DNA of 64,000 bases from Zanthoxylum bungeanum (Eukaryota; Streptophyta; Magnoliopsida; Sapindales; Rutaceae), in NCBI GenBank assembly GCA_019454045.1, contig SKCR01035595.1, positions 1-64,000 on the forward strand, read 5' to 3'. The notes under the pieces were generated by a model, which saw only the letters and a list, made by a program, of their open reading frames with translations, was not told the DNA's origin and made no database searches. Positions 1 through 64,000 of the stretch are shown in pieces. The position numbers and the translations under genes are program-made. Each line of letters opens with the position of its first letter. Within the stretch, counting starts at the first letter, position 1.

Positions 1-2562
<2,562 letters not shown>

Positions 2563-2776
2563 ATGACATTGTTTTTCTTTTTTGGTGAACCACCTGGTAT
2601 CTAATGCCACATTGGGCCTGACTAATCCGGATTCGGACCGATAACTGTACGGTAAGGTCCTTCCAATGATGGTGACTCTAGCGGGACTCAAACTGGGGAG
2701 CATACCCAATCGAGCCTCCTAGAATTGAGCCAACTACTACTCAACCAACCGCTCGTTGGTATGACATTGTTTTTCT
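2563..2776 (-). mobile_element. tRNA-derived SINE with 16-bp target-site duplication
   Basis: The direct repeat ATGACATTGTTTTTCT occurs at 2563-2578 and 2761-2776 and brackets about 180 bp. Read on the minus strand, the insert starts ACGAGCGGTTGGTTGAGTAG, has a B-box-like AGTTTGAGTCCC downstream, and ends with CCGGATTAGTCAGGCC, ATACCAGGTGG and a short T-rich tail. This order of pol III promoter, conserved 3' block and T-rich tail is what I know from Au-type plant SINEs. It is an insertion about 700 bp upstream of the DWF4 start codon. The tRNA parent was not determined. Confidence 0.8.
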
Positions 2777-3034
2777 ACCTCCAAAATTTATAATATTCTC
2801 TACTAAATTTAGTCTTACCCTTCATAAAATGATATTCCTTCAATTAAAGCTTCCATAATCCGTATCAACGGCTGATGATCAGATCTCTTCAATCGCCCTG
2901 TTTCAATCACATTTTACAGCAACGTTTGTTTGTTTATTTACTTTCTAAAAGAGCATACAAAAAGAAAAAAAAATAGATGCATTTAACTTCTCTACTCCAT
3001 GTTCACGGGTTTGTTTTATCAATATATTTTAAAT

Positions 3035-3080
3035 TTATTTTGAAAAATAATTATATGTTATTTTGAAAAATAATTATATG
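3035..3080. repeat. Two-copy tandem duplication, 23-bp unit
   Basis: The unit from 3035 to 3057 is repeated exactly at 3058-3080. It is AT-rich and is best explained by replication slippage. Confidence 0.85.
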
Positions 3081-3090
3081 TTATTGGCTC

Positions 3091-3121
3091 GAGGATCCCC
3101 TTTTATTATTTGGGGATCCTC
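3091..3121. repeat. Perfect inverted repeat (10-bp stem, 11-nt loop)
   Basis: GAGGATCCCC at 3091-3100 is the exact reverse complement of GGGGATCCTC at 3112-3121. The GC-rich stem stands out in AT-rich surroundings. It could be the remains of a small foldback element; no function is evident. Confidence 0.7.
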
Positions 3122-3517
3122 ATAATCTTCCTTGAAATAATTACGAGAGGATAGAGAGAAAATAATGACATCCGGACATTGCAGAAGATGAGTACGAGAA
3201 TATCGATTCATTCCCCTCCCCATTGTCATGTCTAGTTTTTGATTATATCTAGATTTTTTTTACTTTCAATATCTATCATTGAATTAATTTAAATCAGTTA
3301 TTGAATTTCTATTGAAATATATCCACCTCAAGTATATATGAGTGTCATTTACTATAAGATCAAGAAATTTTTTATATTTTAAAACTACTAATCATAATAT
3401 AATATTAATAATTAAAAAAAAAAAAGACGCAACATTGGGGGCGGGCGTTGTGCAACTCTAGTCCATGTTCACCTGCTATTAGTCGATCCTAATGAGAGAG
3501 AAGGGGGTGTGTGTATT

Positions 3518-3521
<4 letters not shown>

Positions 3522-3567
<46 letters not shown>
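3522..3567. repeat. Poly(T) tract, 46 nt
   Basis: An uninterrupted run of T. Its exact length may be unreliable in assembly. Confidence 0.9.
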
Positions 3568-3570
<3 letters not shown>

Positions 3571-3766
3571 GTTAAAGAATTCTTTTTAGTAGAATATAAT
3601 TTGCACAGTAAGTTAGGCAAGCGTAGGTCTAATTTTACATCAATGTTTATTACAATAATAATGAAGTATTTATGAATACTGTTTCTTATTTTATATTATT
3701 TTCCGAACAGTGTGGGGGTGGGTGGGGCCTTTTGTATTTTTGGTACACCCTCCTTTAGACCCGGCC

Positions 3767-3962
3767 ATGGTTCCGGTTCGGAATCGGAACCGAACCGGTT
3801 GGAACCGGAAGGATCCGGTTCCAACCTGTTCCGATTCCGGTTCCGAAATCGGAACCGTTGGCGACCGGTTCGGTTGGGGTTCGACCCCAACTCGAACCGG
3901 TCGGAACCGGTTCCACCGGTTCGACGGTTCCTGTCGGAACCGTAGGGTTCCAACAGGAACCC
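3767..3962. repeat. Left subterminal repeat array of the hAT element
   Basis: Many overlapping copies of GGTTCCGG, GGAACCGG and CGGTTCGG in both orientations. In hAT elements such subterminal motif clusters bind transposase. Open frames across this block on both strands are by-products of the low-complexity composition. Confidence 0.8.
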
Positions 3963-4311
3963 TTCCCCAACTGCTAGTAGCAGTGGGGGGGGGGGCAGGG
4001 AAAAAAAATTATAAAAAAATTATAAATTAAAATATAAATTACTAATATATCCCTAATAACGGTAATAAAACGGTTATATTTAGGGGCATTTTTGGTATCA
4101 AAAAAATTCTAAAACTCTACAAATAGGATTCATTTTTCATTATTTCAACACACCAAATGCTCAACTCTCTCATTTTCTATAATTCTCTTATTCTCAATCT
4201 CACTTCAATACAATTCTCTTATAATCATATTCTCAATCTCAATTCAATTAGTTATTATCATTCGTAATTAGTCAATTTTCTTATTTTTCTTCCTAATTTC
4301 TCAAACGAAAA

Positions 4312-6378
4312 ATGGCAAGCTCATCTGAGAACATAATGTCAAATATGCCAACCTAATAGAGCGGCCCTAGTGTCAGTGCAGAATCACGGAGAAGAGAAGT
4401 TAAGGCTCGTTCCTCGGATGTTTTCAAAATTCATTTTCATTTGGAACGCCTAGAAGATAATACACAACGAGCAATTTGCAACTATTGTGGGGTTATCTAC
4501 AAATTTTCTGGTGGATACGGCAATATGATCAAGCACCTGGAAAGACATCATCCTATTGTACTTGGAATTGATACGACGCAAACTCAAATGGCCAGGTACG
4601 CATCATCTAGTAGAGGTACGAGTGCTTTAGATTTATTTAAATATTCTGATGCAAAAAATAGAGAAGAATTTGCGAAATTAACTTGTATGACACATCTTTC
4701 TTTAAGCTTTGGTGAAAAACTTCATTTTACTAATTACGTGCATAATGATTTAAACCCTTATGCATGTAGAATGACTCGAAACACAACAAAACGTCATATT
4801 TTCAAATTATATAAAGATGGTAAAATTATTTTAAATGAAATATTTAAAGAGATGAAAGGTCGTATTTTTATATGTTCTGATATTTAGAGTGATCATTGGC
4901 AAACACACTCATATATGAGTGTGACTTGTCATTGGATTGATGCATCATTTACCATGCAAAAATGACTTATTTCATTTAGAGTTTTTGATGACCAACATAC
5001 TGCACATAATATTTATAGAATGATGAAGGTAATTTTTGATGAATATGGTTTAGTAGAAAAAATTTTAACAATTGGATTTGATAATGCATCTGCAAATACT
5101 GCATCCATCAATGATTTAAAAGAAATATGTCAACCAAATTTAGGGGGTCGGTTCTTTCATATTCATTGTACATGTCATGTCTTTAACTTATGTGTGCAAG
5201 AAAGTCTAAAATTATTATCACCTTTCCTTGATCCAATTAAAACGACACTTAACTGTATTTGGTCATATTCTCAAGTTAGGAGAGAATTGACGAAGTTTTG
5301 TAAAATAAATGGTATTAAACCGATTAAATTTTCAAGAGATGTTCCAACACGTTGAAATTCAACTTATTTTCTTTTATGTCAAGCATTTCAATACAAGGAT
5401 GCATTATATAGTTTTTTTTCTCAACATGTTCAAAATATCACACTTTATCCTAGTCAATGAGATATTTGTGATTTTTTTTAGATATTTTAAGAGTTTTTAA
5501 TGATGTTACTTTAGTTTTTAGCGGTGTTTATTATCCTACAGCACATTTATTTCTTCTTGAGAGTTTGAATATTGTTGGCACTCTCGATGAGCATGTTGAC
5601 AGTAGCGATCCTAATGATATTGTTTTGTTCGAAGCCATTACTGCTATGAAGGTAAAATGGTTAAATTATTTTAGAGAAATTCATTTACTTTATCTTATTG
5701 CTGCTGTTTTTTTATCCTAGATTTAAATTAGAAGGTTTGAATGGTGCTTTACAAGCTTATTATGGTTATTTAGGAATATTAGATGAAATTGATATTACAA
5801 GATTAATGACGAAATTAAGAAATGATTTAATTATTTTATTTAATGATTATATTGTAAGATATAACTTAGGAACATTAGGTGAATCTAGTAGTAGCGAACC
5901 GGTAATTCAAACAAGACTTATCGTAGGGGATCGTTGGTTATTACAACGAAATAAAAAAGCTAGAGATACGACAACTAATAACCCTGAATTAGATAATTAT
6001 TTATCTACAAATTTTGAGTTTTCTAATGAAAGTTTATGCAGTAAAAATTTTAAAATCCTTGAATGGTGGAACCGGCATCAAAATATATATAATGTTTTAT
6101 CAATTATTGCTAAAGAGATATTGGCAGCACATATTTCCACCGTTGCGGTTGAGCAAGCCTTCAGCTTGGGAGGTAATATATTGGAAGCTATGCGATCTTC
6201 ATTACATCCAAGCACTCTAGAAGCAACAACTTGTGTGGATGATTTGACTCGAGCTGATCTGAGACAACAAGAAGATGCCCCCGATGATTTTGAAGATTTG
6301 TTCGATAATGCATCTGCAAGCGCAACAACAAGTGCAAGCGGAACCGGAGCCGAAGGATCAACTGATAATGATGATTGA
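4312..6378 (+). pseudogene. hAT (RICESLEEPER-type) transposase, broken by nonsense codons and frameshifts
   Basis: A frame opening at ATG 4312 encodes a BED-type zinc finger (ICNYCGVIY, then HLERHHP, about 4480-4550), a central part with ICSDI, TCHWIDASF and GFDNAS, and, after frameshifts between about 5440 and 5720, a C-terminal dimerisation region with STVAVEQAFSLGGNILE and RSSLHPSTLEA (about 6133-6220). In-frame stops occur at 4354, 4357, 4885, 4963 and 5353. The last frame ends with TGA at 6376-6378 after an acidic, Ala/Thr/Ser-rich tail. Domain order and motifs are those of plant hAT transposases of the RICESLEEPER/DAYSLEEPER group. No functional protein is expected. Confidence 0.9.
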
Positions 6379-6587
6379 TAATTGTAAAATTGTAATTTAC
6401 AAAGGGGATATGTCTTAAAATTGTAATGGAACTATGTGAGCTTTGATTCCTCTCACTATTGGAGGATACGTAGGCAACTTAAATTTTTAAAAATTTAAGC
6501 TTAAGCTCTTCAATGTAATAATTTTTTTTATTTATAAAATTAATCTCATTTATTCTAATTAATTTTCAAAATTAAAAAAAAAAAAAG

Positions 6588-6704
6588 GTTTGGAATCGGA
6601 ACCGACCGGGTCGGTTCCAGTTCGGTTCAAGGTTCCGGTTCCACTTAAGTGTGGAACCGGAAACCGGCCGGTTCGGTTCGATTCCGAACCGGAACCGAAC
6701 CGCC
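6588..6704. repeat. Right subterminal repeat array of the hAT element
   Basis: It contains the same GGTTCCGG/CCGGAACC motif family as the left end. The outer block GGTTCCGGTTCGGAATCG is shared with the left end in inverted orientation, which extends the similarity beyond the 11-bp inverted repeat. Confidence 0.8.
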
Positions 6705-6723
6705 GGCCGGGTCTACCCTCCTT

Positions 6724-8507
6724 GCCTCATATTTCTATTTATCTCACTGTGCCCCCCGCCACTTCATCACTTCAAATAAAAACAAAGAGATTTGGAAGGT
6801 GGAATGGCCCACTTTACGAGAGTTTTGATATTTAGATTGGATCCGAAGGTTGAATCGGTCAAATGAATTCCCTTCAATTGAATATATAAAATCGGAAAAT
6901 TAATCAAAACCGACAAATTGATCGAGCCATTTTTATCTTAAAAAATTTACAAACGAGTATAAACATTTTTTATAATTTTTATTTACATAAAATTATTTAT
7001 AATATCAGAACAAATGATCAATTAAATCTTTAAATCATCCATTTAAACACCAATTCAATTTAAAATAATGTACAAAGAGTCTATAAAAATTAATACAAAA
7101 ATTAGAAAAAGACAAATAATATTTAATTAATAATTTAATATATATTTTAGTATTATTTTTTTAGGTAAACTTACGTGGATATATCATTTTTTTTTGTTTT
7201 TGTTTTTGTTTTTGGGTATGCACAAAACAGCATGCAGTCAAAGTCAAAACAGTGATAATTGATGACCTACTGCACTGGAATTGCAGGAAATGGTAATAAC
7301 CAGACAACAGTCAACAGTTGGAATCATTTCTTTTGCAGGAAACTCAAGTACTCGCATTACATCATCTCTTTTGAACATTATTTTGTTCTTTGTGCAACAA
7401 ACAACCTGATTACCTTTTGACTTCAAATCACCCTCTTAATCTTACTTCTCTTTTTGTTTTTAACCATGCAAAAATGATCCAAGATCTAGTGAGTTAAATG
7501 TTTTATATAATATAGATTTTTTGTGAGTCCCATTTAGTGTTCAACATTTCTAATTCAATTCAATTCAACTCAACTCAACTCGATATTGGATCATAATTAA
7601 AAAAATATGGTTGTTTCTCACATCTATTCTTTCGTATTCGTTTCGTTTATTAAACGAATTATAATATTATGATTCGTATTTGTTTCGTTTATTAAACGAA
7701 TCGAATACGAATATATTTGTTTAGTCATTATATTATTCAATAACATAATATACCATAATTTATTTACATTAATTCTTCATAAATATACACATATGAAATA
7801 TGTAATCAATATTATTTTTTTCTAAGTAATTAGCCATAATTTCTCGAATTTTAATTAAAAATAACAATAACTAGTAAAATAAAATAATAAAACGAATTCT
7901 AAACCAATCAATGGGCTTAAATTCGAATTGACCCATTTATTAAACGACTCCATTTTTTCAAACTCATATTCACTTTAAAGCGAATCAAATCGAACGAATA
8001 AATAAATTAAGAGACTTGGATGGTTGCAATGGCATAAAATTTATAAATTATGCATGGATTTTTTTTTTTTTTTAATGTTGTAAGTGACAGAAGAGATGTC
8101 GTGTATATTTTTCCAAAACTGACAACAAATGGTATATTATTTAACCAAAAAGATTTATGATTGAGACCATTAGCTACTATTATTGATCATCATTCTCATT
8201 TGAGCTGTTCTAATCATGGATAAATCTAAGGCATATGTATACCAAATACAAAAGACCCCACTTTTCGGGAAATAATTTAGATAAGAAAAACAAATTAATA
8301 ATAAAGTTCAGTATTCATAATCAACATAAATACTACAATATTTTCATTACGCTTTACAATTACAGAAGTATTCTAAGCAAACATTTAGTAAAATAAAGGC
8401 CCTGGTTAAGCTTCTTGACTGCAAATGTTTATCAAACATCTTACTATACTTTAAAAGCCATAACTACCAAATACCCGGTGGTGAAACCACTAATGTGACG
8501 AGTGGGG
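6724..8507. other. AT-rich intergenic DNA; degenerate palindromic repeat inside
   Basis: No gene is seen. Within 7630-8000 the palindrome CGTTTATTAAACG occurs twice on the left, and related TTATTAAACGA and GAATCAAATCGAACGAAT strings lie near the right end. This looks like the remnant of a small non-autonomous DNA transposon, but no paired ends with a target duplication were found. Confidence 0.4.
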
Positions 8508-8945
8508 ACTAGGGGTGTTCATGATTTCGGTTCAAACCGCAACCTGATCTGAACCGAATCTCGCGACTCAAACCAATGATTTTAATTTTGACACAACCGC
8601 GACTCGAACTGCCCAAACCATAAATTTTGACATGAACCATTTAAATCGCCGATCCGCGTTCAAATTAGACATTAGTATATTCTTTTCTTCTTTTTAGCTA
8701 TGAAATTTAAGACATTCAATGATCATATGTCAATATACATTGTGTAAATGAAAATTAGATATTTTTTTCTCTTCAATTATTATGTGAAAACACATAAAAT
8801 TTTCTTTAAAAAATTTCTGATCGAAACTGCCAATTCGAACCACCCAAACTGTTGAACCGCCAACCCGAACCTCCGTGATTTTCCTTATTAAATTTGCGGT
8901 TTCGGTTTCTAATTTCTCAAACCGCCAACCCACGCGATTTGATGT
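8508..8945. repeat. Putative remnant of a hAT-like non-autonomous element
   Basis: The block starts CTAGGGGTGTTCA, a terminus reminiscent of many plant hAT-like elements. It is filled with AACCGC/GCGGTT, AACCGCCAACCC and CGAACC motifs in both orientations. The matching right terminus and target duplication were not found, so the limits are approximate. Confidence 0.4.
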
Positions 8946-11900
8946 GTAAAATTGAAAAAAAAAACCCGTAGTTGCCCTTGTTTATTCTGAAAATGTATTA
9001 AATATATCCTACAACTTAATGAATAGATTAATTTGTTAAGAATATAGTTTTGATTTACCTATTTTAGAGTGAAAAATATTTATCATTTGTGAAAATCAAA
9101 ATTTACCCCATAGAATTAATATTATGGCGATTCCACTATAGATATAGTTAAACCATAAATAGATCATTAATTATTCTCATAAATGCCAGCAACTGCATTA
9201 TGTATCCAATCATATATCTTGTTTAAGAAGGGAAAATGTACTCCACATTGGGCATGCCACATTTTCCAAGTGTTAAATAAATAAATCAAGCCCTTCTCTA
9301 ACACTGAATGGATTCAAACTCTATACTTCTAGCACTATCCCAAAAATATTTACCATGTTGAACTAACAAGCACCCGCATCAAACATATCCCATATTAACA
9401 TGTGCATTAAATAATTTGTTTTGGAAATCAATAAAAAAAATTATTAATTAACACATGTTATATATTCATTGATTGAATATATTAAATCCGACTCATAAGT
9501 TTCTATTCACATATTGATATTGAGATTTTACAAGTGATAAAATTACACATATGACAAGACTTTACAGACTTGTTGTGAGTGCCTGTGTGGGGATGTAATT
9601 TATTATTTGAAGTGTAATATATTATATCTCTTAGTTGCAATAAGAGTGTGATGCTCATATTTAAATTCAGTATTGATCCTATATTTTTTTTATATATATA
9701 TTAATGAAATATTTTAATCCACTAATATTAGATGAAAAAATTAGCCATCTTAAATTAAAATCGTGCCTACACTTTATTTATATCTGATTTTTTTGGGAAA
9801 TTAGATAAATATATTGGGGTATTGTCCAAACGTCTATCCATAAGAAATCACAAATCTATTCCCGTTAAAATATATTTATATTTTAAAAACTTGAAAACGT
9901 GGAGGACAATATAGGAAAATGCACTTAAGAAATTAAGATTAATATCAGATTGCCGAAGCAAAGAATTTTAGAGGACAATATAGGGTTACACAGAAGGTAG
10001 TATCACTCTCCTCCAACTGCTTGGTGCAGATAAAGGGTCCTGACGTGTAAGTACATAATTGGATGTACTGGCGGAACCACATACATTAAACCACAGTCAT
10101 TTCTGTTCAATTCGAAATTTTATTATAATATTATCTATAAATTAATGAAAAAATTGATTTGTTTATTAAATAATTTTGATTTGTCATTCACTAAAATTTA
10201 GAATATATATCACTTGTTATCGGAATAAAATTTTACGCGGCTTTGCCACTTATTGAATGCAAACCTTATTTAAAAAAAAAAAAAATACAACGAAATATAA
10301 GAATCAACTGTGTTCGATATTTGTTACAAGAAACTTCATTTGAGTTTTATATAATAATGCATTTTTATTTCTGAAGTGAAGTCGTCAATTAGGTTGTAAA
10401 TTTGGATAGCACAAAAGATGCGGGTGAAATTTTATTTGTACAAGTGGAGAGGAAATTTAACTACACGTACATAGCTAATTGAGCTGATAATTTTTATTTT
10501 ATTTTTGAAAAGTTAGAGATTAATGCATCGTTTTGGTGTAAAGTTTGATGAGTTTATAAGTTAGTTTATATTCTCACCGTAAAACTTATAACTAATTTAT
10601 ACTCTCAATTAATACTTTCTATCAAACGGTGTATTAGATTCAAAAATCGCTCAAATGAATGAAGAGAAAATTAGGTTCTTATCAAGATATAATTAAAATT
10701 ACGTTTCAACTGGATTAATCTATTCCACCTCTTACAAATAAAATAACTTGGAAAAAAATCAACAATTATATATGTATCAAAATAGTACTTTTTCAGTACA
10801 TAATTACAATGAAACTATTATTTAAAATTAAAATTAAAATTTATATTAAATAAATTAACCTTTATTATTAGACATTTGATTGACTTATAACTAATTTTAT
10901 GTACTCATTATGTTTTTCGGGAGTACATATATCACTACTCAAAAAAATATCTTAAACTTTTTTCATATAAACCCACAATTTTTTTTTGAATTCTTACTAA
11001 GATTGAGATTTCGTATTATTTGACATGAAATTCGAGATAATTTTTCATTGCGGTTAAAAATTTTGATCCGGAATTCCAGATGAAAAATAATATTGATTCA
11101 AAAATCAAACATATGATTCTGGACGGTTTTACCTCAAATCCATAATTAGATGGATCCGAGATGGTAAATCCCTACCTGTCGCAACCGATTTCTAACTCTA
11201 AAACCTACAATCATTTTGAAATATATATATATATATATATATATAAATCTTGAATCTTTGATGGGGGAAAAGTAACAACTACAATATTTTGGACCCAAAT
11301 ATTCAGCAACAGAAGGTCTTCTTGTAACTTTTCATGCATAGAATGGAGATAGATGACCAGGGTATTATACACAGATACTTTCCATGTGCTACCTTTTTAA
11401 TGAATTAAAAAATTAAATCCGTATTGGCCGTGATGCTGGCTAGTTGCTACAACTTGAGAGGCTAATCTGTCTGCTGCCAAAGTCACTTTCCCAGAAAAAT
11501 ATATCAAGTTTTGGTGGATTATTATTTGAGATTTAATTTTGGCCGTATTATTGTTGTTGTCTAAATTGCGAGTAAAACTTCCAAAAAAATATATCAAGTC
11601 TTTAACATAAATACTGGGTCGGTGCTGATTTTTCCAAATTCTGATTTTCAAATGATTAATTTGAAGTTGCTTTCATAAAAGTATAATCAGAAAAGCAAAA
11701 GGCACATCTTTTTTATTTATGAATCTCAAAATCACTTGAACACACTTATTATTATTCTTGGTTTTGAGTAATCTTAATGTGATGTATGAACAATTAGAAA
11801 GAGCAGGCCTTTAATAATAGAAATCTGCAATCCCATAATGATTGTGGAAACAGAGGGAACTCGATCACTGTTCACGCGTGGGTGTGGGTGTGGCCAACAT

Positions 11901-13712
11901 TAACGTGGCAGCATGATGCTCAATGAATTTGGAGCTATATGATTGCATCTTTTGGCTTTACTTTCAAGTAACAATCTTTGACCCCCCCTTTTTTTTAAAT
12001 AATAATAATATGTTACTGTTCATCTCAGTCTCTAATGAATCATATTGCTTCTGAAAATGATGATCATTGACCGAGAATATGTTGTCACCATGTTGATATA
12101 ATAACAAAGCAAAGCAAAGCAATTTGGAAGACTTTTGGTGAGTTTTAGGGCATGCCATTTCTGTATTACTTGACTAATGTAATTCATGCAATTCCGATAA
12201 CCTATTAGATTACCATCCGATGATTCAAAATGCAAATTATTCTCATTCTCACTTATGTGGATGGGTGAAAGGGTGACGAGTCGTGAACTTATTTTTTATG
12301 AAGAAGAAAAATGATGATTTCTGAAGAATAAACATCGGTTAATTCTGCAACAATAATAAATCAAAGATTAAGCACCCTTTGGAGAAGCACGAAGGGTTAA
12401 CATGGAGCCATGCATTCAACATATAATCAAGGCAACATAGGCCTACAAAAGTCAAAATAACGATTTGGGTTTTGTGATTTCTTTCTCATGTTGACTGCTT
12501 AGTTGAGATTTAATATTTGTAAAGCCTTTCTTTTTCGCTTTCAAAAGTTTCAAATAACATCTCCAAAGCATACAAAATATAAACACCTAAAGTTAAAATA
12601 TGAGCACTAAGTAGTATTATGAGAACCATTAGATATAGCAGATGAGGAAAAACCAAATCATATCAGGTGAATGAGAGTCATTAGTTGGAGTCATGCTTAA
12701 TCAATAACCAGACATATCAATCAAAGGTTTAGAAAATGGCATTAATTAAGCTAATGAAAGCTAAAGCATGTTGATAAAACTTATACTAATTCAGGCTTAA
12801 GTGGAGTGTTGGTTGGCCGTGAAATTTAGCTTTTTGTACAAGAGTCAACTGAGAAGTGCCTTTTATGGAGGATATTAATTATTATGACAATTAAACTTTA
12901 AGAGCTATTGTAGAAATATTAAATTAACATAATCGCTCCTAAAAATTGTTAACGTTATTGGATATATCATCTATCACTATCTGCAAGTGGCGCAGAAGTG
13001 ATTTCGAACCCCATAGATTTAAGTCTCATTATTTTTTTTTTTTAAAAAAAAAATCCATCAAAGACTGCTGTTGATGGTGGTTTTTTTTACCCAAAGGAAT
13101 GTTCAAGTATCGAAGAGGGGTAGGATTGAAACTGTACTTAGCTAAAAGTAGATGACGAAGGCCAAAGAGCATAGAAGGAGATGAAGTTTTGACAGAGAAA
13201 CCTGACCTAGTGGTACAGATGAGTTCTCCCGAGAACGGGAGCATGATGAAGGATGAAGCAAGTTGGGATACCAACTCGACCACATGAAGGGTGTTGATTT
13301 GGGATTTTCTAAGAGTTTGTTAAGTCCGACCCGAGAGGGACATTGTGTGTCAACCCGACCAGGTTGGAAGAGTGGGTAGAACTTTGATCAGTATCATCCG
13401 CCTCGATATGCCGACCCGATAAACAAAAATGGGATCACAGGCCGACCAGTACTGAGGTTGTGTGATGTATGCCTTAAGTGAAAAGATATGCTTCTAGTGG
13501 GCTAATGATGACTATAAGAAAGCAAAAGTTCTCATTGGAAGTAGCCCCTATCACCCGTCATAGGCTGGTACAATGGCAGAATAATGGTAGAGCAAAGCTG
13601 CCATAGGCCGGTGTAGTGGCAGAGGAATAGGCTAATTTGATTCATCAGGTGGAAGGTGGTTGATAAGAGTTATGGCTACAATGATGGCAGATGACATGAG
13701 ATGATGTCAGAG
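8946..13712. other. Long AT-rich region without recognisable gene
   Basis: Short open frames occur but none shows a recognised domain or consistent coding character. The minus-strand frame 13283-13029 (84 codons) is uninterrupted but unrecognised. A stretch from about 13320 to 13712, with CCGACC motifs and GGCAGA repeats, is less AT-rich than its surroundings and may be internal sequence of a decayed LTR element lying before the copia-like LTR that follows. Confidence 0.5.
11221..11245. repeat. (AT)n microsatellite
   Basis: About twelve uninterrupted AT dinucleotides. Confidence 0.85.
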
Positions 13713-16259
13713 GCACGAATAATGTATTGTACATTTTATTATTTATTAATAAAATAACTACATTTTCATTTCATACCTTATTAATGGTATTGTCATTATG
13801 CATATTAGATTGATGTATAAATATGCTAAGAATGACATTGACCTTAGAATAGTCTTGTAGTAATACTGGACACTAGGTGATCCGACATTGGGATATTAAT
13901 ACTATTATAAAATATTCTTAAAGTAAATATTCCTAGTCGTTGGTTTTGAAATACAGTCGAATTCCTATAACCTAGACGACTAACGCATGTCGTATATTGG
14001 AATTGGAGTTCCAATGGTTTAATCTGATGTACCTTGAGCTTTAGAAACTCGTATAGACTTGTGGGTATTGGTTGGACTGAATATTGAATGACTCACATAT
14101 GATTCCTAATAATTGGAAGTACACACCACCGTCAATAGGAATCTCCTCGAATCGAGTAGCTTATGTAATCATTTGACTATAGGATATCATTGATTTTGTG
14201 TGAGATCCTCCACACTTTGATGCCATGTATGTCAGAAACCTTTCATAGTCAAGCCTCCAGATGTTCGTTAGGTGTGGACCGATGCACTCGTTAATCAAGT
14301 ACGAATCAATATAGGATATGTCGGCTCGTATGTGTACCATAAGAGGTTTACATATCCATGTAAGTAAGTCACAATTCTTAAAATTTTGGCCAAAGTCGAT
14401 CACCTACGATGGATCGCATATATCAGAAATGATTTCTGATTAGTTGTAAAGAATCATGGATATGTCGACATGAGATGTGCACCTCGGAAACTTGACGGTG
14501 CATTCTACGTTTCCTAAGCACAACTCGGATAGCCTACGACAGATGGATTGATAAACATATATGATGACCTTGACTTGTATAGTTCAGAAAGATCGTTCGT
14601 GTTCTTTGCGAATTCGGAGGTGGCCGAATTGCGTACATATTAGCTAGGCTTATATGACGAACTTGTCCGAACTGAGAGAATCCGAATATGAAGTGTACTC
14701 GTTAAGCACTGGGTTAGCCGATTAATTTTGGTAAAAGATAATATTCGATATTATAATTATCAACTAAGATAATCAAGTGTTATCAGATAATATTGATTAT
14801 TCACTTTGACCTAATTGGATTAATTCAATAATTACACAAAGGTTTAATTGTAAATTTATAAATATCTCTACCATTTGAGATATTTTGGTAATTCCAAATA
14901 TGTAATTATAAGTGTTTTTTGTTTGATTTAATTGTATTAAATCAAAGTGGAAGACATGTAACTTATCCATTAATTAAGTTATGTCTTGATTTAATTTGAT
15001 TAAATCAAAGTGGTAGACGATAGTGATTAGTCACACCTAATTATATATATTTGGACAAATTAGATTAAGGCCACATAAAAGTTGATTATAATTTTTATTA
15101 ATTAAAAATTACCTAAGTTTTGCTATAAATAACAAGTTTGAGCAATGTTTTAATTAAGCTTGTGAAAGCTAAATACAAGTAATTCTTGGAGAAATTGGCC
15201 TAAGTTAGATAAGTGTTTTGAGAAGCTTTGGAAGTTCTCTACAACATTTCATTCAGGAGAAATCAAGATTGGATCTTGGAGTGAAGTTTGCTAGCATTGG
15301 AATCAAGATTGGATCTTGGAGTCAAGCTTGCTAGCCTCGGAAGTTCTCCAACCATTTCAACAAATGAGAAAGAGATTGGATCTTTGTATCAAGCTTACTA
15401 GGTAATGTTTGATCTTCTCCTAAGCTATGTTCTTCATTAGTGAGTTTTCATTAGTGATGAATTATGTATTGGATGCATGATTACATAGCTTAAAATTGAA
15501 TAAGGCTAATGAATTGTGTTAGGGTGCTTTGAAAGTATAAACACAATATGCTTGTAATTAGGCCAAATATGTTCATATTGGACATGAAATAATTAATAAG
15601 AGTTTGGAACTCTAGATTAAAGCTTAGAGCTATGACTACCATTCTAGAATCACTTGACCACCTTTAGGTGAACTAGAATTATTCATGAGACATTTCATAG
15701 TGGGATTCTAAATTGGTATGTGTTTGATTCAAACAAATACATATATGTATTTAGAATACATGTATGTTAGTTGTATAACATGTGTTGTGGTTGGTTTTGA
15801 TGTTAAAATTGATTTTTTAAGGTGTATTGAAATGATAGGAGAAAATTGGAAGTGTTTAGGATTGATTTGAAGGTTGAAATTGCTTACTGCCCAGGGGAGC
15901 GTCACGACACTGGCCTTCCAGCGTCGCAACACTGAGAATCAGACATTCGGGCATCGTGATTCTTACCCTTGTGCGTCGCGACTCCGGGACGTTGAGCTCT
16001 CACACATTGCTCTCGTAGATTTGGGTGTCACGACTCCTAATCCTTCACGTCGCGACACCGAGAGCTGATGAACACTAAAACTTCATTTTCTCCTTTTCGG
16101 AGTTTCCGGACTCCGATTTGGTCCCTTTTTTTTTTCCTACGGACTCGTATTGGAACGTAATTTTTATTAAAATATTTTAAAATACACCTATCTGTGATAA
16201 CCTTGGGTTAGAACCACTTCCACTGCGCGGGATACTGATCCGACCCTAGGGGTTCCACA
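13713..16259 (+). mobile_element. Diverged Ty1/copia LTR (solo or truncated)
   Basis: The sequence runs parallel to the long LTRs of the copia element at 21802. It shares, in the same order, GACATTGACCTTAGAATAG-like text, a passage around CATGTCGTATATTGG, CCAATGGTTTAATCTG, CGTATAGACTTGTGGG, TAGGAATCTCCTCG and a CCCTAGGGGTTCCACA-type 3' end. The similarity is visible but far lower than between the two LTRs of the 21802 element, so this is a related, older family. The 5' TG end was not found and no internal copia region follows; hAT-derived DNA starts right after it. It also holds AATCAAGATTGGATCTTGGA direct repeats (about 15265-15320). Confidence 0.65.
15895..16065 (+). repeat. GC-rich CGTCGCGAC-type repeat block inside the LTR
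   Basis: Several copies of GCGTCGCGAC-like strings (GCGTCACGACAC, GCGTCGCAACAC, GCGTCGCGACTC, ACGTCGCGACAC), spaced about 30-60 bp, form an island of high GC in an AT-rich LTR. A similar GCGTCGCGACGC string occurs near 36815 in an Athila-like LTR. Confidence 0.6.
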
Positions 16260-16272
16260 ATTGCCCTAACAA

Positions 16273-17075
16273 TTAAAATAGAGAATAATTTGCTAAATTT
16301 ATTTGTATAGGACAATTTTCTTTAAGTTTTGGTGAAAAATTACTTTTACTAATTATGTTCGAAATGCTTTAAATCCCGCTGGCTGTAAAATACCTAGAAT
16401 TACAACAAAATGATAATTTTTTAAATTATATAAAGATGATAAAATTATTTTAAATGAAATATTTAAATATATTAAAGTTCGTCTTTATATTTGTTCTAAT
16501 ATTTTCAGTGACCATTGGCAAATAACTCATATATGGGTGGACTTGTCATTGGATTGATGCATCATAGAATATGTAAAAATGACTTATTATATTTATAGTT
16601 TTTGATGAGCATCATACTGCACAAAATATTTATAGAATGATTAAAGTAATTTTTAATGAATATAGTTTATTAGGTAAAAATTTTATAATTGGTTTTGATA
16701 ATGCATCTGCAAATACTACATCAATTAGAGATTTAAAAGTAATATGTCAACCAAATTAGAGAGTCGATTTTTTCATGTTCGTTGCACATGCTATGTCCTT
16801 AGTTTATGTGTGCAAGATGATCTAACTTTTTTAGAACATCACATTAATCCTATTAAGATTGTACTTAATTATATATGGTCATATTCTAATGTCAGGAGAG
16901 AATGGGCCAAGTTTTATAAATTAAATGGTGTTAAATCGATAACATTTTCATAAGATGTTCCAACTCATTGGAATTCAACTTATTTTCTTTTAACTCAAGT
17001 TTTTCAATATAAAGATGTATTATGTAGTTTTTTTTTTCCAAACATGTTCAACATATAATAATTTTGTCTATTCAA
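16273..17075 (+). pseudogene. Second hAT transposase fragment, truncated both sides
   Basis: This parallels the hAT transposase gene at about 4670-5460: AGTTTTGGTGAAAAA, GACCATTGGCAAA, ATTGGTTTTGATAATGCATC, TGTGTGCAAGA and a TGGTCATATTCTAATGTCAGG equivalent follow in the same order. One open stretch, 16744-16953, encodes SRFFHVRCTCYVLSLCVQDD, corresponding to the CHVFNLCVQ region of the other copy. The fragment is bounded by copia-like LTR sequence on the left and by an Athila-like LTR that starts within it on the right (17076), so it is older than the latter. It is an independent, diverged copy with many stops. Confidence 0.85.
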
Positions 17076-17766
17076 TGGGTGACACACTCACAAAGTAGTT
17101 TTTTACTCCCAAGTATAACCCGGTAAGTCCGAGATCGATCCACGGAGAATAGATTTAGTAAAATAAAATAATAATTCAAGTGAAAAAAGGCTGAATTATT
17201 TGAAGTGATGTGCAATTTTAAATTGGACTGCAACAATAAAATAAAATGATGTGGCTAAATGATCCACTCTTGATATTTCAAATTTAGATAACTTTTATTT
17301 TTTATAATATATAAATTATCATTATTACCCAGTTAATTTACTTAAGGAATTAATTATGTCAAAACATATAAAACCAGCCATAAATGCAGTGATAACATTT
17401 GTCTATAACAAGTCCAGATAGGTACTCAATTATGCAAAATCTATAAAGCCAGTCATATATGCGGTAACAAAATTTGTCAATAGTTAATTCAGATTTAAAT
17501 TAAATAATATTCTTTAGATTATAATTCATATATTATAATATAAGTAAAATTAATCTATATTCTCATATTAAGAGTTTCACGCTTTACCCCAGCAGGATGA
17601 AATTAACTACTCATACTTTCAATAAAAACACACGTAATTTTATTACTGAAAGAAAAATAAATTACAACAAAATTTGAAAAGTAAAACACACATGAGTTGA
17701 AACTCCACAAATTTTCAGAGAAAAAATTATGGAACCCGGGCTGATTTTCTAAGGTACTGAGCACCT

Positions 17767-17776
17767 CTATTTATAG
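17767..17776 (-). promoter_or_regulatory. LTR TATA box, element A
   Basis: The minus strand reads CTATAAATAG followed by AGGTGCTC, a canonical plant TATA box placed inside the LTR. It would drive transcription of the element leftward. Confidence 0.6.
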
Positions 17777-18020
17777 TAGAGGGCTCAACACCATCCCAGC
17801 TCCAATGACAATTGCATTGCAAAAAGTAATGCAATTGTCAAAATCGGGTCATCCACATTTCGGTGGAAAAGGTGGATGACCCTTCTTTTATTATTATTTT
17901 TTTATATTTTATTATAAAATATTATTATATTATAATATATATATAATCGTGGGACCTCCAAAATAATATATATAATTTAATATATATAAAATTTTGGTGG
18001 GACCTCTAAAATATATTATT

Positions 18021-18124
<104 letters not shown>

Positions 18125-18447
18125 CATGTGTGGCTAAATACATTATAAACTTCTTTTGTTGCCAATCTAAACACGGTGAATGTTTTTCAAGTCCGATTTG
18201 AATATAGCTGTCACATTCTTTTGAGTTTTCTGGGTCTTGGAATTCAAATCTCATATTTATTTTTCCTGTTAAGCTTCCAAAACAGTATTTTACCTACGCA
18301 ATAAATAAAAAAACATAATAAAAATATATAAAATATAAATTTAATTGTTATTTCCTAAATATGCTAAATTAATGGGATTAATAAAACTATAAGTGTAAAA
18401 TGATTATTTTCTCTTTGTTAAATGTATACTTTTTAGTATTCATCACA

Positions 18448-19819
18448 CCTCCAATCAGCTTATTACTAGTCTATAGTAATTTAAGCAAAAACTAAAAAGA
18501 TAAATTCTTACCTAAGTTAGTAATTATTTTCTTTCTTTCTAAATTATGAAATAAATAAATTCTCTTGTACTTTTTACCCTTCGTCCATACACATATAAAA
18601 TAAAGTATCATTCAATTCATTGTGCCCACAATATTCACAGGTCTTGTTGAAAAGAGAGTAATATATTTGTCCTAAAGTTATATCAGAATTCACACCAATT
18701 GACAATGACAGTTTATTTATACATATATTTTTTAAATAATACATCTTTAACCCTTGTAATAAGCTTTGGGCCAGTGACTCCCAAACCAGTTGGCTTTAGG
18801 GCACTAGATGTTAAGACACCCATACAGACTTAATTGCTCAGATCTCATATGTTAAAAAGAAGAACTGTTTGATTTCCTAAAGCTTTCTCTTTAACCTATG
18901 TAATGAGCTTTGGGTCAGTGACTCCCAGACCAGTTGGCCTTAGGGCGCTAAGTGTTAAAACACCCCTACAGACTTAATTAGTCGAGTTAGAGAGGCTACG
19001 GAATTGAACTTATTCACACACACTTTTTTTAATTAAAATAATTCAATCTCTACTGTTTTACGTGAACAATCACTGCTTGTTAAGGCAAGATGTTCGGTTA
19101 TCAAGTAAAAGCTTGATTATTATCATTTTTTTATAACTAACTCAAGCCCAACCATTTTACGCGAACAATTACTGCTTACTAAGGCAAGATGTCTGGTTAC
19201 TAAGTAAAAACATAAATTTCACTGCCTTTAGGTGCTACCTCTAACAACTTAGAGAATTGAATATTACAAAATTTTCACTTACAACCCATGATCATATGTT
19301 ACTGTGTATGTTGATAGTACCTGTCAAATGAGCATATGAAGATCAATTTAATCAATATTATTGAGAATTCATAAATTTAAATAATTCAAAAAGAAATGAA
19401 CAAAAATAACTTGTTACGAAATACATTGAGATGCGTCTCATGAGAAAAACTCCTTACACATCCATCTCTTAACAACAATTCCATTTGATTAGTCAAAAAT
19501 TTATTGTTGGTTTGAGTGTAATTTTTTTAAATAAAAACACAAAATAAAATTAACACAAAATAAATTTTTTACATACAAAACAGCAAAAAAACAACAGAAT
19601 TATTTTTTCAAAAAAAAACAACACCACAAAAATGAAAATATTTTTTTAACAAAAAAAAACATAAAAACGAAAACTATTTAGTCAACTATCTTTTCCCCCA
19701 ATCAAATGAGACATTGTCCCCATTGTCTGAATAAGAAGAAGTAGAGTTTAGAAGACATCACCTGGTTAGTGTGAAAAAAATAATTGAATCAATAACACTA
19801 CTATTTAATCCCAAAAAAG
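18448..19819 (-). repeat. 3' untranslated part of element A with repeated blocks
   Basis: Between the LOG-like pseudogene and the 3' LTR no coding region is seen. A block of about 75 bp, with GTGACTCCCA, CCAGTTGGC, TTAGGGC, GTTAA and ACACCC, occurs at about 18771-18845 and again at 18907-18985. The motif ACTGCTTGTTAAGGCAAGATG recurs as ACTGCTTACTAAGGCAAGATG about 100 bp on (19070-19210). The same blocks occur in element B at 42541-42765, which ties the two elements together. Confidence 0.75.
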
Positions 19820-20470
19820 TTACATATTAAGATTCAAGTCCATTCTACGCTTCTTGCCCCGATCGTTATCTGACCAATACAACTTGGAAAGAATTGGGCC
19901 GATTCTTGGTTCATAAGATAACAATTGATCGATTAATTTAGCAATTTTTCCTGCAGTAAGAATCATATTTTTTGCCGATTTTGAAATGAACCCGAAATTT
20001 TTAGCATCTTCCAGAAATACTAAAAGAAAATCGAAAAAATGATCTACATTGAGTAGTCCAATGGGTTTCGGTGAATGTTCAAATTTACCCATGACACAAC
20101 TGTGAATATTTCTTTCAACGTGCCCAGCCTACATGGTAAAGCAATAAAAACGTCAGCATGATTAATTATTTCAGTGAGTCTTTCAGACAACTTAGAGACA
20201 ATGTATTATTCTCCATTTTATTTTTCAATGAGATATCTGTCTGCCAAAGTTTTTGGGATGATTCCTAAAATTGACCGCCTCCTTCTTGCACGGCCTTTGA
20301 AACACATCCCATCAATCCAAGATTGCCACCGTTATATACTAAATGCATTTTTTTTTGCCATAACTCTACCCAATTCTTTTGTAGCCTCAATAAATTCTGG
20401 TTTAGTACCAGAGCTAGATCCACAAAAATACACATATATTAGTGACTCGTCGTCCTGGAGTTTTCTCAAT
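19820..20470 (-). pseudogene. Captured LOG-like (cytokinin phosphoribohydrolase family) gene, copy A, broken
   Basis: LOG enzymes release active cytokinin bases from nucleoside monophosphates in the cytosol. The minus strand gives, with frame changes, an N-terminal TNICVF / CGSSSGTKPEFIEATKELG region, then VYNGGNLGLMGCVSKAVQE, GIIPK, DVFIALPCRLGT, and a 90-codon open end (20092-19820) with KPIGLLNVDHFFDFLLVFLE and a basic tail ending near DNDRGKKRRMDLN. The order and spacing match the whole LOG fold (about 215 residues) without introns, whereas plant LOG genes normally have several. Breaks are frameshifts, internal stops and loss of the PGGxGT signature (here PCRLGT). It lies downstream of integrase on the element's sense strand, in the place where Athila elements carry their extra ORF. 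It is a decayed copy. Confidence 0.85.
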
Positions 20471-20520
20471 TTTTTTCTTTCTCTTATTTGGATGTATCGA
20501 AAAGAGAAATGACGAGCTGT

Positions 20521-20528
20521 ATTTATAG
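20521..20528 (-). promoter_or_regulatory. TATA box upstream of LOG copy A
   Basis: The minus strand reads CTATAAAT, followed by ACAGCTCGTCATTTCTC and about 80 bp later by the LOG-like reading frame. An equivalent CTATAAAT stands at the same place before LOG copy B, with matching flanks. It may be the private promoter of the captured gene. Confidence 0.5.
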
Positions 20529-20529
20529 A

Positions 20530-21538
20530 TCCGAAAAAAGAGTGAGTAATAAAGCACTAGTACCTGAAAATGATAATTATTAGATGAGCAGTAAAATAGA
20601 TCGTGAAAGCCAAAAAGTTTAGATATTGTCGGCAAAATTAAAGTAAATGAAATCAAAACAGTAAATTAAAGTGAATCAAAACAGTAATTTAAAGTACAGG
20701 AAATCAAAGTAATAAATTGAAACAATATGTACTGGTAGTTGTGATTGTGGCTCACATCTTTCTTTGGTTTTATGTCCAGTAACGACTTGAACACCCTCTA
20801 TGGGTCGGGGATATGTTTCCCATTCAATTTTCTTACAAATTGGAAAACATGGTATTTTAAAGTCAGATTCCCGAGATTGTATTGTTGTCTTTCTTTTTGA
20901 AATTATGTATGCAAATTGCGAATTACTCGATGAACATATCCACTAGGATGCGTCTCGAGAGTCAATGATATATCATCCAAAAACTCCTTACTCAAGTCAT
21001 TTCTAATGGATTGAATTTTATCTTCGCGATTATTAGACACTATTCCTAAAGAACGATAACGAGTGTTGCACGTCCAACATGCATATTTATAACAAACACC
21101 TAATTATTTAGCTCTTCGTTTTTTAGCATATGTGTTTTTTTTTAAACCAGGCATGTAAGAAATAAAGGAGTAAGATAACTCACCTGCCAAGTAAACCCTT
21201 TCTTCAATTACCCAACGAATATCACTTGGAAAACCATTGATCATAAGAAGCCTTATTCTTTTGGTACGTGCTTTGTAAATTTTAATCAGAGAATTTTGGG
21301 GGAGATAATGAAAATGATTGTGGCATTTTGCGAGAGTTTTTTTCATGTCTTGATTCTAGGGTATCAGTAATTTTTGAAAATTGAAAGAACCGATTTAGGG
21401 TCACGGAGTACCGTTATCCACTGCTTAACTGGGGTGCAATACTCTGACAAAAAGGAAAAAAATGCTACAAAACTCAAGAAAAAATAGAAATGAGACAAAT
21501 ACAAAAGAAAAGAAAAGAAAATAACAACTTATAATACA
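20530..21538 (-). other. Element A segment between integrase and the LOG-like gene
   Basis: Retroelement internal DNA. Parts from about 20620 to 21030 resemble 44141-44345 of element B (for example the string around CCACTAGGATGCGT). A minus-strand open frame at 21346-21104 (80 codons) has no recognised domain. The region follows the end of pol and precedes the LOG-like gene. Confidence 0.5.
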
Positions 21539-21796
21539 TCATTCACAGTACACTGGGTTTGAAAGGAAAAAATATTCTCGAAAATTTGAACACTCTAAAA
21601 ATATTTTCAGATGTAATCCATTAAATTTAAATACATCACTATCCATAGGATTCTCAATGTCAACAACTCCATATGGGTAAACGTGCTTTATAATAAATGG
21701 GCCACTCCATTTGGATTTCAATTTTCCAGGAAAAATAAATGAAGACGAGAATTATAAAGGAAAACATTTTGACCAATTTCAAATATTTTTCATGAA
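21539..21796 (-). pseudogene. Athila-like integrase C-terminus (element A, distal pol piece)
   Basis: The minus strand encodes KSKWSGPFIIKHVYPYGVV and DVFKFNGLHLKIF, the conserved GPF/Y end of Ty3/gypsy integrases of the Athila group. Just upstream (21796-21730) the text for GQNVFLYNSRLHLF can be read with a frameshift. That continues the sequence found at the far side of the copia insertion (31350), so the integrase gene was split by that element at the ATTCG target. Confidence 0.85.
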
Positions 21797-21801
21797 ATTC
21801 G

Positions 21802-24207
21802 TGTTGGGGTTGGTGCTCAGAGCGCCAATTCCGGTTGTATTTCTTTATGAATACTTATGTAAAACATTATTATTATGAATAATATATGCAGTTTCTATAA
21901 TATAATGTATCTTTTAATATGGTAAAGACGTAATGACCTTAGAATGATTAGTCATGGTACTGTTGCAAAAAGCGTCGCAACTGACATTGAGTAGTATCAT
22001 GACGTTGTCATTCTCAGAAAGTTCCTGGTCAAGGTTTACACTACTTGGTCAGTATAGTAAACCCGTTGAGACCGGTACATGTCGTATACTGGAATATATG
22101 ATTCCAATGGTTTCTCAATAAACCATCAGTCTTGGAGACTGGTATAGACGTGTGGGTGTTTATAGCGGATAAACACTGAACGACTCACCGAAGATTCTTA
22201 ATGGATGGTACACCAACGTCAATAAGAATATTCTCGGGTTGAGTAGCACTTGTGATTCTTAGACTTGAGATGCCATTGTGGGCACATGAGACATCTTCTA
22301 CACTTAGATGGCAGTCACGTCACCGATCTATTTAGATCATACCTCTGCCTGTTCGTTGGGTGTAGATAGATCATCAGGGTGTCCTATGTGTTCAAGATAG
22401 GATCCGTCAGTTCTATGTATCAGAGCATAGGTAGTCCACATGATTAGCAATCAGATAAAACCATGGGCCCGTGGTACAGTTTAGAAAACTAGTTCTAAAC
22501 ATTCTTTTTGAGATTGTTAATAGAATAGTCGACTGGATAATCCCCATAGAGATTTGACGTTTACTTCTATATCTCTGGGATATATCCGGATACTTGTGAC
22601 GGAGGAATTATACATTTGCCATGACCTCGACCTGTATGATTCAGCAAGTTATCCGTGATTGCCATGACCTCGACCTGTATGATTCAGCAAGTTTATCCGT
22701 GATCGTCATAATTTACGGGTGGATAAATTATGGACACGAAATTGGATTTCGTGACGGGTATGCCTGAATCTAGAGAGTCTCAATAATGAAATATATTCGT
22801 AGAGCACTAGAGCAACACTTATAAATAATGTTGATTATTTATAAAGTCGTTTAAAGGTTAAACGCAAAAATACATGCTTAAGGACCCAATAGTCATTTCC
22901 TTAATTATTGTGTATTTACATTTAATACTTGATTAATTTAAATACACATTAATTAATAGTCAAATTGAGATATTTGACTAATATCATAAATGTATATATG
23001 TATTTAATATATTTGTATTTAATTAATTAATTAATTAATTAATTATTAAATGATTAAATTAATTAAAATATAAATATCTTAAGATTTAGATATTTGATTA
23101 AATGGCTAAGTTGCCTTTATTGACTTAATTAAAATATCTATAAAGTGTTTATTAGATATTTTAACAAGTTGATCAAATTAAAAACCAAATGAAATTGAAA
23201 TTAATTTTGTTGTATTTGCCTTTACCATTTTCGACCAAGGCCATTTCTTGGCAAGTATAAATTGTTTTCATTTCATTTTGGTAAATTAACCTAATACACT
23301 TTACAAACTCCATTAAAAGAAACAAAAGAAGCTTGTGAGGAAGAAGAGAAAAACAAAGAGAAAATCAAAGAAAGCTTAAGATTTAGTAAGTTTCTTCAAC
23401 CTACTATTAGAAGGGAAAATGTTCCTTAAGATCTAGGCTACATCTTGTGATATTCTCATGTTATTCTTTTCTTTATTCTTTGTGTTTTTGATGAATGGAA
23501 GTTTGGTGAAAGTGTTGAGCATGTATGATGATGGAAGCTTGTGACTAGTGTAGTTATAAGTGTTCTTTTATGGTTTTGGAAACTTTGTTGCTAATCTAGA
23601 GTTTTTGACCCACTCTTAATGACCTATATTTGATCTATAGTTATTTCATTGTGTTGAGACTTTAATTGGATGGAAGAATGATGATTAAAGAAATTGATTT
23701 AACAAATTTGAAGAAATTGAAAAATTAGGGTTTAAGACCTTGTCCAAATTTGGGGATTTTCATTTATGTCGTGTATAAGGATGTGTATATATGCATATAA
23801 AGTTTCATGTTGATTGGATTTCATTTGGATGTGTCTTGAAGCATGGAAGTGCAAAATGCACAATAATGAACCCTTGTGAGGCTCACGGCCAAATGAAGAA
23901 ATTGAGGATTTATGTTGCCTTTGGTGTTTTGACATTTAGGACATGTTAAGTTCATCTTAGAAATGATTTAGAATCATCCAAAATTGATTTGAACAATTTC
24001 GGACTAAAATGAACAAGATACCAAGTGTAAGGGCAATTCGGTAAATTCACATGAATATGATTTATTGAATTTTATTTCATAATTTGATTATTGGGTAATT
24101 AAATAAATATGTTTATTTAATGAATCCGAGAAAAATTTTTGAAATCGGAAAATTTGATTTTCCACCGTTTCCGCTGCTTTACCGGATTTAGCCCCTAAAA
24201 CCCCACA
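21802..24207 (+). repeat. 5' LTR of copia-A
   Basis: It begins TGTTGGGG and ends CCCCACA. A TATA box (GTATAAATTG) lies near 23257. A 43-bp tandem duplication at 22618-22703 (CATGACCTCGACCTGTATG region) is present once only in the 3' LTR. Confidence 0.93.
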
Positions 24208-24969
24208 AAATGGTATTAGAACGAGTCTGATTCTAGGCCCCCTAAAATGATTAGCCTTAACTAAATCAATGTTTAATCATGTTTTCTTGACTTTATACAT
24301 GCTTGTTATAATCTAATTTGATTAGATTTAAGGTGTATGACACTTAGCGGAAAATCCATAATTAATAAGGTTTTAATATAATTATGTATTTGATGCATGT
24401 TATGTGGTCCGTCTTGTCAATACGGTTTATGAATATTTCTCTGTGACTACATCCGAGACCGTGCCTCTGCTGTGAGGGTGTAGCCGATATAGATTTATTT
24501 ATACCGAATGTATATTAGATACTAGATAAATTCAAGCGAAAGCGGAATTCTGAACGTGCCCTGCTGTCCGGATTACGTAAGTAACTAGAGTTTATCATTG
24601 ACGAGTTTAACCTTGGTACGTCTCCTTGTGGGCCTGCCTTCGCAGCGACAATGAGAAACGACCAAGACCGGAAACCCATGAGTCATTAGTGAATGATTGA
24701 CAAAAGAGTTGTCTACCTGATGAATATACGTAAGCGAGACCGTGCATCTGCTGTGAGCTGAAATATATTCACGGGATCCACTTTTCACTATTTGTATTTA
24801 ATTTAATTATTAAATCTTTGCATTCTGTTTGGGGATTACAATATTGCATGATTTAGTGGGAGGGGCATTTTTAGATTAAAAAATCCATGATCTAGTTTAT
24901 GCTTTTGATATTATAGAAACTACTTAATTTCTGCTAACCGTTTTTCGTGATCCATATGATAGATTTGCG
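24208..24969 (+). promoter_or_regulatory. Primer binding site and leader of copia-A
   Basis: TGGTATTAGAACGAGT at 24211 resembles the initiator-tRNA-Met site of copia elements (TGGTATCAGAGC). The rest is untranslated leader. It contains a direct repeat, GAGACCGTGCCTCTGCTGTGAG at about 24451 and GAGACCGTGCATCTGCTGTGAG at about 24738 (one mismatch). Confidence 0.75.
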
Positions 24970-27900
24970 ATGGCGGCACCATCCATAAATCAGTTTGCGC
25001 GTATGCTTGATGCAAACAAACTTAAAGACACTGAGAACTTCGCTGACTGGGAATTGGATTTGAGGATTGTCCTCGATTCTGAAAAGCTGGGATATGTTCT
25101 TGAGGGTCCGTTGCCCCTTGCTGTGGGTGCGGAAGCCACGGAGGAGGAACGCCAAGTTTATGAAACTTGGAAGGATGATGATTTAAGGGTTAAATCGTAC
25201 ATCCTTAGTTCACTGTCTCCGAAACTCAAGAAACAATACTATGGCATGTTAGATTCGTATAGTATGATGACGCGATTGAGACAATCATTTGAGAACCAAG
25301 AACAAGTGATTGTTCACAAAGTCGCAATGGAACTGTTCCATGCGCGTTTGGATGAGGGGCAAGATGTTAGCCCAAATGTTCTTCAGATGATCGATTTGAT
25401 CGATCAATTGAGGCAACATAATCTCATCTTGAATGACATTCTCGGTAGGAGTGTCATTATTGGTTCACTCCCAGCTTCATATCGCCAGTTCGTGATGTAC
25501 TTCAACATGAATGGGACTGTCTGTACCTACCAAGAGCTACATAGGATGTTGCTCACGGCGGAAGAGGACCTCAAGAAGGGAGTACCGACTCGCCCTCCGA
25601 GACCTACTTCTCTCTCTGCTTCTTCTTCCTAGACATGGTCAAAGGGAAGAAGAAGAAAGGAAGAAGAAGAAGGTTTCGGTCCTCAACAACAGGCAAAGAT
25701 AGCTAAGCCCAAGAGGGCTTCTGAAGACAAATGCCACCACTACGGCAAAGTCGGGCATTGGAAAAGGAACTGTCCTGATTACATAGCCCAGCTGAGGAGA
25801 GATAGAGCATCTACATCAGGTACATTTATTTTTCCAGTTATTGATTTATCTTTGGCTTGTGAAGCCGTTACATCCAGCTGGATTTTAGATTATGCTTGTC
25901 CCATTCACATTTGCAATTCGTTGCAGGTGCTGAAGGAAAGTAGAAGGCTGAAGCCCGGAGAGATGCAGTTGCGATTCGGGAGTGGAGACTCTTTGGATGC
26001 AGTTGCAGTGGGAGTATGCGAGATCTCATTACCGAATGGGACACTTTTGTTAAATGAATGCCATTTTGTACCAGGATGTGTAGCTAATATTATATCACTT
26101 TTTGTATTGGATACAGAAGGCTTTTGTATTAATATTAAGAACAGTTCTTATATTTATATGATAGAAATAATATTCAGATCCTTTGTTGTCCAAACCAGCA
26201 TGGTCATTATACATTGCAAACTTCAAAGATATTTTAAATACTGGAGTTAATAAACGTAGTTTACCTGTAATTAATGATACTGAACTTTGGCATATGCGGC
26301 TTGGTCATATAGGCGTTAACGCCTTACCCAATTGGTTAGGAATGGTTTGATACCAGATCTTACCATTGAATCCTATCCAACTTGTGAATCCTGTATTCAG
26401 GGTAAGATGACCAAAGCCCCATTTTCTGGTGTTGGACACCGCGCCACTAACTTACTGGAACTCGTACATTCTGATGTATGTGGTCCACTAAGTTAGATTG
26501 CTCACAGTGGTTATTCGTACTTCGTTACCTTTACCAACGATCTGTCATGGTACGGTTATGTCTATTTGATGCGACATAAATCGGAAACCTTTGAAAAGTT
26601 CAAAGAGTTCCGAATGAATAGAAAACAAACTGGTCAATATATTAAATGCCTTCGATCTGATCTAGGCAGCGAATATATGAGTGGTGAGTTCATGGATTAT
26701 ATGAAGGAGAATGGGATTCTCGCTCAATATACTCCTACAGGTACTCCACAACACAATGGAGTGTCTGAGAGGAGAAATCAGACTTTATTGGATATGGTCC
26801 GATCAATGTTGAGTTTCACAGATTTGCCCTATTATTTATGGGGCTACTCTTTTAACAGCTGCACATCTTTTGAACAAGATTCCTTCAAAAGTTGTTCCTA
26901 CGACTCCGTATCAGATATGGTTCGGTAGGAGACCAAATCTTAATTATATTAAGGTTTGGGGTTGTCCTGCCTATGTCAGGGTGACTCAGCAAGATAAGCT
27001 TTCGCCTCGAGGGAAAAAGTTTAGGTTTGTCGGATATCCTTCGAATACGAGGGGGTATCTGTTCTATGATACCGAGCATCGAAATATGTTCGTAGCTCGC
27101 TTCGCAAAATTTCTAGAAGTAGAATTTTTGTCAGAAGGTGGTAATCATAGACAGATTGAGCTTGATGAAGTCCAACCTGAAAACAACGAACCAACGGAGG
27201 AACCTGAAGTTCAAGTAGATGAAAGACCTTCAACACACACACTCCGTAGGTCGGAAAGGGTATCTAGACCTCTGAAAGCTTGTATTTGATACAAGAAAAG
27301 AGTCTGGATGTTCTTTTAGTTGAAGAGACAGATCCTTTCACCTATAGAGAATCGATGTTGGACATCGACTCCGTGAAATGGCAATGTGCCATGAAATCCG
27401 AGATAGACTCAATGCATGAGAATCAAGTTTGGGACTTGGTTTCGCTTCCCGAAGGAATTGTTCTCATTGGTTGTAAATGGGTTTACAAAAGGAAGCGCTG
27501 GCCTGACGGTAAGGTTGAGACTTACAAGGCCCGACTGGTTGCAAAAGGTTACACGCAGTGACCTGGCGTCGACTACGATGAAACTTTTTCACCAGTAGCA
27601 ATGCTTAAGTCTATTCAGATTTTGCTTTCTATAGCTGCGTATCATGGCTACGAGATTTGGCAAATGGATGTCAAAGCAGCTTTTCTAAATGGATTTCTTG
27701 ATGAAGAAATCTATATGGAACAGCCAGAAGGTTTTGCGTCCAGGGAAAACTCGGGAATGGTATGTAAGCTTAAGAAGTCCATTTATGGACTTAAGCAAGC
27801 TTCACGAAGTTGGAATCTTCGATCGACGAGATTATTAGATCGTCTGGTTTTCTCAAGAATTCGGAAGAATCCTGTGTGTATCAGAAGGCTAGTGGGAGCA

Positions 27901-28911
27901 TGGTCGTATTTTTAGTCCTATATATTGATGACATCCTAATCATTGGGAATGATTTAGGTATGTTACAAGCCGTAAAAGCGTACCCCTGTAAGAATTTCTC
28001 CATGAAGGACCTGGGAGAAGCTTCCTATGTTTTAGGGATAAAACTCTATAGAGATAGACAAAGGAGGCTGATTGGGTTGTCCCAATCAACGTACATAGAT
28101 AAGATCTTGGAACGGTATAATTTTGGTAACTGTAAGACATCAAACATACCGTTCAGACATGGGATTCATCTTTCAAAGAAGATGAGTCCACAAACAGAAG
28201 ATGAGAAGGTTAGAATGTCTAACCAACCTTATGCTTCGTGTTTAGGTAGCATAATATATGCCATGTTATGTACGAGGCCTAATATCAGTTTCGCTGTTAG
28301 CGTAACTAGTCGATAACAGTCTAATCCAGGTAATGACCATTGGATGGCCATTAAACATAACCTCAAGTATCTTAAAGGTACTAAGGATAAATTAATAATT
28401 TATGTAGGAAACGAACTGCAAGTTAACGGGTATACGGATTCTGATTTCCAATCGGATCCCGATGATAGATGTCTACATCTGGATTCGTATTTACCCTTAA
28501 CGGAGGTGCAATTTGTTGGAAGAGTTCCAAACAGGGATCGACAGCAGATTCCACCACTGAGGTGGAATATATTGCAGCTTCTGAAGCTGCAAAAGAGGCT
28601 GTGTGGATAAAGAACTTTATCACATAATTGGGAGTTTTCCCAAGTATTGAGAATGCGATTCTGTTATACTGTGATAATACTGGAGCCATTGCGCAAGCAA
28701 AGGAACCGAGGGCGCATCAGAAGTCGAAGCATGAGGAACGCAAGTACCACACATCATTCGAGAGATTGTGTCGCGAGGGGATATTGTCGTGTGCAAGGTA
28801 CCGAGTGAAAATAATGTAGCAGACCCACTGACGAGGCCATACCTACCTCTGAAGTTGTTTGATAAAAATGAGGAGTCGATGGGTATTAGATACAATCGTT
28901 ATTGGCACTAG
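24970..28911 (+). pseudogene. Copia-A gag-pol polyprotein gene, interrupted
   Basis: The ATG at 24970 opens a copia gag (INQFARML, FADWELDLRIVL, KSYILSSL; 220 codons to TAG 25630, the same frame continuing to 26250). The zinc knuckle reads CHHYGKVGHWKRNC, with Tyr for the second Cys. Protease reads WILDYACPIH, lacking the usual D-S/T-G. Integrase has LWHMRLGHIG, SDVCGP, SDLGSEY and GVSERRNQT. The distal integrase frame (26870-27289) is shifted. Reverse transcriptase has [17 protein letters not shown] followed by a stop, QMDVKAAFLNG and YIDDILIIGND. RNase H has GYTDSDFQ and YCDNTGAIAQAKEP. The frame ends with TAG at 28909-28911 just before the purine tract. At least four stops and several frameshifts make it non-functional. 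Confidence 0.93.
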
Positions 28912-28912
28912 A

Positions 28913-28927
28913 GCAAGTGGGAGATTT
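28913..28927 (+). promoter_or_regulatory. Polypurine tract of copia-A
   Basis: The purine-rich GCAAGTGGGAGATTTT directly precedes the 3' LTR, as expected for the plus-strand primer site. Confidence 0.7.
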
Positions 28928-31344
28928 TGTTGGGGTTGGTGCTCAGAGCTTCAATCCCCGGTTGTATTTCTTTATGAATACTTTTGTAAAACTTTATTAT
29001 TATGAATAATATATGCATTTTCTATAATATAATGTATCTTTTAATATGGTAAAGACGTAATGACCTTAGAATGATTAGTCATGGTACTGTTGCAAAAGCG
29101 TTGCAACTGACATTGAGTAGTATCATGATGTTGTCATTCTCAGACAGTTCCTGGTCAAGGTTTACACTACTTGGTCAATATAGTAAACCCGTTGAGACCG
29201 GTACATGTCGTATACTGGAATATATGATTCCAATGGTTTCTCAATGAACCATCAGTCTTGGAGACTGGTATAGACGTGTGGGTGTTTATAGCGGATAAAC
29301 ACTGAACGACTCACCGAAGATTCTCAATGGATGGTACACCAACGTCAATAAGAATCTTCTCAGGTTGAGTAGCACTTGTGATTCTTAGACTTTAGATGCC
29401 ATTGTGGGCACATGAGACATCTTCTACACTTAGATGGCAGTCACGTCACCGATCTATTTAGATCAGACCTCTGCCTGTTCGTTGGGTGTAGATAGATCCT
29501 CAGGGTGTCCTATGTGTGTCAAGATAGGATCTGTCAGTTCTGTGTATCAGAGCATAGGTAGTCCACATGATTAGCAATCAGATAAAACCATGGGCCCGTG
29601 GTACAGTTTAGAAACTAGTTCTAAACATTCTTTTTGAGATTGTTAATAGAATAGTCGACTGGATAATCCCCATAGAGATTTGACGTTTACATATATATCT
29701 CTGGGATATATCCGGATACTTGTGACGGAGGAATTATACATTTGCCATGACCTCGACCTGTATGATTCAGCAAGTTTATCCGTGATCGTCATAATTTACG
29801 GTGGATAAATTATGGACACGAAATTGGATTTCGTGACGGATATGCCTGAATCTAGAGAGTCTCAATAATGAAATATACTCGTAGAGCACTAGAGCAACAC
29901 TTATAAATAATGATGATTATTTATAAAGTCGTTTAAAGGTTAAACGCAAAAATACATGCTTAGGGACCCAATAGTCATTTCCTTAATTATTTTTTATTTA
30001 CATTTAATACTTGATTAATTTAAATACACATTAATTAATAGTCAAATTGAGATATTTGACTAATATCATAAATGTATATATGTTTTTAATATATTTAATG
30101 TAAATATAATACATATATTTAATATATTTGTATTTAATTAATTAATTAATTATTTAATTGTTAAATGATTAAATTAATTAAAATATAAATATCTTAAGAT
30201 TTAGATATTTGATTAAATGGCTAATTTGCCTTTGTTGACTTAATTAAAATATCTATAAAGTGTTTATTAGATATTTTAACAAGTTGATCAAATAAAAACC
30301 AAATGAAATTGAAATTAATTTTGTTGTATTTGCCTTTACCATTTTCGACCAAGGCCATTTCTTGGCAAGTATAAATTGTTTTCATTTCATTTTGGTAAAT
30401 TAACCTAATACACTTTACAAACTCCATTAAAAAGAAACAAAAGAAGCTTGAGGAAGAAGAAGAAAAACAAAGAGAAAATCAAAGAAAGCTTAAGATTTAG
30501 TAAGTTTCTTCAACCTACTATTAGAAGGGAAAATGTTCCTTAAGATCTAGGCTACATCTTGTGATATTCTCATGTTATTCTTTTCTTTATTCTTTGTGTT
30601 TTTGATGAATGGAAGTTTGGTGAAAGTGTTGAGCATGTATGATGATGGAAGCTTGTGACTAGTGTAGTTATAAGTGTTCTTTTATGGGTTTGGAAACTTT
30701 GTTGCTAATCTAGAGTTTTTGACCCACTCTTAAATGACCTATATTTGATCTATAGTTATTTCATTGTGTTGAGACTTTAATTGGATGGAAGAATGATGAT
30801 TAAAGAAATTGATTTAACCAATTTGGTCTAATTTGTCCAATTTGAAGAAATTGAAAAATTAGGGTTTAAGACCTTGTCCAAATTTGGGGATTTTCATTTA
30901 TGTCGTGTATAAGGATGTGTATATATTGCATATAAAGTTTCATGTTGATTGGATTTCATTTGGATGTGTCTTGAAGCATGGAAGTGCAAAATGCACAATA
31001 ATGAACCCTTGTGAGGCTCACGGCCAAATGGAAGAAATTGAGGATTTATGTTGCCTTTGGTGTTTTGACATTTAGGACATGTTAAGTTCATCTTAGAAAT
31101 GATTTAGAATCATCCAAAATTGATTTGAACAATTTCGGACTAAAATGAACAAGATACCAAGTGTAAGGGCAATTCGGTAAATTCACATGAATATGATTTA
31201 TTGAATTTTATTTCATAATTTGATTATTGGGTAATTAAATAAATATGTTTTTTAATGAATCCGAGAAAAAAGTTTTGAAATCGGAAAATTTGATTTTCCA
31301 CCGTTTCCGCTGCGTTACCGGATTTAGCCCCTAAAACCCATACA
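28928..31344 (+). repeat. 3' LTR of copia-A
   Basis: It is near-identical to the 5' LTR by eye. It differs in lacking the 43-bp duplication and in having an extra AT-rich insert near 30093-30125 and an extra repeated phrase near 30820-30845. It ends CCCATACA, followed by the target duplication ATTCG. Confidence 0.93.
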
Positions 31345-31349
31345 ATTCG

Positions 31350-33453
31350 ACTATCATGAAAGGCTTTAGTTTCGCTTTAATAATTTTTGCATTCTCATAT
31401 GAATCATTCATTAACTCTTCAAGTTCATTTAATTACAGTTTACGTTCATGACTGACATTTTCAAGTTTAAGTTGAATACTTTAATAGCTCAATACGACTT
31501 ATGCTCAAGTTCTACAGGCAAATGACAAAGTTTTTCTTAAACTAGACGATAGAGAGACATTCCCAAAGACGTTTTGAAAGCTGTTCGATATGTCCAAAGT
31601 GCATCAGTCAGTCGAAGAGACCAATCTTTGCGATTCAGGTTAACCATTTTTTCCAAAGTTTGTTTGATTTCTCTATTTGTTGTTCAACTTGACCATTTGT
31701 CTGAGGGTGATAGGATGTGAAAAATTTTATGTACAATTCCATACTTTTTCATTAAAGACTCAAAAGGCTTGTTACAAAAGTGTTTACCTTCATCATTTAT
31801 AATGGTCCGAGAGATTCCAAATCGACTTAAAATACTTTCTTTTAAAAATTTAATCGCAGTTTTGTGATCATTGTTTCGACCATGAATCGCCTCAACCCAT
31901 TTTGAGACGTAATCAACTGTAACCAAAATATATAAAAATCCAAATGACGGTGGAAATATACCCATGAAATCTATTCCCCAACAATCAAATATTTCGATGA
32001 CCAGAATGTGATTTAAAGACATCATGTTTCTTTTAGAAATGGATCCATACTTTTGACAATTTTCACAAGTTTTGCAGAAAGCATGTGTATCGTTAAATAA
32101 GGTGGGCCAATAAAATCCACACTGTAAGATTTTTATAGCGATTTTTTTTAGACGAGAAGTGACATCTGCATGCTTCTGAACGACAAAACTAAATAACACT
32201 ACTTATCTCATTGTCCGGTATGAATCATCGAAAAATATGATCAGGGCAATACTTGAGCAGATATGGATTGTCCTAGTAGAATCTTTTGACTTCGGTCAAA
32301 AATTTCTTATTATCTTGATGGCTACAGTCTAGATGTATTTTTCCTGTTGTAAGAAAATTGGCAATATTAGCATACCAATGCATTGTATATACATAAAATA
32401 AAAAAATCATCAGGAAAAGAGTCATTGATATGAGTTGTGTCAAATGATGACTCATTTGTTAGACTCGATAAATAATCTGCAACTACATTCTCTGCTAATT
32501 TCTTATCCTTGATTGTGAGATTGAATTATTGAAGTAACAAAATCCACCGTAATAATCCTGGCTTTGCATCCTGTTTAGACATCAAATATTTAACAACAGC
32601 ATGATCAGAATAAACAACGGTTGATGAACCAATAAAATATTATCAAAATTTGTCCAATGCAAATATTACAGCAAATAGTTCTTTTTCTGTGGTAGTGTAA
32701 TTCATTTGTACACTGTTTAAAGTTCTATTTGCGTAATAAATTACATATGGCTTACCTTCCTTTCTTTGTCTTAATATAGTGCCAATTGCGTAATCACTCA
32801 CATCACACATTAGCTTAAAAGGCAAAAACCAATCAAGAGATTACATGATAAGAGAAGAAGTTAAAAGACTGATAATATTTTCAAATGATTTTTGACATTC
32901 TTTGGTTTATTCAAATATTGCATCTTTTAATAGGAGGTTATACAATGATCTGGATATGGTAGTAAAGTTTTTAACGAACCTCCTATAAAATCCTACATGT
33001 CCTACGAAATAATAGAATTCCCTTACTGTTTTTTGTGGTGGCAATTTAGAGATCACCTCTATTTTTTCTTTGTCAACCTCAATACTTTAGATGACACAAC
33101 GTGACCCAAAATAAGTCTTGAATCAGTCATGAAATGGCATTTTTCTCAATTTAACACAAGTCATTTTTCTTTACATCTTTTCAAAATATTTTCCAAATTA
33201 TTCAAGAAATTATCAAATGAGTTCCCAAAAATAGTTTATCATCCATAAGGACCTCTAAATAATGTTCAACCATGTCACTAAATATACTTAACATGAATCG
33301 TTGGAATGTTACCGGTGCATTACAAAGTCCAAATGGTATTTTCCTAAATACAAATGTTCCAAAGGGACATGTGAATGTGGTCTTTTTCCAATCTTTTAAA
33401 GCAATGAAAATTTGATAATAACCTGAGTAACCATCAATAAAGCAATTGTAGGG
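31350..33453 (-). pseudogene. Athila-like pol of element A: reverse transcriptase, RNase H, integrase
   Basis: Read leftward, 33453-32830 gives a Ty3/gypsy reverse transcriptase (FIDGYSGYYQI, TFTCPFGTFVF, FGLCNAPVTFQRFM, EVLMDD at the catalytic site) with later stops. 32825-32643 gives RNase H (KLMCDVSDYAIG, YYANRTLN, TTTEKELFAVIFALDKF). 32199-31684 gives integrase (GFYWPTLFNDTHAF, CENCQKYG, WGIDFMG, VDYVSKWVEA). Beyond that, [18 protein letters not shown] occurs at about 31590-31540. These are the motifs of Athila-group pol. The first part of reverse transcriptase is missing because a copia LTR starts at 33454. The end of integrase continues at 21796 beyond copia-A. Several stops and frameshifts are present. 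Confidence 0.88.
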
Positions 33454-35512
33454 TGTTAGGATATATCACTATAAGAAAATAGATCTTTAGCGTCGAAAAA
33501 TTTCATCGCTAAAGGTCTTTAGCGTCGAATAAAATTTTTGACGCGAAACCTTGGTCGAGGTAGGTATTCAGCGTCAAAAACTGATTTCGACGCTAAAACT
33601 ATGTCTTTAGCGACGAAAATATTTGTCGCTAAAAGTACTTATCTTTAGCGTCAAAATTCATTTTCGACGCTAAAAATTAATACTTTTTGCGTCGAAATTC
33701 ATTTTCGACTCTAAATATCTACCTTGACCAAGATTTCACGTCAAAAATTTTATTTCGACGCAGAAAATATTTTGCGACCAAATTTTGACTTTTAGCGATG
33801 AAGTTTTCGACGCTAAAAGTGAAAATAAAAATAAAAAATTTGTTATAATTAGTTTTAAAAACTAATTATAACAAAATTGATATTATAAATTAATTTCAAA
33901 CTAATTTAATTACAAAAGTAATTAAATTTTTAAAAAACATAAGAACATAATTACAAACTTGTTATAAAATATTATGACAATGATATCTTTATTAATATGA
34001 AAATAAAATTACAAAATTTATCACAACAAAAAAGCTTAAAATAATAAACAAAATGATAAAATATAAATTTTCTATATATTTTTTCCATCTTCACTTTCAT
34101 ATTCTTCATCTTCACTTAAGGAAAAAAATAACCTTTAGCGACGAAATAGACTTTCGTCGCTAAAGGTCCTCAAATAGCGGGAATTAATTCAGCCAAAATT
34201 TTGATTTTTAGCGTCGAAATATTTGACTTTTAGCGTCGAAAATTCGTCGCTAAAAGTTAAAAAATTTAAATCAAATTTTATTAGGCGAAAAGTTCAAATT
34301 TTAGAAGGAGAGAATTCGAAAAATTTAATTTTACCCTGTAGCGAGGAAATAGTTGACTTTTAACGTCGAAAAATTCGTTGCAAATTGTCAAAAATTAAAA
34401 TCTAGGCGAAAATTTCAAATTTTAGAAGGTGGAAAATCGAAAAATTTAAATTTACCCTTTAGCATCGACTTTTTAGCGTCCAAATAGAATTTCGACGCTA
34501 ACGGTTAGAACCTTGAGCGTCAGACGCTAAAGTTGCACCTTTAGAATCGAAATAGTTGTTTGACGCTAAATGGTTACCTTTTAGTGTCAAAATTTAAATT
34601 CGACGCTAAAGAGTTCATTAGCGTCGAAAAAAATTTCGACGCTAAATGTCCATTTTCTTGTAGTGTATGCCCTAGAGCATCATGTAATGTAAACAATATT
34701 ATATTTTATGAAATAAAATGATGCATTATTCATTTATCGAAGTTTTTGTTTAATATCACATATTGTATATTATCATGTTTACCCTAGATTACTCATGTGC
34801 CTTTAGATTTAGTGTATGAGTGTCATACACATGAGGATTTAAGTCTGAAGTTAGTAATTTAAAATAGTCCATATAGAGCAAACAAAACATGTACTTTATT
34901 TGTGGTTTATCTATAGCTGCGGTCCATTCTATAATTGTATGGCGACTTTGATCCAGGATCATCCATGTGGGGACATGAGAATGAAGGCACATTGTATGAT
35001 GTGATCATATAGGACTGGATCTAGATAGAAATGAGTTTTTTCTAATTTCCGTTAAATAAAGAAATTCATTTAGATCTACCCGATGGTCATAAATGAATTG
35101 ATCTTAATCCTGAGTGTACTACGAACTCTTGCAAGGCAGGCTATGTCCTTTGATTTACAAATGTGAGGTTGTGTAGCAATCCCGACCAATAGCTACATAC
35201 TTTGGGGACATAATTTGGTGTGTAGCTGGAGACGTTTTATATAGATATGAAATTCACTCCTTCTTGCGAGAAGTAGATGAGTATATTCCTTAAGGGTTGA
35301 TTTGGTACTTGAACGGTTAAAGCGCTCAAGTCTTTCTATTACGAATAGAAAGATTAACATTCATAATGGTTATTAATAAATCGTTCATTAGAGAATTAAT
35401 GGCACTTTAGGTAAAAATAATTAGAAGGGTATAACATATATTATGCCCCGATTCTAATTACGAGATACTCAGGAAGGGATAATCCGTATGTAATGACTAT
35501 ATCGATGAACAC
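33454..35512 (+). mobile_element. Copia-B family LTR, truncated, split by a CACTA element
   Basis: TGTTAGGATATAT at 33454-33466 and GCCCTAGAGCATCATGTAATG from 34669 together match the start of the LTR at 60676 (TGTTGGGGTATATGCCCTAAG). The parallel continues through TGATGCATTATTCATTTATC, a TTTGTGGTTTATCTATAGCTGCGG equivalent and CGTTCATTAGAGAAT, to about 35510. No copia internal region follows; a B-type LTR starts at 35513. It interrupts the reverse transcriptase of element A. Confidence 0.85.
33467..34665. mobile_element. Non-autonomous CACTA (En/Spm-type) element
   Basis: The ends are CACTATAAGAAAATAGA (33467) and, reverse-complemented, CACTACAAGAAAATGGA (34665), a 17-bp inverted repeat with two mismatches. 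The 3-bp target duplication TAT lies at 33464-33466 and 34666-34668. The element of 1,199 bp has no transposase. It is packed with TTTAGCGTCGAAA / TTTCGACGCTAAA motifs, often paired as short palindromes, as in CACTA subterminal regions. It sits 13 bp into a copia LTR. Confidence 0.93.
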
Positions 35513-36787
35513 TGATCGGTGAAATCACACACGTAACACAATAGCACGTATCGTTCAAGTAATATAAAAATATCGATCACATGCAGACTTAATTTCTACA
35601 GTTATTATTAATTATTGATACTATTTATTTACAGGTATTTAATTAAAGGGAGAAGAGAATGATTGCTTGATTGATTGGTTGAATGTGGATTTGCTAAATA
35701 AATAAATAGATAAATACACAAAACAAAATAATAAATAAAATAAACAAAAAACACAAATAACTAGGGTTGTGATTCCACACAATATTATTCTAATGATGAA
35801 TTGATTCTCTTATATATGTGTAATAAATCAGTTTGCTAACCTGGAACACGAAGATATGCAAAAGCCTCTTCCGATGGTCAGATGCAAACACCCAAAAATA
35901 ACCAAATTAATCATATTCCTATGTTAACCAAGTTATTTGAATTCATTAAGTTCAATTTCTAATTATGGCTACCCGCCCGACAGGTATAGTCCTATCCTGT
36001 AAGAAATCTACATAAGGATCATCTGCCCTAAGGTGAGATCGTGAGCTATTGAATCTAAGGCTAAAACCTAAAATCCCTTTTCCAAGTCCATTTTAAGTTT
36101 ACCAAATCAATCTTATTGGTGATCAGGCAACAAGAAGTATTAAGCTTAAGATTCAATAAACAAACCTAAAGTATTACCCAATATAAAAAGAAAATCAATA
36201 ATTAAACTCATGAATATTGTGTTCATCACTTCCTAGAATAAAAATAAAATAAAATATTGGGGTTAGGGGATCCACCTTTACTATTTCTAATTTAGAAATC
36301 TCCCTTATTATAATATATAAATTACCAGTGATATTACCAACCGACCATATATGCGGTATCCTGATTAAGTCAGATTTTCGATTAAGTCCAACCGACCATA
36401 AAGGCAGTGTTATTATTTGTCCATAAACCAGCCATATAGGCGGTAATAATCTGTCACATAAAGACCGGTAATATAGGCGGTGTCACATTATGTCAAATAA
36501 ATAAAACCAGCCATTAAGGCGGTATCAAATTTAGTCCATATTATTAGATTATAATTTCCATATTATAATTATGGGAGATTAATCTAAACTATAATAAAAG
36601 CTTCACCCTTCCCCCATCGAAAAATAAACTACAAAACATAAAAGAAAGATAAAGAAAATAAACTACTACTATTACTGGAAATAAAAATACATTATTTAAA
36701 TTACAAAACTTAAACACACAAGATACAGTCCTTATATCTTTATTAGAACCTTAAGGAAAGTTCAAAATTGAACATGAAATCGAATTG

Positions 36788-36796
36788 AATTTATAG
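36788..36796 (-). promoter_or_regulatory. LTR TATA box, element B
   Basis: The minus strand reads CCTATAAATTC. It lies just downstream, in the direction of element transcription, of the G-box array at 36877-37096, and corresponds to the TATA box at 17767-17776 of element A. Confidence 0.55.
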
Positions 36797-36876
36797 GGAA
36801 ATTTCCCTCCAGCGCGTCGCGACGCCTGAGCTAGCAACACGACAGACGCGGCTTGCTCAGTTGTCTGCTGAGGTGG

Positions 36877-37096
36877 CACGTGGAAATCCATCGGTCCAAT
36901 ATAATACTGACACGTGGCAAAAGATGATTTGCGGCTGGTGATGTGGATGACATGTGGCAAGTCGACGCGGTATAAGGCTGACGTGGCTGACTCGTGGCTG
37001 ACACGTGGATGACACGTGGCACGCGGTTGATGAGGTCCAATCGGATGATGACACGTGGCACGCGGTTTTGTCGGCAACATATGATGATGACACGTG
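36877..37096 (-). promoter_or_regulatory. Cluster of six CACGTG G-box/ABRE-like motifs in LTR U3
   Basis: CACGTG occurs at 36877, 36911, 37002, 37013, 37052 and 37091, five of them preceded by GA or TGA and most followed by G, giving GACACGTGGC-type sites. Near-matches lie at 36951, 36981 and 36992. GACACGTGGC contains the ACGTGGC core bound by plant bZIP (ABF/GBF) factors, and CACGTG also binds bHLH factors such as PIFs. The array lies 80-300 bp upstream of the LTR TATA box on the minus strand. Confidence 0.7.
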
Positions 37097-37230
37097 TCCG
37101 ACGTATGTTAGCGGATTTGATGTGGTGTTGACACATGGTAGGTGCATGTTAGCAGTCGGTGTATTTTAGCATCGGCTCATTTTAGCAAATGAATCATTTT
37201 AGCAATGACACATTTTAGCAAACGGCGTAT

Positions 37231-37951
37231 TGTACGGGATAAATTTGGGCCAAGGGAAATTTTGACTTTTCGCTTCGGCCCAATACTAAATACACCCCAA
37301 ATTCCCCTAACAGTACCCAAGATAAGATTCAGGCCCTAAGTTACCATCTCAAGCCCACACACTAAGGGAGGGCCCAATATCCTCCAATCTAAAGGACCAC
37401 AGACTCTCAAAGGTAGCCCTATTTTATAAGTCTATATTGGCCCAAAGATATTACGCAAACCCATACCCAGTAAAGATACCATATCTGAACCGTATCCCAG
37501 ACTCAATCATGTGCCATCCCACGAAACGCCCAGACTCATAAATACCCCACATAATTCAACCGTTTCCAGCCTTCAAACGGACAAACAATCAAGAGCAATA
37601 AGTGAGCACGTTTCACATGTGTGTATATATTAGAGGAGAAATCTAAGAGGGGGGACACACAAGCTCTACTACTCATAACTTAATAATATTCACTCCAGAG
37701 CTCCCAGAACCCCCTACCTACCGCCCTCACGGCATCTCACGTGGATCAAGGTAAACTCTGACCTTGGTCCTCCTTCTACGACACTTACAACATATTTCCA
37801 CCACTGACTTGGGCGTCGGAGTTGCTACGGCATACACCACACCGGTGGGTAGATTCTCCACGCTCACTCTACTTCTTGTTTTGCAGGATCGCCAGTGCCC
37901 CCAACCAACAAATTCTCAATTGTGGACCTCGGTCGTAGACCAGTGTCTACA
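37231..37951 (+). repeat. 5' LTR of element D
   Basis: It begins TGTACGGGATAAATTTGGG and ends GTGTCTACA. A TATA box (GTATATATTAG) lies near 37622. It shares nearly all its text with 41170-41862. Confidence 0.85.
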
Positions 37952-37954
37952 ATT

Positions 37955-37973
37955 TGGCCCCCACCATGGGGCT
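37955..37973 (+). promoter_or_regulatory. Primer binding site of element D
   Basis: TGGCCCCCACCATGGGGCT lies 3 nt after the LTR. It resembles the TGGCGCCCACCGTGGGGC-type sites of plant gypsy elements, altered at two or three positions. Confidence 0.6.
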
Positions 37974-38030
37974 CTAACGATTCATAGCAAACAAGCCTTT
38001 CTTCAATCTACGGGACTTGCAAACATAACA

Positions 38031-38330
38031 ATGGCATCGAGCAGCGAGCCTTCGAATCTTCTAGCTAACTAATTTTCCATCCTCCAGGAATGTCTACGGG
38101 TTTTGGAAGAGGAGAATTCAGTCATGAAGAGTTCCAACAGCGACCTCCAAAGGCAATTGGAACATATATCATCCACATCGAGACATAGAGGATTCACAGA
38201 TCCTCCCGATCGACCGGACCGCCAGTCCAACTTGATGGAGACACCAGACAACAAAACGGGCGACATCCCCCCACCCGAAGGTCATCCAAAAAGTCAAGAA
38301 AGGAATCAGCGCATTCCACCGGTCGAACAT
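38031..38330 (+). pseudogene. gag N-terminus of element D, truncated
   Basis: The ATG at 38031 opens MASSSEPSNLLAN followed by TAA (38070). The same frame then continues with LRVLEEENSVMKSSNSDLQ, a coiled-coil-like stretch, and a hydrophilic DPPDRPDRQSN segment rich in P, D and R. This is the usual look of the N-terminal part of Tat-type gag. It is cut by the copia LTR fragment that begins at about 38331. No capsid or zinc-knuckle sequence remains. Confidence 0.6.
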
Positions 38331-40328
38331 GATGGGGCTTTATGGCGGAAATCTGGTAACGCAGCGGAATAGTGGAAAATCAAAATTTTTCGATTTCAAA
38401 CTTTTTTTCGAATCAATTAAATAAACTTACTTATTTAATTATACAATTATCAAATTCTGAAAAATTACACAAGAGATTAAATTTCTTGGTAATTACCGAA
38501 TTGCCCCAAAACTTTGTAAATTGATTATTTTAGCCCAAAAATTATCAAATATAATTTTGGATGATTCTAAATCATTTCTAAAATGTTTTTCAACACATCT
38601 AATGCATAAAAATCAGATTCCACACAAATCCCCAATTTTTGAGTAATTGTCGTGAGCACCCCAAATTTTCAAGTAATTGTATTTTGGTCCATTTTGTTCA
38701 AAACATGCCAAGATCAAATCCAATCAACCCAAAAATTTACATGCATCATATTCATTCCATAATACATCACATAAATGAAAATACCTAAATTTGGAGTGGG
38801 TTATGAATCCTAATTATTCAATTTCAACTAATTGTCCAATTTCACCAAATCATTAAAATCCAACACTTTAATCCATTCAATACTTCACCAATCTAGCCTC
38901 ACCACTTTGAAACAACTCTAGAACAATTCTAGGTCACCAAGGAGTGGCTTACCAACTCTAGAATGGCAACTTGAATTTCCAAAAATTAAAAGTAAAGCTT
39001 TGAAACCATTTCAAGCTCACTTACATGCATCAATCTTTCATCAAAGTTCACCATTAAAACATAAACGTAAGTAAAGATACAACATCAAAGCAACACAAGA
39101 TGAAGCTAAGTATGTTAGAAATATTTTCTATGTTGAAGACTTTAAAGAAAAACTTATAAAAATAAGATTTTTCCAAGCTTTCTTCTTTTGCCTCCAAGCA
39201 TTTTTCTCTCAACTCTATTATGTTTATTTGGTAACTTATGAACCCTTAACCTAATGAAAATTAAACAAAACAATATATACTCCCCAAAATTTCCCTTGGC
39301 CGAAATTGGAAGCAAAAGATTAATATCTAGATATTTTTGTTTCATTTAAAGCTTACTTTATCAACTTGTTAATTTGATCATTACAACTTTAATGAAAATT
39401 CAACAGGTCAACAAAATCAACTCAAGGCATCTCCTAAAATATCAAAACTTATGATATTTATATTTTTAATTCATTTAATTATTTAACAATTAAATAATTA
39501 AATAATTATTTAAATACAAATATTTTAAATATATGTATAATATTTACTTTAAATATCCAAATACATATATATTTATGATATATGTCAAATATCACAATTT
39601 GACATTTAATTAATGTGCATTTAACAAAATCTATCATTAAGTACAAATACACAATAATTAAGAAATTAAAATTAGGTCTCATCACATGTATTTTTCGTTT
39701 AACATTTAAACGATTTATAAATAATCATCATTATTCATAAAAGTTACCCTAGTGCTCTACAAGTATATTTCATTAGTGAGACTCTCTAGATTCAGGTATA
39801 TCCGTCACAAAATTCAATTTCGTGTCCATAATTTACCCACCCGTAAATTATGACGACCACGGATAATCTAGCTGAATCATACAGGTCGAGGTCATTACAT
39901 ACGTATAATCCCTCCGTCACAGGTATCCGGATAATCCCGGAGATATAGATGTAAACGTCAAATCTCTATAGGTATTATATCGTCGACGTTTCTATTAGCA
40001 ATCTATAAATAACATTCGGAACTCACTTCCGAAGTATACTATGTCCATAGATTTAACTGATTGCTAATCAGATATGGACTACCTATGCTTTGTACACAGA
40101 ACTGACGGATCCTATCTTGACACACAGAGAATATCCTGAGGATCGGTCCACACCCAACAAACAGGCGGAGTTCTGATCTAAATAGATCGGTGACGTAACT
40201 GTCATCTAAGTGTGGAGGATGTCTCATACATCTACAGTGGTATCTCAAGTCAAATGACCACTATGCTACTCAACCCAAGAAGATTCTTATTGACGTTGGT
40301 GTACTATCTATTAAGAATCTTTGGTGAA
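38331..40328 (-). mobile_element. Copia-A family LTR fragment inside element D
   Basis: On the minus strand it runs parallel to the copia-A LTR. The shared end is CCGCTGCGTTACC followed outward by AGCCCC; GCAATCAGTTAAATCTATGG, GTCGACGATATAATACC and the long AT-rich middle correspond in order. It lacks the first roughly 400 bp of the LTR, stopping at about 40328 within the text that corresponds to ACTCACCGAAGATTCTTAAT. No internal copia region is attached, so it is a truncated solo-like LTR. Confidence 0.8.
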
Positions 40329-41169
40329 TTATTTCCTGGCCTACATCAGGTCTAGTCGATGGGAACACTCCCCAATTAGTCCATGATGGAGCCAAGTTCA
40401 GTTAAAATGCCTTCCTATGTCCAGCCGACATGTAGATTCGATTTGGTCCCTATTCGCCACCAAATGAGTGAATGGTTTCCCGGCCTTTATCAGGTCCAGT
40501 CGACGGGAACACTCCTCATTTGGCTCGTGGTGGAGACTAGTATAAAACCTTGACCTTCTTATGGTTCAGACAATATGCAGATTCGATTTGGTACATGTTC
40601 GGTACCAAGTGAGCGAGTCGACATGCTCATTCCTCAAGAAGCTCATTAATTGAGTCGGGATATCAACCCGGACCTCTATTTGATTCAAGACGACATGTGA
40701 CCTCACTAAGGCCATGTACCGCACCATTCGGTAGAATAACCTCCATGCCATCATCGGGCGAGTTGAACACTTGAACTACATTCAGTCTAGACATGTAGGC
40801 TTTATTGGTCCTCTGACCAATCGATTGGAGTTCTTCAAAGAACACCACTCAGTTATGTCGACTGGGACATGACTAAACAAATAAAAGACTTGGACTATAT
40901 TCAGTCCAGACATGTAGGCTCCATTGGACCTCAGACCATTCGTATGGATATGTCCAGAAACAACGTCTGATTCGATCGATTGGGGATATCTTCCCTAACT
41001 CATGTCGAGTCAGATTCAAGACTTTAGCCATACTGTCCAGATGACATTGAAGACGCTCAATCACGTCCTGGTCCAGACAACAAAGACTTTCCCATTTTAG
41101 TTCAGACGACACGACCAATGAGTACTCTCAAAGCCAATGACTAATTGACTTAGAGAGTAGGGGACAAAC
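40329..41169 (+). repeat. 3' repeat region and polypurine tract of element D
   Basis: Degenerate direct repeats fill this stretch: CGGCCTTTATCAGGTCCAGTCGACGGGAACACTCC-like text occurs twice (about 40347 and 40490), and TTCAGTCTAGACATGTAGGCT at about 40782 recurs as TTCAGTCCAGACATGTAGGCT at about 40899. Open frames here are not coding. AGAGTAGGGGACAAAC at the end is a plausible polypurine tract. Repeated 3' untranslated regions are known from Tat/Ogre elements. Confidence 0.65.
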
Positions 41170-41862
41170 TGTACGGGCTAAATTTGGGACAAGGGAAATT
41201 TTGACTTTTCGCTTCGGTCCAATACTAAATACACCCCAAATTCCCCTAACAGTACCCAAGATAAGATTCAGGCCCTAAGTTACCATCTAAAGCCCACACA
41301 CAAAGGGATGGCCCAATATCCTCCAATCTAAAGGACCCCGGACTCTCAAAGGTGGCCCAATTTTATAAGTCTATACTGGCCCAAAGATATTACGCAAACC
41401 CATACCCAGTAAAGATACCATATCTGAATCGTATCCCATACTCAATCATGTGCCAGCCTACGAAACGCCCAGACTCATAAATACCCCACATAATTCAACC
41501 GTTTCCAGCCTTCAAACGGACAAACAATCAAAAGCAATAAGTGCGCACGTTTCACAAGTTTGTATATATTAGAGGAGAAATCTAAGAGGGGGGACACACA
41601 AGCTCTACTACTCATAGCTTAAAAATATTCACTCCAGAGCTCTTAGAACCACCTACCTACCGCCCTCACGGCAGCTCACAGGGATCAAGGTAATCTCTGA
41701 CCTTGCTCCTCCTTCTACGACACTTACAGCATATTTCCACCACTGACTTGGGTGTCGGAGTGCCTACGGCATCCACCACACCGGTGGGTAGATTCTCCAC
41801 GCTCAATCTACTTCTTGTTTTGCAGGATCGCTAGTGCCCCCAACCAACAAATTCTCGAATTG
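41170..41862 (+). repeat. 3' LTR of element D, 3' end missing
   Basis: It matches the 5' LTR from TGTACGGG to CCAACCAACAAATTCTC. The last 30 or so bp, including the TCTACA end, are absent and B-type LTR sequence resumes. Confidence 0.8.
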
Positions 41863-42001
41863 CTTCCAGTGGAACCTGAAACCTTATTTATCTACAAAAA
41901 TAATACAAAACACATCAAAACATTCATAAAACCCAAGAAAAACTATACAAAATACTAGGTCAAATGAGTGGGAAATAGTGATATATTTACCATTTATCAC
42001 A
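41863..42001 (-). mobile_element. LTR of element B, right part (start of U3)
   Basis: On the minus strand it starts TGTGATAAATGG at 42001, preceded by the purine-rich GGTTTGAGGG (polypurine tract, 42002-42011). It aligns with the last 200 bp of the element A LTR (GCTTCCA, CAATAAATAA-like text). Together with 35513-37230 it forms the 3' LTR of element B. Confidence 0.72.
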
Positions 42002-42529
42002 CCCTCAAACCTAACATTTTCTAATCCTCGAGCAAAACAACAAAATAACATAAACATCTTTAAAATAATAATTAAACTAATCCATTTTTGTAGGGATCAC
42101 GGTTGCATTTAGCATATGCAACAAGCCTTTAAACCCCTAGGTGTCCCTAGTGGATGAGTTGTAGTCTCGTGAGGGCTTACAGCAATGATACCCACAAACG
42201 CCAATCTAATGCACACAAAAGCAAAAAGACAAGAGAAAATAGAATAACAAGTTAGTGACTAAACATGTGAAACTTCTTATTTAAGTTAGTAGTTATTTTC
42301 TTTCTTTCTAAATTACCAAATAAGTAAATTCTCTGATTATTTTTACCATTCTCCATATACACAACCAACAAAGTATTAATCAGTCATTGTGCCCACAATA
42401 TTGATAAGTGTAGTTGAAAAGAGAGTAATATTTGTGTCCTAAAGTTATATCAGAATTCACATCTTTTTAAGCAATGAAATATTTTTTCAGATTTTTTTTA
42501 ATTTATATACAATATCTTCCATCCATGTA

Positions 42530-42775
42530 GCGATCTTTGGGCCAGTGACTCCCAAACCAGTTGGCTTTAGGGCACTAGGTGTTAAGACACCCTTAAAGAA
42601 TTAATTACTCGGATTTCATATATATATCTATATATTATATATATTATATATATATATTATAACAACTTAATCCATGTAGCGAGCTTTGGGTCAGTGACTC
42701 CCAAACCAGTTGGCTTTAGGGCACTAGGTGTTAAAACACCCCTATGGACTTAATTACTCAAATCTCATATGTGTT
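42530..42775 (-). repeat. Two-copy repeat block in the 3' region of element B
   Basis: GCCAGTGACTCCCAAACCAG, then TTGGCTTTAGGGCACTAGG and ACACCC occur at about 42541-42611 and again at 42689-42765, separated by an (AT)-rich spacer. The same block is present twice in element A (18771 and 18907). Confidence 0.85.
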
Positions 42776-43333
42776 TTATTATTATTTTTATTATTATTAT
42801 TATTATTTATTTATTTCATCGTTTTTTAGATGTTTCCTCCAATTAAATTAGAGCACTGAATATTACAAACTTTTCAATTAAAACTCATGTCCGTATGTTA
42901 CCATTTTATATTGATAATACCTGTCAACTGAGCAAATGAAGATCCATTTTAGTCAGTATTATGGAGAATTCACAGCTTAATAATTCAAAAGGAAATAAAC
43001 AAAAATTTACTTGTTACAAAATATCTTGAGATACGTCTTAGGAGTGAAAATTCCTTACACATCTATCTCACACCAATTTCACCAATAGTTAGTCAAATTA
43101 AAACAAAATATTTTTTAATTTTTATAAATTTTTTTTATAATTGTTTTTGAATTTTCTGAAAATTTTTGACTAAGAATCAAATAAAAACAACCACCATACC
43201 TAAAAATAAGATACTAGTCAACTATTCCCCTCCCCCAAACCTAAATGAGACATTGTCCCCATGACTTTAAAAGTAGAAGAAGGGTTTAGAAGATAGTACC
43301 TGATTAGCTGAAATTCTACATCTCAAAAGAAAA

Positions 43334-43987
43334 TTAAAGGTTAAGATCTAGATTTATCCGATGCTTCTTTCCAAGATCATTATCAGACCAGTTTATCTTG
43401 GAAAGAATATGGTCAATTTGTGGTTCAAAGGCTAAGATTTGGTCAATTTAAATCATGGAAAGTTCTGGCAGTGAAGATTATTTCTTTTACAGGTTTTGAC
43501 ACGAATCCATTTCTCCGTGCATCATCAAGAAACACACAAAGAAAATCATAAAATCCATCAGCGTTAAATAGTCCAATTGGTTTCTGGTGTATGTTCAAGT
43601 TCGCCCAAGATAGCATTGTAGAAATTTCATCCATCGTACCCAAGCCACCTGGTAAAGCAATAATAGCATCATCACGATTGATCATTTCAACAAGTCGTTC
43701 GGACATACCTGGCACGATAAGTTCCTCTCCGTTTGATGGTCCTATAAGATTCGCCTCTGCCAAAGGTTTTGGGATGATTCCCAAAACTTGACTACCTTTT
43801 TCCTGTACGGCCCTTGAAACGTACCCCATTAGTCTAAGATTGCCACCGCCATATACTATGTGCATATACTTTCAGCTATGACTCTACCCAATTCTTGTGC
43901 TACTGCAATAAATTATGGTTTAGACCCAGCACTAGTACCATAAAACACACAGATATTTACAACTCGTCTTCTTGAAGTAGCTTCCAA
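43334..43987 (-). pseudogene. Captured LOG-like gene, copy B, better preserved
   Basis: Same family as copy A: a LOG/lysine-decarboxylase-like phosphoribohydrolase. The minus strand shows VVNICVFYGTSAGSKP, a stop (TAA 43914-43912), then VAQELGRVIAES, a frameshift near 43870, and a 140-codon open stretch (43865-43443). That stretch carries HIVYGGGNLRLMGYVSRAV, VLGIIPKPLAEANLIGP, AIIALPGGLGTMDEI, QKPIGLFNADGFYDFL and DDARRNGFVSK. After a frameshift near 43442 the tail PQIDHILSKINWSDND ends at TAA 43336-43334. The PGGxGTxxE nucleotide-binding signature is intact here. At the likely start a TTG (43987) stands where ATG would be expected. Canonical plant LOGs usually show an R-K pair before the EM of this helix; here it is ERLVEM. 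The copy lacks introns and has the element's orientation. Confidence 0.88.
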
Positions 43988-44046
43988 TTTTTTTATGTAT
44001 TTCTTTCTCAAATTCGGATGCCTTCAAAAGTGTAATGATGAGTTGA

Positions 44047-44054
44047 ATTTATAG
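44047..44054 (-). promoter_or_regulatory. TATA box upstream of LOG copy B
   Basis: The minus strand reads CTATAAAT, followed by TCAACTCATCATTACAC, about 60 bp before the LOG-like frame. The flanks match the site before copy A at 20528-20521. Confidence 0.5.
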
Positions 44055-44645
44055 CACCCGAAAAGGGTGAGTAATAATAGCACTAGTATCTTCCAATGGA
44101 TGATTATTAGCTTAAATAATAAAATAAATCGTGAAAGGTCAAAAAGTCTGGATCTTGTCGGCGAAAATAAAGATAATTACAACAGCAAAGCAAATCAAAG
44201 CAATTATTAAGGCAACAAAATTGTGTACACAATACGCCACTCGTTTGGTATATAAATCCATTAGGATGTGTATCAAGAATCCATTCCTTACTCAGCCATC
44301 ACTAATGAATTAGCTCTCATATTTGTGATTGCCAAACACCATTCCTATTTTCTTACTTTGCCTTAAATGTCCCGTTTGTGCTTTTCCCTGAAAATATCAC
44401 ACAAAATTAAAAACTCTACAACATGTATAAACAAAATATGAAAACATAAATTCCAATAAATTGCATGGGTTGCTTCCTGCTAGTATTAAATTTTTCATCT
44501 TCAGCGAGACGTGACTGAAATCCATATGTCAAGGAGGTTTTAGCATGGTTTTGGATGTCCGTTTAAAGACAATCCTATGAGCATTTCTTTTGAAGGGTCT
44601 CTTCCAACGGTAAAGTGGCAAAAAGAATTTTGTCTCATTCAGTGT
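44055..44645 (-). other. Element B segment without recognisable gene
   Basis: It lies between the unrecognised frame at 44927-44646 and the LOG-like gene. The part 44141-44345 resembles element A at 20620-21030. No coding signal stands out. Confidence 0.5.
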
Positions 44646-44927
44646 TTATGCCACCTTTTTAAACTTTATCGCTCCTATGGTTTCTGGAAAGAAGGAAAGA
44701 AAATCAAGAGGTCTCGTATGGTGCTTGACTTTGAATAAGAGTTCCATTTTGTCAATCTTCTGGGCGGTGTCTTTGATATGTACTCCCCAAAACAGTGATA
44801 TTTCTCCTAAATGTATGAGATCTTCAATATGGTCAGACATTTGCTCCTCCATTTGCTTTGCATCTTGCTCCACCTTTTCATCACAGATGTATTTTAAAAT
44901 TTTCGCATTCAGCTCTTCATCTGTCAT
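44646..44927 (-). CDS. Unrecognised retroelement frame in element B
   Basis: Ninety-three codons starting MTDEELNAKILKYICDEK, hydrophilic and acidic in the first half and basic at the end (GAIKFKKVA). Reading is open upstream of the Met (about 44985) in the same frame. No domain is recognised. Its position, after gag remnants and before the LOG-like gene, suggests it derives from the gag-pol region or an added sequence. Being open for more than 90 codons in an otherwise broken element is mildly notable. Confidence 0.3.
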   Translation of the reverse strand: MTDEELNAKILKYICDEKVEQDAKQMEEQMSDHIEDLIHLGEISLFWGVHIKDTAQKIDKMELLFKVKHHTRPLDFLSFFPETIGAIKFKKVA

Positions 44928-45039
44928 ATGTGAAATACATGCTCCATAAGTGTCAACTTGAGGATGGAAAGATGTATCTAATTTTAGGTCTTCATCCTCT
45001 GTGGTTGATATGACTGCTCAGGTAGCTCTTCTTCAAACA

Positions 45040-45795
45040 TCAGTGCAATGCATGCTCCAAGATCTTCATTTTTAGGATACAGAGTTTCATCCTTATTTGT
45101 AGTTGGTACAAATGGCTCTGGTTCTTGTTCCTCATCAGAGTTTGATGAATAATAAAATCAAATCGAGATTTTGCTGGTTCGGGCTCCTGAATTGATACCT
45201 CTGGTTCTTGATATTGTTCAGCCTTTTTCTCTGATAATGCGTCATCGTGAAATGCTTGGTACTCGAAGGTTTCGTCAATGTCATTTGAATTTGTTCCGTG
45301 AGATATGTAATTCAGGTTGTTTGTTAATTGTCTAATTTGATTTATCATCCTATGTATGGATGCTGCTTGACTATGAAATTGTGCATCAAATTGAGCTTCC
45401 CGTTCCTCGAGCCAATCTTTGAGCATGTCAATCATCCGATCTTCATCTGATGGTTCTGGTTCTTGATGAAGATCGTAGATGGATGGTGGATAAGATGGAA
45501 AACGTGGTTAAGTGAAATATGATGGTTCTTCGAACTCTGAATGATTCTGATAATTCTGTCACCCTGAAAGGTATATGCATTGATTGCTCGGGTGGTTACC
45601 ATCGTATATTTCACATCTCCCCATTGCGTTCTGTTGAGCAAATGTAGTATTGCTTGGTTCTGACATCCAGTGATAATTGGTGGGCTGGACAACAAGCATC
45701 AGAAAACCGGACTGTTGCTCCCTGATTTGGGGTGTATCTTCTTCTAGTAAAGCTCGTAATCTCTCAATCGCCCAATAATGTTCCATTTCAACCAT
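45040..45795 (-). pseudogene. Athila-like gag remnant of element B
   Basis: The first frame (45795-45559) starts MVEMEHYWAIERLRALLEED and reaches the half zinc-knuckle-like CEIYDGNHPSNQC seen in Athila-type gag. A second frame, 45435-45040, holds WLEEREAQFDAQFHSQAASI and HRMINQIRQLTNNLN, matching the coiled linker that follows the knuckle in Athila gag. Stops separate them. The N-terminal gag is absent. Confidence 0.65.
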
Positions 45796-45895
45796 CTGAA
45801 AAATAAAAGAAAGAAATAAAAATTACAGATAAAAATAAGAAAATTAGATACAAGGAAATTATATAGCTTCAAAATTAATAACTCAAGAAAAATAA

Positions 45896-45914
45896 GTCCC
45901 CGGCAACGGCGCCA
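45896..45914 (-). promoter_or_regulatory. Primer binding site of element B (tRNA-Asp)
   Basis: The minus strand reads TGGCGCCGTTGCCGGGGAC, complementary to the 3' end of plant tRNA-Asp, the primer used by many Athila-group elements. It lies a few nt after the LTR end and fixes the element's orientation. Confidence 0.85.
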
Positions 45915-45920
45915 AAAACT

Positions 45921-46040
45921 TGATCAGTGAAATCACACCAGTAACGCAAACGCACATATCGCTCAAGTAGTATACTATCGATCCCACGAGGACTTAATTT
46001 CTAGTGTTGTTATTAATTATTGATACTATTTATTTACAGG
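45921..46040 (-). mobile_element. 5' LTR fragment of element B
   Basis: TGATCAGTGAAATCACACCAG through TTTATTTACAGGTA matches the first 120 bp (plus-strand order) of the LTR at 35513. The rest of the LTR is missing and Athila internal sequence follows. Confidence 0.8.
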
Positions 46041-46749
46041 TAAACCGAAAATGGAGTCTGCTACTATTTTACGTCAAGACTTCACTCTTCTATCTAATGT
46101 TGTTATTAAGTATTACAGGAATTTGATTATAATTGTCTGCTACATGCTGTTTTTTCAAGACAATAAAATTCACATGATATATTAATTTATCGACTTGAAA
46201 TAACAAGTCTTCCACAATTCCTTTTGATACCTTGTCTGATCTATCGGCAAGTAAAAAAGTAGTTGAAATTGGTTTTAACTCACAAATTTTATGTTGTTGG
46301 TAAACCGAAAATGGAAGCAAATTGACACTAGCTCCAAAATCAAGCAATGCATGTTCAATTTTATGATTTCTAATAATACGTGAAATAGTTGGACAATGAG
46401 GGTCTTTGTATTTCAATGCATTATTAGTTTAAAGGATGTAACTTACATGTTCAGCTAGAACAACTTTCTTTCTTACCTGATGTCTTCTTTTAACGATGAA
46501 TGAGCCTTCAAAAATTGGCATAAGATGATATCTGTTGGATGGCATTTAAAAAAGGAATATTGACCTTCGCTTGTTTGAATATTTCATATATCTCTAGGGA
46601 ATGGTTTAATTTCTTTGTTTTCAATGCTTGAGGAAATGGAGGTGCATATGACAAATCGTTATCATCAACGATAGGTAATGGTTCATCAACCCCTTACTTA
46701 CCCTTTGAAGCGGAAACCTTCACGAGGTTTAAGAAGGTTTTTGGATGAC
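46041..46749 (-). pseudogene. Athila-like protease region fragment (element E)
   Basis: The minus strand 46416-46090 encodes MKYKDPHCPTISRIIRNHK, ALLDFGASVNLLPFSVYQQH, FLLADRSDKVSKGIVEDLL and NFIVLKK, the retropepsin of Athila-group elements (usual D-L-G-A-S motif, here DFGAS). Just upstream, HQVRKKVVLAEHV occurs before a stop. The conserved ILGRPF end is altered. A phrase of about 14 bp, GTAAACCGAAAATGGA, occurs twice (46037 and 46303). The fragment continues beyond the solo LTR at 49314. Confidence 0.8.
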
Positions 46750-46754
46750 CTTAC

Positions 46755-49308
46755 TGTTAGGATTTTATGGAGGAATATCGGTAACGCAGCGGAAACGCGG
46801 GTCGGGGCAGAAATCGTATTTCAAAAAAAAACTTTTTCAAAATACCGAGTAAATTATTCAATATCTAATATAAATAATCTATTCAGATTTCACCTAAACC
46901 CAAAAACATTACTCACATTCATGATCCGATCAGAAGAAGTAATAATCTGACCACAAAAGGCCCATGGTCCGAGCACATGAAGCCATGGTCCGACCACATG
47001 AGGTCACGATCCAACCACATGAGGTCATTCCGACCACATGGGGTCATGATCTGACCAAACTAGGTCCTACCAGACTAGAGACGACCATAAGAGGTCCGAC
47101 CAAACTAGGGCCGACCAGACGAGGTCCGACCAGACGAGGTCCGACCAGACGAGATCCGACCAGACCAGGTCCGACCAGACTAGGGCCGACCAGACGAGAT
47201 CCGACCAGACCAGGTCCGACCAGACTATGGCCGACCAGACGAGATCCGACCAGACCAGGTCCGACCGGACGTGGTCCGACCAGACCAGGGTCAACCCGAC
47301 GAGTATTTTACATGCATCATATACACATCCAAATACACAACATAAATGAAAAGCCCGAAGGTGGGAGAAGGTCTAAAAACTTAATTTATTAGACAAAATT
47401 AATTAAATCCAACACTTCAATCAAGTTTCTTAAACACAAAAAAAGCCTCACCACAATGAAATAACTATAGAACAATTCTAGGTCATTTAAGAGTGGGTCA
47501 ATAACTCTAGAATGGCAACAAGTTTCTCAAAACATCAAAAGAATGCTTATAAACACATTATTACATTCTATGATCTTTATACATGCTCAACCTTATCCAA
47601 AACTTCCATCCTCCAAAAATACAAAGAATAAAGAATAGAAAAACATAAGAACATCACAAGATGAAGCCCACAACAAGAGGAACATTTTTCTCTCTAATGG
47701 TAAGTTGGAAATACTTACTAGATTCCAAGCTTTTCTTTGTTTTTGCTTTTCTTTCTCTCAAGCTTCTTTGTCTTCCTTTTAATGGAGTTTTTGGATGAGA
47801 TTTTGCTTAATGAAAATATCCAACACTTTTGCTATTTTCTAGCTTGGCCGAATTCAACAACAAGAGAAAATATTAATATTTTTCATTTTATTTCAATCAA
47901 GCCAACTTGGCCACTTGCTTTTGAAATCATTAACTCATTAATGAATTTCTTAAAGTCAAGTATATCATCTTTATGTCATCTCAATGATTATCATAACTTT
48001 AATACATTTATATTTTAATTAAATTAATCATTTAATAATTAATTGATTATTTAATTATTAAAATACAAATATATTAAATATATGTATTAAATTTACAATA
48101 AATATCAAATACATATATATTTATGATATAAATCAAATATCTCAATTTGACAATTAATTAATGTGTATTTCATAAAATCTAACATTAAATGCAAATACAC
48201 AAAAATTAGGAAATGACTATTAGGTCCCAACGCATGTATTTTCCGTTTAACCTTTAAACGACTTATAAATAATCAGTATTATTTATAAATGTTGCCCTAG
48301 TGCTCTACGAGTATATTTCATTAGAAAGACTCTCTAGATTCAGGTACAAAATCCAATTTTCTGTCCATAATTTACCCACCCGTAAATTATGATGACCACA
48401 GATAAACTAGTTGAATCATACAGGTCGAGGTCATTGCATACGTATAATCCCTCCGTCACAGGTATCCGGATAATCCTAGAGATATAGATGTAAACGTCAA
48501 ATCTCTATAGGTATTATCCCGTCGACGTATCTATTAGCAATCTATAAATAACATTCGGAACTGATTCCGAAGTATACTATGGCCATAGATTTAACTGATT
48601 GCTAATCACATATGGACTACCTATGCTCTGTACACAGAACTGACGGATCATATCTTGACACACACAAGATATCATGAGGATCGGTCCACACCCAACGAAC
48701 AGGCGGAGGTCTGATCTAAATAGATCGGTGACGTGACTGCCATCTAAGTGTGGATGATGTCTCATACATCTACAGTGGTATCTCAAGTCGAATGACCACT
48801 ATGCTACTCAACCCGAGAAGATTCTTATTGATGTTGGTGTACCATCCATTAAGAATCTTCGGTGAGTCGTTCAGTGTTTATCCACTATAAACACCTACAC
48901 GTCTATACTAATCTCCCCAAACTCATGGTTCATTGGGATAAACATCGGACCAAGTCTCGATATACGACATGTACTGGTCTCAACCGGATTTGACTAACCG
49001 ACCCGTGTTAGTGAATCTTGACCAGGAACTATATTTAAAAATATACATTTAGGAGTGACATTTCCCAATGTCAATTACAAACTACCGTTGTAACTGTGTA
49101 CTGCATTATATATTATCGGGCATTTGTCTAATATATACATATCACTAAACAACATTTAGTCTCAATCTAATCGTAATCAGATCGAATACGTATATAAAAA
49201 AAAGAGGTGCAACCATAAATAAGTAATATTATGGAAAATTGGATGTTTATATTCATGAATCAGACATAAATACGGTCCGGATTGGCACTCTGAGCACCGA
49301 CCCCAACA
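46755..49308 (-). mobile_element. Solo LTR of the copia-A family with target duplication
   Basis: On the minus strand it starts TGTTGGGGTCGGTGCTCAGA (49308) and ends TAAAATCCTAACA (46755). The middle matches the copia-A LTRs in order. The 5-bp target duplication CTTAC flanks it (46750-46754 and 49309-49313). No internal region is present, so it arose by recombination between two LTRs. It interrupts Athila-like fragment E. Confidence 0.93.
46960..47300. repeat. Minisatellite, about 15-bp unit, inside the solo LTR
   Basis: Tandem copies of GTCCGACCAGACGAG and variants (CAGACCAG, CAGACTAG, GGCCGACC), about 15-20 units, most regular at 47090-47295. Frames on both strands (Thr-Arg-Arg-Gly-Pro type and Val-Trp-Ser-Asp type) are a by-product. 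The array is absent from the other copia-A LTRs in the window. Confidence 0.88.
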
Positions 49309-49313
49309 CTTAC

Positions 49314-49670
49314 CACTGCAAAGAGTAATAACAGATTTAACTTGGTCTATGTGTTGACTACCAGAACTACCCTCGTGAGAGTTTTGATGACTCTATGGAT
49401 TTGGTTGTGGTTGTACATGAAACTTTCATTTCTCATTAATGGTCAATGCAGATATGATTTTGGATAAATTATCTTTCAGATCAATCAATGTTTGCAAAAT
49501 TTGATTATTGATGGCTTTTTGTTTCTCAATGAATGCATGCAAAGTATCCTCCAGGGTTTTCCTAGTTGGTGGGACATATGGGGTATAATTCTGAGAATTT
49601 TAAAAATTCTGGTGTAATTGGGAGGTTATTGGGATGGTTGTGCTTGGTTATCATTCCTCTAAATAATTTT
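49314..49670 (-). pseudogene. Athila-like gag C-terminal linker (element E)
   Basis: The minus strand reads PPTRKTLEDTLHAFIEKQ followed by KAINNQILQTLIDLKDNLS and a stop soon after. This is the conserved linker after the Athila gag zinc knuckle. It belongs upstream of the protease piece at 46416, from which it is separated by the solo LTR. The right limit is approximate. Confidence 0.65.
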
Positions 49671-50439
49671 TTTAGAAAGTGATGATTTTTAAAGCATGAT
49701 TTTGATGATTTTCTGGAGGTATGGGGGAAAAACTCACCTCAATTGTAACTTGGTACATATATTGGAATTGACGGTTACTGGAATTGACGGATTCAGAGCA
49801 TCTGCATATATAGAGCATGACTAGGGGGACGACGATACATAACGCCCCTAGATCCTAGATTTCAGGGCTAGGGGGATGGCGAGACGTAACGCCCCTAGAC
49901 TCTAGATTCAAAGTCGAGATGATAGCATTGATCCACATATTGGGCTCTAATTTAGTGACTTGGGGGATGGCGAGACGTAACACCCCAAGACCACTAGTTA
50001 GACGTATGAGGGGACGGCGAGACATAACGCCTTCATACATCAAGTCTTTCATAGACAGATTTTTAGAGATGAGATTTTCAGAGATATGGTTTTTCATAAA
50101 CGATAAGTTTTATGAAAGAGTTTTCCAGAGGATTCAGTTTTATAGATAGTAATTTAGAATTTTTCAGAAAGAAAAGTTTCCAGAAAGAGAACTGTTTTCA
50201 TATAAGAAAGAATTTTCAAAAAGATCAGATTTCTTTGAGATGATTTTGATTTCAGTAAAATGAATGTTTCATAAAGTATTTCAGTTTTTCGTCTTTAAAT
50301 TATCCACTCAAAGGTCGTTTAAAACGATCTAACCCATATACTCCCAGTTTTTCTATTTTGCAGGTTTACCCGGAGTACGAGCTCGGAAGGATGGATACTG
50401 ATTGTAGTCACTAGGGTGTATGGATTTACCAGGTCGTAC
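49671..50439. repeat. Unclassified repeat-bearing DNA left of element C
   Basis: The motif GGGGATGGCGAGACGTAACGCCCC and degenerate forms occur four times (about 49829, 49873, 49963, 50013). The arrangement suggests LTR or leader DNA of an old retroelement into which element C inserted. No coding region is recognised. Confidence 0.5.
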
Positions 50440-52355
50440 TGTAGGCATTGCATTTTTACACATTAGCCCAATGATGAGTCTCGTATGGAGGCAACTACTT
50501 CTTTAGTCATGAAAGTCGCGGGAAACGGACGTTGGAAGGGTAAAGTTGGAAAATAGAATTTTCGATGGATTTAATCTCCTTGTTTTCCGCTTCGGTTGCT
50601 AGTTATACCTCCGTTTCTAAGCTCACCTTAGGCCCAAAACTCCCATAGACCACATACCTAACCCAACCAAGCCCAAATACCCAAGTCAACCCAAGTCAAA
50701 CCAAGTCAAACCAAATCCATGCCCAAAGGATGTAATTCACGCCCAAAGCCCATTTATTTAGGTACATGCATATTATCACATGTTTAAATCTTGTAAATCC
50801 TTACCTAAATAAAAGAAATCAAATCAAATCCCTACCAAATCAAATCCAATCCCAAATCCTAATTAGGAGATGCATTCCTTATTAGAAATCAATTAGGAGA
50901 TTCCTTCCTAATCTAATAGGAAAGCCATCACCCTTTGCCTATAAAAAGAGGCCTTCACCCCCATTCACAACCCTAGCACACATACTTCCCTTGACGTCCC
51001 AAACACTTTCTCAAGCCTCCTTGCACCTCCAAAAACCTCCTTGAAGCCTCCATTGCCGAATCATAAACCTAAGCACCCTCCATTGCCGCATCTTTCATCC
51101 TTCACCAACACCCTTCACGCCTAAGCCCCTTTCACTACCCTCCATTGCCGAATTTTAGCCACCATTCACAGCCCTAAAACACACCAAAAATAAGCCTCAA
51201 ATAAAGCCCTAAAGTCGCACTAAACACTCTCCAAACACAGCCCCATTCGCAGCCCCAAAACAGTCCCCAAAAACGCCCCCACTGCACCTTGAACTGCCGC
51301 ATCTTCACCTTATGTTCTGGTCCGTTTTGGCTGCGACTTTAGCCAGAAAACAGCCCTAAAATCACCTAGAACCATCCCAAAAACCTCCATAAAGTTTCCC
51401 TAAAAAATCCCCACAAACGCACCTCCCTAAGCCTTCAAAATCACCCAAAACAGTCCGCTAAACCATCAAGACAGTGACCTGAAACGTAGAAGCGAGCAGC
51501 AGCGAAACGGACTTGAAAAACAGCAGCCCGAGCAGCAAAACAGCGAGGAAAGATGTGGAGTTGGTGAACTAAAAGAGTAGCGGATCATTCACCCTTCCAA
51601 CGGACGTGTAACGCCTTTTCTTAGACGACAAAAGAGGTTAGACCTGAGGGCACCTTTCTACTTATCTTCTTTATTGTTGTTTTATTTATTTTGATATATA
51701 ATGGCATGAGAGTCGTTTGAAGCATGATGTGATTGTTGGGTGAGCGGGATATGTGTTCCCTTTTGTGGTATATCGGATGGAAACCCGGACGTAAATTCCA
51801 TAGCCGATTCCGAATGGACGGTAGTATGGTCTGCACTCGGGATACAATGCCACATACCACTTAAGATACACGTATCTCGTCTCATCCAAATTTGTATTTG
51901 AGCATGTTATAGTCTTTAGGTTATATGTTTATTATTTAAAGCATGGTTTAATTTAGTTTGTTATTTATTTGTTAAAGCATGTTTAGGTTGTCCATTATGC
52001 ATGTTCTTAGTTTATGATGCGTTGGGTAATGATTTATACATGTGATTCAATGGTTCAATATGCTTGTTGTGTTACATTGCGTGAAAATTATTTGGATGAA
52101 AGCATGTTAGATCTAAGTACCCTTGAGCATGATTATTGAGTAGACTTGGTTAGTTCATTGCACAATTATATCATCACAAGTGACATAAGTAAGGGACCAT
52201 TCCGAACCCAACGGTTTGAGGTCTTCCCTTGCGAGGGGTGAGTGCGGCCTTAAATCTTTGTCCCGGTTCACACCGGGTGGCGACTCCATGTTATTTCATA
52301 CTTCCCAACTAGGCCACGAGCCTAGAAAAGCGTCGCCCAGGTTCTGTTGTCTACA
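50440..52355 (+). repeat. 5' LTR of element C
   Basis: It begins TGTAGGCATTGC and ends TTGTCTACA. The TATA box TATAAAAAG is at 50940-50948. The 3' half shows CCTCCATTGCCG-type repeats (about 51040-51160). Confidence 0.95.
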
Positions 52356-52358
52356 GTC

Positions 52359-52376
52359 TGGCGACTCCACTGGGGA
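52359..52376 (+). promoter_or_regulatory. Primer binding site of element C (tRNA-Arg type)
   Basis: TGGCGACTCCACTGGGGA lies 3 nt after the 5' LTR. It is the primer site type known from Tat/Ogre elements, complementary to a tRNA-Arg 3' end. Confidence 0.8.
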
Positions 52377-53309
52377 TATAGAGAATCGGCCCGAAATCAT
52401 GTCTTGTGATGTGTATAATTTGTGCATTAGTTGACCATTTCTATAGTGGGTTGAGGGGGTTAATCAAAGGCTTTGTTGAAGCTAGGTGATGGTTGGGTGT
52501 CTTCCTTCACTCACTACCCTTCGGGGAAAAGCTGTGAAGACACCCAGATAAATCATTACTTGTAGCTCGTTGTGACATACTAGTTTGGAGGACTCGTTGT
52601 TTATTCCTGACACCAAGCGATAAGAGCCTAAGGGGCTTGGGTACTTAAGAGAGCCTCGCTCCACCCTTCCCTCTGGGGAATCTACAACGGGAAATCCATT
52701 CGACAGTTAGTCACACACTGTAACTCGTTGGCACGTACCGTAAGGTATAAAAAAATGGTGCACTCACTTGGTCGCTTGAACCCTTGAGTGGGGAGTCCTA
52801 GTTGTGGGTAATCCTTCGTCAAAGAGAGCCTTTGTCCACACTCCGTGAACCCACTTGTGAAACTTAGCCTTGAAAGAACCGGTGGTTAGTTATTTATTTT
52901 ATGTTTGTGTGTTGGACCGCCGTCATTTGGATCCAGTTGGACCTTTTGTCAAAAGATGTGACTTGTTGGGCCATTTAAACTGGGGCAAGTTTGTGTCATT
53001 TGACAGTTGGGCCAAAAAGCTTCTAAAATGCCAGTGGGCCACTTTGTGAATGGGCCTTTTATCATTTGAAGTCATTTAGCCATATCATTGTAAAGTGTAA
53101 ACCTGTTGGGCCTTTTCAACTGGGACAAGTTTGCACCGCGCGATGGTGTGATAAATACTTTAAAATGATAATGGGCCAAGTAGTTTAAAGTTTCTTTTTT
53201 TTATCTATTACATGCATCGCATGCATCTCATGCATCTCATGCATACATGCATCATGTTACCCTTGTGTCTAAAAGCCATCATGGATACCCGTTGGGTTAG
53301 AAAAAAAGA
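52377..53309 (+). other. Leader of element C, no coding region
   Basis: Untranslated leader text with repeated phrases such as GTTGGGCC and ACTGGG(G/A)CAAGTTT (52960 and 53120), and CATGCATC repeats near 53210-53250. It joins directly to reverse transcriptase/RNase H coding text at about 53290-53310, which marks the internal deletion. Confidence 0.65.
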
Positions 53310-53900
53310 AAGAAGTCAGAGCATTCCTTGGGAAAATCCAGTATATCACTCGGTTCATTGCAAACTTGACGTCAGTGTGTGAACCTATCTTCAAGCTGTT
53401 GAGGAAAGACCAGCCAGTAAAATGGAACGAACAGTGTCAGGAAGCATTTGACAGAATAAGGGAATATTTGGTGAAACCTCCCGTCCTGAGACCTCCGAAA
53501 CAGGGCAGACCTTTGGTGCTTTATTTGGCTATTGAACCCGAAGCGCTGGGGGCGATGATGGTACAAGCCGATGAGATAGGAGTAGAGCACGCCATCTAAT
53601 ACCTCAGTAAGAAGCTGCTTCCGTACGAAGCCCGCTATCAAGAAGTAGAGAAGATTTGTCTAGCAGTAGTATGGGTGTCCAGGAAATTACGCCACTATTT
53701 CCAGTCTTACAAGATCCAAGTAGTCGCAAATGAGAATCCTTTGAAGTATCTACATTCGGTGCCTTCACTAGTTGGAAAGCTGGGCAGATGGTTAGTACTG
53801 TTGACTGAATTTGACATCGAGTACCTCACTTCAAAGGTAATCAAAGGGTGAGCCGTGGCAGAATTCTTAGCCTTACAACCTGTTGAAGGGGATCAGTACA
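53310..53900 (+). pseudogene. Element C: end of reverse transcriptase and first RNase H
   Basis: The text encodes YITRFIANLTSVCEPIFKLL, WNEQCQEAFDRIREYL, PLVLYLAIEPEALGAMMVQ, then after TAA 53597-53599 YLSKKLLPYEARYQEVEKI and YFQSYKIQV, the connection and RNase H domain of Ty3/gypsy elements. A further TGA occurs near 53849. The catalytic polymerase part is missing. Confidence 0.85.
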
Positions 53901-53939
53901 AGTTTGAATTCCCCGACGAAGAAATCCAAGCTATAGCAG

Positions 53940-54349
53940 TCCAAGGATGGAAGATGTATTTTGACGGAGCAGTGAACTGCAAATGAGCCGGAATCGGTAT
54001 TGTAATAGTAACCCCTGGGGGAGAGACTTTGCCTATGGCCAAGAGGTTGACGTTCAGGGTAACTAACAATATGGCTGAGTATGAAGCATGTGCATTCGGC
54101 TTGAGTGCATTAATAGCCTTGAGAGCTACGAACGTGGATGTTTACGGAGATTCAATGTTGGTGATCCGACAGATGCAAGGAGAATGGGAGTTAAAAGAAG
54201 AACGGTTGAAGCCGTACTTATTCCACCTCAGAAACCTAGCACATCTTATCCCTAACTGCAAATTTCAGCACTTGCCTCGGGAAGAAAATCAGATGGCAGA
54301 TGCATTGGCAACGCTAGCCGCAACCGGGAGAATCCAGAGAAATTGGTGA
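53940..54349 (+). pseudogene. Element C: additional (archaeal-type) RNase H domain
   Basis: GWKMYFDGAVNCK, a TGA, then AGIGIVIVTPGGE, FRVTNNMAEYEACAFGLSAL, VYGDSMLVIRQMQGEW and HLPREENQMADALATLA. These are the D-E-D-D pattern residues of the second RNase H that distinguishes the Tat lineage. The frame from 54029 to the stop at 54347-54349 is open. Confidence 0.88.
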
Positions 54350-54429
54350 TGAGACCACTTGTGTTGACAACGGCCAGCAGCAAACCGGTTTATGAGATAG
54401 AGAGGTCTCGGGGAGTAGAGGTCGATGAC

Positions 54430-55680
54430 GAGAACGTGGTATTATGACATCCAGAGGTACCTGGAACATGGGAATACCCAGAGGAAGCGAGCAGAAAAGA
54501 CAGAATCGTCATTCAGAAGTTGGCTGCTCAACATGTGAGTCTGAAAGGAGAACTCAACAAAATGCAAGCGAACGGTGTTCAGCTGAAATGCTTGAGAAAG
54601 GAAGAAGCTCAGAAGATAATAGATGAAGTGCATGCTGGCGTTTGTGGACCACATATGAACGGATTGAACTTGTCCCGCAAGATTGTGAGACAAGGCTTTT
54701 ACTGGTCAACCATGGAAGCCGACTGCGCGAAGCTGGTAAGGCACTGTCATGATTGTCAAGCGCACGGGAATTTGAATCATTTGCCGCATACAGAATTGCA
54801 CGGGTTGTCAGAACCGTGGCCTTTCTCAGCATGGGGAATTGATATGATCGGAGAGATTCGGGCCGAATGCGTCAAACGGACATCGCTTTATAGTGGTAGC
54901 AGTGGACTACTTCTCGAAATGGGTAGAAGCCGAGTCATTCCGTAATGTCACGGCAAAACAAATGGCTAAGTTCATATCCCGAAATCTCATATGCCGGTAC
55001 GGTATGCCGCATCACGTGGTTACGGACAATGGAGTCCAGTTTCAGGGAGAGACCAAGGCGATGTTACAGAGGTATGGGATAGGTCATCATAAGTCTTCAC
55101 CATACAGACCGCAGGCTAATGGAGCAGTTGAGGCAGCCAACAAGACAATAAAGACGATTCTGGCGAAGATGACGGAGAATTACAAAGACTGGGCTGATAA
55201 GCTGTCGTATGCCTTGTGGGGATACAGAACTTCTGTAAGGACAGCAACTGGAGCTACGCCTTACTCTTTAGTCTACGGAATGAAGCGGTATTGCCGGTGG
55301 AAGTTGAGATACAGTCCATGCGGGTGTTAGCAGAATCAGAATTGCCTGAACGAGAATGGACCTCGCAGAGGTTTGAGCAGTTAGCATTGATGGATGAGAA
55401 GAGGATGAAGTCCTTGCATCACATGCAGATATATCAGAAGAGGTTGGCCCGAGCATTTAATAAGAAGGTGCGTCCTACCAAGATCAAGAAAGGTGATCTG
55501 GTACTTAAGCAGTCGAAGCCGTCGACGACAGACCCAATAGGGAAGTTCAGACCAAATTGGGAAGGACCATACATTGTTCAGAAGGTAATGGGAAATGGAG
55601 TAGTGAGACTGTCGGACTTGGAAGGGAATGAGTTCACCGAGCCGATCAATGTTGACAGATTGAAGTTGTATTTTTGCTGA
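54430..55680 (+). pseudogene. Element C integrase, two frameshifts
   Basis: The zinc-binding HHCC region reads HAGVCGPHMNG, GFYWSTMEADCAKLV, CHDCQAHG. The catalytic core has WGIDMIGEI, VTDNGVQFQGETKAML and NGAVEAANKTIKTI, so the three acidic residues are present. The C-terminus has KKVRPTKIKKGDLVL and NWEGPYIVQKVMGNGVVRL and ends with TGA at 55678-55680. Frameshifts lie between about 54860 and 54893 and near 55285. This is one of the better preserved pol parts in the window. Confidence 0.9.
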
Positions 55681-56900
55681 GGGACAGAAGACTGAATAGT
55701 CATCCGCGCAGAAGACCTAACCAACGGGATAAAGAGAACTCATGCATGCATGCACACATATAACCCACTTATTGCATTCCTTTTTTTTTGCGTGTTTTGT
55801 GTTTTTTGTTTTATATTCATAGGTATCGAAGAATAAAAGAGAAAACGGCAAAGACAATCTAATCAGAACAGCGAAAGCACTGTATTGAATTTGGGAAGAA
55901 ATCCTAAGGCTGAGGTCCACATCGGTGTTAAGATTCAGATGGTAATCTGAGGGTTAAGGCCCATTTTGAGTTTGAATTCGGATATGGATCCGGGGGCGAA
56001 GCCCCATGGTCAGCAGTAAAGAGGAAGAATTCCTTTGATTGAGTGAGTGAGGTGAAAAAAAAAAAGAGTGAGAGAGAGAAGTCTTTGATGGTTAAACATA
56101 TGTCCGGTGATGATTATGTGCTGTAGGGAGAAGCCTTAGAAGCGAGAAGCGCGAGACGCGCTCTTATCGGTATTCTGAATGGATTGATCTCGGCTGGATC
56201 ATGAAGCACTTGATAAAGGTATCTCAACAGTAGAAGCCTGAGCGGTTGATGAGATGACTAGTTGAGAGATGGTGGATCGGTGAATGACCGTTTGCCTGGA
56301 TGTCCACACTGATTTGCCTATGGTACGATACATGATATGGTTGAAAATAAAGAAAAAAAGTCTCTGCAATGAAAAGAAAAGAAATAGACCGCCTATAACC
56401 GATAAGCGTGAAGCTACCCATGGGCGAGTATTAGGACCACCATGAGGAGAAATGCTACCCTAAAGGGTAGGTGAGTCAGGAGAAAAGAAAAAAGAAAGAA
56501 AAGAAAAGAAAAGAAAAAAAAAAAAAAATGAAGGAAAAAAATGAAAAGAAAGAGACGATGCAATAAAAGAAGACCATATCATGTTGAGTATGCTACAGTA
56601 ATCACAGAATGTGACCCAGACATCCAGGTTGGTTAGACCCACTGATCCGATTCTCCGAAGCGAAATCATCGAGTTGGCTGACTTAAGGAATAAGCTGCGA
56701 AGGAACCTTAGCACACACACACACTAGGAGTCTAGTTCAGATCACCCATTCAGAGGATTGGGTTTGAGTATGTCGAGTACTTTGAAGATTCTTTGGCTTT
56801 GACGTGAAGCATCCGTTGAGGACAAAAATATGTTAGCTATCAAGATTATCTCGAAGAGAGGCACTACAGTATGCAAAATAGAGAATCGGCATCAGTAGTA
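55681..56900 (+). other. Element C 3' untranslated region, proximal part
   Basis: No coding region. It includes an A/G-rich tract at about 56478-56565 (AAAAGAAAAGAAAAG type with a 15-nt A run). Confidence 0.6.
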
Positions 56901-58140
56901 GACTTGCCAGGTATGGCATTCAGAGGGCGAGGCCCACATTAGATCAACATCAGTAACGGACTTGCCGGTATGGTTCAGGGGGCGAGGCCCATATTAGGTT
57001 TAGCATCAGATCTGCCGGGTATGGCATTCTGTGGGCGAGGCACACATTGGTTCAAATCAGTTTCAGCCAGGTACGGCACTCCGGGTATGGAGATATCAGA
57101 TCAGCCAGGTACGACACTGCGGATATGGAGATATCAGTTCAGCCAGGTACGGCACTCGAGTATGGAGATATCAGTTCAGCCGGTACGGCACTCCGGGTAT
57201 GGAGATATCAGATCAGTTCAGCCAGGTACGGCACTCCGGGCATGGAGATATCACAGCGGCGACACCCTAGGTACGGGGTTAGCATTCAGACATTTGTGGC
57301 ACTCTAGGTACGGAGGCGTCACTGCGACACCCTAGGTACGGGGTTAGCACTCAGACATTTGTGGCTCTCTAGGTACGGAGGCGTCACACGCGACACCCTA
57401 GGTACGGGGTTAGCACTCAGAGATTTGTGGCACTCTAGGTACGGAGGCATCACTGCGACACCCTAGGTACGGGGTTAGCACTCAGACATTTGTGGCTCTC
57501 TAGGTACTGAGACGTCACTTCGACGCCCTAGGTACGGGGTTTAGCATTCAGACCACAGCGACGCCCTAGGTACGGGGTTAGCACGCCAGGTACGACATGT
57601 GGACTATTCAGACATTTGTGGCTCTCTAGGTACGGAGACGTCACCGCCGCGACACCCTAGGTACGGGGTTAGCATTCAGACCACAAGCGACGCCCTAGGT
57701 ATGGGGTTAGCACGCCAGGTACGGCATGTGGACTATTCAGACATTTGTGGCTCTCTAGGTACGGAGACGTCACTGCGACACCCTAGGTACGGGGTTAGCA
57801 TTCAGACCACAGCGACGCCCTAGGTACGGGGTTAGCACGCCAGGTACGGCATGTGGACTATTCAGACATTTGTGGCTCTCTAGGTACGGAGACGTCACCG
57901 CGACACCCTAGGTACGGGGTTAGCATTCAGACCACAGCGACACCCTAGGTACGGGGTTAGCACGCCAGGTACGGCATGTGGACTATTCAGACATTTGTGG
58001 CACTCTAGGTACGGAGGCGTCACTGCGACACCCTAGGTATGGGGTTAGCACTCAGACAACCAACATCATCATTGCGGTACTCTAGGTATGGAGACGCAAC
58101 CGCGACGCCCTAGGTACGGGGTTTAGCATTATCAACTCAG
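56901..58140 (+). repeat. Tandem-repeat field of element C
   Basis: Three repeat types follow one another: GACTTGCC(A)GGTATGG with GGGCGAGGCCCACATT (about 56905-57040); GGTACGGCACTCCGGGTATGG with AGATATCAG, about 40-bp unit, five copies (57068-57250); and a compound unit with GCGACACCCTAGGTACGGGG, TTAGCA, CATTTGTGGC and TCTAGGTACGGAGGCGTCAC, repeated many times (57252-58135). All share a GGTACGG core. Open frames here are artefacts. Tandem repeats in this position are known from Ogre/Tat elements. Confidence 0.93.
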
Positions 58141-58244
58141 CACAGCAGGCAGACCAGGTGACAGCTGGCGAGCCAGGTAAGTAAAAATGCATTGCACGTA
58201 CTTTGATAGGATTGTCATTGTCACACACTGCACAAGTCCCATCA

Positions 58245-58257
58245 AAGTGGGGGCGAC
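58245..58257 (+). promoter_or_regulatory. Polypurine tract of element C
   Basis: AAAGTGGGGGCGAC directly precedes the 3' LTR. Confidence 0.75.
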
Positions 58258-60170
58258 TGTAGGCATTGCATTTTTACACATTAGCCCAATGATGATTCTC
58301 GTATGGAGGCAACTACTTCTTTAGTCATGAAAGTCGCGGGAAACGGACGTTGGAAGGGTAAAGTTGGAAAATAGAATTTTCGATGGATTTAATCTCGTTG
58401 TTTTCGCTTCGGTTGCTTGTTATACCTCCGTTTCTAAGCTCACCTTAGGCCCAAAACTCCCATAGACCACATACCTAACCCAAACCAAGCCCAAATACCC
58501 AAGTCAACCCAAGTCAAACCAAATCCATGCCCAAAGGATGTAATTCACGCCCAAAGCCCATTTATTTAGGTACATGCATATTTATCACATGTTTAAATCT
58601 TGTAAATCCTTACCTAAATAAAAGAAATCAAATCAAATCCCTACCAAATCAAATCCAATCCCAAATCCTAATTAGGAGATGCATTCCTTATTAGAAATCA
58701 ATTAGGAGATTCCTTCCTAATCTAATTAGGAAAGCCATCACCCCTTTGCCTATAAAAAGAGGCCTTCACCCCCATTCACAACCCTAGCACACATACTTCC
58801 CCTTGCACGTCCCAAACACTTTCTCAAGCCTCCTTGCACGTCCAAAAACCTCCTTGAAGCCTCCATTGCCGAATCATTAAACCTAAGCACCCTCCATTGC
58901 CGCATCTTTCATCCTTCACCAACACCCTTCACGCCTAAGCCCCTTTCACTACCCTCCATTGCCGAATTTTAGCCACCATTCACAGCCCTAAAACACACCA
59001 AAATAAGCCTCAAATAAAGCCCTAAATTCGCACTAAACACTCTCCAAACACAGCCCCATTCGCAGCCCCAAAACAGTCCCCAAAAACGCCCCCACTGCAC
59101 CTTGAACTGCCGCATCTTCACCTTATGTTCTGGTCCGTTTTGGCTGCGACTTTAGCCAGAAAAACAGCCCTAAAAGCACCTAGAAAACCATCCCAAAAAC
59201 CTCCATAAAGTTTCCCTAAAAAATCCCCACAAACGCACCTCCCTAAGCCTTCAAAATCACCCAAAACAGTCCGCTAAACCATCAAGACAGTGACCTGAAA
59301 CGTAGCAGCGAAGCAGCAGCGAAACGGACTTGAAACAGCAGCCCGAGCAGCAAAACAGCGAGGAAAGACGTGGAGTTGGTGAACTAAAAGAGTAGCGGAT
59401 CATTCACCCTTCCAACGGACGTGTAACGCCCTTTCTTAGACGACAAAAGAGGTTAGACCTGAGGGCACCTTTCTACTTATCTTCTTTATTGTTGTTTTAT
59501 TTTTTTGATATATAATGGCATGAGAGTCGTTTGAAGCATGATGTGATTGTTGGGTGAGCGGGATATGTGTTCCCTTTTGTGGTATATCGGATGGAAACCC
59601 GGACGTAAATTCCATAGCCGATTCCGAATGGACGGTAGTATGGTCTGCACTCGGGATACAATGCCACGTACCACTTAAGATACACGTATCTCGTCTCATC
59701 CAAATTTGTATTTGAGCATGTTATAGTCTTAGGTTATATGTTTATTATTTAAAGCATGGTTTAATTTAGTTTGTTATTTATTTGTTAAAGCATGTTTAGG
59801 TTGTCCATTATGCATGTTCTTAGTTTATGATGCGTTTGGGTAATGATTTATACATGTGATTCAATGGTTCAATATGCTTGTTGTGTTACATTGCGTGAAA
59901 ATTATTTGGATGAAAGCATGTTAGATCTAAGTACCCTTGAGCATGATTATTGAGTAGACTTGGTTAGTTCATTGCACAAATTATATCATCACAAGTGACA
60001 TAAGTAAGGGACCATTCTGAACCCAACGGTTTGAGGTCTTCCCTTGCGAGGGGTGAGTGCGGCCTTAAATCTTTGTCCCGGTTCACACCGGGTGGCGACT
60101 CCATGTTATTTCATACTTCCCAACTAGGCCACGAGCCTAGAAAAGCGTCGCCCAGGTTCTGTTGTCTACA
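58258..60170 (+). repeat. 3' LTR of element C
   Basis: Near-identical to the 5' LTR (1,913 versus 1,916 bp) with scattered single-base and small indel differences. TATA box at about 58751. Ends TTGTCTACA. Confidence 0.95.
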
Positions 60171-60675
60171 AGTACAAAGGTTGAACATAGTCAGTGTCAA
60201 GTAAAGTTGCGTTTCAGTCATTAGTAATGTATAAGTCTTGGTAGTGTATTAAAAGTGTTCATTAACAAGAGTTGTAAAAAGAAGTGTATTTGAGTATACA
60301 TTTATAAGTACTAATGTACATTGCATGTTGTTGATTTGGGCAACGGTCTCATGTATTAGTTTACATTTGAGATAGAGTTGTAGTATGGATCACAGTTAGA
60401 AAGTCAGATGCTCAGGCAGATAATGTAAGTCTCTAAGACATGCCACAAGATCCTAAACATGATTCTATGTGTGAATTAATCAAGTAAAGTGGTGGAATCA
60501 CTTAAATTGAGTTGGAGAAAAATTTGAAATTATTCCTTTGGATGAAGCTCCAAGCTTGTTGATATGTTCTTTTGTTGCTTGGGTGAGTTTCCCTATCACC
60601 TCATTTGACTCCTCAAGTGCTAGCTTTGAAGAATTATTGAAGAAAAAATTTCATTTCCATGGAGAGAGTGTTTCG
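60171..60675. other. Unclassified DNA between elements C and copia-B2
   Basis: The continuation of the site into which element C inserted. No gene or recognisable repeat is seen. It is probably old retroelement DNA. Confidence 0.4.
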
Positions 60676-62170
60676 TGTTGGGGTATATGCCCTAAGCTAC
60701 ATATAATGTAAACGGTTTTATATGATATGAAATAAAATGATGCATTATTCATTTATCATTATTTATTTAATTATCGCATATTGTAAATTATCTAAAATAC
60801 CATAGATTACTAATGTACCTTCAGACTTAGTGTATAGTGTCATACACAAGAGGATTAAAGTCTGAAGTTAGTAATCTTAAATAGTCCATAGAGAGCAAAC
60901 AAAGCTGGTACTTTATTTGTGGTTTATCTATAGCTGCGGTTCATTATATATTTGTATGGCGACCTTGATCCGGGATCGTCCATGTAGAGACATGAGAATG
61001 GAGGCACCTTGTATGATATGATCATATAGGACTGGACCCAGATGGAAATGATTTTCTTATAATATATGTTAACAAAGAAAATCATTTCGATCTACTAGAT
61101 GGTCATATATGGATTATCTTAATCCTGAGTGTACTACGAACTCCTGCATGGCAGGCTATGTCCTTTGATTTATAAAGGTGAGGTTGGTGTAGCAGTCCCG
61201 ACCAATAGCTACGTTCTTTGGGGACATGGTCTATTGTGTAGCTGGGAATGTTTTACATAAACATGGAGTTCACTTCTTCTTGCGAGAAGTAGAGGAGTAT
61301 CTTTCTTAAGAGTTGATTCGGTACTATTGAACGGTTTAGCGCTCAAGTCTTTCTATTACGAATAGAAAGATTAAAATTCATAAACGTTATGAATAAATCG
61401 TTCATTAGAGAATCAATGGTGCTTAAGGTAAAAATAATTAGAGGGGTATAACAGACATTATGACCCGACTCTAATTACGAGATACTAGTGAAGGGTTAAT
61501 CTATATGTAGTGACTATATCGATGGACACCGACTTGGTTCGGCTTAATATACTACTATCGCGGCAACGAGAGTGCAACTTCAAGTTTTTAGTGGAATAAC
61601 CCGGAGTTAATAATTCAGAATAATTAATTAAGAGCTTAATAATTAATATTCGAGATTATTGCAACTTCAAGTTTTTAGTGGAATAACCCGGAGTTAATTA
61701 ATTAAGTTTATTTGGTCCCCGTGCTAGCTCAATATACTATAGCGGATTTAATATAATTGGATAGTCCAATTATATACTCACATATGAATAAATATTATTA
61801 ATATGATTAATAACCTTATTTGTCACACTTAGAACTATATTTTAAAAGTTAATATATGGTTTATGTAATAAATTATTATATGATTAATGATAATTGTTTA
61901 TTATTAATTGTTAAATTATATTTGATATAAGTTAATTAGAGGGAAATCTTGGAATTCCAATTTGGGTTTTGGAAACCCTTGAATTGAATTTGGAAGTTAC
62001 ATCTTTATGAAAGGTAGTAACTATTTGATTTTGTAACATATCTTTTAATTATGGAATTAAATACTTGATGTTACAAAAAAATTTATTCAATTCCTTGCTT
62101 GGCCGATTCTTAAACAAAATAAGGGGAAGATTTTTTGGAAATCACACATCTTAAATTGGATTTAACAACT
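60676..62170 (+). repeat. LTR of copia-B2 (3' limit approximate)
   Basis: It parallels 33454-33466 plus 34669-35510 over the first 850 bp. Later parts hold a 38-bp direct repeat (61574-61611 and 61661-61698, GCAACTTCAAG to CGGAGTTAAT). The end of the LTR cannot be fixed because internal text follows a deletion. Confidence 0.7.
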
Positions 62171-62229
62171 CTTTAAATGGGATATTTAAATTGTCATTTA
62201 GATGATAATTATGTAAGAAAGCATAATTA

Positions 62230-63516
62230 TCATCTTAATGATAATTTCTGCATATGGGGGTGTCCAGCAGATGTGTTGAAGAACAAAACAACAAAGTTGG
62301 AGCCATATTCTCAGGTGTGCCTATTTGTAGGCTATCCTAAGGAGACTAGGGGTGGATTCTTCTATAGTCCTAATGATAAAAAGTATTTGTATCGATAAAT
62401 GCTACGTTTCTAGAGGAAGACTGTATGAGGGAGTTCAAGCCTCGAAGTAAAGTGTTACTCAAGGAGTTACTTGCTGGTTCGACCAGCACACCATCGTCAA
62501 TGACAGTTGACAAATACATAGCACCTTCGATATCTGAGAGTAAGATGCAAGTTCGTCAGAATGATCTACCACCTAGATGCAGTGGGAGGGTTGTACGAAA
62601 ACCTGATCACTACCTTGGGGTTGGAGAGGCACAAGTTGCGCCGCATCTAGCAATGGTATAGATGATACATTGACCTATTGTAGTGCAGTGGATGATTCTG
62701 ACAAAGATGAATGGCTCAAAGCCATGAACCTAGAGATGGAGTCCATGACTCCAACTCAGTCTGGGAACTTGTAGACCAACCTGATGAGGTAAAACTCATA
62801 GGTTGCAAGTGAATCTACAAGAGGAAGAGAGGAGCAGATGGGAAGGTTCAGACCTTCAAGGCTAGGCTAGTGGCCAAGGGTTATACCCAGAAAGATGGAG
62901 TCGACTATGAGGAAACTTTCTCACCAGTAGCCATGCTCAAATCCATCCGCACTCTTCTTTCCATTGCCGCATATTATGACTATGAAATTTGGAAAATGGA
63001 CGTCAAAACTGCATTCTTGAATGGCAATCTTGATGAAAGTATCTATATGGTACAACCAGAAGGGTTCATAGCCCAAGGTCAAGAGCAAAAAATTTGCAGG
63101 CAGCAAAGGTCCATTTATGGACTTAGCAATCATCTCGATCTTGGAATATAAGATTTGATACCACGATCAAGTCTTATGATTTTGAGCAGAATATTGATGA
63201 GCCTTGTGTATACAAGCGCGTCATTGACGGGAAGGTATTTTTTCTTGTTTTATACGTCAATGATATTTTACTCATTGGGAATGATGTAAAGAAATTATCG
63301 GACGTGAAAACCTGGCTAGCTAATCAATTCCAAATGAAAGATTTGGGAGAGGTGAGTTATATTCTTGGGATCCAGATTCTTCGGGATCGTAAGAAATGAC
63401 TGTTAGCTATGTCTCAGGCATCCTACATCGACAAGATACTTGTGCGATTTGGGATGTATAATTCCAAGAAAAACAATCTGCCTTTTCGACATAGAATTCA
63501 TTTGTCGAAGGAATAG
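62230..63516 (+). pseudogene. Copia-B2 pol remnant: integrase end and reverse transcriptase
   Basis: Integrase-end text reads FCIWGCPADVLKNKTTKLEP and VCLFVGYPKETRGG (62245-62370), then MREFKPRSKVLLKELLAG. Reverse transcriptase follows: [68 protein letters not shown] and SIYGL. Near 63260 the polymerase active site reads YVNDILLIGND in place of the usual YVDD. Stops and frameshifts are frequent (for example at 62396, 62810, 63149 and 63398). It ends within reverse transcriptase at LPFRHRIHLSKE, where the next LTR begins. Confidence 0.9.
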
Positions 63517-64000
63517 TGACCGGCGTAAACACACACGTATAACGCAAGCGCACGTATCGTCAAGTAGTATAAAAATATCGATCCCACGAGGACTTAATAT
63601 CTAAACTATTAATTTTATGAGGTCAAATGATTACTAGTATCTAACAGATTGTTTGATTGATTGATTTGAAATGGTGACGATTCTAAATTTAAAAGCAAGT
63701 AAATAAAATTGTCGAAAATATGTTTTAAGAAAATTCAATATTAAAAACTATCTAGGGTTGTGATTTCTTCCAATATCATTTTAAAGATGAAGTGGTTATC
63801 TTAGTTGGGTAACATATTGATTTATTAACCTGGAACACTAAATTATGTGTAAGCCTCTGTCGATGGTCAGACACAAATACCCAGTTTAACCCAATTGAAC
63901 CATATGTCTATGTCAACCAAATTATCTGGATTCATTAAGTTTAAGTCCAATTATGGCTACCCCCGCCCGACAGGTATATTATCCTATCCTGTAAGGAAAT
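63517..64000 (-). mobile_element. LTR of the element A/B family, cut by window edge
   Basis: TGACCGGCGTAAACACACACG through GGCTACCCCCGCCCGACAGG matches 35513-36000, so another Athila-like LTR of the B type starts here and runs past the window. By analogy its element would be on the minus strand, although the internal side is not visible, so the orientation is inferred. Confidence 0.75.

Follow-up and report, generated by a model that had tools for sequence, protein, structure and literature searches.

A 64,000-nucleotide stretch of Zanthoxylum bungeanum DNA, referred to here as the window, contains a broken LOG gene within the remains of an LTR retrotransposon. The explanation that we favor, to which we assign a probability of about 0.8, is that members of an Athila-like family have an accessory gene for a LOG-type phosphoribohydrolase, placed after the rest of the element and before the 3′ LTR, that the frame of this gene has been selected, and that its putative role is directed at the host. 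In gag-pol-type copies, LOG lies right behind an ORF for a cysteine-rich nucleic-acid-binding protein (CRP), and a compact form in which no gag, RNase H, integrase, or CRP is seen keeps LOG. As part of the same explanation, the element around the window LOG gene is probably a decayed copy, of the compact type, of this high-copy Athila-like LTR retrotransposon.

Two LOG copies in the window

The first-pass annotation had reported an intron-free LOG gene at positions 43334–43987, and alignment with open copies defines this as the exact span of such a coding sequence on the minus strand, comprising 217 codons and a stop (654 nt). Within it, an open frame of 140 codons (43443–43865, minus strand) matches both the Pfam family PF03641 (E = 2.8e-33) and Arabidopsis LOG3 (PDB 2a33; E = 2.9e-37). 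The presence of a LOG gene therefore stands, but the gene is broken at this location: the coding sequence begins with TTG, has a stop at codon 25, and contains two single-base indels, one an insertion and one a deletion, that shift the frame. The window LOG copy is a pseudogene.

The surrounding element runs from right to left, with all of its own features on the minus strand. Its 5′ LTR is represented by a remnant of the 3′ end, truncated by other sequence (45921–46042), followed by a primer-binding site, read from 45914 to 45898, with 0 mismatches to TGGCGCCGTTGCCGGGG. We take this site to be of the tRNA-Asp type, as the first-pass annotation did. Beyond it are a remnant of the ORF1 found in compact elements (44529–45666; 80% in a BLAST comparison of the L015b ORF1 with the window), LOG itself, the polypurine tract GGTTTGAGGGTG (42000–42011), for which a similar sequence is present at the same place in L021, and the start of the 3′ LTR (TGATAAATGG...; 41875–41999), which is split by nested insertions. 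The remainder of the 3′ LTR lies past these insertions at 35513–36372 (17629–18488 in oriented coordinates), and an insertion inside this LTR, at 37231–41862 with no strand assigned, has a direct repeat of 693 bp (94.7%) at its borders. The primer site, polypurine tract, and LTR pieces around LOG support the earlier proposal that the gene lies in sense orientation within an Athila-like element, at the env-like position. Both this element and its closest match, L002, have the compact layout.

Several other repeats populate the same region. Those at 38.3–40.3 kb and 47.3–49.0 kb were considered as LTRs of the LOG element and rejected, as they belong to another repeat family that is also present at 21.8–24.2 kb and 28.9–31.3 kb. 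This LTR-like family of approximately 2 kb has four copies (38333–40333, 47307–49030, 21802–24203, and 28928–31339), the first two of which could be mistaken for LTRs of the LOG element. Protease-like frames at 46255–46666 (minus strand) are similar to positions 7277–7879 of L011; since they lie outside the LOG element, to the right of its 5′ LTR remnant, they are probably part of a different element. At 46964–47392, a 15-bp unit repeated in tandem produces a long open frame of repetitive sequence on the plus strand. Farther along, a direct repeat of about 1.9 kb (50438–52355 and 58256–60170, 97.9% identical) probably represents the LTRs of a young element, and RNase H- and integrase-like frames lie between its two copies at 53300–55276 (plus strand).

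The window also contains a CRP ORF and a second LOG copy, neither of which appeared in the first-pass annotation. This older LOG copy (19823–20470, minus strand) is interrupted by stops and frameshifts and lies 23 kb from the other copy in the same orientation. Its CRP ORF (20801–21346, minus strand), which is Carla_C4/Viral_NABP-like, has 182 codons with no indel and two in-frame stops. On the same strand are an integrase-like frame (31453–32010), 55% to the L017 integrase that itself matches PF00665, and an RNase H-like piece (32655–33005), 50% to an L017 query with that domain; a nested LTR element (21802–31339, no strand assigned, direct repeats 94%) separates the integrase from CRP. Because their order and strand agree, the RNase H, integrase, CRP, and LOG pieces from 33005 to 19823 probably constitute one element.

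Copy number, mobility, and layouts of the carriers

The genome searched comprises 3.956 Gb in 51,709 contigs. With the window LOG DNA as the query, the best 40 of 11,116 candidates, among them the window copy itself, each show 90% identity or more across at least 649 of the 654 bases. With the 217-residue homologue P0002 as the query, the best 150 of 70,454 loose candidates all cover at least 215 of the 217 residues, and a hand count finds 125 of these 150 to be without stops, an open fraction that is biased upward because the matches are the best rows of longer lists. Two sets of copies were compared: set A, consisting of 20 copies picked by protein similarity, and set B, consisting of 32 copies picked by DNA, among them that of the window. 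Of the 32 DNA-picked copies, 8 have no internal stop or gap (with the start and final codon outside this judgment), the other 24 being broken. In set B, 7 of 35 rows share an in-frame stop at codon 64 and 4 of 35 share one at codon 98; these recurrent stops may stem from decayed CGA codons or from descent of a sublineage that was already dead. Pieces of matK were also observed, with 35 matches in many contigs (e.g., contig C40003, 160561–161558; L069). The best of them, a broken copy, is closest to Zanthoxylum (86% over 63% of the query) and to other Rutaceae.

Ten LOG copies were examined with 20 kb of sequence each. LTR pairs flank six LOG copies (L009, L011, L021, L027, L023b, and L015b), where L023b and L015b denote further LOG copies found inside the stretches of L023 and L015 besides the centered ones. 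Together with the at least 40 close copies, these pairs bear out the first-pass annotation's view of the gene as part of a mobile family. In L019, the repeat pair is shorter (410 bases), and an LTR pair was not established within the 20-kb stretches for L013, L017, L025, or the centered copies of L015 and L023. Target-site duplications of 5 bp are present in two of the three copies checked (TCTAC in L021 and ATGGA in L023b), with none seen in the third, L009. The K2P distances between LTRs are 0.066 for L021, 0.093 for L009, 0.066 for L011, and 0.074 for L027 (partial LTRs except in L021), and 0.017 and 0.013 for L023b and L015b, respectively. Ages at an alternative rate of 1.3e-8 would be one third of those at 3.92e-9. 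At the latter rate per site per year, taken from PMC8417289, copies with distances of 0.066–0.093 would be approximately 8–12 My old, and L023b and L015b approximately 2 My old. A tRNA-Asp-type primer site with at most three mismatches lies beside the LTR end in L011, L019, L021, L023, L023b, L015b, and L027; no site of the TGGCGCCGTTGCCGGGG type was found in the L013, L017, and L025 stretches, and the sole match in L009 belongs to another element.

The order of the gag-pol-type element, pieced together from several copies, is gag (PF03732), a protease-like region, RNase H, integrase (PF00665), CRP, approximately 270 nt, and LOG, with no single examined copy extending from gag to LOG with both RNase H and integrase. 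The protease-like region has no Pfam match. L019 covers gag through CRP to the end of its 20-kb stretch, L017 and L025 have RNase H, integrase, CRP, and LOG, and L013 has integrase, CRP, and LOG. The remaining copies of this type (L009, L011, L021, L023, and L027) retain gag, CRP, and LOG but lack RNase H and all, or nearly all, of the integrase. The compact type consists of ORF1 and LOG, yields no match to gag, protease, RNase H, integrase, or CRP queries, and is presumably non-autonomous. The ORF1 of L015b (1490–2644, oriented) encodes 385 amino acids with a CxxCxxxHxxxxC zinc-knuckle-like motif and an acidic middle part. Its dN/dS is about 0.58 with L023b and 0.72 with the window, and shifted frames give similar values, with no sign of selection on ORF1.

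CRP immediately precedes LOG in 8 of the 10 centered copies, in three of four further DNA-picked copies (L004, L005, and L008, not L002), and in 5 of 10 protein-picked copies; among the five protein-picked copies without it, three match the compact L023b along all 950 upstream bases and two along part of them. The carriers have an extra sense ORF between pol and the 3′ LTR and, in the window and the copies named above, a tRNA-Asp-type primer site after the 5′ LTR, and by these features and their gag, RNase H, and integrase domains they are classed as Athila-like.

Selection on LOG and features of the encoded proteins

That element-borne copies might be under purifying selection, as raised in the first-pass annotation, is borne out by dN/dS values of 0.317 in set B and 0.152 in set A, the latter being biased low because picking by protein similarity lowers dN. 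Shifted frames give 0.590 and 0.885 in set B and 0.959 and 1.957 in set A. When the sets are pooled, dN/dS declines from 0.773 at dS below 0.05 to 0.139 at dS of 0.6–1.0, and the L015b LOG lineage, at dS of about 1.2, has a value of 0.18. For six copies taken as compact, LOG dN/dS is 0.144 (15 pairs), and for five young CRP-type copies only 0.376 (10 pairs, dS 0.007–0.142). Among variants confined to a single copy in set B, 58 of 215 are synonymous, a share in line with the 25.7% that a simple neutral model predicts, versus 50 of the 111 variants common to at least three copies (Fisher p = 0.0012). The corresponding counts in set A are 49 of 127 private and 90 of 134 shared variants, the private ones exceeding the neutral level as expected from how this set was picked. 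In set B, private variants thus look neutral and shared ones do not, and the LOG frame has therefore been under selection during replication, with neutral decay after insertion.

Element LOG genes have diversified into two lineages within the Z. bungeanum genome, separated by dS of about 1.2. The compact elements L015b and L023b share 84% identity along 5 kb, with identity of 0.70–0.75 across LOG and mostly 0.80–0.95 on either side; likewise, L015b differs from other copies by dS of about 1.2 in LOG and 0.22 in ORF1. The drop confined to LOG in this one pair suggests that LOG versions were exchanged between elements by recombination. In a core tree, element LOGs fall in a clade of 24 sequences (support 0.94) that excludes two Arabidopsis cores and three outgroup rows. 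Capture of a host mRNA, as proposed in the first-pass annotation, may be the origin of the gene. Host LOG exons were not isolated with the Arabidopsis LOG3 core as the query, for which the best 150 matches are 53–57% identical, 149 of them without a stop and the list overlapping the best 150 of P0002, nor with a 60-residue piece, for which the best 150 matches are 60–69% identical; element copies probably outrank host exons in both lists. In viral contigs, LOG relatives are distant (35 loci, the best at 40% over residues 12–163 and one at 59% over 29 residues).

The predicted structure of P0002 (pLDDT 86.5) has LOG3 as its best match, with TM-scores against 2a33_B of 0.95 by target and 0.76 by query length. 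The element protein combines a PF03641 match above cut-off, the LOG fold, and a PGGxGTxxE motif with the catalytic Arg and Glu, which together mark LOG phosphoribohydrolases. PMC4979012 assigns catalytic roles to Arg99 and Glu122, the phosphate site to Thr119, and a proposed prenyl pocket to Met96, His97, Lys100, Glu125, and Trp129. Arg99 is kept in 20 of 20 set A rows and 28 of 35 set B rows, Glu122 in 19 of 20 and 32 of 35, and Thr119 in 18 of 20 and 26 of 35, where set B includes broken copies. Within the proposed pocket, Met96 is kept in 55 of 55 rows and Trp129 in 53 of 55, and the other three residues are replaced in all 55: His97 by Ser (once Pro), Lys100 by Leu (once Ile), and Glu125 by Ile or Thr. 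All five canonical pocket residues are present in three homologues (P0034, P0036, and P0039). The first-pass annotation's view of the product as a cytokinin-activating enzyme is made uncertain by the replacement of three of the five pocket residues, even though the catalytic residues are mostly kept. At the C terminus, an LxLxL sequence ends 18 of 20 set A rows, 33 of 35 set B rows, and 15 of 19 non-outgroup homologues (alignment A2), on a tail modeled with low confidence (pLDDT ~43–45 in P0002) that is probably disordered. This sequence has the form of the EAR repression motif and is a candidate for one; to our knowledge, Arabidopsis LOG3 lacks such a tail.

By profile, CRP is classed as a carlavirus-type cysteine-rich nucleic-acid-binding ORF. 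The L011 protein scores 30.6 bits for PF01623 (Carla_C4; cut-off 20.9) and 22.8 for PF05515 (Viral_NABP; cut-off 23), that of L009 scores 25.3 and 33.8 for these families, and that of L017 passes for PF05515 (26.3) and fails for PF01623 (13.1). A protein search returned 288 CRP relatives, the best 120 of which all bear PF01623, and among the matches listed, annotated relatives come from Xanthoceras, Acer, Rhamnella, Populus, and Orobanche. In P0211, a gene model of Orobanche gracilis, CRP is followed by LOG (PF01623, PF05515, and PF03641). For each of the CRP/LOG pairs P0125/P0043 and P0122/P0038, the two members have contigs that agree in length and source, which suggests a single contig per pair. 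Over 20 sequences, CRP dN/dS is 0.434, against 0.785 and 0.892 in shifted frames. Its predicted structure is poor (pLDDT 53), and none of 64 pattern matches to CRP in viral contigs was confirmed.

Alternative explanations and known systems

Under the favored explanation, LOG and CRP would act on the host cell to the benefit of the element. Our best guess is that CRP would blunt RNA silencing or change host transcription, that LOG would alter the levels of cytokinin or adenine nucleotides in dividing cells that can pass new insertions on to the germ line, and that the LxLxL tail may recruit a co-repressor. A bolder proposal, advanced tentatively and at less than even odds, is that an Athila-type clade widespread in eudicots carries a two-gene host-manipulation cassette, formed by a silencing-suppressor-like CRP and an EAR-tailed, LOG-derived nucleotide enzyme, with both frames selected and LOG exchanged and retained in compact forms, and that this cassette alters host hormone or nucleotide signaling.

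The proximity and shared orientation of the two window copies could be explained if a host LOG gene had been duplicated, in tandem or segmentally, and retroelements had then inserted into it. The many close copies, LTR pairs, primer sites, and target-site duplications oppose this origin, and the LTR-flanked LOG copies with target-site duplications rule out a tandem duplication of a host gene, so that we assign it a negligible probability. Alternatively, the captured LOG could be a passenger carried without benefit, its conservation resulting from bursts from few source copies. High copy number, the existence of some young copies (LTR K2P 0.013–0.017), the large share of broken copies in the DNA-picked set, and the common stop at codon 64 are all compatible with such a history. 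It is nevertheless improbable, because a passenger would be expected to lose its frame over the divergence at which dN/dS falls as low as 0.14, and at which the L015b lineage has its low ratio, and shared variants show a synonymous excess in both sets.

Two further readings concern what the protein does. Element LOG might hydrolyze AMP or an immunity nucleotide signal in place of cytokinin nucleotides, a change of substrate consistent with the retention of the catalytic Arg and Glu in most rows and the uniform replacement at the His97, Lys100, and Glu125 positions. Against this, Met96 and Trp129 are kept, and the pocket changes could also mean weak or lost activity, given that alanine at the AMP-binding and catalytic residues of CgLOG, save Ser19, nearly abolished activity (PMC4979012). 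We regard the change of substrate as somewhat less likely than not. Rather more doubtful is that the LOG fold serves as a scaffold, the selected function residing in a C-terminal basic stretch and in the LxLxL tail, which would recruit a TOPLESS-type co-repressor; the prevalence of this motif on a probably disordered tail agrees with such an adaptor, yet the catalytic residues are conserved too, and short motifs are weak evidence.

Host LOG genes number 9 in Arabidopsis, 7 in Prunus, and 13 in Populus according to PMC3866579, compared with 125 and 149 stop-free stretches in the two overlapping best-150 lists obtained here. Should these proteins be produced, one retrotransposon family would hold a great many copies of a gene for a hormone- or nucleotide-metabolizing enzyme, in many cases next to a gene for a protein of viral type. 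Element LOG copies may be miscounted as host LOG genes by automatic annotation, and with the CRP/LOG cassette one could test directly whether accessory genes of plant LTR elements are used against host silencing or development.

Athila-like elements with similarity to LOGL4 were reportedly described by Steinbauerova et al. in 2011. Athila4 and Calypso have in common with the Zanthoxylum elements the type of primer site, gag, RNase H, integrase, and an extra sense ORF on the 3′ side; their extra ORF encodes an env-like protein, whereas the Zanthoxylum elements have CRP and LOG instead. Arabidopsis LOG3 (PDB 2a33) shares its fold, PGGxGTxxE motif, and catalytic Arg and Glu with the element LOG, which differs in being intron-free and element-borne, in its replaced His97, Lys100, and Glu125 positions, and in its LxLxL tail. 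The carlavirus nucleic-acid-binding protein (PF01623/PF05515) has a basic stretch and cysteine motif in common with CRP, some copies of which pass the cut-off, but CRP is a 182-residue, retrotransposon-encoded protein with relatives in several eudicot genomes.

The first-pass annotation knew of no described example of a mobile family that spreads such genes, a statement that does not hold, as LOG domains in Ty3/gypsy elements have already been published (PMC9289625). For Citrus sinensis, C. clementina, and Populus trichocarpa, that paper reports Ty3/gypsy consensus sequences that contain YgdH, the domain typical of LONELY GUY proteins, where the LOG domain is an extra ORF as it is here, and it cites Steinbauerova 2011. 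It also describes Ty3/gypsy elements of orchids that carry an m6A RNA demethylase domain and so likewise keep an extra enzyme domain, the enzyme being a different one. The term "carla" is absent from the text of PMC9289625, and no paper on CRP beside LOG in elements was found in the open-licence literature. To the published description, the analysis of the Zanthoxylum elements adds a CRP ORF before LOG, evidence of selection, compact carriers, and an altered pocket and tail.
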